The position numbers and the translations under genes were made by a program. This document shows positions 1-43,428 of a stretch of 43,428 nt of DNA, in pieces (the first letter of the stretch is position 1; each line of letters starts with the position of its first letter). The DNA lies in the IMG/VR virus record IMGVR_UViG_3300044858_004848, positions 1-43,428 of that record. The stretch is one strand, 5' to 3'. Origin of the DNA: a virus. The notes below the pieces were generated by a model. That model made no database searches and was not told the origin of the DNA. It saw only the letters and a program-made list of their open reading frames with translations.

Positions 1-3000
1 CAAACCCGCCGAGCGCATCGGCCAGCTCATTATCATCGATATCGCCCGCAAGGTATTTAGAGACAATATCTCTGTATGGTTTTGACTGCTCTGCATTTTC
101 CAATACGTTTGTCATCCAGGGGTCAGCCATCGCAATTTCTGTGAGAGGGCTTTCGATGTCTCCAGGCACAGGATTCATTCCCTGGTCGTCGAACCAGAAT
201 GGATTAGGCTCATCATCAGCCTGGAATGGGTTGTAGTAACCACCAGTTGATTCGTCGTAGTAATAATCGTCTGAATACGTGTATTCCGATGCTGGACGAC
301 CGATATTGCTCTTTGGAAGAGTCCTTGGAGCTGGTGGCTCTTCATACGGGATACTCAGAATCTCGTCCTTGGTCAGGGTGTCAAATACTGCTCGCTTTGT
401 CATCTTTGTTTCTTCTGCGATTTCCGAAACAGTTCTTCCATCAGCAAACATCTGATGGACCTGGTACAACTGCTTCGACGCATAACGACGAGGCCTGATG
501 TCTGGGAATTGAGACAAGTCTGGCCTATCGAGGAGTTGATTATCTGAGTGGTCGTTAAAGAAGTTTGCGTGAGCAAAGGCTCGCGTATCGAGAATCTCTA
601 CCGTGCCACCTTTTTGTTTTCTTGCAAGTAGAACCTTTGAATCTCCGTCCCAACCCCATAAGTAGAACTCATCAGCCATTTTGGCAACATCTGGAATAAT
701 GGAGAAGTTTCGGCCTATCGTCGCTGAGATGATGTGTTTTGCGAGCTTTCTTGGGTCGGTCTTTTGTCTTTCATCAATACGGTCTTCGAGCACGCTTTCT
801 GGAGCAACCACATAGTGTGCCACGATTTCGTAGCCAGCATCTTTGGCGGCTTGGAGGGTCCCAAAGCCCCTGTTGTACTGACCGGTTGAGTCGTATACGA
901 CATCCTTGTCCTGCTCAAGAGCAACACGAAGAGCCATGTCTGCAATCACGCGCGACTCTTCGTGTACGACCGTTGCCCACTCGGTGTCGCCTGCAGCATG
1001 TGCTGCGACTGCCTCCGGAATGATTGTTTTGATTTCGTCCGCGTCGACATGTACGGAAGAATCAACACCAGGAATATTTGCTTCACCTGTTTTTCTCATT
1101 GTCGATTTGCCGCTTCCGGGTGCTCCACCTACAGAAACAAATCGCTTTGGCTCACCTGGTTTCCTGTTTGTTGTAACGGCGTTAGACATCGATACAGCAA
1201 CGCTCGTATACAGGTCAAAGAATCGGTCTTGGTCAACTTTTATGTTCCCTGCTCCAAAAGTAGTTGGCACATCAATACCGTCACTCGGTTTTGCTGGTCT
1301 GTACTTCTGCATTGAGTCCCACAGTTTTTCATCATGCGGAACCACTGGCGAAACGAAACCAATTCTATCGCTTAGCGTTTTATCTAACGGCGGAAGAGAT
1401 GCACCTTTTCGCGGGCTCGATGCTGGTGGAGTGGCCATCTTCCCTGCGATTACATAATCGTTTCTCAGCTTATTGAATTGTTTTCTAGCGCCAACGATGT
1501 TGGAGCTCAATTGCTGCAAGCTGCCACTACGGGCAACCGCTTCACGCTTGCCGTTTACTACCGGAATAAGTGAGGACTTGATGGGGGAGTAGTTTGGTGA
1601 CTGACGCAGCCTTCTTCTTTCCTCAGAGCTTGCTCTCCATTTCGTGTCTCCGTTATTCCACTTAATCGAGGCGTCAGGCAACGAATCAGCAGGAAGTATT
1701 TGATTCAGCCGTTCTGCGGCTTCCCTGAGTTCTGGAATTCCATAGAAGTTGTTGATGTCGTCGCCGCTTGTCTTGTTGAACCAGCCGTCTTTTCCAATAC
1801 CCCAGAATGGATACCATTTGCCCGTAGCGACATCCTTCTTTCCGCCGCGTCCAGAACTTATGTAGAAGGGAACATTGATATCGTCATAAAAACGGACGAC
1901 AACTACGGGTCTTTGTGCAATTGTCAGGATGCCCGATTCGTAACGCTCGCCATCTGGTCCGCTGAATTCAAAGTCAAAGACTTCGGCTATCGGGAGAATT
2001 TCCGTACTTCGGAGCCTATCCGACGAGGTCTTGATGAGCGTCATATCCTTTTTGGACGGACGGGAATTACCTGGATATCTAGTGGAGCTTTCGCTCAGAC
2101 TTTCAGGGAGTAGTTTGCTGAATTTTTTTTTTGACTCAGAATCCATTCCACCAGAAATCATTGGCTGGTCTAGCCGTGCTCCTTTTTGGGGGCCGCCGTA
2201 TCTATCACCGATATAAACCGGAGACTGAGGGTCATCAAATCTTGGGTCAAAATTCATAGTGGACCCAGAAATAAATCCGTCTTTGTCAAACGTTATTCTT
2301 GTGTCTCCGCTGGCTCGAGCTCGGTCAGCCGCTCGCTGGCCCATATCCCATTCTTTTGTTCCAGGAATCGGCTCGCGGTAATACATGTCGCTAATCGCCA
2401 GGTCTCTATCGGAATCATTTATGTTAAAGCCCAAGAAACCATCGTCGATGTCATCAGTTATTTCATCAGAGCCAAGATGATGCGGCATTTTGACAAAGTT
2501 GTCGTACTGTCTGTATTCGCCAAGTATCGCGTCTGCGACCCACGGCGGACGAATCTTATTTGTTGATGGCTCAACATATTGAGACATTGGCCAAGAGTCA
2601 AACAACTTATCAAGCTCTGGAATTTCCATAAAGTCGTCGTTGTCGTCAAAGTCGAAGTTATCGTACGACTCTCTGGCTGCAGGGTTGGACAAAACCTTGT
2701 AGGCCTCCGAGATTGTATACAAGCGGTCAACCGAGTTCGGTTCATTTTTCATCGCCCTGGACATGATTCCAGAAACCTCAGAAGTAAAAGCATCGTCAAT
2801 CTCGCGTTGGGGAGCTGATTCATCAACACCAAGCTCTCTGTATAAATTGCGTGATTCAATATTCGGAACACCCTTCATTGCGCCGCTGATTCCATCAGAG
2901 TTGTTCAACTTGGACATAACAGCAATCTGTCGAGCTCTCACGGACTCTGAGGGGACCTCAAAATACCTAGCGATATCGTCGATTGATGCACCGTCATTAC

Positions 3001-6000
3001 GCATGTTTATAATGTCAATGTCCGCGCCACTAAGGGAGGAATTATTCGTCGCGAGAACGCGCCGAAGAGCTTTGTGTTTGAATGTGTCAGTTTTTTCAAT
3101 TGCTGACGAGTAGGATTCGATTGATTGGCGCACAGCATCTTCTGACATCTTGAATCTTGAGGCAATATCCTTCACGGAAGACCCCATATGCTGATTCATT
3201 ATGTATATGTCTTTGTCGTTGTTTCGGAAGTCTCTAAGGTCTCTCGCGCTGAAGTAGACGCCATCTCTCTCAATATCGGTCATACCGCCAACCATGTAGT
3301 TCATGCTTGGCGTTCTTCTGTAGTTGATTACGTCGAGGTCGCGCTTGACTCCCATAAATTCATCAGAATTGTTTCTGCGAAGTTTATAAAGAGCTCGCTG
3401 CTCTATGGTCTTTACTCGTCCATTGTCCATTTTTGTGACTTCAGATATATCAGAAATCGAAAGGCCATCGAGTCTCATTCTTGTAATTTGCTCTTCGTCT
3501 CGGGAAAGTACATCTGCTTCGATATCGGTTAGCGCTTTACGGTAGATGGCGTGGTGTTCCGGCTGCAGCGATTCCACATTATCCCTGTATGACTCAACCG
3601 ATTCTCTAACCTCTGATTCGGTAAGTTTGTACTTTCTGGATATTTCCGAAAGAGACATCCGCTTATACATTGAGTCCACATACATGGCTTTTTGATTTGG
3701 GGACTGCTCATAGCGGCGAATTGAATCACTCATATCACCAATAGTTGTAGAGCCATCCCTGTCTTGCATGCCCATTCGACGAAGGGTGCTTCCAACTCTC
3801 CCTTTGGAAATATCCAAGATGTCTGCTATCTCTGCTGTTGACATCCCCTCAAGGGCGAGCGTCATCACGTCTTTTGCTGCATCGTTTCTTTGCTTCGTAA
3901 ACTTATCCTGCGGCTCGACTCCACGAACCGCGGTGGAGAACCTGCTTCGTGAGTTGCCAGTTGTGTTGAGTTTTCTTTCAGAGATTATTCTAAAAATAAG
4001 TTCATCTGTCGGAGCCAGGCCGGCTAGCTCGCTGCCTCTATCCGCTTTTGAATTATGACTTCTAATGAGGTCTTTTGGTTCTGGGGAATTTCCATTGTCG
4101 CGTATCGCGAATTCAAGCGCTGCTTTATCTGACATGAATTTAGCGATTGAGTATTTATCCATACCGGCCATACGCAAGTTGATTACGTCATCAATAAACT
4201 TTCTTGCAGCTGGGTTATCTCTTCCGTTGTCAAGACGACTTACCTTGTCAAATTCGTCAGGGCCCATTTCGGTCATTGCTGCACGCATCGCACCAGATAC
4301 TGCCCCAGGCGGTATCTCTGGAAGATTTCTCTTGGTTCTCTTTGGTGGCAATCCACGCTTGGCTCTCTCTGTGTTAATCAGAGCGTCTAGATGAGCATGT
4401 GCTTCTTTGATGATTCTTGCCACTCTCGGCTTGGATATTGCATCAAACTCCGAACCAGTTGGCCTCCAGCCCCCATTTGTTGTGTCTGGAAGTTCTGTTG
4501 GAAAAAGTTTTAGGCGTGGATTTTCTTGGTCAAATAAAGTTAGGTCTCGCTCAAGTCTTTCGGCGTTGTAGGCCACGCGCAATTCGTTAGCGTCTCGTAT
4601 TATTCTCTGTTGACGTTGTCTTGCCAACCAGTTGAGGTGGGAGAATTTTTCTCCCAGGGACGATAATTCCGGGTCCTCATGGGCGGAAAAAGCTGCATCG
4701 AACCACGCTGCGTGTCCGAATCCAAGTGGAATATCTCCACTGGCAAGGTCTACCAGTGGAACGAATCGAGCTGATTCTGCATCATCGCCAGCTGTTGGTT
4801 CCCAAGTGGATGGAACTTCCACGAGAACTGCAGAAACTTCTATGCCTTCGGCAAAACGAGGGTCCCAGTCTGGGGAATCGATTGTTCCCAGCTTCTGTGA
4901 AGTAATTAGGTCTTCCGGACGAAGTCCTGTTTCTTCGAGGGCTTCTCGTAGAGCTGAATCGAAAAGGTCCGCGTCTCCCTTGCTTTGGTCAAAAAATCCA
5001 CCAGGAAGAGCAACGGTTCCTTCACCATCTTTTCTATGTGGGCCAAAACCTCTTTCGATGACCAATGCCTCGAGCGCGCCAGTAGATGGGTTCTTCCTGA
5101 TAATTAATGCGTCTCCAGCCCTTTGCTTGGGGCGTTTGTCAACAGCAAATATGTATTCGTTTTTTGTTCCGTCAGCCTTGATTGGCGCAATGTCTGCAAG
5201 GTTTTGACGGTGAACCGAGGCAGCTCGATAACCACTTTGTCTGAGTCCAAGACGCGCAGCTTCCCACTCAGCTGTGTTTTGTGGAAGCTCTTGGCCACGT
5301 TGCTGTTCTCTAAATTTTCTCCCAAGAGCCAGGCTCGCCTTGTAGGCGGCGTCTTCGTTTGTATAAGACTCTGGTGACATTATTTCACCATGCCTATTGA
5401 CCATGTACCAGCGACCGTCTTCTAGTTCTTCTGGCACAACTTCTAGAAATCCACCAATCTTTAGTTTGTCTTTGCCGCCAAAATTCTTAATTCTTTCGTT
5501 GCGAGAAGTGCCTTCCATTCTGCCTGTTATGCCGGATTTGTAAAATTCTGTTGGTCTTCTGTTTACGTATGGAGTTACATATCTTGGTGTGCGAACGCTA
5601 GGGTTCAAACCAGTTTGACCGACTCGACCCGTTTGTTGACGTAAGCGAGCAGGATTTTCTTCATTCCCAAAGAGCCTTGGTGTATTGTTCACGGCTTCTA
5701 GTAGTCTCATGTAAGACTTTTCATTCTGGTTAAGCCGATTAAACGCCGGGGAACTCTCCATGCTTTTATTGTTATTACGAATTGCCTCTTGTATCTCCCG
5801 ATTGAATCGCTTATTAAACCCCGATGCGTTTCCAAGCATTGGCTTGGTTACATCAAATCCCGCGCGGTCATACCTCTTGAGAATTCGAGGGTCTGCAAAT
5901 CCGAATCTTCCTTCAGCGGCCCTCCGGGCACCTCTGCGAGCAGAATCTTCAGCTCGTCCAAGCGCCCCAGCACCCTTCATGAATCCGGTAATGCCCTGAC

Positions 6001-9000
6001 TTTGCGCCTGTTGCGATAGCGACTGCAATTCTCCCTTGAATCGCTCGAGCTCTTGTTTTCTTTGCCGCGCACGATTAAAAATTGCGGTTGTAGATGACGA
6101 ACCAGCCGGGTCGCCTGTCTGAAGAGCAAGAGAGCGCTCATATTCGACCAGGATGCGCAAGAGCCCGCGCTTCGTCTCGCCTGTTCTCCTGTCGACATAG
6201 CCAAACATTTCTTCGTTCCACTTATAGATGCGGTTCATATACCTAAGGAGCGGTTCTTTGGCCCTATTCCAACCGGTCTGGCCGAATCTATTTCGTTGAT
6301 TTGGATTTTTGGGGTCGACCTCGAATAATCCCGGTCTCGTTTTTAGTAGGGAAGAAATCATGCCGTGAAGCATCTGTTTCGTTCTTCTGAACTGGTCGTA
6401 TTCAATTCCAATCTTCTTTATTGTTTCGTCAAGATACGTAATTGCCCTATCGATTGTGTTCTGAAGGTCACTAGCTGTAGCCCTAGTGGAGACATTCGGG
6501 TTTGAAAGTCTTGCTATTTCGCGTATACCTTCAATTAGTTTTTTTGTCTTGGCTTTTTCGAATGCCGCTTTTCTTGTCTGAAAGGCCGTTCTTGCCACTC
6601 CATCGAGATTGGTCCTGTTTGCACTTGGTATACTGTTATCAACCTCGTGCATATGCAATGCCTGGACAACAGTGTTTACGTCTCGAATTTCTTCCTGAAA
6701 AGCAATTTCTTCTGGTGTTAAAGTCCCTACCTCAAATAAGTTCCAAAGCTTCGCACGTTCTTTTGCGGCAGCTTTCGTAGAACCCAAATACTGCTCATTT
6801 TGCTTTAAGCGCTCATCCTTTGCGAGTTCACCAAGCAATCTTCTGTATTGCGGTCCGCTGGTATCAATAATCTCTCCAGACGCATCAGTCACTCGTCCTG
6901 CTCTTGCTGAGAATGATGCCCCACCATAATTCTGCAGACCAAGTTGTTGAGCAAGATTATCGAGTGTCTCCCCAACAACCTCGCCAGTTTTCGGGTCTTT
7001 GCGGAATAGTTCAGGGTTTGTCTGCTGAAGCACATCGATTAGTTTGTCCCACCGAATATTGGGGTCAATCAACGCTGGGTCTGCGCCCTCTTCGAACTCG
7101 CCGTTGTAACGACTAAGTTCTTCCGGCACGTCCGTATATCGTGCAATTATGTGACTGTTGTGTATGTCTGACCATTCTTGTGCATAGTTTCCAGCCAGAT
7201 ACTCGTTCCACAAATTTTTATCTACTTGGTATTCTTTTGAATTAAGACCAACTTCTTTACCCTCGGCGTCAGTTACCTGGTTGAGAGGGTGATTTTTGTC
7301 GCCATCATAAGGACCGAATCTTTCCCAGTATTCATCAGTATCTGGAGCTGCAGTGGTTGGTTCTTGGTTTTTCTTGATGGAGGATATTGTGTCGCGTATA
7401 TTTTTCACATCATCCTTGGTGAACTCATCGCCAACTTCAGGGCGATTTTGTAGGCGCTCCGCCTGGGAGTCGAGGATGTCTTGGTTTGCTTGCTGCATTT
7501 CCTCAATCGAGGGAGGGTCTGGCTGCATGCCTCCTTCTTCTCCTTCTTCTTCTTCGCCATCAAGCAGGTCTCCGGGCGATAGCTCAAATTCGTCTTCGTC
7601 TTCTTCTGCTAAACCAGCTAGTGCGTTAATCAGCCTTCTGTTGAAAGCTTCGAGCTTGTTGAAGTCGGAAAGGATTGATGGCCCTATCTTGTTTTCTATT
7701 TCTCTGCGTTGTAATGCAAGGTTGAAGAGAACTTCCATAAGTTCTGCGTCTGTGAATGGTTTTTTTGTAGCTGGGTTGTCGTACATACGAAACAATTTGA
7801 ATGCCCCAGACTCAATCCATTCGCGCAACGTATACGGTTTCCCAGTTGATGTGTTTATCGGCAGAAGGCTTTCGTCGGGAACTTTTGTAGGGTCATTTAG
7901 GAATGTCTCAAGAGCCATTGCTTCATTTAGGAGAGAAGTTATGCCGTTTATCTGCTGCAATTCATTGAACATTTCAGGGTCAAAATTTTCCTGAATTACT
8001 TCAATTGCCTCGGATACGGCGTCAATCTGGTCTCGCAGTTCTTGTTCTGTGTAAGGTTCGTTTGTATCCGGATTGATTGGGATTTTCTTAACTGCTTTTA
8101 CTGGCTTCCCGCCATTGAGCCAAGTGGTTAGCTGTTCGTTGAAATTGTCTAAGTCCTTTTGCTCTGATTCATCGAGGAATCTTTGAAGAGCTGCGTCGAA
8201 TTCTGGGGTATCAACGTCGTACCCCTCTTCGGCAAGCACCTTGCGACCGACCTTCATTCTGTATTCAAGAGTTTGAAATGATGACGGTAGCGCCGCTAGT
8301 AGTCTTTCTGCATCTGACAGTCTTGCTTGGGTTGGAAGAAGTTGTGCTGCCTGCTCGACGTCCTGCACAGAAGGCGAGCCTGTGTTTGTTAACTCTGGCA
8401 AAACAAAAGTATTGAAGAATGACTGAATATCAGCATCACTCATTGCATCGATATCCAGGCCGGCAATTAGGCCACCTGCATTAAACTTCTTGTATTCATC
8501 AACAAACGCTTTAACTAGCGGTCTCTTAACTGATGCGGCAAGAGCAAGCTCCCTCGGGGACAGTGGCGCATTCTTTGCTTGATATGCAGGAACGGACATC
8601 CCAGGGACCGAAGATATATCTCCAATTGTCGATGTCCATAAATTATCCAATTGGGTATCGTCAAGAGCATCAAGCGCCTCTATGGACTTGGTTACGTCTC
8701 TGCCAGCAAGAACTGCGTTTAATGAAGGGAATTTCGCAGAAGCATTCGGGTCGATGGCAAATCCTTTGAGTTGCTGGCGCTTCCATTCTTTCCTTTTCCA
8801 CTCTTGCTCCTGTTTTGGCGTCATTGAGCCCGACATCTTGCCGGTGATTGTGTAACCACCAGCCATTGCGTCTGCAATCAAGTCGTCTCTTCTGTACGAA
8901 CGCGGAGTGCGCTGTTCAAAGGAAGCAGCAGAAGTAGTTCTCTTTGGCTGCACTTCGAACTGGTCGAGACCGCGGAATCCTGGTCGCGGTTTGCGTGAGT

Positions 9001-10726
9001 CGGAGAAAGTTTTTACAAGTCTCTTGTCATCTTCTCTAACACTTGGCACATAGCCAAGACTTATATTGCTTGAGCGGTCCGGGTTCCTTCCTGTCTTGAA
9101 TGTGTCGAACAGGTCTTGAACCATATTGTCGCGATTTTTTGATGAATCAGGATTTCTAAAAACGTATTGAACCATGGAGTCCCAGTCTCGGAACCTGCCT
9201 TCGGATATTGCTTCCGTGAATGCGTTTCTGGAGTTGGAAAACTTTTCAATTGCTCTGGTTAATCGTGGATTGTTGTTTGTGAATTTATTCCGGTTCGATT
9301 TTCTTAACTTTTTATGTTGGTTAATCGCTTGTTGTATTTCGTCCCTAACGACATCAAATCGGTCTGCAATTTCGGCAACAGTTGATTCACCAGTGATGAA
9401 CTGTCTGTATATTTCTGGACGACTATCCCTAATGCTTCGAATTGCGTCACGCTCGTACTGAGGTGGGTATAGTTTCGGCTCCGGTTTTGCATCACGCACT
9501 GCCGCACGGATTTCCGTTGTTGGCTTGGTCTCTGGGCGCTTTGACTGACGTATTTTTTTCGGCTTGGTCTCTTCGATGCGTCTAGTCTGTGTAGAACCTC
9601 TTCGAATTTTTCTTGGTGAAGGCTGTGTCCGCGCAATACTAGAAGGAAGCGTTGTCGCGTATCTTCCGTCGGCAAGTCGTTCAGCTCTACCAAAAGCACG
9701 TGCTTCATCAACCTGTGGTTGACGTCGTATTCTTCCAATGTTGTCTGGTGTACTTGCGGCAGCTCTCCGTGCAGCCTGGGTGATTCTCGTACCAATACGT
9801 CGTTCTTGAATAGTTCCTTCCTGGACGATGTTGTCTCCATCTGCGTCTCTTGCACTGGGGTCGAAGGTAGCGAATGCACCGCGAAGCTTTCCACCTATTC
9901 TTCTAGCTACCCGCCCACCAGTGGATGAGCCAAAATTTCTTTGTCTTGTTACTTTTCCTATCCGTGAGCCGATTGCCTTAAACTCGAAATCCTCGTAAAA
10001 CTCGATGTGTTTTTGCCCGCGGGTCGAACGCTTGCGTGCACGCTTCGCTGCTTCTGTGTTTTCAACGAACTGACGTCCCTCTCTGCTCCCTTGAATTTTT
10101 TTTCTATTCGTTGCGGCTCGTTGGCCGACAGTTAGACGGTTCCATGCTGCTGCAGGAAGATAGCGTCGCGTCACGTTTCCACGACGAGCAGGTTTGCCGT
10201 CAGAAGTGCGCCACTTTTGTTTTGTCCACTTCGAAAGTGAACGTTGTTTTTTTGTCTTTCCACCCTTGTAGCCACCACCAGCTTTTCTGTATGCGATTGC
10301 AAGTAGCTGAGCCTTCCTTGCACTCCACTGACCCGGGTTTCCACCCTTTGAGCCAGCCATAATTCTTTTCTTTAGAGTTTCTCGAACCTCTGGTTTTGTA
10401 TAGTTTGCGCTTTTGGAGTCGACCTTGCGACCACCACGACCGCCGATTACCCTGCGTACCTCGCGCTCAATTTCTTGTCTTCTAAATCTTCTACCTGAGT
10501 GGCCGATGCCAGATACTCTCCTGTAGTCAGATTCGTTTGTGCATGGCATCCATGATGCGGCTCCGCTTCGGTTGTTATATCTTCTGATTCCAATGCAACC
10601 GATTTGTCTTGCTCTAACTCTGGCCGAATCCGGGTTGTCAAACACGTCGGGGTCGGATGGATTCACGACGCGAGCGCCAAAAATCACCTTTTCTTCTATG
10701 TTTTGCATTTCTGCGGAATCATCCAT
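1..10726 (-). CDS. Giant multidomain phage protein (partial, at least 3575 aa): DUF5872-like, Nudix, HTH array, J-like, P-loop kinase
   Basis: The frame is open from an ATG at 10726 to the left edge, so the C-terminus is missing. Approximate residues: 124-226 resemble DUF5872 (DGKPARRG, RRYLPAAAW, QRAATNRKK); 293 has a DADGDN acidic loop; 430-480 an HTH; 500-1850 mostly helical; 1855-2010 a Nudix domain with LPGGFF and REALEETGL; 2291-2609 five HTH units, one very like sigma-70 region 4; 2620-2690 a J-domain-like segment (LYRELGV, ISEAYKVLSNPAARESYD) lacking HPD; 3190-3375 a zeta-toxin/AAA-type kinase with Walker A GAPGSGKST, HVDADE and YDSTG; about 3440 another HTH. Six I/V-T/S-G-x-M motifs (M631, 1583, 1737, 2147, 2617, 2861) fall between these units. 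The start has only a weak ribosome site and lies 103 bases after the previous gene. It is last in the structural operon, so I infer a virion or ejected polyprotein. The domain calls are good; the overall role is inferred. Confidence 0.85.
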   Translation of the reverse strand, partial: MDDSAEMQNIEEKVIFGARVVNPSDPDVFDNPDSARVRARQIGCIGIRRYNNRSGAASWMPCTNESDYRRVSGIGHSGRRFRRQEIEREVRRVIGGRGGRKVDSKSANYTKPEVRETLKKRIMAGSKGGNPGQWSARKAQLLAIAYRKAGGGYKGGKTKKQRSLSKWTKQKWRTSDGKPARRGNVTRRYLPAAAWNRLTVGQRAATNRKKIQGSREGRQFVENTEAAKRARKRSTRGQKHIEFYEDFEFKAIGSRIGKVTRQRNFGSSTGGRVARRIGGKLRGAFATFDPSARDADGDNIVQEGTIQERRIGTRITQAARRAAASTPDNIGRIRRQPQVDEARAFGRAERLADGRYATTLPSSIARTQPSPRKIRRGSTQTRRIEETKPKKIRQSKRPETKPTTEIRAAVRDAKPEPKLYPPQYERDAIRSIRDSRPEIYRQFITGESTVAEIADRFDVVRDEIQQAINQHKKLRKSNRNKFTNNNPRLTRAIEKFSNSRNAFTEAISEGRFRDWDSMVQYVFRNPDSSKNRDNMVQDLFDTFKTGRNPDRSSNISLGYVPSVREDDKRLVKTFSDSRKPRPGFRGLDQFEVQPKRTTSAASFEQRTPRSYRRDDLIADAMAGGYTITGKMSGSMTPKQEQEWKRKEWKRQQLKGFAIDPNASAKFPSLNAVLAGRDVTKSIEALDALDDTQLDNLWTSTIGDISSVPGMSVPAYQAKNAPLSPRELALAASVKRPLVKAFVDEYKKFNAGGLIAGLDIDAMSDADIQSFFNTFVLPELTNTGSPSVQDVEQAAQLLPTQARLSDAERLLAALPSSFQTLEYRMKVGRKVLAEEGYDVDTPEFDAALQRFLDESEQKDLDNFNEQLTTWLNGGKPVKAVKKIPINPDTNEPYTEQELRDQIDAVSEAIEVIQENFDPEMFNELQQINGITSLLNEAMALETFLNDPTKVPDESLLPINTSTGKPYTLREWIESGAFKLFRMYDNPATKKPFTDAELMEVLFNLALQRREIENKIGPSILSDFNKLEAFNRRLINALAGLAEEDEDEFELSPGDLLDGEEEEGEEGGMQPDPPSIEEMQQANQDILDSQAERLQNRPEVGDEFTKDDVKNIRDTISSIKKNQEPTTAAPDTDEYWERFGPYDGDKNHPLNQVTDAEGKEVGLNSKEYQVDKNLWNEYLAGNYAQEWSDIHNSHIIARYTDVPEELSRYNGEFEEGADPALIDPNIRWDKLIDVLQQTNPELFRKDPKTGEVVGETLDNLAQQLGLQNYGGASFSARAGRVTDASGEIIDTSGPQYRRLLGELAKDERLKQNEQYLGSTKAAAKERAKLWNLFEVGTLTPEEIAFQEEIRDVNTVVQALHMHEVDNSIPSANRTNLDGVARTAFQTRKAAFEKAKTKKLIEGIREIARLSNPNVSTRATASDLQNTIDRAITYLDETIKKIGIEYDQFRRTKQMLHGMISSLLKTRPGLFEVDPKNPNQRNRFGQTGWNRAKEPLLRYMNRIYKWNEEMFGYVDRRTGETKRGLLRILVEYERSLALQTGDPAGSSSTTAIFNRARQRKQELERFKGELQSLSQQAQSQGITGFMKGAGALGRAEDSARRGARRAAEGRFGFADPRILKRYDRAGFDVTKPMLGNASGFNKRFNREIQEAIRNNNKSMESSPAFNRLNQNEKSYMRLLEAVNNTPRLFGNEENPARLRQQTGRVGQTGLNPSVRTPRYVTPYVNRRPTEFYKSGITGRMEGTSRNERIKNFGGKDKLKIGGFLEVVPEELEDGRWYMVNRHGEIMSPESYTNEDAAYKASLALGRKFREQQRGQELPQNTAEWEAARLGLRQSGYRAASVHRQNLADIAPIKADGTKNEYIFAVDKRPKQRAGDALIIRKNPSTGALEALVIERGFGPHRKDGEGTVALPGGFFDQSKGDADLFDSALREALEETGLRPEDLITSQKLGTIDSPDWDPRFAEGIEVSAVLVEVPSTWEPTAGDDAESARFVPLVDLASGDIPLGFGHAAWFDAAFSAHEDPELSSLGEKFSHLNWLARQRQQRIIRDANELRVAYNAERLERDLTLFDQENPRLKLFPTELPDTTNGGWRPTGSEFDAISKPRVARIIKEAHAHLDALINTERAKRGLPPKRTKRNLPEIPPGAVSGAMRAAMTEMGPDEFDKVSRLDNGRDNPAARKFIDDVINLRMAGMDKYSIAKFMSDKAALEFAIRDNGNSPEPKDLIRSHNSKADRGSELAGLAPTDELIFRIISERKLNTTGNSRSRFSTAVRGVEPQDKFTKQRNDAAKDVMTLALEGMSTAEIADILDISKGRVGSTLRRMGMQDRDGSTTIGDMSDSIRRYEQSPNQKAMYVDSMYKRMSLSEISRKYKLTESEVRESVESYRDNVESLQPEHHAIYRKALTDIEADVLSRDEEQITRMRLDGLSISDISEVTKMDNGRVKTIEQRALYKLRRNNSDEFMGVKRDLDVINYRRTPSMNYMVGGMTDIERDGVYFSARDLRDFRNNDKDIYIMNQHMGSSVKDIASRFKMSEDAVRQSIESYSSAIEKTDTFKHKALRRVLATNNSSLSGADIDIINMRNDGASIDDIARYFEVPSESVRARQIAVMSKLNNSDGISGAMKGVPNIESRNLYRELGVDESAPQREIDDAFTSEVSGIMSRAMKNEPNSVDRLYTISEAYKVLSNPAARESYDNFDFDDNDDFMEIPELDKLFDSWPMSQYVEPSTNKIRPPWVADAILGEYRQYDNFVKMPHHLGSDEITDDIDDGFLGFNINDSDRDLAISDMYYREPIPGTKEWDMGQRAADRARASGDTRITFDKDGFISGSTMNFDPRFDDPQSPVYIGDRYGGPQKGARLDQPMISGGMDSESKKKFSKLLPESLSESSTRYPGNSRPSKKDMTLIKTSSDRLRSTEILPIAEVFDFEFSGPDGERYESGILTIAQRPVVVVRFYDDINVPFYISSGRGGKKDVATGKWYPFWGIGKDGWFNKTSGDDINNFYGIPELREAAERLNQILPADSLPDASIKWNNGDTKWRASSEERRRLRQSPNYSPIKSSLIPVVNGKREAVARSGSLQQLSSNIVGARKQFNKLRNDYVIAGKMATPPASSPRKGASLPPLDKTLSDRIGFVSPVVPHDEKLWDSMQKYRPAKPSDGIDVPTTFGAGNIKVDQDRFFDLYTSVAVSMSNAVTTNRKPGEPKRFVSVGGAPGSGKSTMRKTGEANIPGVDSSVHVDADEIKTIIPEAVAAHAAGDTEWATVVHEESRVIADMALRVALEQDKDVVYDSTGQYNRGFGTLQAAKDAGYEIVAHYVVAPESVLEDRIDERQKTDPRKLAKHIISATIGRNFSIIPDVAKMADEFYLWGWDGDSKVLLARKQKGGTVEILDTRAFAHANFFNDHSDNQLLDRPDLSQFPDIRPRRYASKQLYQVHQMFADGRTVSEIAEETKMTKRAVFDTLTKDEILSIPYEEPPAPRTLPKSNIGRPASEYTYSDDYYYDESTGGYYNPFQADDEPNPFWFDDQGMNPVPGDIESPLTEIAMADPWMTNVLENAEQSKPYRDIVSKYLAGDIDDNELADALGGF

Positions 10727-10827
10727 GGAGGCTCGTTAATTTTCTCGAATATCGCTGATTTGCGATAGAAGCAGATGAAACAATCTTACTTTACGAGTGC
10801 TCGATGGCGGGAGTAGTGAAAGCCTGG

Positions 10828-10842
10828 TGTCAACTGTTGACA
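10828..10842. promoter_or_regulatory. Perfect 7-1-7 inverted repeat between giant structural genes
   Basis: TGTCAAC-T-GTTGACA is a perfect dyad with a one-base centre. It overlaps the stop codon of the 784-residue gene and begins the 103-base gap before the giant gene. A one-base loop does not make a normal RNA hairpin, so a protein operator is more likely than a terminator. Each arm contains a -35-like TTGACA, but no -10 lies at the usual spacing. Functional status is unknown. Confidence 0.35.
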
Positions 10843-13184
10843 TTTTTTATCCCCACCTGCCTATCTCTTTCTTCTTGAATCATCTCTTCTGTGAAATCTT
10901 TTTCTGGAAAGTGAGAACGCTTGAGTCGCTCTGCGCTCAGGTTCGAATTACCAGGATAAGACAAGACAATCTCCATCATTTCCACCAAGTCCCTGCGTTT
11001 GTTTGCGTCCAGGTCGTCAGCGAGGCTTCGACGCAGAAAGTTTGGATTTGAATTCAGCGTGCGCTTTAGATATCCAGGCTGGTTTCTTTTGAGGTATTCC
11101 TCAAACCAGGTTGACGTAATCGGCGCCAAATTATCGATGCTCTGTGGATTGCTGACCGACATGTACTCAATAAGTTCTTTTCTCAACGCTTCAACCGTTG
11201 GTGTTTGGTGCATGGGCAGCTCGGGGGAATTAATCAACGCATTCATCTGCTTTCGGATGTACTCCAAAACATCATCTTGTGAAAAGGTGTCCATTTCCTC
11301 ATGTTCGGGCAAGGGAATAAAAGGCTTGTCTTCGGGCCTATGGCCGTATGCCTCGGCGACAGCTGCATAGAGACGTGTAATTCTTTTATTAAATTCTTTA
11401 ACCAGCTCATCTCTGTCGTCATTGAAGTAAAGTCGCACTCCTATGTCGTTTCCGGTCTTTTTATCACGAACTACAGAAAATGGATTCCTAATCCACGATT
11501 CAAATCTATTCCAATACAAATCTGGATTAATCGTCGGTGCAAAATAGCCTAGAATATCTCTGACTTGATTGGCGTATGCGTCCTCTCCCATTGGTGTTGT
11601 GGCGTGCCCGAACAGGGAGCCATATTGGTCTCGAAATGTTGCTTGACCGCGCGCACCCGTTCGTGATGTCCAGTGAACACCCAAATCATTTATGAGGCCA
11701 AGGTTTTCCTTCAGTATTGGGTTTAGACCGGTTTTTCCATCAGCAGAATTTCTTGTTTGCGGAGAAATCTTTTTAGCAAAATTTGCGTATTCTGGGGTTA
11801 GGTCATTTCTCCAAAGTTTATTAATATAATCCCTGCGCGAGTTTTCGTCCTTCCAATCAAAAGTCAAATCATTTTTTATTTTGCTTTTAATTGCATTTCG
11901 TTCATCTCTATCATTCCACACCCTCCTGAAGCTGGCATCCATTGGGTCAATTAACTCCTGGTGACCCTTGAATGCTTTTGGACTAATTCCGAGAGCCATC
12001 CTTCCAACAACGCCATCAGAATCTTTAAAACGAGACCTTGGTGTGTATTTGCTCGGATTTGACCAGTATTCATCGTTCCCTACGCGCACCCCATTAGCCT
12101 TCAGTGTCTCCACTAGGTGCCGCACAGAATTGAAAGAATCATTCAGTTCGTGTATTTGAAGCGACCGTCCTATTTTAAACAAACGCTGTTGATTTATGTT
12201 CCCGTTAGGTTTTTGGTCTGGTCTTGGATTTGGAATCCACCACCCGGTTCTCATGTTCCATCCAAGGCTTTCCATGTAGGCGGAAGCTGCATCTCGAATC
12301 GATGCAAGATAACTCTGGTTTTGTTTAAGCCTTTCAAGTGGCTCGCCACTGACGTCGTACATAAATCCGTACGGTCCAGAGCCTTTGTCTATTGGGAATG
12401 TCCACCAGTCGTAATGCTCAATGTGGAAATTTTTCCAATCGTCATTCTGCTTCCAGCGCAAAAACTTTTGTGTTTGGTTTGCCTGCTCTTCAATCAGTTT
12501 TTCGTCACCGATGTAGGGTGTTTCATTCCTGGGTGGACCGGACGCCATTGCTCCGCTAATTGTTACTTTTTTCCCAGACTTAGGACCAGTTGAAGCGTAG
12601 GCTCTGAATTTATTTCCATTGTAAGAAGTTTTTATATCCCTGGTTCCCGGTCTATTCCAGTAGTGAACCCGGCCTCTCAACTGCATTGCTGTGATTCTGT
12701 CTTCAATTTCAACTTCCAGAGAATCTATCCCCCCAGTGGTCAATCTCATTACGTGATTTTCCATATCTGAAAGAAACTTGCGTCGTTGCCGACCATTTGT
12801 GTCGCTGGGGCTTGGTAGGTTTATTGCACCAGGCAAATCAGTCGCGTCTGGTTTTCCAGAAGGGTTGTATGGCAAATTGTCTTCACCCGTAAGGGGGTTT
12901 GTCCATTTTCCATCACCGTCACCATCTCGTGAAACTTTTTGAAATTTCCTTCTTGCAGCCCTACCTATTGAGCCCAATCTACGGCCGACCCGTGGCACTC
13001 CCTTTCCAGAAATACCGCCGACATTAACCCCTGTTATTCCACCACCAGGGCTTGCATCTATTCTGACAACGCCACGTTCCCCCAAATTTTCCCATCCGTC
13101 ACGATGTTCTCCAGCAGAACGCTTACGTGTGCGTTTTTTCTTTTTAGAGAAAAGCTTAGGGACTAACTCTTCTTCATTTTTCAT
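10830..13184 (-). CDS. Large phage structural-operon protein with DxDGDG loop (784 aa), function unknown
   Basis: I do not recognise a named family. The N-terminal 40 residues are very basic (KKKKRTRKR). A Gly/Arg stretch (residues 47-80, GRRLGSIGRAARRKF) leads into a calcium-loop-like DGDGDGKW at about 85-92, followed by GEDNLPY. Similar modules occur in the protease extension and in the giant gene. ISGAM ends at residue 213 and belongs to the motif set shared with other large proteins here. The rest looks soluble, helical and rich in aromatic and charged residues, with no catalytic signature I can name. The start ATG overlaps the upstream stop as TAATG, so translation is probably coupled. 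Its place in the head/structural operon suggests a virion or internal protein; this is inference. Confidence 0.8.
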   Translation of the reverse strand: MKNEEELVPKLFSKKKKRTRKRSAGEHRDGWENLGERGVVRIDASPGGGITGVNVGGISGKGVPRVGRRLGSIGRAARRKFQKVSRDGDGDGKWTNPLTGEDNLPYNPSGKPDATDLPGAINLPSPSDTNGRQRRKFLSDMENHVMRLTTGGIDSLEVEIEDRITAMQLRGRVHYWNRPGTRDIKTSYNGNKFRAYASTGPKSGKKVTISGAMASGPPRNETPYIGDEKLIEEQANQTQKFLRWKQNDDWKNFHIEHYDWWTFPIDKGSGPYGFMYDVSGEPLERLKQNQSYLASIRDAASAYMESLGWNMRTGWWIPNPRPDQKPNGNINQQRLFKIGRSLQIHELNDSFNSVRHLVETLKANGVRVGNDEYWSNPSKYTPRSRFKDSDGVVGRMALGISPKAFKGHQELIDPMDASFRRVWNDRDERNAIKSKIKNDLTFDWKDENSRRDYINKLWRNDLTPEYANFAKKISPQTRNSADGKTGLNPILKENLGLINDLGVHWTSRTGARGQATFRDQYGSLFGHATTPMGEDAYANQVRDILGYFAPTINPDLYWNRFESWIRNPFSVVRDKKTGNDIGVRLYFNDDRDELVKEFNKRITRLYAAVAEAYGHRPEDKPFIPLPEHEEMDTFSQDDVLEYIRKQMNALINSPELPMHQTPTVEALRKELIEYMSVSNPQSIDNLAPITSTWFEEYLKRNQPGYLKRTLNSNPNFLRRSLADDLDANKRRDLVEMMEIVLSYPGNSNLSAERLKRSHFPEKDFTEEMIQEERDRQVGIKNVNS

Positions 13185-13564
13185 TACGGTCTCTTTTGTT
13201 GCTTCATGTACTCCGACTCGTGAAGTTCACCATTTTCTTTTGCATACAAATCCAAGGCCAATCGGTGGTTGTCGTTTGTTGCACTTCTAAATTTCTTTGC
13301 TTCATCTATTTCTTTTTTGAATTTAGATTCAAATTCGGAAAATGGTTTTGCATCACCGGTGACGAAATCTATTCTGGGTACTGATAATCCATCAATGTAC
13401 GCTTCCTTGAGAGCCATTTCATATTCACCTGCGACAAGGTCTTGACCTGCGATGAACATAGGTGGAAAATTCAAGTTTTCGAACAGGTCAAAGTATTTGT
13501 CTATAAATTTTCCGCGATTGTACTGATATCTCGCATCGTCTGAGTCGATGTTTGCATTGCTCAT
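13184..13564 (-). CDS. Small hypothetical phage protein (126 aa)
   Basis: This acidic, soluble, mainly helical protein has no membrane segment, signal peptide or recognised motif. Its stop overlaps the next gene and its ATG overlaps the stop of the 2129-residue gene, both as TAATG, which argues that it is a real, translationally coupled gene. It lies between two giant structural proteins, so a chaperone or adaptor role is possible, but nothing in the sequence proves it. Confidence 0.75.
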   Translation of the reverse strand: MSNANIDSDDARYQYNRGKFIDKYFDLFENLNFPPMFIAGQDLVAGEYEMALKEAYIDGLSVPRIDFVTGDAKPFSEFESKFKKEIDEAKKFRSATNDNHRLALDLYAKENGELHESEYMKQQKRP

Positions 13565-16500
13565 TAACGTCCCCAGTTTCTATCGTTTATAGGTGAGTAT
13601 GCGGTTCCGTTTGGTTTTGGGACCTGCAGATTCCTCAGGTGACTTACGATATCGGTATAGTGCTTTATTCCTGTCCTCAGCATAATCATACCTGAGCGAT
13701 TCATCATCAGCACCCTGTCCCCGGCCGGATTGTCAGGCCTGCTGATAGCTTGAAATAATTCCGATGGAAGCACCGTTTGAGCCACATCGGGAATCAATGC
13801 GTCAACCCCCAACATTGATGCGCGAGATTCTGCCCCTAAATACAGAATGCTTCGCATGGCTGAATTGAGTCTTGTATTGTACTCTTTTGCATCTGTGCCT
13901 GCTTGCCCAGGTTGTGATTCATCTCGGCGCATCTGCGCGAGCTGCACGAACCAGCTGAGATGTTGAGCGTACCAAGCATTCACTTTTTGACGCAATGCTT
14001 TTGTCTCTTCGATTATTCGGATATTCTCCGGTGTGTCGGGTGTTAATCTAACGTCCCTAAACATATCTTCCCATGCAGATTGTGACATGCTTGAATGTGG
14101 AGGGCGAGTGCCCAATGGGCTGTCTCTGTATAGTCCCTCCAGGGTGAATGCTCCCCATTCATCCGATATATCAAGTGCTTTCAATCTTGACCTACTTGAC
14201 TTTCTTACGGTGAGGTCTGGGCCGATAGCGGTTAGTTGTTGAACTACGTCTTCAAGTTGTGCAAGTTGAGTTGCGGTGAATTGTCCGGTATTCGCGTCTG
14301 GGAGAACACTGTTTGGCGCCAGCAATCTTGCTACTTGCTGTCCGTGAGATGCATTGACTCCAGTCGAATCAGGAGCGCCAATTGCATTATAGATTCCCCA
14401 CAGATTTTCGTATAGTTGTCCTGAATTACCAGAAAACAAAGCATGAAAAACGTCTTTGTGGAATATTTCCGATTGGTCGGTTATTACGGCAATCATCGTT
14501 CCGCCGTGTCCTCCATGATACGAGGACCAACCACCACCAGGATTAAATGTCCAATACTCGCCGTGTCCCTCTGCCTTTCCGCCGCTTCCCGGGACAAATC
14601 TGTCTCCACGGAGAGCCATGTTTACCCACTCTTCTTCCTGTGCCGTTTTTTCCGCTGTCGTTCCGGTTGACGCCTTTACGCCGCGCGTTATCACGAGTGC
14701 GCGCCTATTACCCGAAGAATCCACAGAGGTTAAAATTTCGTCTAATTCTTCTTGATTGACCAGCACCGGCAAGCTGCTAGAACCGTTGTAATACCAAAAG
14801 TGAGCAACCTGCACGTCGGCTCTCTGTGTGTAGTCGAAATCCGCACCGTACATAGGCGTATTTTCCATGCCGGTAAATTTGCTTGGGTCGCTACCATCCC
14901 CATTGCCCTGCATAGCATCTGCGGCTTTTTTTTGTATGACATCCATTGCAACGAGTGCATCAATTTGTTCTTCTGCTAGCTGAGCGATACCTTGAGTTGG
15001 GTCGTCATACAGACCCTCGGCTCGATGCTGAGCCCTCACGGCGAGGATGTCATCCAGGGAGCGAGGCTGTAACGGAGGAGTCGCCGTTCCCCATGGGTCA
15101 AGGAGTTCTGGTGTTGCGTCAAAGGCTCCCTCATTGCGAGGAATTCCTTTATTTGCCCTTGCTTTCACCCTGTCGAGCATTGCGCGCTTACGCTGATTTC
15201 TAGATTTTGCCATTCCTTCAAGTTCGGTACGCCTCATCGCCGTAATTGCGTCCAAAGCCACCTGATTTGATGTTATGTGTTTATCAAGAAGCATCTTCGC
15301 TGCTTCTGCTCTTGCGCCCATCTGTAAATACATACTCATGGCAGATTTATTCTTAGGGTTATCGCTGAGTATCGCGAGGGCATCGTTCCGGGCTGTTGCC
15401 GCATCCCTGTAAGACGTAGATAAAGTTTTTGATGCCTGCTGCCATGCGTCATTTGCCTCGTCTTGTAGTTGTTGTAGCTTGGCAGCCTTGGCATCCGAGA
15501 ATGAACTAGAGAGGGAAGCACGCAGCAGGTCGGCGGCATTTTGAAGCTGCAATGCTCTGTTTATGTCGACAAGCATCTCGTTTATGTCGTTGCCTTTTAC
15601 GGACTCAGAAGGGATATAAAAGAGTGATGGTTCCAAATCCATATCTAGACCTAAACCATCAATGAAGGAAGTTCTGAAAACATCCTCAAATGCCCTCTTC
15701 CCAGCTATCGAACCAAGTTCTGCATTGGGGCTAACTGAAGAAAATGTTAGACCCAAGTCGGTCATGCTTGAATCTGGATTTGATTCAATTGAGCTATTTG
15801 CAAGAGCCTGCATTTCAGCAAACGTGAGTTGACCAAGTGTCGGAGGCACAGAAAAGACAGGGTCGCCGTTCGTCTTCGTGGGCTTGTATCCTCTCGCGTC
15901 AACTCGAGCAAGTATGTTTGCCCTAAGCGACTCGGCTTCGACATTTCTTCCAAGTATTCTGTCGACTGCCGCTGCGGTTGGGTCCGTCTTCGCTTTTCCA
16001 GTTAGCACCCGAGATGATATGTAAGCTTCGATTGCGTCCTTGAATGTTCTTGTGGCAACGTCACCAGGTTTAATTGCATCGCCATCCGGATTCACTTCTG
16101 GAGCCAATGTTGCGAATCTGGTTGGGAATACCCCAGCTGGGGTAATCGAAACTCGTGGGTACGTTTTTGTCTCATCAGGAAGAACCGGGTCGTAGATTGC
16201 CGTTTGCTCAATTGGGAGGTTTGAGTAGTCTTCTATGTATTCGAGACTGACGGAATCCTTGTAGAGACCAGTGCTCGCCTCGTATTCAATGCCTAGCTGG
16301 GCATTTCCAACTCCTGGAGTTAAGTCAGGACCAGTTCCCACGGTCGACGGGTCCGGAGCAAGGGATGATTCTGAAACCATGAGCGGAGCCCGCTGCGGCA
16401 GTTTTATTACTTTTTTGGCTGCTGCCGGCCTACCCTTGTGCGGAACAACGTCATATCTCTTGTTCCCGGACGACAAGCCAATTTCCAAATAGCTAGAAGA

Positions 16501-19500
16501 AACGTTTTCTAAAATTTTGTTACGCAATGCAGGTTTTAGGTCGTTTATGTAGAGAATATCGTTTGATTCTTGAGCCCTGGAAAGCGCAATCATGTTGTGT
16601 AGGTCTGTTTCTAGAATTCCTGCAAATCTTCCAGAAGTTTTACGTACTTCTTCAATTCTCGCTGCGGCATCGACTGTTGAAATTGGCTGATTCAAATCTG
16701 GGTAGCCAAGTCTTCTACGTAGGTTGTTTTCGAGAATGTCTAGATTCTCCTCGATTGACTTGGTTATTTCCGCCATCTCGGATTCGGTCATCGCCAATGG
16801 GGAGAGCGTGTTTAGGCGGCGGCCGGTAGTTGTTTTGCCAAAAAATAAACCGACTGGCTCTCCATTGGCGAAACCAATATTTAGTCTCTTTTTCGTTTTT
16901 GCTTGTTCTGCTGGTTTGCTTAACGAAGCGGTTCTGCGTCTCTGTCTTCCTGTTAGTTTTGCGATTCGTTCCGAAACTGTTGGACGCATTTTTGTTCTTG
17001 CGATTTGCTCCAAGGCCGCGGAGCCGCTGATAAATCTAACTTTTCCTGGCTCGTCTGAGTCGTCCCGCGATGTCACAATCGACATCAGGTGTCTTCCATC
17101 CGGAGTCATAAGGTGAGCAACCTGCGCCTCCGTATCTTCTACGTAAACCACAGGACGTCCGTTGAATTGATTTGCTCGGAGAACAATTCTGTCCCCTACC
17201 GCGTCTAGCGTGCGTGGGTCGAAATTGCTATCTTCTTCTGATTTTGAAGTTGCAAATTCCCATGCTTCATCCAGATTCCTGGTGAGAAACCCTGGTTCAC
17301 CGGGAACAACCCACGATATCGATGTCTGCTCAGTGAGTCCCATGTTTGATGGGGAACCCGGCTGCGGGTCCGCATCTGAGTCGTTGAATGAGCGCAGCCA
17401 GTCTCCGTAAATCTTTTTGAGTTCATCCTGATTTTCTGTGTCGTATGGAGTCAGGGCGGACTCTCGCAGTCTGGCGATTGCGGCATGATTTACTTCCGCT
17501 TGAAAAAATCTATCTAGGTCATCAAGACCTTTGATGGTGTTTTCATTTACATCTCCGCTTGAGGATAGGTGTGGCTCCATGTCTCGCAGGATGATGTCGA
17601 CCTTTGGGCGACCCTCTTCGGATGGTTTGGTCCTCCAGCGTTCGCGCGCACGCATTCTGGTTTTATTCGGAGGTGTTGGTTCTGTAAATTCATTAAGCTT
17701 TCGCTTTCCGCCAACAAGTTCTGGTCTGTTTATTTTGAGCTGCTCGTAGTCTGCATAATCCTCAAACGTGACCAGCTCACCAGCTTGCTCCTTTGCTCGC
17801 CGTCTCTGTCGTCGAGCAATTCTTTCGCGCAATTCGGTTGTACTGCGAGGCGTCTTTCCTCTGAGTTCTCTTTCAAGAGTTCGTTGTTCTTTGTCACGCG
17901 AAGGACTTAGTCCACGCATGAAACGCTCAACAATGGACTGTGATGGCGTTATCTCAGTTTCCCTGTTTGTGGTTTTCTTTGGAGAGTTCCACGCGGTTGA
18001 GCCATAAAATTTATTATGTAAAAACTTACGCAAGTCTATTTCATGATTGCGCTTTAGCCCATTTGCCAAAACTTCTCTCGCCGAAACCGAAAATTTTGAT
18101 TCATCGGCGATAAACTCCTTGTAGTAGCCACCGAAAACATCACCTTCTTCGTCAGAGTAAAATCCGCCGAGCATGGAGAGTGTCTGGTCTTTGTCTGGAA
18201 TTTTTGTGTCAATGTCGAGAAAACCAAGAGTAGTGTGGGCGTTATTTAATTCGGTCAACTCCTCAGGCGTGCGCAATCCAAACTCATTGACCGAACGACC
18301 ATCTACCCATAGCTCCGGAAACACATCTGTTTGCCCAAAAGGTTTTTTTAATCTTGGAATATAATCTGAAATTACATTTCCGTCGTTATTTTGCAGTGGC
18401 ATAGAGCGATTTACCGCCCAGTTGTGCGTTCCCCAAAGCTTGAATAATTGCGCAAATCTACCCCACTGTTGGTCCGCAAATGGCTTGTCTGGGTTTTCTT
18501 TTAGCTCACGCAGAGCCCGTTCGATTATCTGTACATCGTTATCGTCGAAGTCGGCTTCTGTATAAACCCTGTTAGGAAACCCTAATCCATCAGTTTTTTC
18601 TTTAGCCCAATTATTCAAATTGCTCACCGCTGAATTCACAACTCCGGCAAGATACTCTCTACCCGAGTCTCTTTGCTTGAGTACGCCAAGTATTGAATCA
18701 ATTTGCTTTGTAGCAATCCTGTTGCTGCGCTCTAGTTCGTTTTCATTGAGTTGTGGTGAGTTTTTTGTCTGTTTTCGTTCCGATTTTTTTTGTCGTCTTG
18801 CAAAACGTCGACCTTCGTAAATGTCTTGTGCTGTTGTTCTCAGTTTTTCCGCAATCTGAGCCCTTCGCTCTGGGCTCATGGCGCCAGTTATGGTGTCGTC
18901 ATTTGAGAAGGTTTCAGTATCATTTGTTGGTGTTTTTCTTGTGGGGATGCCTTGTCTGCGAGTGCGTCTCCTGGCTTCAGAAACAAAACCTCTGGTTGCC
19001 TGGTCATCGGCAACGTCTCTGGCGGTTTGAGAGGCGGCTATTAGAACCCTGTTGCGTCTACTTACTGTTGGCCCAAGCGATTCATATCTTTGTCTAAACG
19101 TTGGGCGAGATTCTTTTAGCATCTGACGAGCTTGTTCTTTTTTGAGCTGGTCAGCCCTCCTCATCGCTCTGCGGCTGTATTTTTTCCCTGTTCTTTCTTT
19201 GAGTTTTTCTCCAACCTCGTCTAGTTTCTTTCCAGCCCTGTAGACGCTCGGAAAGGCCACCTCATCATCATCAAAACCCTTTGCAATGTCCTTCAGGGAG
19301 GCAGTCATCAATGCCCTGCCTATTCTGCGTATTGCCCCAAATGTGCACCCACGACCAAGTCTGTTGGTGAACTGGCCACCATTTACCGTTTCGTCAGGGC
19401 ATCTCCATCCACCCCCGCCAGGCATGTTTGGGTCCCACATGGCTCTTACGCCCTTGACTTGCAGCAGCATTGAGCTGCGTTTTGAATCAAGGTTGAAAGC

Positions 19501-19953
19501 CTTTGCCTTGTAGTCAAGAGCATTTTGTTTATAGGCAACATCGATGGTCGCAATCGCAGCATCCACTACTGGCCATCTGTCTACGAGTTCCTCCTCGTTA
19601 TCCTCGTTCATCTGCTCATATTTTGCAGGCTCCTCTCCGGCAAGGGATTTTACTTTTTCGATGACCAGCAACGCCTTTTTGGAGATGGTGAATTTAAGTT
19701 CGTTTAAGTCGGCAATTTCAAAAGTGCTCTCGAGTGAGGTTATAAATTCATCGGTTAGTTCAACATCTTTCTCGACGGTAAGAGACACATCGAGATTGTC
19801 GAGCGCTCCGCTACTGGACGACATCGCCCAGTCGGCCCATAGTCTCCCTTGGCCTGATGAGCCGAATGCAACTGGTTTCTTTCCATCGGATGGAAGAAGT
19901 ATTGCAAAAGGCTGACCAGAGAGCTTGTCTCTAATTACCGTTGCTTTTTTCAT
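13564..19953 (-). CDS. Giant phage structural-operon protein (2129 aa) with possible ADP-ribosyltransferase-like domain
   Basis: Residues about 183-205 hold the paired-cysteine module RCPDE...GGQFTN...GCTF, also seen in two neighbouring proteins, followed by an IRRIGRAL basic stretch. ITGAM ends at residue 359, just before SPERRAQIAEKL. Residues about 380-780 are Arg/Lys-rich and helical. About 950-1050 form a compact domain with VVYVEDTEAQ and PDGRHLMSIV. About 1520-1640 are strongly helical, probably coiled coil. About 1715-1850 hold LVITRGV, GDRFVPGSGG, GEYWTF and a Gly-rich loop before TMIAVI, in an order that recalls ADP-ribosyltransferases (an R in the first strand, then a G-x-Y-W/F core). 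I cannot align the third catalytic residue with confidence. The start ATG overlaps the upstream TGA as ATGA. A virion or ejected polyprotein is my inference. Confidence 0.85.
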   Translation of the reverse strand: MKKATVIRDKLSGQPFAILLPSDGKKPVAFGSSGQGRLWADWAMSSSSGALDNLDVSLTVEKDVELTDEFITSLESTFEIADLNELKFTISKKALLVIEKVKSLAGEEPAKYEQMNEDNEEELVDRWPVVDAAIATIDVAYKQNALDYKAKAFNLDSKRSSMLLQVKGVRAMWDPNMPGGGGWRCPDETVNGGQFTNRLGRGCTFGAIRRIGRALMTASLKDIAKGFDDDEVAFPSVYRAGKKLDEVGEKLKERTGKKYSRRAMRRADQLKKEQARQMLKESRPTFRQRYESLGPTVSRRNRVLIAASQTARDVADDQATRGFVSEARRRTRRQGIPTRKTPTNDTETFSNDDTITGAMSPERRAQIAEKLRTTAQDIYEGRRFARRQKKSERKQTKNSPQLNENELERSNRIATKQIDSILGVLKQRDSGREYLAGVVNSAVSNLNNWAKEKTDGLGFPNRVYTEADFDDNDVQIIERALRELKENPDKPFADQQWGRFAQLFKLWGTHNWAVNRSMPLQNNDGNVISDYIPRLKKPFGQTDVFPELWVDGRSVNEFGLRTPEELTELNNAHTTLGFLDIDTKIPDKDQTLSMLGGFYSDEEGDVFGGYYKEFIADESKFSVSAREVLANGLKRNHEIDLRKFLHNKFYGSTAWNSPKKTTNRETEITPSQSIVERFMRGLSPSRDKEQRTLERELRGKTPRSTTELRERIARRQRRRAKEQAGELVTFEDYADYEQLKINRPELVGGKRKLNEFTEPTPPNKTRMRARERWRTKPSEEGRPKVDIILRDMEPHLSSSGDVNENTIKGLDDLDRFFQAEVNHAAIARLRESALTPYDTENQDELKKIYGDWLRSFNDSDADPQPGSPSNMGLTEQTSISWVVPGEPGFLTRNLDEAWEFATSKSEEDSNFDPRTLDAVGDRIVLRANQFNGRPVVYVEDTEAQVAHLMTPDGRHLMSIVTSRDDSDEPGKVRFISGSAALEQIARTKMRPTVSERIAKLTGRQRRRTASLSKPAEQAKTKKRLNIGFANGEPVGLFFGKTTTGRRLNTLSPLAMTESEMAEITKSIEENLDILENNLRRRLGYPDLNQPISTVDAAARIEEVRKTSGRFAGILETDLHNMIALSRAQESNDILYINDLKPALRNKILENVSSSYLEIGLSSGNKRYDVVPHKGRPAAAKKVIKLPQRAPLMVSESSLAPDPSTVGTGPDLTPGVGNAQLGIEYEASTGLYKDSVSLEYIEDYSNLPIEQTAIYDPVLPDETKTYPRVSITPAGVFPTRFATLAPEVNPDGDAIKPGDVATRTFKDAIEAYISSRVLTGKAKTDPTAAAVDRILGRNVEAESLRANILARVDARGYKPTKTNGDPVFSVPPTLGQLTFAEMQALANSSIESNPDSSMTDLGLTFSSVSPNAELGSIAGKRAFEDVFRTSFIDGLGLDMDLEPSLFYIPSESVKGNDINEMLVDINRALQLQNAADLLRASLSSSFSDAKAAKLQQLQDEANDAWQQASKTLSTSYRDAATARNDALAILSDNPKNKSAMSMYLQMGARAEAAKMLLDKHITSNQVALDAITAMRRTELEGMAKSRNQRKRAMLDRVKARANKGIPRNEGAFDATPELLDPWGTATPPLQPRSLDDILAVRAQHRAEGLYDDPTQGIAQLAEEQIDALVAMDVIQKKAADAMQGNGDGSDPSKFTGMENTPMYGADFDYTQRADVQVAHFWYYNGSSSLPVLVNQEELDEILTSVDSSGNRRALVITRGVKASTGTTAEKTAQEEEWVNMALRGDRFVPGSGGKAEGHGEYWTFNPGGGWSSYHGGHGGTMIAVITDQSEIFHKDVFHALFSGNSGQLYENLWGIYNAIGAPDSTGVNASHGQQVARLLAPNSVLPDANTGQFTATQLAQLEDVVQQLTAIGPDLTVRKSSRSRLKALDISDEWGAFTLEGLYRDSPLGTRPPHSSMSQSAWEDMFRDVRLTPDTPENIRIIEETKALRQKVNAWYAQHLSWFVQLAQMRRDESQPGQAGTDAKEYNTRLNSAMRSILYLGAESRASMLGVDALIPDVAQTVLPSELFQAISRPDNPAGDRVLMMNRSGMIMLRTGIKHYTDIVSHLRNLQVPKPNGTAYSPINDRNWGR

Positions 19954-22001
19954 CTAATCGATAAGCCAATCAGTTTCTTGAAATTTCCAGATGATGATTT
20001 AAGTATGTTGACACGCTGTTCAAATATTTTTTCGACAATCCCAAGATGTAGTAATTCTGCTTCAGAAAGCTGTCCATCTATTGAGAGCATTTGTCTAAAT
20101 CGCTTAAAATCAAATTCTCCTGCTTGTTCGAGCAGCTTATCAAATAGCATTAACGCCCTCTTGCGCTGCTGGGCCTGAAGTTTTTCAAAATATTCAGCGT
20201 ATATTCTCTGCTGCTTTTTCTTGAAGAAATCGTTTACTTGCATTTGTCGTCTTCCGCGTATTTCCGTCGAGGTCATACCCGAGAGACCAGCACTTCCATT
20301 CAAAGAAGCAACTGCACGCATTCTGCCACCGACGCGTATTGGCGCAATCGTGGAAGGGTTTCTATCCCTGGTATCGGTGAGATAGTCGGACATTAGAATT
20401 CCGACAACGTCCTCCGAGGGGAGGTCAGCAATGTCCATTGTCCTATCTTGAACGCCAAACATTTCTGCATCCTGAGCTTCTCCAAGCATATAGTTGCGCT
20501 TTTTTCCAGCACCAGCCAAACGAACCTTTGGCGCAATAAGACCCATTGAGCGCTGTAGTTCTGATGCCAGTGCGGCACCCAGATGTTCAAAGTTCTCATC
20601 AGGTGTTATTTCAAACACCGTTTGTCCATCGGCACGCTCGTGAATCAATACACCGTTTCGTATTTTTCCAGTCTTGTACATTGCGCTACGACTGACAGCC
20701 TCCGACCGAACATTCGATGAAATATTCTCAATCGAACCACCATTATTAAGGTGACGGACCGCAGAAGCAAGGTCTTTGATTTTATCGTCTTCGGGAATTG
20801 CTTCTAGCTCTGTGGAGCGAGCGGACTGCTTTGACTTCTTTTTCTTTCGATAGAAAGTCTCATAATGCCACCTGCGCATTGTTCGCTTGCCAGCACCTGC
20901 TGGGAGGTTGACTTTAATGATTTCATTCGGGTTTTTTATTCCTTTAAACTCTTCTTCATAAGATATTCCATCGCCCATTTCCTCTGCGATGAATTTTAAT
21001 TTTTGAACCGGGTCATCATTGGCACGCAGCTTCTCCGCCGTGGCCACAGTTCTACCAAGCTTGCGTCGTTCTCCAACTGTTAGCGGGCGAGCTTTCCCGA
21101 TGGAAACAGTTGAACCTCCAGATAGGACATAGGATAGTTTTTCAATGCCGGTATTCGAAAGCATTCCAAGTTCTTCTCCACCAATTGAATCCGACGTCAA
21201 AGCATTCATCAGGAATGTTGCGCCTTCCATATCTCTGTTGTCGGGGATTGTCCTAAGAACTGCAGGAGAAACTACCGGCTCCAAGATGAAGCCGTCGCGC
21301 CGCACCATTCTCATGTAGGCTTCATTTACCTGCGACATCTGTCCGACTATGTCATCGACGGAGCGATTTCTGCGCTGTCTGTTAGCACCAGTAACTTTTG
21401 GAATTTGTGGCGCGCGCGACTGGATTACGTCACCAGCCACAGACACTGGCTTAACACGTGTGCCACCGACATCCTGGAAGGATGGGCTACGACGAGAGCC
21501 ACGCAAAACAGAGGCGATTGTTGCGCCTATGATTCCAGGAAGGTCGAATAGTTGTTTTCCACATGTAGAAAAACGTGAGTCAGTAAATCTTCCACCGAAT
21601 TGATACCCTTCTGGACATCTATATCCACGCTCTGGCTTGAGTGCGCCAAATCCACCAGGAACTCCTCGACCACCACCCGGGGTGAGAGCTGAGTAAATTC
21701 GTGACCTAACAGGACTTCGCACGTTGGAAAAGTTTCCCGGAGTAACGGCAGAACCAAGTCCCTGGAGAGATTGAAGAATTCTGCTGTCCGAGCCAGTCGC
21801 TCCGACTTTTATTTCGTAAGCACTTTTTACGCCTCTGCGCTGCATTGCGCATTTGAAATCAATAATTGATTTTCTTTCGTTGACAGAATAAATTGGCGCT
21901 GTAAAAAGGTTAGTTCTAGATAGTGCGAAAGACGGAGAAATATGTCTAACTTTTACAATCTCCTGGGACGGGCAGCAATCAGAACTCAATATTGTTCGCA
22001 T
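19950..22001 (-). CDS. Phage structural-operon protein with Cys-pair module and kinase-like C-terminal half (683 aa)
   Basis: After a Gly/Pro-rich N-terminal part, RCPEG...GGRFTD...STC at about residues 126-147 matches the paired-cysteine module in the 2129- and 2021-residue proteins. The middle is helical. From about residue 450, VLIHERADG, then FEHLGAALASELQ, then a YLTDTRDRNPST segment suggest an atypical kinase fold of the HipA/PI4K kind. The usual Asn after the DR motif and the metal-binding Asp are not evident, so this may be a pseudokinase or a false resemblance. The C-terminus is Lys/Gln-rich and coiled-coil-like. The ATG has GGAG about nine bases upstream and overlaps the preceding gene by 23 bases. 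The membership in the structural operon is secure; the enzymatic call is tentative. Confidence 0.75.
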   Translation of the reverse strand: MRTILSSDCCPSQEIVKVRHISPSFALSRTNLFTAPIYSVNERKSIIDFKCAMQRRGVKSAYEIKVGATGSDSRILQSLQGLGSAVTPGNFSNVRSPVRSRIYSALTPGGGRGVPGGFGALKPERGYRCPEGYQFGGRFTDSRFSTCGKQLFDLPGIIGATIASVLRGSRRSPSFQDVGGTRVKPVSVAGDVIQSRAPQIPKVTGANRQRRNRSVDDIVGQMSQVNEAYMRMVRRDGFILEPVVSPAVLRTIPDNRDMEGATFLMNALTSDSIGGEELGMLSNTGIEKLSYVLSGGSTVSIGKARPLTVGERRKLGRTVATAEKLRANDDPVQKLKFIAEEMGDGISYEEEFKGIKNPNEIIKVNLPAGAGKRTMRRWHYETFYRKKKKSKQSARSTELEAIPEDDKIKDLASAVRHLNNGGSIENISSNVRSEAVSRSAMYKTGKIRNGVLIHERADGQTVFEITPDENFEHLGAALASELQRSMGLIAPKVRLAGAGKKRNYMLGEAQDAEMFGVQDRTMDIADLPSEDVVGILMSDYLTDTRDRNPSTIAPIRVGGRMRAVASLNGSAGLSGMTSTEIRGRRQMQVNDFFKKKQQRIYAEYFEKLQAQQRKRALMLFDKLLEQAGEFDFKRFRQMLSIDGQLSEAELLHLGIVEKIFEQRVNILKSSSGNFKKLIGLSIR

Positions 22002-22623
22002 CTAGCGACTCCAATTCGTTTTTATCGATAACATACCCATCGACGTGTTCCCAGTTTTTTTCGTCTTCCACGTACTTAACGAAGTCCGGTTCCATGTCTA
22101 TGAAATCTTGTAATACTTTCACTGCATGGGTCCAATCATCCTGCGTGATGACTGGGGAAAAGGGCTCATCAACCGAGCGTATACCCGTAAATTCTACAGC
22201 CTTCCTGCCACTGCGCGATGTCAGTTTGCGCATTCTATTGTTGAATTCCTGGTCAGAGTAGAGTGAGCCACGAACAACCCCGCGCATCTTCTTGCGACAG
22301 TTTTTCATTCCTGGGTGGTGGCACCCTTCATTTGGCCACAGACCAGTTGTTTCGTGATGCAACCAGGCGCATATTCTTTCAAGTGGGTAAAGCTCTGGGT
22401 GGTCGGCAAGAATTACTCGGCATCTCCTGAACCCGCCAGGCTTGCGCATAATTGGTCTCCAGTAACGAAGGAGGCGCTCAAGATTGCCCCTGCGCGGTCC
22501 ATACCCCCTGAGTACATCACCGGTAATATTTTCTTGAGGTATTATGGCGCCAGCAGGTCCTGCTGCTTTTGTGTCGACGGCAATTTGGACATCGCCATTC
22601 ATAATTTTGTTGACCAGACTCAT
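21979..22623 (-). CDS. Conserved-looking phage protein (214 aa), function unknown
   Basis: I chose ATG 22623 because AAGGAG lies at the right spacing upstream; a TTG at 22638 would extend it by five residues but removes that site. The protein carries a Cys/His-rich centre: FRRCRVILADHPELYPLE, then CAWLHHETTG, then GCHHPGMKNC. Several His and Cys residues in about 45 residues suggest a metal site, but I cannot assign ligands. The C-terminal third is acidic. The gene overlaps the next one by 23 bases. It is probably a structural or assembly protein given its position, without direct proof. Confidence 0.8.
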   Translation of the reverse strand: MSLVNKIMNGDVQIAVDTKAAGPAGAIIPQENITGDVLRGYGPRRGNLERLLRYWRPIMRKPGGFRRCRVILADHPELYPLERICAWLHHETTGLWPNEGCHHPGMKNCRKKMRGVVRGSLYSDQEFNNRMRKLTSRSGRKAVEFTGIRSVDEPFSPVITQDDWTHAVKVLQDFIDMEPDFVKYVEDEKNWEHVDGYVIDKNELESLDANNIEF

Positions 22624-22695
22624 TTGGTCTCCTTGCAACCAGTGAATAAACCCCTGAATTTAATTGTACGCAAAATACTGTGATTTAAATACATG

Positions 22696-23040
22696 TCAAC
22701 TAGATTTCCGAAATCCTGGCTTGCGGACTGGCTGGATTTCCTCTAGTTGGTCGTAAAAATCTAAAGCTTTTTTATTATAAGGATTCTTTGATATCTTTCC
22801 GGGGTTTTCCGTGTTGTGCCTAGTGGACCAGTCACTATCCCTGAAGTCTAGCTTCCAGAAACGTTTCTGTCTGTTGGTCTTCATAACTGGGAAGATGTCA
22901 TTACGTCGTTCAATAAAAGAAAACAGCGGAACTGGGGATAATCTCTTGCCGTCAACAAACAGGCCGTTATACCTGTCGCCATCTGGAACAAAATAGAGAT
23001 TCCCAGTTTTTCCGACTTTGGCGATTAGGTACTTTTTCAC
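22696..23040 (-). CDS. Small hypothetical phage protein (114 aa)
   Basis: The GTG start overlaps the TGA of the 2021-residue gene (GTGA), so coupled translation is likely. The first 45 residues look like a small beta domain (YLIAKVGKTGNLYFVPDG). The C-terminus is basic and tyrosine/asparagine-rich. No family is recognised. A gap of about 70 bases separates it from the next gene, which has its own strong ribosome site. Confidence 0.7.
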   Translation of the reverse strand: MKKYLIAKVGKTGNLYFVPDGDRYNGLFVDGKRLSPVPLFSFIERRNDIFPVMKTNRQKRFWKLDFRDSDWSTRHNTENPGKISKNPYNKKALDFYDQLEEIQPVRKPGFRKSS

Positions 23041-26000
23041 TTTTCATTCCTGCCGTCTGTGAGTTTATCAAACTCTTCCTGTATCTTTTCCAGTCTGCTT
23101 CTGGAGTCAGAAATATTTTTAATGTTTTTGAACTTTGCCTGACGCATTGACTCAACAAGTTCTTCTATCTGCTTGTCTATTTTTGCCTCAATAACTTCTT
23201 TTGATGTTTTTGACTTGGGAGCCTTACTTGAGAATGAGCGCCCATCAAATACGTCCAATCCGTAGTCATTGGTTACTGCAAGATTAAAACCTCTTGCTTT
23301 CGCTAATCTCTGAAGTCTTTCGGCTTCTTCAATTCTTCTTAGATTTCTAAAGTCGTCTGAGATTTTCCTGTATTCGTTAACGTTGTCAATTCGTATGGCT
23401 AAATTTTTGGGTATCGCATTAATTGGCTCTAACCCAGACAAAATATCTTCGATTATTTTTTGCTCTTCTTTTGTGGCCGCAAAACTCCGTTTCATTTTTT
23501 CTTGAATTTTAGAAATTTCTTCGTCTGTCATGTTGTTGTCAGGGTCATCTGGCGGTGGTGGCGGCGGTGGTGCTCCTGCGCCGGAGGAAGCAATCGCAGG
23601 GCCTTCGTCTACATACTCAGTAACGGGTAAGTACTTAAGTTCTCTTGGTTTTTTTGCAAATTCTTCCGGCGTGGTTGAGTTTGTAATATCTAGAGAATTA
23701 AACGGAACCCTCACCTCTTCGATATCACTCGGCTCTATTCCGCCCATAATCAGGGCGTCCCTATTTCCCCATGCTCCGCTTATCCGTGGACGAGTTTGAC
23801 CGTTATCTTTTCTGTAGGCATTGAAATCATTTTTAAATTTTCCATAGAGAAGTTCGATGGAATTTGATTCACGTTCGTCAAATCTTCCGTTAGGGTCAAT
23901 GAGTGCGCGACCTATTTCGTCAGAATCTGTTGAGTTTGCCAGGACAGGAAATATGTGATTATCAAGGGCGTCACCGTTGCCGTAAGCTGTCCTTTGGCCG
24001 GTTTCTGGTTTTAGAATTATTTCAGCATCACCAAAAATAGAATTGAAACCATTGTTGCGATTTTCGTTACTTGACTTAAAAAGGTCAAACTTATAACGTG
24101 GAGAATTGACATCAACTTTATTAGAAAACTCCCTAAATGAAGCCTCTTGTTCAGCGAAGTCGCCATCGGAATGCACCATGTATCCAGTTATTGGGCGTTC
24201 TGCGTCGGGAAGGTCTGGAGAAATTCCAATGTCTGCTTCGTAGGCTTTTACTCTCTCTGACAGACGTCGCGGTTTGCCTGAATCGTCTCTTCGTAGCCCA
24301 TTTTCCATTAAGCTCGAAAGTTCTGCAGTGTTTACGTTTAGACGTGGTCTCTGGTCGATGCCAGCATGAAATTCAACTGCTGCCTGACGAAGGTCTGCCA
24401 GAATCTCGCGGTCTTCGGTATTGCGCATGTAGTTAGCAAATTCTGGGTCAAGTCCATTCATTGCAGACATGTATTTTGCGTCGCCATCGCCAGACTCTAT
24501 GAATCCTTTGATGTCTTTGATTATTTCTTGTCTTTTCGCAATTCGTGATGGTTCGCTTTGCTCGAGAGTTTCCGGTCTCCATAATTTACTGTTTGGTACC
24601 GAGCTATAGAACTCACGAGACTGTCTTCTGCCAAACTGTGGAGCAGAGCGCAAAGCAGGTGATGACGACATCTTTCCCGACACTCCATCACCTAAGTACT
24701 TTGCAAGCTCGGACTCCCATTCTTTTACATCTGAGTCAAAATCGTCTTGTGTTTTTTTGACGTACGCACTTCGCTTGGCTCTATCCAGAGCGTCTTTTGA
24801 CCAATTCTTTTCAATTGCACCATCAATCAAAAGACGCATTGATTCCGCTGTTGCTTCAGCGTCTTTGTCTGCTCTATGATGCTCTTTGCCAAGAGGGACC
24901 CCGAGGTATCTTGTTATGTCCGCAAGTCCATTGGATGGTGATTTTGTTCCATCTTTATTTGTCTTATGTGGTCCATCCGGATTTTCATCTGTGTACCTTG
25001 GGAGTGTCATGCCGGCCATATCTTTGAGGTCAATCCAGCCCCTTGCTTGCCATTCAATTCCCGCTTCACGGAGAGTGTCTTCAAGTACGTTCTTGTCGTA
25101 TGCGGCGTTTTGAACACCCATAATTGCATTTGGTCCAGCAAATTCAACAAGTTTTTTGTGCCCAGACTCCAAAGACTCAGCCCCCTGTAGGTATTGGTCA
25201 GTGAGGGGGTTTCCGTCTGCGTCGCGCAAGTTGTCTTTAGACCATTGCTGCAGAGGCTTTCCCGGATTGACAAATGTGTTGAATCTGTCTATTACTTGTC
25301 CGTTTTTTACTTTTATTGCGCCTATTTCTACCGGATTTCCGTTTTCCGTAGCGCGACCATATTTGTCGAATACTAAACCAGTTGTTTCATAATCAAGAAA
25401 GACTATTTCCTGGTCATTATATCTCTGTTTAAATTCTTCCCAAGAATTAACTCCAGCAAAAATATTTTCTGTTTCACCGAGCATTGGACCGTAGGTTGGC
25501 GTCCGTGGGTACTGAGGCACACCGTCTTTGTTTTTCTTGATTCTGCTCTGTCCTGCTTGTGGGGTCGAGCCGCTTCTCATAAAGCCGGTGATTGGGGCTG
25601 GTTTCGCATCGCTCCAGAAGTTTGAATCACCAAGTCTTTGGCGATGGTTTTTGCTCATTCCGGCCACCCAACTAGGCGGAAGCGTCACTTCAGCGCTACC
25701 ACCACTTCCAGCCTGGCGAATCAAATACTGCTCGACCTGTCCGCTTGGGATGTTTGCGTGCAATCCCGATTGGGTTCTCAGCTGCCTGGCTATTTTGCCG
25801 ACTGCTAAATCCTGTGCGTCAGTTGAAGACTCTGCTGATTCTGCTTTAAAAATCTTTGTTGCACCCATTTCGTTTAGCTGCTGACGAACAGCCTCTTCTG
25901 TTGCTTCTTTGTCTGGTGTACCAGTGAGTCTTCGGAAGCTTCCTGATTTGAGCTTTATCCCCTCACCAGGTTTTGGTGTAAGAACAGTATCAAGCGTATA

Positions 26001-29000
26001 TAGATTGTCGAGTGAATCTGGATTGTCTCTTAGCACCTGAGACAGTGGCGCTATTAAGATAGTCGTATCTTTTTCTGAGCGCTGCCTAAATATATGTCCA
26101 CCAACAAGGTGATTTAATGCGAAGTGAATCGTGTGGCGAGGAACCCTTACCTTCTTTCCGGATTCAGTTGTTTCCTCAAAGTTAGAACGAGGAGAGATGC
26201 TTATGTCTCCATTTTCATAACTTGTTTCATGTACAACATACAAGTCATCTAGGCTCAAATCCTCAAGACCAGCTCGGGTTATTGTTCTTTCCTGGTATTC
26301 ATCAAGTTCGATGGGTTCATACAATTTTCCTTCTGCTTCAGAGACTCGCTTGCTTCCTTTTTCCGCTAAACCATCGAATTCCTTTGCTGCCTCCGTGTCA
26401 CCGCGTGATGCTCGATACAGAAGGGCGTCGACATCATTCGAATCCATGTCTCCTTTGCCTAGATGGGCATTGAGCCACTTCTCTGAATATTCGCGACCTT
26501 CCTTACTGGTTCTGGATTTTCCGGTTATCTCAAATGGGTTTTTAGGAATAATTTTTATTGATGAGTCATCGATTGATATTGCGTCGGGATTATCAAATAC
26601 TATTTTTTCGCCGTTTATTTCGTGGACCTTGATGTCGACATCACCAGACCTGCTGCCATCGAAACGATTCCTAACACCCGTGACCGTTGTTGGCACCAGC
26701 GGGGACATCCTTCCAACGATTGGTGTAGATGATTGCTGAGTTCCCAATGCTGATTGCAGCATTCCCGGCAGCGATTGACGCTCTTCGGTGAATGGCCTGT
26801 TTGTGTTTATTGAACTTATCGTGTCTTGATTTTTCCAGTCACGAGAAGAAGTGGTTCTCTGCTGTAATGAGGATGACCTCATTGCTCCAGTAATAGCCGA
26901 GGAACTCCTATTTCTATTGCTTCGTGGATAGTTTTGGTCTACAGCTCTTCTGACGGCCTGTGTTTTAAGTGTTGGCCTTTGTTGTGGCAATCCAGAACCA
27001 GCCATGCGACCACTAATATTCCATGCGTTTCCAGGAACACTAAAAACATTCTGTCCAATGTCGTCCATCTGGGAACGGTATTGTGCCTGCGTCCGTGTGG
27101 CTCCCTGGGCTGAAGCCATTGTTCGCGCGAACTCATCAACCGTGGATGGGATTCCTGTTTGCCCACCTGTTAGTACCGGGTCTCCAAACAATCTTCGGGA
27201 TGCGAAGAACTCTGCGCGGGCTTCTATGTTTGATGTTGCCGCATAAACACCACCAGAAAACTGTCTCATCAACTCCTGGTCGTCAGCATCATCGGTGATG
27301 TTGTTTTCAATTGCCTCAGCTAGCGCATTATGAAAATTGTTTAAATCGGTCTCCAGGTCTTGCCTTGTGTACCCGGTCGAACCTCCCCAACTTCCAGAGC
27401 GAATATATTGCCTTCTGCTTAGATTGTTTGCTGAGTCGATTAACAGCTGAATACTTCTGTTTCCTGTTGGATTCGCAGCTTGCCTAAAGTCAATCATCCA
27501 TGCATTGACTTGTTTCTGTCTTTGCCACTGGGGACCACCCTGCTGTGGTTTTACGAGTGTTTGTGCAAGCGGATATCTCTGAAGATTTTGCGTTTGGAAT
27601 CCAAGTGTCTCCATAACACTCGAGAAGTGCGCAACGTGGCCCCACTCATGGTTGGCCAAATAGTGCATGTCACCCTCAACAGAATCAGCGACTCCATTTG
27701 CTCGACCATTTCTGTCAAAGCCCGAGCGATTTACCTGTGACCACATTTCCCATGGATTCATAACAAGGGAGAACTGAAGTCCACCCTGTTCTGCGGTTCT
27801 TCCCTGAGCCGCGTTTGATGCTGCTTGGCTAATTCTTCTTCCTCCCGTTGAAGGCGAGGGAGCAAATGCATCAAATCTAACTTCGAACGCTGACCCCATT
27901 TCCGTATCTATCGCGAAAGAGGTAACCCATTTTGCCTGCTCTGGATTTGCAATTGCATTTTCCATCCAGGAGTACCAGTATTGAATCAAAGATGCCTTCA
28001 GTTTTGACCTTTCCATCCTGCTCAAGCTCATTGGAATTGCTTGGTCAAACATTTCTTCTATTTCTGCTTGTGGAACGTTTGGAAATAGTTCGGCCATTGC
28101 GGAAACGAATTGAGCCTTTTGGCTTATGTCGCCGATTGGTCTACCGGCCGGGAAGTTCTGACTCGGTGGGAGTCTTAGTCCGTCTGGTCGGTTTGGGTTA
28201 TTAAATCTATCCCTTGTGGAGCGAGCAAGTTCGGTGGCTCTTCTGCCTCTCCAGACTTGTTCTTTTAATCCAAGCTGCCACACATTGTTGCCGACGCCCT
28301 TCGGTGCTCCACGCTGCTTGCCTCCAGTTCTCGCTGAAGGGTTTGGTATGAGACCAAACCTCGTAGCCCTCATGGCTCCCGAGACTGTATCGCTAACCAT
28401 TTGTGGAGTGGGCGCAATTCTGCCACCGTACCCCATTGCTTCTTGAACTCTTTCAAAACCAAGTTCTCTAATTTGTTCAGCGTTTGCTCTAGCTGCATCG
28501 AATCCACTAGCAACTCTTCCGCCAACCTGGGTTGACATCTGGGTTGCGCCAGCTGTTGCTCTACGCACTGCACGAGCTCCACTTTGTGCGGCAGTTCTTG
28601 GTGACGGTATGAAGCAGTTAGAGCCAGTTATGTCTGTAAATTGGTTTGCAGCTGGTGTTCCCGGAGGGCAGCGAAGCTTGTTTTTATCGTCAACCCATAA
28701 GCCTCTTGTTTTGGCTGCTCTTCGCAGTAGCGAGTCAAGGCTGTCCTTTAGTTTCCTTCCAAGGACCTTGTACTCGATGTCATTCAGTTCACCCGATTTA
28801 AATTTCGTCGGAGAGGAATGTTTGTGTGTTGACCTAAAAAATGTTGAATCTGTATCCAGCATATTTGGGTTGAAAGTGCAAAAATGCATTCTCTTGCCTG
28901 GTGGAACAAGCGGTATTACGTCCCCCGGCTCCCATGTCTTTATGTATTCTTCATACGGGTTTGAATATTTTACTGGAGGCTTATTTACTTCTGGTTTTTC

Positions 29001-29102
29001 GGCCTTGGTCTCTATTTTGGGAATGAAACCTATTTCTAATTCGCCATTCTTGGACAGGTTGTTTATCCTGCGTTCTGCGAAATTGGAATATGAATTAGCC
29101 AC
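23037..29102 (-). CDS. Giant phage polyprotein (2021 aa): zinc metallopeptidase motif plus DEDDh 3'-5' exonuclease
   Basis: GTG start at 29102 with GGAG about eight bases upstream. Residues about 145-170 hold the paired-cysteine module (RCPPGT, NQFTDITGSNC). Residues about 170-310 are Arg/Ala-rich. HEWGH at 485-489, followed near residue 629 by EARAEFFASR, fits a gluzincin metallopeptidase. ISGRM, ITGAM and IVGRM end at 700, 741 and 799. A conserved-looking domain (VVHETSY, HFALNHLVGGH) spans about 950-1120. ITGFM (1175) precedes a DnaQ-type exonuclease: DYETTG with D1237 and E1239, NAAYDKNVL, and HHRADKDAEAT with the His near 1409 and Asp 1412. VSGKM (1478) follows it, and ITGYM (1642) opens another segment. 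A seven-proline run precedes a coiled-coil C-terminus. Both catalytic sites look intact. I infer a virion polyprotein whose exonuclease may act on DNA in the infected cell. Confidence 0.88.
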   Translation of the reverse strand: MANSYSNFAERRINNLSKNGELEIGFIPKIETKAEKPEVNKPPVKYSNPYEEYIKTWEPGDVIPLVPPGKRMHFCTFNPNMLDTDSTFFRSTHKHSSPTKFKSGELNDIEYKVLGRKLKDSLDSLLRRAAKTRGLWVDDKNKLRCPPGTPAANQFTDITGSNCFIPSPRTAAQSGARAVRRATAGATQMSTQVGGRVASGFDAARANAEQIRELGFERVQEAMGYGGRIAPTPQMVSDTVSGAMRATRFGLIPNPSARTGGKQRGAPKGVGNNVWQLGLKEQVWRGRRATELARSTRDRFNNPNRPDGLRLPPSQNFPAGRPIGDISQKAQFVSAMAELFPNVPQAEIEEMFDQAIPMSLSRMERSKLKASLIQYWYSWMENAIANPEQAKWVTSFAIDTEMGSAFEVRFDAFAPSPSTGGRRISQAASNAAQGRTAEQGGLQFSLVMNPWEMWSQVNRSGFDRNGRANGVADSVEGDMHYLANHEWGHVAHFSSVMETLGFQTQNLQRYPLAQTLVKPQQGGPQWQRQKQVNAWMIDFRQAANPTGNRSIQLLIDSANNLSRRQYIRSGSWGGSTGYTRQDLETDLNNFHNALAEAIENNITDDADDQELMRQFSGGVYAATSNIEARAEFFASRRLFGDPVLTGGQTGIPSTVDEFARTMASAQGATRTQAQYRSQMDDIGQNVFSVPGNAWNISGRMAGSGLPQQRPTLKTQAVRRAVDQNYPRSNRNRSSSAITGAMRSSSLQQRTTSSRDWKNQDTISSINTNRPFTEERQSLPGMLQSALGTQQSSTPIVGRMSPLVPTTVTGVRNRFDGSRSGDVDIKVHEINGEKIVFDNPDAISIDDSSIKIIPKNPFEITGKSRTSKEGREYSEKWLNAHLGKGDMDSNDVDALLYRASRGDTEAAKEFDGLAEKGSKRVSEAEGKLYEPIELDEYQERTITRAGLEDLSLDDLYVVHETSYENGDISISPRSNFEETTESGKKVRVPRHTIHFALNHLVGGHIFRQRSEKDTTILIAPLSQVLRDNPDSLDNLYTLDTVLTPKPGEGIKLKSGSFRRLTGTPDKEATEEAVRQQLNEMGATKIFKAESAESSTDAQDLAVGKIARQLRTQSGLHANIPSGQVEQYLIRQAGSGGSAEVTLPPSWVAGMSKNHRQRLGDSNFWSDAKPAPITGFMRSGSTPQAGQSRIKKNKDGVPQYPRTPTYGPMLGETENIFAGVNSWEEFKQRYNDQEIVFLDYETTGLVFDKYGRATENGNPVEIGAIKVKNGQVIDRFNTFVNPGKPLQQWSKDNLRDADGNPLTDQYLQGAESLESGHKKLVEFAGPNAIMGVQNAAYDKNVLEDTLREAGIEWQARGWIDLKDMAGMTLPRYTDENPDGPHKTNKDGTKSPSNGLADITRYLGVPLGKEHHRADKDAEATAESMRLLIDGAIEKNWSKDALDRAKRSAYVKKTQDDFDSDVKEWESELAKYLGDGVSGKMSSSPALRSAPQFGRRQSREFYSSVPNSKLWRPETLEQSEPSRIAKRQEIIKDIKGFIESGDGDAKYMSAMNGLDPEFANYMRNTEDREILADLRQAAVEFHAGIDQRPRLNVNTAELSSLMENGLRRDDSGKPRRLSERVKAYEADIGISPDLPDAERPITGYMVHSDGDFAEQEASFREFSNKVDVNSPRYKFDLFKSSNENRNNGFNSIFGDAEIILKPETGQRTAYGNGDALDNHIFPVLANSTDSDEIGRALIDPNGRFDERESNSIELLYGKFKNDFNAYRKDNGQTRPRISGAWGNRDALIMGGIEPSDIEEVRVPFNSLDITNSTTPEEFAKKPRELKYLPVTEYVDEGPAIASSGAGAPPPPPPPDDPDNNMTDEEISKIQEKMKRSFAATKEEQKIIEDILSGLEPINAIPKNLAIRIDNVNEYRKISDDFRNLRRIEEAERLQRLAKARGFNLAVTNDYGLDVFDGRSFSSKAPKSKTSKEVIEAKIDKQIEELVESMRQAKFKNIKNISDSRSRLEKIQEEFDKLTDGRNEK

Positions 29103-29172
29103 TTGTTGCTCCTAGGCGGCAAACAGATACCGCAATCACCTAACGAAGTTATGGAACAACAACCATATTAGC

Positions 29173-30678
29173 CTATTCAGGTTTTGGTTCGTTGATTTCC
29201 TCTTCGATGGAAAGCATTTCGAATTCCATCAAGTTTGACAAGAAATCCGTCACTTCTGACTTCTCTTCAGCAGCGTAGTCCTTTTTGGCTTTGTCCATAT
29301 CTTCCTTGGAGACCCAGCTCAAAGGAATCATTTCTTCCATGCCAAGGTCAACAGCTCTCTTCATGATATGAGCTTTTGCTGCTGTCTTGTCTTTTGCGCG
29401 ACCGTAAGCCTGGATTGCATTCTTCAAGTCTGCTTCATCCTTGATTGGGAATGAACCATCTGCAAGTGCCTGCCCGGCTTGAGCCATTGATGTGCGCGAA
29501 TCTTCCGAGTAGGCACGCTTCAGCGCAATTTCCGCCGCTTCGGCTTCAATCTCTGAAGCTTCTTCCTGCGTATACTCATCGTATCCAAGCACTTCACCAT
29601 CGAGCCCAACAAACACGTCATACGACTTGCCATTGAGGCCCTCGATTTCTACTGCGTAAACATCAAATCCCTCAAAAACATCTGGTTCAACAGCAATGAT
29701 GTCACCTTCAACCGATTTAACAGCAATATCTGCTGCTTCACCAAAGCTAATCATCACCTTGTTTTGCAGCGCAGACTTAACCTGCACGACATCCTGAGTG
29801 AGCATGTGCCAGCCCATGACTTCGCCGGTTGAACCATCGAAGAACACCTCGACTGGCTTTCCGTCTTTTCTCTCAACATCAACTATAAACAGGTCTGCTT
29901 CATCTGAATATCCAGAATCGAGAACCTTGCCTCTAAACATGTCTTCTGCCATGCCTTCAATTTCAATCAGGGCTGGCATTCCCTTTTCGGAAACACAACC
30001 GCCTGGGCAGCTATCGCAAACATTTGCGCCGCCTGGGTAGACCTTGCGGTCGAATCCACAAACGAATGCGTTGTCGTCAAAATCTGCTGACTTGTACCCC
30101 ATTGTTCCGAGTCTGCGTCTGCGCATCTTTTTGCGAACTGAAGATTCATCTGAGTACATGCCATCCATGTCTTTTTCGTCTTCGTCTAGTTCTACTTCAG
30201 CGTCTGGCCCCATCATCATGGCGCCTTTCTTTTTCTTCTTTGGCGCAGAACGACGGACGAACATTTCGTCTACTGATTCATCATCATACATTTTGCCGTC
30301 AAGGTCTTCCATGTCTTCGTCTTCTTCGTCGTCATCTGCGGCCATGTCTTCGTCGTCTTCGTCGTCCATGTCCTCTTCATCCATGTCCTCTTCGTCATCA
30401 ACGAGCTCCATGTCTTCCATGTCGTCATCTTTTTCTTCATCTTCCATGGACATTTCTTCATCCAGGTCAGAATCCATTGCGGCCATGTTTAGCATGTTTT
30501 TCTTGGCGGCCTTAACGTCAACATCTTCTTTCTTCTTTACAGAGACAGCCATTGCTCCGCACTTTCCACAAACTTTTGCGCCTGGCGTGTATCCACACTC
30601 ATCCGAGCCGAGGCCTTTGGCGCAACTAACAACTTCGCCGTCAGCATTCAACTTTACGACTGCTGCTTTTTCGCTCAT
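29173..30678 (-). CDS. Acidic zinc-ribbon / PepSY-like phage protein with DUF6582-like C-terminal segment (501 aa)
   Basis: I chose ATG 30678 because AAGGAG lies upstream and it overlaps the preceding gene as ATGA; a start at 30717 would add 13 residues without a better site. Order: a Cys-rich N-terminus (CGYTPG, CGKCG); a very acidic Asp/Glu/Met low-complexity stretch at about residues 65-180; a second Cys cluster (VCGFDRK, CDSCPGGC); two PepSY-like beta units, each ending in GKPVEVFFDGSTGEV or GKSYDVFVGLDGEV; and a C-terminal motif SFPIKDEADLKNAIQAYGRA typical of a small domain found at the ends of phage proteins. It follows the protease, where scaffold and capsid genes usually lie. A scaffold or internal head role is possible. 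It does not look like an HK97-fold major capsid. Confidence 0.8.
   Translation of the reverse strand: MSEKAAVVKLNADGEVVSCAKGLGSDECGYTPGAKVCGKCGAMAVSVKKKEDVDVKAAKKNMLNMAAMDSDLDEEMSMEDEEKDDDMEDMELVDDEEDMDEEDMDDEDDEDMAADDDEEDEDMEDLDGKMYDDESVDEMFVRRSAPKKKKKGAMMMGPDAEVELDEDEKDMDGMYSDESSVRKKMRRRRLGTMGYKSADFDDNAFVCGFDRKVYPGGANVCDSCPGGCVSEKGMPALIEIEGMAEDMFRGKVLDSGYSDEADLFIVDVERKDGKPVEVFFDGSTGEVMGWHMLTQDVVQVKSALQNKVMISFGEAADIAVKSVEGDIIAVEPDVFEGFDVYAVEIEGLNGKSYDVFVGLDGEVLGYDEYTQEEASEIEAEAAEIALKRAYSEDSRTSMAQAGQALADGSFPIKDEADLKNAIQAYGRAKDKTAAKAHIMKRAVDLGMEEMIPLSWVSKEDMDKAKKDYAAEEKSEVTDFLSNLMEFEMLSIEEEINEPKPE
30286..30470. repeat. Low-complexity GAY/GAR triplet tract encoding the acidic region
   Basis: The strand coding for the acidic protein is a long run of GAC/GAT/GAA/GAG with interspersed ATG codons, so the DNA is an imperfect trinucleotide tract. 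Such tracts can vary in length by slippage. It also opens long spurious frames on the other strand. Confidence 0.6.
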
Positions 30679-31046
30679 GCTTGGTGCTCCTTGTACTGCA
30701 TTGAATTGGAAATACAACCTTGTACGTTACTACAGCCAGCGCATGGATTCATGCGCTTTTCTCCGGTAACCATGCAGTTGTATTTACTTAAAATCCGTTG
30801 ATTATGTATAGGTTTAGCATAACCCATAGAAGAGGATTCACGGCTGACGTTTGGTCTCCGCTTGCTAACAGTGAAGCGCGATGACTTCTTTTTTGCCGTT
30901 CGAGGAGCAATCGAATTTTCTTGTTTTTTGCTAAGTTCCAAAAAGTCGTCGATTGCATCATTATATTTATTGACAGACTTCATGTCGTGATTCACTATGG
31001 CGCTGTCGCGCAATCGAGCAAGGTGACTTAAAAAATCTGAAGCCAT
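30675..31046 (-). CDS. Small phage protein with C-terminal cysteine cluster (123 aa)
   Basis: The N-terminal 45 residues are helical; the centre is basic (RTAKKKSSRFTVSKRR); the C-terminus has CMVTGEKRMNPCAGCSNVQG with four cysteines in all, suggesting a small metal site. No named family. It starts three bases after the protease stop and ends in an ATGA overlap with the PepSY-like gene, so it sits between two head genes in one translational chain. An assembly or DNA-binding role would suit the basic centre, but this is only inference. Confidence 0.75.
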   Translation of the reverse strand: MASDFLSHLARLRDSAIVNHDMKSVNKYNDAIDDFLELSKKQENSIAPRTAKKKSSRFTVSKRRPNVSRESSSMGYAKPIHNQRILSKYNCMVTGEKRMNPCAGCSNVQGCISNSMQYKEHQA

Positions 31047-31049
31047 GAA

Positions 31050-33665
31050 TTATCTCTTCGAGAAAATTCTGTCCATTTCGATGTCTTCAATATTGCTATC
31101 CACATACGACGCATATATCGCGCGAGAAATAGCCTCAATCGAGTCGTCATTCAATTCATGCGCTCCGAATACGTTAATTCCATTTTCGGCACGAGAAATA
31201 CGCACGCCGTGGTATTCGGCAACAGTGTCAACCGCTTGTTTTACTTGCGATACGAATTGGGGCTCAACCTTGATAAGTACCGAGTCGTCAACCGTGCTTT
31301 GCAGGGCAGTTTTAACGGATATGTCGTTACCTTCAGACACCGAAACATAGACAGAGGAAAGAGACTTTCTTCTGCCTCTCATTTGATTTGCTGCTTGAGT
31401 CATTCTTTCTGCAGCGAGCTCTCTTCTGATGGCCCTGCGAACGCCAGCAGGCGTCATACTGTTTTGCTCTGCAATCATGGATATGGCTCGTTCTTTAGCC
31501 CTCTCCGGCACACCAGAAGGCATGCTCGGGTCGTCCTGCATGTCTCTTAGTTGTTGCAGGATTGATGAACGTTTCTGTTTTGCGGCCCTCATTTTTTGCA
31601 TATGGCGCTGTTCGGCTCGACGAACGTCAATTCTTTCAACACCGTATTTTTTTGCTACATCCTCAAGGGAGGCTCCAGCCATTCTTTCCTTGTAAATAGC
31701 GGAATCCAGTTTTCCGGCCCTCAGGGCAGAAGCTCCTCTTGTGCGACCCGTAATGGTTGCGGGAATTCCGGGTCTTTCCGGAACTCTCTGTGGGACCGAC
31801 GGAGCGGGAGCTGGTGCGGGAGCCGGCTGTGGTGCTGGTGCCGGCCGAGGGATTTCGTTTGGCTTAGGGATTCTAAGTGGTTTTTCTTCTCGTTCTGGAA
31901 TTTCTTGAGGAACGGTTCGTGGTGGCATCATCTTTGGTGCCTTTGGCTTCTTGTATGGAACATTGTCCCTGCCATCGCGCCCAGTTCTGAATCCGTCACC
32001 ATCTCCATCGAACTCTGATGGATTAACCATTCTTCTTGCCGAACGACCAACACCACGAGCGCTGCGCGCGGCTCTTGCAATGGCCTTTTGTTCAACGTTC
32101 TCAATTGCTGTTATCACAGCATCTCGCGCGTCTTTTTCATACCAATCGATGTTTGGAACAACAAATCCATCGGCGAGTAGCTCAATGTCAAAACCGTGAT
32201 ACTCGGAAACGTTGTTCGCTACTTCGTACATCTCCATGTTTTCTGTCTTGATGAAAAGATGGACACCCGGGTTGTCGTTCTTGAACTCTTCCCAACTTGA
32301 AAATGGGTCAGACTTTCCACCGCACGCTCCGCCACATCCGCACCCTCCCGGCTTTGGCGCGGCGAGCATGTTCGGGCTTTTTGGTATTGGTGCTCCGGAT
32401 GTTTCTCCGTTTGAATCAACTGGAAGATAAATCGTTTCGACTCTAACCTTTTGGGCTGGGCCAAACATAAAATCTGACTCATTTTGTGTGTGGTACGCAG
32501 CGCGCATTGTCTCAACCATTCCGTCTTTCATGAGGTCAAACACGACGTTGTTGCTGTCTGCTTCGCGGACAGCGACTTCACCACCAAAGTGAGTTGAAAT
32601 TGCCTTTGCGATTGAACCCATTCTTCCCATTGTTGGATTTTCGGATGGGTTCGCGATGGAATAGATTGAAATATTTTTTTCTTCAATCTCAACCTCACTC
32701 GACTTCTTCTTTGAATTCTCATAACGCTCAAGCATGCGACGTCCTTTCGCTGCGAGTTTTGCTGCATCAGAAGTATCCTGTGGCACCGGCTCACCCCATG
32801 CGGCTGCAGAAAGCGCAAGGCGTGTTGGGCGACCCTTTTCATCCTTCATTGGTCCAGATGGATTAGTGAAGAAGCGAGTTAGGAAAGAACCTTTTCTGCG
32901 CATTTTTTCTGGCGTATTTGCTGCTCCCTTAACTCCTGGCTTCAGATTTGCCCCTTCCGTGCGCTTGAAGTGTGCGCGACCAGCAGCAGTAAGGCCGCCC
33001 TTTGGGTCCCTGAGCTTTTCTCCTTTTTCCTCAATGGGAACACAGTTTGGAACCATATTTCCATTCTTGCCCCTCTTCATCCCAACTTGCTTGTAGCCAT
33101 CCCAACAAGGTCCGCCCTTGACTTCTTCGTTTTGCTTATCTGACTTGATTGAAATTGTTCCTGTGAGCTGATTTGCTCCATGCAATACAGGGCTGACTTC
33201 GTATAGTTCAACTTCTTTGAGCATGTTGGCTTGCTTTGTTGTGTCGAATACTGCGTCCAAAGTCTTGTAGCCAATTGACCACTCTTGCTCTTCACCAAAA
33301 AATTTTACGTTTGCAAATGCTTCGCGACCACGCTCTGAAGCAAGGTTGAACTGTACTTTGGCAAACAAACCACCAATACCATTGGCTTTCATCTTCGCTG
33401 GAAGACGTGGGTCGTTTGGTCCAACTTCGTAAATTTCAAGAACTTTTCCAATTGGTTCGTTCCAGTTGTGGCCCCATACAACGCGAGGCTTGCGTCGTCC
33501 AAGAGAGCCATTGAAGCAACCAGGTAGGCATATGTCCCCTACGCTGTCCTTATTGCCAATGCCCGCAACAAAACACTCAACTATTCCCTTTGATTCAATC
33601 GTGTTGATTTGCCCAGGAATCGCTTTGTATTGAGTTTCAGTAAAGTCATTGGCAATATTGCTCAT
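31050..33665 (-). CDS. HK97-type prohead protease (S78) with a very long C-terminal extension (871 aa)
   Basis: I chose ATG 33665 (GGAAAG nine bases upstream); a TTG at 33695 is less likely. Residues about 1-165 match the HK97 prohead protease: VVWGHNW carries the catalytic His, EWSIGYKT the Ser, and ELYEVSPVLHGAN is the usual end of the core. Such proteases mature the head by cutting capsid or scaffold proteins. The other 700 residues are unusual: a GYKQVG...VPNCVP motif, a DUF6321-like segment (GGLTAAGRAHFKR), a CGCGGACGG cluster, a DGDGDG loop followed by GRDGRDNVPY, a Pro/Ala linker, and at least two HTH-like units (ASLEDVAKKYGVERIDVRRA). The portal gene lies directly upstream. It is the best candidate enzyme for cutting the repeated motif in the giant proteins. 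Confidence 0.9.
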   Translation of the reverse strand: MSNIANDFTETQYKAIPGQINTIESKGIVECFVAGIGNKDSVGDICLPGCFNGSLGRRKPRVVWGHNWNEPIGKVLEIYEVGPNDPRLPAKMKANGIGGLFAKVQFNLASERGREAFANVKFFGEEQEWSIGYKTLDAVFDTTKQANMLKEVELYEVSPVLHGANQLTGTISIKSDKQNEEVKGGPCWDGYKQVGMKRGKNGNMVPNCVPIEEKGEKLRDPKGGLTAAGRAHFKRTEGANLKPGVKGAANTPEKMRRKGSFLTRFFTNPSGPMKDEKGRPTRLALSAAAWGEPVPQDTSDAAKLAAKGRRMLERYENSKKKSSEVEIEEKNISIYSIANPSENPTMGRMGSIAKAISTHFGGEVAVREADSNNVVFDLMKDGMVETMRAAYHTQNESDFMFGPAQKVRVETIYLPVDSNGETSGAPIPKSPNMLAAPKPGGCGCGGACGGKSDPFSSWEEFKNDNPGVHLFIKTENMEMYEVANNVSEYHGFDIELLADGFVVPNIDWYEKDARDAVITAIENVEQKAIARAARSARGVGRSARRMVNPSEFDGDGDGFRTGRDGRDNVPYKKPKAPKMMPPRTVPQEIPEREEKPLRIPKPNEIPRPAPAPQPAPAPAPAPSVPQRVPERPGIPATITGRTRGASALRAGKLDSAIYKERMAGASLEDVAKKYGVERIDVRRAEQRHMQKMRAAKQKRSSILQQLRDMQDDPSMPSGVPERAKERAISMIAEQNSMTPAGVRRAIRRELAAERMTQAANQMRGRRKSLSSVYVSVSEGNDISVKTALQSTVDDSVLIKVEPQFVSQVKQAVDTVAEYHGVRISRAENGINVFGAHELNDDSIEAISRAIYASYVDSNIEDIEMDRIFSKR

Positions 33666-33749
33666 GTTGTGGCGCTTTCCATAGTGTTTATCCAATGATA
33701 AACAATTATGAGACAGTTCTGGCGAAACTATTCTCGAGTTTTAGTAAAG

Positions 33750-36038
33750 TCAGATTGAGAACGACAGTCTGCACCTGCAGTTAATTGTTAGGTGCGGCGG
33801 AGCCAGTGGGTCTCCTGGGAATCTAATGTCCTTGCCTGAAACACTAAACGCCGAATCAATCGATGTTGTATTTCCGTCGAGCAATCTATGTTCCGGCCTG
33901 ACCTGAGCATCCTTATTTGCAATCCAGGTCTTCGTCGATGCGCCTATCCCTTTGGCAGCATGATAAACGCCAGAGTTATAGGCAGTTTGGGACTCATGTT
34001 CCGCGATTATCCTGCGGCGCTTCGAAAGCAGGTTCATGAATATTGCGAGCAAGGCTGCTTTCAACATTCCAACCCTATCCTCGTCATCTGCAAGAGCAAG
34101 AGCGATAAGAATTGCTGAAGCTATTTCATCTTTGGTTGTTGAATTTATTTTCTTCATTCGCTCCATCTGCGATTCGATATCTTGTTGCATTTCTTCTGAG
34201 TTTTCGTCCGCGGGCATTCCTGCTTGTTCGCTCACCAATCGCGTGGCATCAGCAGAAATACCTGCGATAACTGGCTTTACATCTTCTTCAAGCTGCTTAT
34301 TCCAGACCTGCTCATCAAAGATGTTTTCTACAGTCAAGGTGCCAGAGGTGATTAGTTTTTTTGATTTTGCTCCAGAAGCTTTTTCCATCACGACACGCTG
34401 CTGTCGCTCCATGAATCTTTCAACATTTCTATCAAGAATTTCAACCCATCGGTCCGCGTTTTCAACGGCTTTTTGCTCCCACTCAGAAAGTTCTTTATTG
34501 GCAGACTTGAACTGCATTCCGTTATCAAACGCTGATAGTGCGGTCGGCGAAGCCATCACTGGTTGCTGCTGCCCCTGTCCTTCTGCGGCAAGCGCTTCAG
34601 TCATGGTGCTCGGTTTTTCATTAAAATTAACTAATTGAGCAGGTATCTCACCTGGCGCAGCCGGCTGTTCTGGTTGCCCTGTGGGTTCTTGTCCGGGTGC
34701 TGGTGGTTGTCCATCTGGAACCATTCCTGCCGCCGCAACACCGGGCATTCCCGGCTGCGCGCCACCCGCAGCCGCCATTTGTGCTGCCTGTTGTGTTGAA
34801 TCAAACTTCTTATCGGTGTATCCAATCGGCGTGAGGTTTGGATTGGCAAGCATTGCTTGCATTAGGTCGGAATCAATTTTCTTTCGACCCGTTTCTCTTC
34901 TGTATTCATTTCCACTAATGAGACCGTTCTGAAATTCATCAAGCAAATAACGTTCTCTTTCTTGCTTGTAAAGAACAAGAATTGGAACTTCCGAAGTGTC
35001 AAAGTCAATGTAGTACTCATCATCTAGCTCATCTAGGCCGCGCCCAATCAGCTCCATGTGCGGCAGCATTGTTTCATTCCAAAACACTCGATGCTCTTCT
35101 GCGGCATTACTGAAGGTTCTTCCTGATGCATTGCCGATGACTGACTCTGGAACTCCGAAGGAAGCAAGAATTTCTTCTTTGGTGATTTGTCGCATCTGGA
35201 TGTAGTTGGCGTCACGAGGATTTGAGCCAGTATCCACATAGTCGACACCTTCGTCTGATGAGACGACAGTCACTGCACCGGCGCGATTTATATTTCCACG
35301 GAAACGACTACGCAATTCATCTTTGTCGTCGTCATCTATTTCCCCTCGCACAACAAGCAAACCACCCGGCCTGCCGTCGTTGAGCAGGAAATTCCTGTTA
35401 TAAATTTTTGAAAGATTTTCTATTTCAATAGCGACACCAGCTGATTCAAGTGGAGTCAGTGACAGATATGGGTCTAGGGGGTGAGGCTTGCGAATCCATA
35501 TGACATCTTGCGGTTTTAGAATTGCTTTAGTGCCGTTCCGCATGTCCACTTCAAAACCTGCAATGAAATTTTTTGCATCTGGAATTGGGGATGTGTGTTG
35601 CGGTGGAAGAAGGTGTAGCGCTATGACTCCACCATTTCTCCCTCTAACCTTCTCAATAAATGCACCCCTGGTTGACATGAGTAGCTGAGAAGAAAGCCTG
35701 TATCTGAATACAAAAGAGTTTTCGCCAATATTTGCTTTAGTGTTTAGCAAATTGAGAATTTTATGGTCTCTGTTATTTGTTACAATTTTTCCGTCTGGAG
35801 AATTGTCTTCGCGGAGTATTGCTGGAAGTCTTGCTTGGTTCCCTGCTATTGCGTCAATACACCTATTAACCCATGTGACCTTCTGCATTCCCTCTCTGTA
35901 TGCACGTTCGATATCCCAAGAGTCCCTATAGGGTTTACCTTGAAGACCGGTGTTGTATGCAACTGGGGCGCCAGGTCCAATAGCGGACTTTTGCCCTGAC
36001 GATGAAGCAGATTTGTTATTGGTTGAGTTCCAAGCCAT
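33750..36038 (-). CDS. Portal protein fused to Mu-F/SPP1 gp7-like head morphogenesis domain (762 aa)
   Basis: Residues about 40-410 match HK97-type portals (the dodecameric DNA channel of the head): YREGMQKVTWVNRCIDAIAG, the middle LESAGVAIEIE segment, and the EEILASFGVPESVIGN motif are typical. Residues 420-480 form a Pro/Gly/Gln-rich linker. From about 500 a helical domain leads into a Mu-F-type C-terminus ending ...PPHLTINCRCRLSFS, with HRLLDG just before. Portal and Mu-F proteins are usually separate neighbouring genes, so this is a fusion. It is the second gene of the minus-strand operon, after a small membrane protein, and TerL lies on the opposite strand. The ribosome site is weak. Confidence 0.92.
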   Translation of the reverse strand: MAWNSTNNKSASSSGQKSAIGPGAPVAYNTGLQGKPYRDSWDIERAYREGMQKVTWVNRCIDAIAGNQARLPAILREDNSPDGKIVTNNRDHKILNLLNTKANIGENSFVFRYRLSSQLLMSTRGAFIEKVRGRNGGVIALHLLPPQHTSPIPDAKNFIAGFEVDMRNGTKAILKPQDVIWIRKPHPLDPYLSLTPLESAGVAIEIENLSKIYNRNFLLNDGRPGGLLVVRGEIDDDDKDELRSRFRGNINRAGAVTVVSSDEGVDYVDTGSNPRDANYIQMRQITKEEILASFGVPESVIGNASGRTFSNAAEEHRVFWNETMLPHMELIGRGLDELDDEYYIDFDTSEVPILVLYKQERERYLLDEFQNGLISGNEYRRETGRKKIDSDLMQAMLANPNLTPIGYTDKKFDSTQQAAQMAAAGGAQPGMPGVAAAGMVPDGQPPAPGQEPTGQPEQPAAPGEIPAQLVNFNEKPSTMTEALAAEGQGQQQPVMASPTALSAFDNGMQFKSANKELSEWEQKAVENADRWVEILDRNVERFMERQQRVVMEKASGAKSKKLITSGTLTVENIFDEQVWNKQLEEDVKPVIAGISADATRLVSEQAGMPADENSEEMQQDIESQMERMKKINSTTKDEIASAILIALALADDEDRVGMLKAALLAIFMNLLSKRRRIIAEHESQTAYNSGVYHAAKGIGASTKTWIANKDAQVRPEHRLLDGNTTSIDSAFSVSGKDIRFPGDPLAPPHLTINCRCRLSFSI

Positions 36039-36047
36039 GTTTTATGA

Positions 36048-36212
36048 TTAATCCAGTCCGAGCAGCAGGCCAACAGCCCCACAGCACACGCCAGCCACTA
36101 AGAATCCGACCGGAATGCTAAAAATAAACGCACCTGTTGTAGTCATAATTATAAATGACCCCATAAGGAGATTGGCAGCTCTTGCCCTAGTAAACCATTG
36201 TACTATTTTCAT
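36048..36212 (-). CDS. Small membrane protein between portal and terminase (54 aa)
   Basis: ATG 36212 has a strong GAGGAG five bases upstream and a TAA at 36048, nine bases before the portal start. The protein begins with a short basic/aromatic stretch (MKIVQWFTRARAAN) and then two hydrophobic segments, at about residues 15-32 and 35-52, separated by a short Pro-containing turn. That fits a two-segment membrane hairpin. Holins and other small phage membrane proteins have this build, but its place in front of the portal is unusual for a holin, so I leave the function open. It is the first gene of the leftward operon. Confidence 0.7.
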   Translation of the reverse strand: MKIVQWFTRARAANLLMGSFIIMTTTGAFIFSIPVGFLVAGVCCGAVGLLLGLD

Positions 36213-36291
36213 GTCTCCTCATCAAAAACAGAACATTGCATAATTTAATACTAGTATGGTTTATCATTCTCGGCAGAGAGCAGGCTTATAA
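36213..36291. promoter_or_regulatory. Divergent intergenic region between leftward structural operon and rightward TerL operon
   Basis: This 79-base AT-rich gap is the only divergent junction in the window, so promoters for both operons probably lie in or near it. It contains a perfect ten-base palindrome, ATACTAGTAT, at 36248-36257, which could be an operator. I see no convincing -35/-10 pair on either strand (TTGCAT at 36236 has only a poor -10). Confidence 0.4.
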
Positions 36292-37596
36292 ATGACGAAT
36301 TGGGACAAAGTTCTCGAATATCTAAAACCGAAGGAACCGCTTTATTGTCCTGAGGCGCCATCCATAACTCAGAAAGTATTTTTGCGTTCTTACTCTATAG
36401 AGGCATTATTCGGTGGGGCTGCTGGCGGAGGCAAGAGTTCAGCCCTACTTATGTCGGCCATGCAATACGTTGACATCCCTGGGTATTCAGCGATTCTCTT
36501 TAGAAAGACTTACGCAGACCTCGCGCTCCCTGGCGCCCTAATGGACCGATTCCGCTCATGGATTTCAAATTATGACGAAGTCCATTGGAATGGCAGCACC
36601 TATGTAGCCACCTTTCCGTCTGGGGCTCGAATATCATTCGGGTATCTGAACAACACCAATGACTACCTTCGATATAAAGGTTCGGAATTTCAATTTATTG
36701 GAATGGATGAGGTGACCGAAATCAGGGAATCTGATTATCGATACCTGTTCTCTCGCTTGCGCCGACCAGCAACAGGCGAGCTTTCCAAGGTTCCGCTGAG
36801 GATGAGGGCGGCTTCAAACCCAGCACCCAACTGGGTCAGACAAAGATTCATCGTGGAGGGAGCGGATTCTGGGAGGATTTTCGTTCCGTCGATGCTTACT
36901 GACAACCCCGGAATCGATGCTGACTCATATCGTCAGGCCCTGTCCGCCCTGGACCCGATTGAGCGCAGAAGGCTCGAGATGGGCGACTGGTGGGCTACTA
37001 CTTTAGGAACTCTTTTTGATAGAACTAATTTTGTTGTTATTGATTCCTCTGAAGTTCCACAGGTGTTGTCATCTGCACGTGCCGTGAGATTCTGGGACTT
37101 GGCGGCCACCGAGCCATCGTCTAGCAATCCGAACCCCGACTACACCGTTGGAACACTGATGCTTTTCGACCAGGGCATTGCCTATGTTCTGGATGTGCGC
37201 AGACAGAGAGTTAAAAACGAAAAAGTAGAACAGCTAATTGCGCAAACAGCTTATGAAGATGGTCACTCTGTTGCAATCAGGATGGAGCAAGAACCGGGTT
37301 CGTCTGGAAAGGCTCTAGTTGACCAATATGCCCGATATGTCGTTCCTGGGTATGATTTTCAAGGAATACGCTCCACTGGAGACAAGCTAACCCGTTCCCG
37401 ACCCTTTTCCGCAGCGGTTGCAAATGGCAATGTCCGTGTCGTGCGAGGCTCATGGCTAACCGACTGGTTCGACGAATTTTCATCCTTCCCTGAGGCCTGT
37501 GACCACGACGACCAGGTGGACTCGGCGGTTGGAGCTTTTTCATTTTTAGCTGGCTTGGGGTTGCCGCAGCGGCGTCCGGTGTCTATAATCATCTGA
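36292..37596 (+). CDS. terL: Terminase large subunit
   Basis: This is the ATP-driven motor that threads DNA through the portal and cuts it. At 434 residues it is a usual length. Walker A is LFGGAAGGGKSS (about residues 38-49); Walker B is FQFIGMDEVTE (about 138-148); the arginine-rich SRLRRP follows. The C-terminal RNase H-like nuclease shows RFWDLAAT, MEQEPGSSG and HDDQVDS as the acidic metal-binding sites. No small terminase subunit is recognisable next to it. It opens the rightward operon, with only a weak ribosome site (CAGG). It is on the opposite strand from the portal, which is unusual. Confidence 0.95.
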   Translation: MTNWDKVLEYLKPKEPLYCPEAPSITQKVFLRSYSIEALFGGAAGGGKSSALLMSAMQYVDIPGYSAILFRKTYADLALPGALMDRFRSWISNYDEVHWNGSTYVATFPSGARISFGYLNNTNDYLRYKGSEFQFIGMDEVTEIRESDYRYLFSRLRRPATGELSKVPLRMRAASNPAPNWVRQRFIVEGADSGRIFVPSMLTDNPGIDADSYRQALSALDPIERRRLEMGDWWATTLGTLFDRTNFVVIDSSEVPQVLSSARAVRFWDLAATEPSSSNPNPDYTVGTLMLFDQGIAYVLDVRRQRVKNEKVEQLIAQTAYEDGHSVAIRMEQEPGSSGKALVDQYARYVVPGYDFQGIRSTGDKLTRSRPFSAAVANGNVRVVRGSWLTDWFDEFSSFPEACDHDDQVDSAVGAFSFLAGLGLPQRRPVSIII

Positions 37597-37625
37597 CAAA
37601 GTATCAACTAGAGCAAGGGGTATAT

Positions 37626-38144
37626 ATGAGTAACGAAAACATCACTACGTCCGAGTTTAAAGAACTTGTCGCAAAAATGACAGGGGACTTCATGACTTTG
37701 GATAAATTGTTCAAGGAAATGTGTTTGAGCGATGAACCGCTTTCCGAAGTCGCTGATGCAATGGTGAGCGTTCATGCTCTTAAGGCAGAAATGTCAGTTA
37801 TGTACGACTCGGTTTGTCATTCCATGATTGGCAAAATGGCCAACGTCCCAGAAGTGTCATCTAGCGACGGAAGTTTAATCGAGAAAAAGGGTGGTTCTGA
37901 CAGGAAGAAGTGGGACCACGAAGGCCTTGCAAAGAATGTTGCTAGTCGAATCAATGACATGGCGGTTGACCTTGATACTGGAGAGGTAATCATGACCCCA
38001 CAGGACATGATGGTAAAAATGCTCGACTTTGCAGCAGTTTCATACTGGCGAATAAAAGAACTTGCCAAAATTGGAGTATCTGCAGATAGCTTTTGTGAAG
38101 TGAGCGAATCCAAAACAAGCATTATCGTACGAAAGGCTAAATAA
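37626..38144 (+). CDS. Hypothetical protein of the recombination cluster (172 aa)
   Basis: AAGGGG lies eight bases before the ATG. The protein is helical and acidic at the N-terminus, with a basic patch (EKKGGSDRKKWDHEGLA) in the middle and a helical C-terminus. No recognised family. It ends one base before the Rad52-like gene, which suggests joint expression and perhaps a partner of the annealing protein; there is no direct evidence for this. Confidence 0.75.
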   Translation: MSNENITTSEFKELVAKMTGDFMTLDKLFKEMCLSDEPLSEVADAMVSVHALKAEMSVMYDSVCHSMIGKMANVPEVSSSDGSLIEKKGGSDRKKWDHEGLAKNVASRINDMAVDLDTGEVIMTPQDMMVKMLDFAAVSYWRIKELAKIGVSADSFCEVSESKTSIIVRKAK

Positions 38145-38145
38145 A

Positions 38146-38817
38146 ATGTCAGACATATACCAACAACTATCAGAGTCGTTCCCACCAGAGATGGTGCGTT
38201 CAGTTAATAAAAGTGGAACGAATCTTCTATACATCCCAGTTACCGAAGTAACCAACCGTCTCAATAAGGTTCTCGGTGTTGGGAAGTGGTCGCGCAAGGT
38301 AATCAAGTGTGAACGCGACGCAATTGATACTGACTGGATTATGGCTCATGTCCGCATTACTTGGCTTGCAACGGATGAGCACCCAGCCGTATCTCGCGAT
38401 GGAATTGATGCAGCAAAGATTATGCGCACCAAGCAAGGTCAGATTGTCGACCTTGGCGATGCGTACAAGAGCGCAGAGTCAAACGCGTTCAAGAAAGCAG
38501 CCCAAAGCCTTGGTGTCGGTTTGTACTTATCTCGTACTGACGACGCAATCGAAATCGAACAGGTAATGGAGGCCGAGATGGTTACTGCCTCGGAGCCACC
38601 CTCGCCATCAAAGATGACCTGGGAAAGCTTCATGTCTGTAAGTAAGGGTTTGAGCAAAGACCAAAAGGAACAGTTGCGTTCTGCGTGGACACAGTGGAGC
38701 GACGGCAAGCCAACACCCACAAAAGACACCGTTACCGAAGAACAGGCAAATTTTCTCCTTACAGAAGCAACTCGTTTAACATTTGGTGGGACAATCATAG
38801 AAGCGCCTGCCAAGTGA
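38146..38817 (+). CDS. Rad52-like single-strand DNA annealing protein (223 aa)
   Basis: Phage Rad52/Sak-type proteins anneal complementary single strands during recombination and replication. Residues 28-50 (YIPVTEVTNRLNKVLGVGKW) and about 105-128 (GDAYKSAESNAFKKAAQSLG followed by VGLYL) match the Rad52/Rad22 core. After residue 140 the C-terminus is a linker and small helical tail, often used for binding a single-strand-binding protein or nuclease. The stop overlaps the next gene (GTGA), a nuclease, so the two probably act together. Confidence 0.85.
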   Translation: MSDIYQQLSESFPPEMVRSVNKSGTNLLYIPVTEVTNRLNKVLGVGKWSRKVIKCERDAIDTDWIMAHVRITWLATDEHPAVSRDGIDAAKIMRTKQGQIVDLGDAYKSAESNAFKKAAQSLGVGLYLSRTDDAIEIEQVMEAEMVTASEPPSPSKMTWESFMSVSKGLSKDQKEQLRSAWTQWSDGKPTPTKDTVTEEQANFLLTEATRLTFGGTIIEAPAK

Positions 38818-39599
38818 GCGATGTAAAACCAGAGCTTCCAGCACACCTTTCAGCTTCGTCAATTCAAACGTACATTCAGTGTCCGCTGAAGTTTAAGCTG
38901 TCTCGTGTCGACAAAATTCAAGAGCCGCCAACGATGCAGACATTGTTGGGAAATTTCGTACACGATGTGCTGGAGCATTTCTACGCCGCCTATCAGCCGG
39001 AAGAGAGGACTGTTGTGTCTGCTCGACACGCATGTACTCACGTATGGTCCAGTGGCGGTTGGGCAGACAGGGTTGCCCCTTATCTGAAGAGAACGCCAAT
39101 CAACGATTTTCGATGGAGCGCATGGTGGTGCGTGGAGAACATTTTCCTTCTTGAAAACCCGTCTCTGGTTCAGCCTTCTGGTATTGAATACGAAGTCCTT
39201 GGCGAGATAGATGGCGTTCTTATTAAGGGATTCATCGACAGGTGGACGGAAATCGATGGGGTTGTGACAATCACGGACTACAAAACGGGGAAAACCCCAG
39301 CACCCAAGTACATGGCGGATAAATGGTTTCAGCTCAGCCTGTACGCGATTCTTCTTGCCGAACTAGAGAATAAGAAATCATTCAATCTGGAGCTTTTATA
39401 CCTAAAAGATGGTGTTGCGAAAAAACATTTGCCAACGGCAGATGATTTTGTAAGCACAAGAAATACAATAACAACAACAAAGAAGGAGATAGTAAATTCA
39501 TATGACAATTCAACATGGACAGCAATTCCATCAAACCTCTGCAATTGGTGCCACTTCAAAACAAATCTCTGTACATATTGGAACCCAAAAGATGAATGA
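38814..39599 (+). CDS. Cas4/RecB-like PD-(D/E)XK nuclease with probable iron-sulfur cluster (261 aa)
   Basis: I chose GTG 38814 because it overlaps the upstream TGA as GTGA and starts just before the conserved HLSASSIQTYIQCPLKFK. An in-frame ATG at 38685 would lie deep inside the Rad52-like gene. Nuclease motifs: GNFVHDVLE, GFIDRW with the catalytic Asp, DYKTGK with Asp and Lys, and QLSLYA. One Cys near the N-terminus and three near the end (LCNWC, then NLC) fit the 4Fe-4S arrangement of Cas4/AddB-type nucleases. It would supply the end resection that the annealing protein needs. Confidence 0.88.
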   Translation: MSDVKPELPAHLSASSIQTYIQCPLKFKLSRVDKIQEPPTMQTLLGNFVHDVLEHFYAAYQPEERTVVSARHACTHVWSSGGWADRVAPYLKRTPINDFRWSAWWCVENIFLLENPSLVQPSGIEYEVLGEIDGVLIKGFIDRWTEIDGVVTITDYKTGKTPAPKYMADKWFQLSLYAILLAELENKKSFNLELLYLKDGVAKKHLPTADDFVSTRNTITTTKKEIVNSYDNSTWTAIPSNLCNWCHFKTNLCTYWNPKDE

Positions 39600-40077
39600 T
39601 GATATGTTTGCTCGCCTTGTTGCAGAGGATGTTAAAAACCGAGTATCAGACACACAGAGCGAATACATTCATTTGCCCCAAAATCGCGAGCGTTGGAAGC
39701 GAGCCCTTCTCGCGCTGGTGCGGAACCTTGATGAGCAAATTGCTGACATCAAAGACGATAAAGAACTTGATTCCCAGAGATACGCGGATTTGGGTTCCGA
39801 CGGCACGGTACTGCTAGCCGAAGCAATGCAATCTTACGACGGCAGGCTAGCAAAAATTGAACGCTTCAGGTTCTTTGTTAACAAGCGTCTCGATTACGTT
39901 GTCTCCTTGGGCGAAGACGAGGGCGCACTCTCTCGTGCCAATTTCCTTGAGTCAGCAATCTTGAAGCACAAGTCACTAATGGATGAGTTCGACATGGAGC
40001 CAACCGACATCGATGTCGCCCTGTGGGCATCGTTAGAAAATAAATGGCAGTTCGACGATGTAACATCTCCTGAGTGA
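39592..40077 (+). CDS. Hypothetical helical phage protein (161 aa)
   Basis: ATG 39592 overlaps the end of the nuclease gene by eight bases and is preferred over ATG 39502, which would be deep inside that gene. The product is mostly helical, acidic and without membrane segments, with a likely coiled coil in the middle (DGRLAKIERFRFFVNKRL). No family recognised. The stop overlaps the HNH gene start (GTGA). Confidence 0.7.
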   Translation: MNDDMFARLVAEDVKNRVSDTQSEYIHLPQNRERWKRALLALVRNLDEQIADIKDDKELDSQRYADLGSDGTVLLAEAMQSYDGRLAKIERFRFFVNKRLDYVVSLGEDEGALSRANFLESAILKHKSLMDEFDMEPTDIDVALWASLENKWQFDDVTSPE

Positions 40078-40376
40078 AATATCGTTCAAAAAAGAAACAA
40101 GAAGAGTATTTGCTGAGGCGCCCGCTCGTAGAAAAACTTTTGTCAAAAAAACCATTTTGCGAAGCGTGTCCTGTATTTGCTGAACATGACGAGAAGTTGA
40201 CATATGTTCGTAACAGAAGTTGCGACATTCACGAAATAATTAGACGCTCTCAGGGTGGGTCGATACTCGATGAGGAAAATCTTCTTGCGGTATGCAGGCC
40301 ATGTCACAATCGAATTGGAAACTATCCGCAGCTTGCTTTTGATTTAGGTTTAGCCAAGCACGGCTGGGAACGTTAA
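40074..40376 (+). CDS. HNH endonuclease (100 aa)
   Basis: The GTG start overlaps the upstream TGA. CEAC at residues 29-32 and CRPCHNRI near 84-91 give two Cys pairs of a zinc-stabilised HNH fold; CDIHEIIRRSQGG carries the catalytic His. Short phage HNH proteins next to terminase often help cut DNA during packaging; free-standing homing nucleases look similar. It is the last gene before a terminator. The basic N-terminus (KYRSKKKQEEYLLRR) fits DNA binding. Confidence 0.9.
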   Translation: MKYRSKKKQEEYLLRRPLVEKLLSKKPFCEACPVFAEHDEKLTYVRNRSCDIHEIIRRSQGGSILDEENLLAVCRPCHNRIGNYPQLAFDLGLAKHGWER

Positions 40377-40454
40377 AACATTACTTGCGTTTACAACACG
40401 AAAGACATTTCAGTTGTAGAATTAATATCCTTAGGACCGTTATAGGCGCGAGGG

Positions 40455-40505
40455 CCGGGGGCACAGGGCAACGTGCAGCCCCCGGTTCTTGCGTCTCTTT
40501 TTTTA
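40455..40505 (+). terminator. Rho-independent terminator after the HNH gene
   Basis: CCGGGGGC at 40455-40462 pairs perfectly with GCCCCCGG at 40478-40485, with a 15-base loop; a T-rich tract ends in seven or more T at 40498-40504. It lies about 80 bases after the HNH stop and probably ends the TerL-recombination transcript. Confidence 0.8.
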
Positions 40506-40548
40506 TGTGCGCGCCAACATCTCTTTACCTGAGCTAATAATTTTGTAA

Positions 40549-40690
40549 TGGTACTCTAAGGTCTTACAGCCGTTTCTGAGAAAAGAAAGGCAGGTGGTCC
40601 AAGGTCTAGTGGTGAATAACTACGCAAAGTAGACATGGACGTCTGTCTGTGTTAATTCCCGTCGGGATTACACCCGGCGGGTCTTTGTTT
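40549..40690 (+). ncRNA. Putative structured RNA or attenuator leader ahead of the RuvC-like gene
   Basis: The interval has no credible gene but several helices in a row. GCC-g-TTTCT (40569-40577) pairs with AGAAAGGC (40584-40591). GTCCA (40597-40601) pairs with TGGAC (40636-40640), enclosing a CTAC/GTAG hairpin with a GCAAA loop (40620-40632). Last comes a nine-pair terminator-type hairpin. An extended -10-like TGG-TACTCT at 40549-40557 could start it. Because the last hairpin is only about 17 bases before the RuvC-like start, it could be a free small RNA or a cis-acting attenuator. It fits no tRNA or RNA family that I recognise. Confidence 0.45.
40658..40690 (+). terminator. Terminator/attenuator hairpin just before the RuvC-like gene
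   Basis: CCCGTCGGG and CCCGGCGGG form nine pairs with one G-U, around a six-base ATTACA loop, followed by TCTTTGTTT. It is strong enough to end transcription. Its closeness to the next start suggests either the end of a small RNA or control of the downstream operon. Confidence 0.7.
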
Positions 40691-40707
40691 GTGGGGTAGA
40701 GTTTTGC

Positions 40708-41238
40708 GTGCCCATGAACATCCTAGGTCTCGACCTATCACTTACATCCACTGGGTATTGCCATGCTGGAGAAGCTGGTTATCTTTCTTTTGATTTATCT
40801 GGAGCTGAAAGATTGAGGAAAATAGCCAGCGAAATTGGCAATATTGCGGTTTCCAACAAAATACAATTGGTAGCCATAGAGGGTTATTCTTTTGCATCAA
40901 GAAATTCTCAGGCTCACTCAATTGGGGAGCTTGGCGGTGTTGTCAGGGTTGCCTTGCTAAATCTTGATATTCCATACATAATCGTGCCTCCTACTTGTCG
41001 AGCAAAATTTGCCACAGGCAAAGGGAACGCTGGCAAGTCAGAAGTCATATCTGCAATATCAGCTATTACGGGAATAGTTTGGAAAGGGGGGCATGCTGAT
41101 GATATGTGCGATGCGTGGGTTCTTGAAGAAATGGTTTTGGCAAAAATTGGAAATGCAAAATATAAGTGGTCAAACATTTCTCTCTCGGCGCTAGAGAAGA
41201 TAGACTGGTCCCCACTCGAAGGGATAGAAAATGAATAG
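40708..41238 (+). CDS. RuvC-like Holliday junction resolvase (176 aa)
   Basis: It would cut four-way DNA junctions left by recombination or replication before packaging. The RNase H-like fold is shown by LGLDLSLTSTG (first Asp), VAIEGYSF (Glu) and GGHADDMCDAWVL (His and last Asp pair), in the order of RuvC. The length is typical. GTG 40708 and ATG 40714 are both possible starts, two codons apart; GGGG at 40692-40695 fits the GTG better. It opens the second rightward operon after the attenuator-like hairpin and overlaps the next gene by eight bases. Confidence 0.88.
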   Translation: MPMNILGLDLSLTSTGYCHAGEAGYLSFDLSGAERLRKIASEIGNIAVSNKIQLVAIEGYSFASRNSQAHSIGELGGVVRVALLNLDIPYIIVPPTCRAKFATGKGNAGKSEVISAISAITGIVWKGGHADDMCDAWVLEEMVLAKIGNAKYKWSNISLSALEKIDWSPLEGIENE

Positions 41239-41581
41239 AAGTCAACCAATCAGCCAGGTGGACATTGAACGAGAAATGATGAGACTGCTCGACCTGCTCG
41301 AAAAAGAAACTGAAAACTTTGAAATACTCGCCGTGGACGCTGCAAAAAAAGACGCCAGGTACAAGGCGGAATGGGCAAAAGAATATCTAGGAGCTGCTGG
41401 CAAGGGGCACAGAACAATCACCGACAGAGAGCAATGGTCTCATTACAAGATGGAACAAATGAAAGAGGATTACGAAATCGCGGAAGCACTAGTTAGGGCA
41501 AAGCGAGAAAAACTTCTTTCACTCAGGACGAGTATTGATGCCTTGCGAACCCTCAACGCCAATGTCCGCGCCCAGGTTTAG
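41231..41581 (+). CDS. Coiled-coil hypothetical phage protein (116 aa)
   Basis: The protein is almost all charged helix, with heptad-like leucines at both ends (MMRLLDLLEKETE, EALVRAKREKLLSLRTSIDAL). A short GAAGKGHRTITDREQW segment breaks the helices. It overlaps the RuvC-like gene by eight bases and ends two bases before the ParB-like start. No family recognised; an accessory role in DNA metabolism is only suggested by the neighbours. Confidence 0.75.
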   Translation: MNRSQPISQVDIEREMMRLLDLLEKETENFEILAVDAAKKDARYKAEWAKEYLGAAGKGHRTITDREQWSHYKMEQMKEDYEIAEALVRAKREKLLSLRTSIDALRTLNANVRAQV

Positions 41582-41583
41582 AA

Positions 41584-42138
41584 GTGAATAACACAGAAAC
41601 ATCTTTAATTAATCCTTCTTTGCTGAAGCCGGCTACATGGAGGGCAAATTATATTCTCAAGCCTGACCTTAAAGTGCTTATTTCTTCAATCGAAAAATAC
41701 GGACTTTTAAGCCCAATCATTGTGCAGAAAAAATCAAACGTGATAATTGATGGCCATCAAAGAGTGATTGCAATATCTCAATCCAAGGCGCTAGCCAAGC
41801 GGTACTCAAAATCAATCACCTGCGTCGAATTGGACGTATCAGATTTGGACGCGATGATTCTTCACGTCCAAATAAATCGAGGTCGCGGTTCGGTTGTTGC
41901 AAAACGGATGTCCGACATTGTCAAGAAGATACATCAAAGTAGAGTTTATTCGATGGATGAACTAGACGAGATTTTCAATATGACCGTTCAGGAATCCGAC
42001 ATGATGCTCGACGGTTCACTGGTTAAAATGCGCAAGGTTAAAGAGCACGTCTACTCGAGTGCGTGGGTTCCAATCGAAGCACCTGCAAAATCATCTGACA
42101 AAATCGTGTTAGAGAAGCCACCAAATCAGGACCGTTGA
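41584..42138 (+). CDS. ParB/Srx-like domain protein (184 aa)
   Basis: GTG start two bases after the upstream stop. Residues about 12-110 form a ParB-N/Srx-type domain: a KPDLKVLISSIEKYG helix, then LSPIIVQ, IIDGHQRVIAIS (the GHxR-type nucleotide-binding motif) and QINRGRGS. Such domains bind or hydrolyse CTP/ATP, or nick DNA, and phages use them in regulation, DNA modification or partition. The C-terminal part has a small helical DNA-binding-like region (MDELDEIFNMTVQESDMML). No ParA partner is visible, so plasmid-like partition is not supported. Confidence 0.75.
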   Translation: MNNTETSLINPSLLKPATWRANYILKPDLKVLISSIEKYGLLSPIIVQKKSNVIIDGHQRVIAISQSKALAKRYSKSITCVELDVSDLDAMILHVQINRGRGSVVAKRMSDIVKKIHQSRVYSMDELDEIFNMTVQESDMMLDGSLVKMRKVKEHVYSSAWVPIEAPAKSSDKIVLEKPPNQDR

Positions 42139-42163
42139 CACACCTAGAATCCAATGGTGTAAA
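42135..42163 (+). promoter_or_regulatory. Sigma-70-type promoter before the connector genes
   Basis: A perfect -35 TTGACA (42135-42140) and a -10 TGTAAA (42158-42163) are separated by 17 bases. The -35 overlaps the stop of the ParB-like gene. Transcription would start near 42170, just before the 71-residue gene, so the head-tail connector genes probably have their own promoter. Confidence 0.7.
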
Positions 42164-42190
42164 CTTTAGTCAAACGCTGAAGAGGTAGCC

Positions 42191-42406
42191 ATGGAACAGA
42201 ACACCGTCAGAGATAGAGAAATCGGTGCATTGACAAGAAGAAATCCGATAACCGGAGGTAATCGTCCTGCATGGTGGCGTCGGGCCACAGCCTACGGCTT
42301 GAATCGTCTTGCTGACGCCGTGTCTGGTCAAAGAACAACGCAGTCCGGCACCGGTCGAGCGCTTTTGAGGGAAAGACGAAGGCTGAATCTGGCAAGAGCT
42401 ACGTGA
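42191..42406 (+). CDS. Small basic phage protein (71 aa)
   Basis: GAGG lies before the ATG and the promoter at 42135-42163 is just upstream. The protein is strongly basic, with RRNPITGGNRPAWWRRAT near the N-terminus and RALLRERRRLNLARAT at the end; there is no membrane segment. The PITGG resembles the start of the I-T-G-x-M motif but lacks the Met. DNA or RNA binding is plausible. No family recognised. Its stop overlaps the ribosome site of the connector gene. Confidence 0.65.
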   Translation: MEQNTVRDREIGALTRRNPITGGNRPAWWRRATAYGLNRLADAVSGQRTTQSGTGRALLRERRRLNLARAT

Positions 42407-42413
42407 GGTCTTA

Positions 42414-43268
42414 ATGCTTGTTACGGCTTCTGATTTAGCAATCTATATGGACGTTAAGTTCAGTTTGCGGCAACTTGATGCTGCTGAATTTGTGCTGAAT
42501 GGTCTCCAGAGTGAGCTTGAGGCTTTTTTGCGTAGGCCGGTAGAAGTTGCCGAGCATACGGAGCAACATGTAATACCAAGTTATTTTCAAGGAGTTCCAG
42601 CCACTTCTTTTTTCTACGACCAATCGCTGGACACTACGGATAGTGGATTGAACTATATTCAGCCTTCGATTGTTCTTAGCTTAAGAAACACACCTGTCGT
42701 AACCGTAAAAAGTGTTTCGATTGGAAATCTTTCACAAGTGCCAATATTCATGGCCGAAGCAAAGATGCGTACAGCGACAATAACCGGTGCATCACAGTCT
42801 GGAACGGTGGTCACATTTAGCGCTGCAAATACTTTCACGAAGGGTCAGAGAGTTGTTGTTACAGGAGTAACTCCAAACTCATACAATAAATCTTCATTTG
42901 AAATTACCGCAGTAACAAGTACAACTTTTTCTGTTGGCGGTTATCAGAGCGGGTTGTCCGCTTATGTATCTGGCGGAACCGTAACTGCAACCGGAAACGA
43001 CTACACAGTTCATAGATACGGAATTGAGTTGTACAGAGGTTTTCCTAACGACGTTGTTGAAATTGTCTACACCGGCGGCCTTGATGGTGAAGCGATTCAG
43101 ATGTTTAAACTATTTATTCTTCGTGCTGCCACAAGAGAAATGCAAAATATGCACGATGACGTTGTTGGAGTTAAAGACTTAACGACAAGAAATGTTGCCC
43201 CTCTTGAAACTGGTTTTTCAGAGAGAGAACTTCTTGCTCTACGTAGGTGGAGAAGGCGACGCATTTAA
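42414..43268 (+). CDS. Head-tail connector protein with inserted beta-rich domain (284 aa)
   Basis: The N-terminus (TASDLAIYMD, FVLNGLQSELEAFLRRPVE) and the C-terminal helices (FKLFILRAATREMQNMHDD) match gp6/gp15-type head completion proteins, which ring the portal exit. The family is normally about 100-200 residues. The extra length comes mainly from a segment at about residues 118-195 with VTFSAANTFTKGQRVVVTGV, YNKSSFEITAVTSTTFSV and a Gly/Val-rich end. This looks like the small beta repeat found in many phage tail proteins. TGAGG six bases before the ATG is a good ribosome site. It overlaps the next gene as TAATG. Confidence 0.8.
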   Translation: MLVTASDLAIYMDVKFSLRQLDAAEFVLNGLQSELEAFLRRPVEVAEHTEQHVIPSYFQGVPATSFFYDQSLDTTDSGLNYIQPSIVLSLRNTPVVTVKSVSIGNLSQVPIFMAEAKMRTATITGASQSGTVVTFSAANTFTKGQRVVVTGVTPNSYNKSSFEITAVTSTTFSVGGYQSGLSAYVSGGTVTATGNDYTVHRYGIELYRGFPNDVVEIVYTGGLDGEAIQMFKLFILRAATREMQNMHDDVVGVKDLTTRNVAPLETGFSERELLALRRWRRRRI

Positions 43269-43428
43269 TGGACATTGAAATAGGCGTAAGTACCAGGGGA
43301 ATGGGGTCCGCCATTGCCAGGCTTGGGGCCATGTATTCTCGCGCTCAAGTGCTCACTCCGGTGTTGATAAAAGCAAAACAAGAAGTGCGTATGGCAAATG
43401 CTGCAAACTTTACAAGTAATGGTCTCCT
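43268..43428 (+). CDS. Phage virion morphogenesis / tail completion protein (gpG or HK97 gp10-like), partial
   Basis: The ATG overlaps the connector stop as TAATG. Only the first 53 residues lie in the window. They show the IEIGVSTRGMGSAIARLGAM start and a long helix ending in NAANFTSNG, a pattern seen at the start of gpG-like and gp10-like proteins, which complete the head-tail joint. The position after a connector gene agrees. The C-terminal part is outside, so the family is tentative. Confidence 0.6.
   Translation, partial: MDIEIGVSTRGMGSAIARLGAMYSRAQVLTPVLIKAKQEVRMANAANFTSNGL

Follow-up and report, generated by a model that had tools for sequence, protein, structure and literature searches.

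The window analysed here, a stretch of viral DNA of 43,428 nucleotides, encodes within a giant protein an array of five helix-turn-helix (HTH) units (2891-3880, minus strand, single open frame) which, to judge from sequence, most likely functions as a multi-HTH DNA-binding cargo module on incoming phage DNA. In the more specific reading that we tentatively prefer, the array would be a cargo segment of a polyvalent polyprotein that is cleaved free and binds the incoming phage DNA in the new host. New here is a strongly enriched short interdomain motif; the cargo slot itself is occupied by a conserved module of five HTHs.

The HTH identity of the units was established by computation. Their cores start at residues 2297, 2358, 2423, 2517 and 2581 and share the pattern S/T-x-x-[DE]-I-[AS]-x(8,9)-V. 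The whole array matched the Pfam families Sigma70_r4_2 (7.1e-20), Sigma70_r4 (1.1e-18) and GerE (2.4e-12), and phrog_323, a 'D5-like transcriptional regulator', matched over units 1-3 (3.2e-12). As single units, only unit 1 (A type, residues 2283-2325, 3752..3880, minus strand) and unit 3 (A type, residues 2408-2455, 3362..3505, minus strand) passed a curated Pfam cut-off, with Sigma70_r4_2 at 1.8e-7 and Sigma70_r4 at 6.9e-6, respectively. Matches of unit 2 (B type, residues 2344-2390, 3557..3697, minus strand), unit 4 (B type, residues 2503-2550, 3077..3220, minus strand) and unit 5 (A type, residues 2566-2612, 2891..3031, minus strand) to Pfam were weak when searched alone (0.002-0.04), and these three units are secured by the module duplication, by conservation in orthologues and by the predicted fold. 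The profile of unit 5 matched the GerE-class proteins RcsB and EvgA. As to GerE/LuxR regulators, the array shares with them the HTH likeness only, and a receiver or autoinducer partner domain was not found in the giant protein.

Single HTH-like units outside the array, which the preliminary description had placed near 9300, near 400 and in the protease extension, were recovered at residues 436-477 (the '450' unit; 9296..9421, minus strand; weak in Pfam), at residues 3418-3458 after the zeta kinase (the '3432' unit; 353..475, minus strand) and at residues 667-703 of the prohead protease extension (about 31587-31697, minus strand). When each unit in turn was left out of the profile and scored, shuffled sequences reached at most about 5 bits; units 3, 4 and 3432 lay far higher at 13-27 bits (27 for unit 4), and units 450 (5.3 bits), 1, 2 and 5 gave 3.6-5.7 bits, which equals or barely exceeds the top of the shuffled range. 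The literal unit pattern ending in 'SY', as first proposed, fits units 2 and 4 and does not describe units 1, 3 and 5.

The array has the layout A-(B-A)-(B-A), in which a two-HTH module has been duplicated to give units 2-3 and units 4-5 (hhalign E=9e-18), unit 2 pairing with unit 4 (5.6e-11) and unit 3 with unit 5 (3.2e-9). A chance repeat as the origin of the array was rejected given this duplication and the Pfam E-values. Of two AlphaFold2 (AF2) models, the second was stronger than the first, which was built from 4 sequences; a three-helix HTH was predicted in each of the five units, the helices of unit 1 included, with a pLDDT of about 80-91 across most of units 2-3 and of about 88-91 for unit 2. 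Profile searches and structure prediction, chosen beforehand as the test on which HTH identity could fail, thus both returned HTHs, and the five units first described in one protein are all present. Foldseek found nothing significant in either search against the PDB (best E 0.013, TM below 0.3), and in its viral library it returned a mixed set of phage proteins that included several with HTHs, with a best E of 0.0012. One PDB hit, '8vd6 CAP repeat', consists of five near-identical repeats, each of which matches unit 1 only.

The array is under purifying selection: all five units are retained in L002, with a dN/dS of 0.13 for L001 versus L002, and they are also retained in L007, L008, L086 and L110 at 20-24% identity. 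No match was obtained when the array was searched in 50,697 phage records. Overall, the array of the window is slightly acidic (net -2); its recognition helices are basic in the A-type units and acidic in units 2 and 4, and the divergent arrays of the orthologues have a basic pI of 9.4-9.9.

The giant gene (2..10726, minus strand) forms one open frame of 3575 amino acids up to window position 1. A complete copy of the protein comprises 3915 amino acids (L001:3164-14911), and the gene that follows it directly encodes the major capsid protein. The order of head genes is portal (33750..36038, minus strand), prohead protease (Peptidase_S78/HK97-type with a long extension; 31050..33695, minus strand) and, further on, the giant gene followed by the major capsid gene, which comes directly after the giant gene also in L086, L087, L088 and L090. 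Besides the array, the giant protein contains an N-terminal domain (phrog_17747/phrog_14910, DUF5872-like; residues 105-230, 10037..10414, minus strand), a Nudix domain (residues 1880-1994, 4745..5089, minus strand; 5.7e-8), a DnaJ-like J domain (residues 2627-2689, 2660..2848, minus strand) and a zeta-toxin-like kinase domain (residues 3190-3334, 725..1159, minus strand; 6.3e-22), and homologues additionally carry GNAT or ADPrib_exo_Tox domains. The N-terminal domain occurs in marine phages too. In the J-like domain, HPD was not found in the window protein and is present in L086, L087, L088 and L110.

This organization resembles that of polyvalent proteins, very large phage proteins from head-gene blocks in which unlike enzymatic and DNA-binding domains are joined, as described in the parts of Iyer et al. 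(2017; PMC5512222) considered here. Domains of unlike activity (Nudix, five HTHs, J-like, zeta kinase) occur in one polypeptide, which is encoded alongside virion structural genes, with portal and protease on one side and the major capsid gene on the other. Gene order and architecture therefore support the virion link proposed initially, which from sequence stands as a candidate. In the same parts of that paper, zeta-toxin-like kinases, ADP-ribosyltransferases (ARTs) and GNATs are listed among polyvalent protein domains, HTH domains are infrequent members, and there is no mention of five tandem HTHs or of a repeated ISGRM-type motif. MPTase-PolyVal and ArdcN, frequent in polyvalent proteins although not required, gave no hit in the window protein; both are carried by the giant proteins of L094 and L103 that have the same type of zeta kinase.

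The motif [IV][STA]G.M (typically ISG[RK]M) was found at 57 sites in seven proteins, with an expectation of about 0.1 per protein, and only 2 of the 57 sites lie within domains versus 10.9 expected. In the window protein, all on the minus strand, it occurs as ITGKM (residue 627, 8834..8848), ITGFM (residue 1579, 5978..5992), ITGRM (residue 1733, 5516..5530), VSGAM at the upstream boundary of the array segment (residue 2143, 4286..4300), ISGAM abutting the array end (residue 2613, 2876..2890), ISGGM (residue 2857, 2144..2158) and IAGKM upstream of the zeta kinase (residue 3093, 1436..1450). A second large protein of 2021 amino acids (23037..29102, minus strand) has six strict interdomain motifs around its exonuclease domain (residues 1226-1460). 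The motif lies close on both sides of the array in L087, L088 and L110; in L086 and the window protein, more than 100 residues separate unit 1 from the first strict motif upstream of it. Selection on the motif acts at the protein level, since synonymous codons vary, and internal translation starts are an unlikely explanation given the conservation of I, S, G and R/K under freely varying synonymous codons. The major capsid protein, the portal and the protease showed no strict motif, and ISGRM was rejected as a major-capsid cleavage site since the capsid protein lacks a strict match. We take [IV][STA]G.M as a candidate cleavage site, perhaps one for the prohead protease as candidate enzyme, and the array is probably cut free at these recurring short sites, either ahead of infection or in its course. 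The parts of PMC5512222 considered here propose embedded metallopeptidases for the processing of polyvalent proteins; unlike in that proposal, the candidate enzyme here is a separate protein.

In the proposed sequence of events, the five HTHs, laid out by duplication of a two-HTH module, would form a flexible strip with multiple nucleic-acid contacts. The precursor would be synthesized alongside the head proteins, then, as we infer, packaged, and probably cleaved at ISG[RK]M-type interdomain sites, which would release the array as a fragment of its own. After entry into a new host, the array most likely binds the incoming phage DNA through several contacts, which would protect this DNA and set its early transcription. 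Such an action is modelled on the multi-HTH protein D5 acting on T5 DNA. Like the array, the DNA-binding/late-transcription protein T5 D5 (phrog_323) contains several HTH-like units and its best Pfam match is likewise Sigma70_r4_2; unlike the array, it is a free protein of 255 amino acids among replication genes, with a charge near neutral. Direct hhalign comparison of the array with T5 D5 gave a weak result (prob 12%). This result speaks against the preferred reading, as do the slight acidity of the window's array, the lack of any array in L005, the missing strict motif in capsid protein, portal and protease, and the wide gap ahead of unit 1 in L086 and the window protein. With slightly more reserve, we also consider that a few giant polyproteins may make up much of the injected cargo, that the prohead protease would cut an ISG[RK]M-type signal, giving about ten early effectors per gene, the five-HTH protein included, and that the cargo slot may be swappable by recombination. 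This slot holds the HTH array in most cases and an ADP-ribosyltransferase domain in L005, which lacks the array. Polyvalent proteins are a recognized class that has been little tested, and the motif predicts precisely where the precursor would be cut and which pieces would result. If right, this would provide a simple read-out of the maturation of a large phage polyprotein and of the domains that reach the host.

Location among the head genes and an array that is retained although its sequence diverges would also suit an internal head protein, whose array condenses or organizes DNA in the capsid or aids packaging and plays no role in the new host. The N-terminal 631 residues, with a net charge of +68, are as strongly basic as expected of a protein of the capsid interior. 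However, the zeta kinase and the ART or GNAT domains of homologues suit a living host and not a capsid, and basicity is absent from the array in the window phage, which makes this explanation unlikely.

Slightly less likely still is an appropriation of host transcription, the idea of the preliminary description, in which one or both A-type HTHs would bind the flap of host RNA polymerase or the -35 element, in the manner of a minimal sigma (T4 gp55) or gp33, and redirect the polymerase to phage promoters at entry. Like region 4 of the sigma-70 family (ECF type), units 1 and 3 are recognized by Pfam on their own, and unit 3, with its sigma-region-4-like stretch RVKTIEQRALYKLRR (3374-3418, minus strand), has PDB profile matches to sigma-4. 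TIGR02937 (sigma70-ECF) matched over units 2-3 at 4.8e-8, below its cut-off. Sigma factors formed the majority of the top PDB fold matches, all of which were non-significant (E above 0.01, TM below 0.3). Neither a phage-encoded large subunit of a multisubunit RNA polymerase nor sigma region 2 was found (Sigma70_r2 was sought in six related records and in the giant protein), and these phages therefore probably rely on host polymerase. Their records also contain WhiB genes, a hint that host sigma-A is controlled, since the WhiB family has been linked to it. Minimal single-HTH sigmas and gp33 provide a phage precedent (PMC7824862). Unlike sigma-70 family members, however, which have a single region-4 domain, the giant protein has five HTHs, and unit 5 is nearer to GerE than to sigma. 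The likeness noted in the preliminary description holds for the sequence of unit 3 and fails in its orthologues, as the alignment of unit 3 from L007, L008, L086 and L110 lacks the sigma-like recognition helix. Residues R584 and E585, which we take to be the main -35 contacts of E. coli sigma-70, correspond to N and G in the array. A strict sigma factor was rejected, given the missing region 2 and the unconserved helix; for these reasons, and since no Foldseek match was significant, redirection of host transcription is one possibility and not a conclusion.

Least probable is that the HTH units are protein-binding or spacer modules that have lost DNA binding, as the strong drift of the orthologues and, in the window protein, the acidic helices with which units 2 and 4 would recognize DNA might suggest, since the canonical HTH turn and hydrophobic core are retained under the low dN/dS and basic helices persist in the A-type units, as does basicity in the divergent arrays.

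Shared with the head blocks of Gordonia phages Chidiebere and GMA6 is a major capsid protein at 48-49% identity. In Chidiebere, the block before the capsid gene encodes an annotated VIP2-like ART (gp26), and gp27 looks like an HNH/metallopeptidase protein, as does its counterpart in GMA6; the head blocks of both phages differ from that of the window in that their genes are separate and that they lack both the HTH array and the ISGRM-type motif. Gordonia gp27, annotated 'helix-turn-helix', was considered as an isolated orthologue and rejected, as the HTH array was not found in it. An ADP-ribosyltransferase at the C-terminus of L001, suggested by eye (YRG...STS...E), is a weak reading, and Pfam and PDB sequence searches for it were empty. 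The hosts of these phages are probably freshwater actinobacteria, and the phage family of the giant protein is so far represented almost only by metagenomic records.

In the 43,428-base virus record, all five HTH units are encoded in a single open frame on the minus strand (2..10726) that continues past the window edge. Their cores start at residues 2297, 2358, 2423, 2517 and 2581 of the giant protein, confirming the tandem array proposed in the preliminary description, and the further single units it had mentioned were found at residues 450 and 3432 and in the prohead-protease extension (31587-31697, minus strand). This C-terminal extension is long, and its HTH-like unit is preceded by ITGR(T), a near-match to the interdomain motif described below. 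The complete giant gene is present in L001, a 160-kb IMG/VR contig (L001:3164-14911; 3915 residues), the array of which is identical to that of the window.

Profile searches and structure prediction both support the HTH reading. Pfam matches on the array were obtained for Sigma70_r4_2 (7e-20), Sigma70_r4 (1e-18) and GerE (2e-12), and AF2 modelled the expected three helices in five of five units. When searched singly against Pfam, units 1 and 3 passed the cut-off and units 2, 4 and 5 failed, and with leave-one-out profiles units 3, 4 and 3432 scored far over shuffled sequences, the remaining four units being marginal only. The array model has a mean pLDDT of 67 (mostly about 80-91 in units 2-3) and a pTM of 0.38, the relative placement of the units being without confident prediction. 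Alignment of the profile of units 2-3 with that of units 4-5 covered 105 columns (E=9e-18). Because unit 2 pairs best with unit 4 (5.6e-11), unit 3 with unit 5 (3.2e-9), and unit 1 has its best match in unit 3 (8.5e-7), with most other pairs at 1e-4 to 1e-6, the unit order is A-(B-A)-(B-A), A and B denoting the two unit types.

The claimed likeness to sigma region 4 holds for unit 3, the only unit near ECF region 4 across its full length. However, the recognition helix differs in orthologous units 3, and searches of the related records, which may be fragments, gave neither sigma region 2 nor an RNAP large subunit. Foldseek ranked sigma factors top for the array model, without significance in any case, and in a viral library it matched assorted phage proteins, a D5 protein among them. 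Like the array, D5 of phage T5 contains several HTH-like units, by reading of its sequence, and has Sigma70_r4_2 as its best Pfam match; its database record describes a DNA-binding protein needed for replication and late transcription. On both sets of grounds, T5 D5 is judged the better functional analogue of the array than a sigma factor, homology not being claimed. The observation itself stands and its initial interpretation is partly supported, redirection of host transcription at entry through promoter-recognition-like helices being one possibility.

The genes are ordered terminase, portal, prohead protease and then a group of genes for very large proteins. In the phage records L001, L086, L087, L088 and L090, the last large gene ahead of the major capsid gene is the giant one. 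Giant proteins have in common the domain order Nudix, array, J-like domain, zeta-type kinase and HTH, and a variable C-terminus (GNAT-like in L088/L110 and, by reading of the sequence, in L086; other ends elsewhere). Given this gene position and shared domain order, the giant protein fits the polyvalent proteins defined by Iyer et al. (PMC5512222), for which that paper proposes injection in the early phase and names HTHs as rare members among the domains. The J domain of the window (2660-2848, minus strand) showed no HPD motif; in L002, HPD occurs in a J-like stretch at about residue 3234, within an inserted region close to the zeta kinase.

Relatives were sought with the N-terminal and zeta-kinase regions of the giant protein as queries, yielding L002, L007 with L006/L088/L089, L008 with L087, L086, L005 with L090, and L110, a contig from a MAG labelled Actinomycetota. 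The L002 giant protein shows about 90% identity across most of its length, and a dN/dS of 0.13 for the array in the L001-L002 comparison indicates purifying selection. Five units are retained in L007, L008, L086 and L110 at 20-24% identity to the window. The giant protein of L005 lacks the HTH array; its Nudix and J domains are instead separated by an ADPrib_exo_Tox match that narrowly misses the Pfam cut-off (5.9e-5). In L005/L090 this ADPrib_exo_Tox-like domain (residues 1923-2101) stands where other relatives hold the array, and the two are apparently exchanged cargo of one slot. WhiB genes in four of six related records support an actinobacterial host, whiB having been used likewise as a host indicator in published work (PMC6802176).

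An ISG[RK]M-type motif recurs between domains in large proteins of the head block, in the 2021-aa protein (23037-29102) and giant protein (2-10726) of the window, both on the minus strand, and in L140, L142, L088, L087 and L110. The form [IV][STA]G.M has 57 sites in six giant proteins and the 2021-aa protein (about 0.1 per protein expected from composition), only 2 of them inside called domains versus 10.9 expected, and a looser form occurs 8-12 times per giant protein versus 1.4-2.2 in shuffles. Motif positions are common to orthologous large proteins. In L087, L088 and L110 the motif flanks the array, one copy standing 9-11 residues upstream of it and another 17-33 residues downstream; in the window a copy follows the array immediately. 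The strict motif is absent from the portal, protease and capsid proteins of these phages. A corresponding DNA pattern gave 15 sites in record G004 and 14 in G005, nearly all within the head block and all on the coding strand, with 0 sites for the reversed control; L001, L005 and L086 have one site each because looser motif forms occur there. The natural reading is that of a candidate protease site, since the head block also encodes an HK97-type prohead protease and a giant Salmonella phage provides a documented case of packaged proteins being cut at multiple sites (PMC10052503); the same pattern would be expected of a docking or linker motif. This interdomain motif is the new element most open to testing.

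Also in the head block, a 2129-aa protein (13564-19953, minus strand) has 0 matches in Pfam or PHROGs. In L001, an aspartyl/asparaginyl beta-hydroxylase gene (L001:16679-17221) directly follows the major capsid gene. Gordonia phage Chidiebere gp27 (L143:8837-11752) is annotated as an HTH protein; its sequence suggests a polyvalent-type protein of HNH/metallopeptidase kind, and the HTH label looks wrong.
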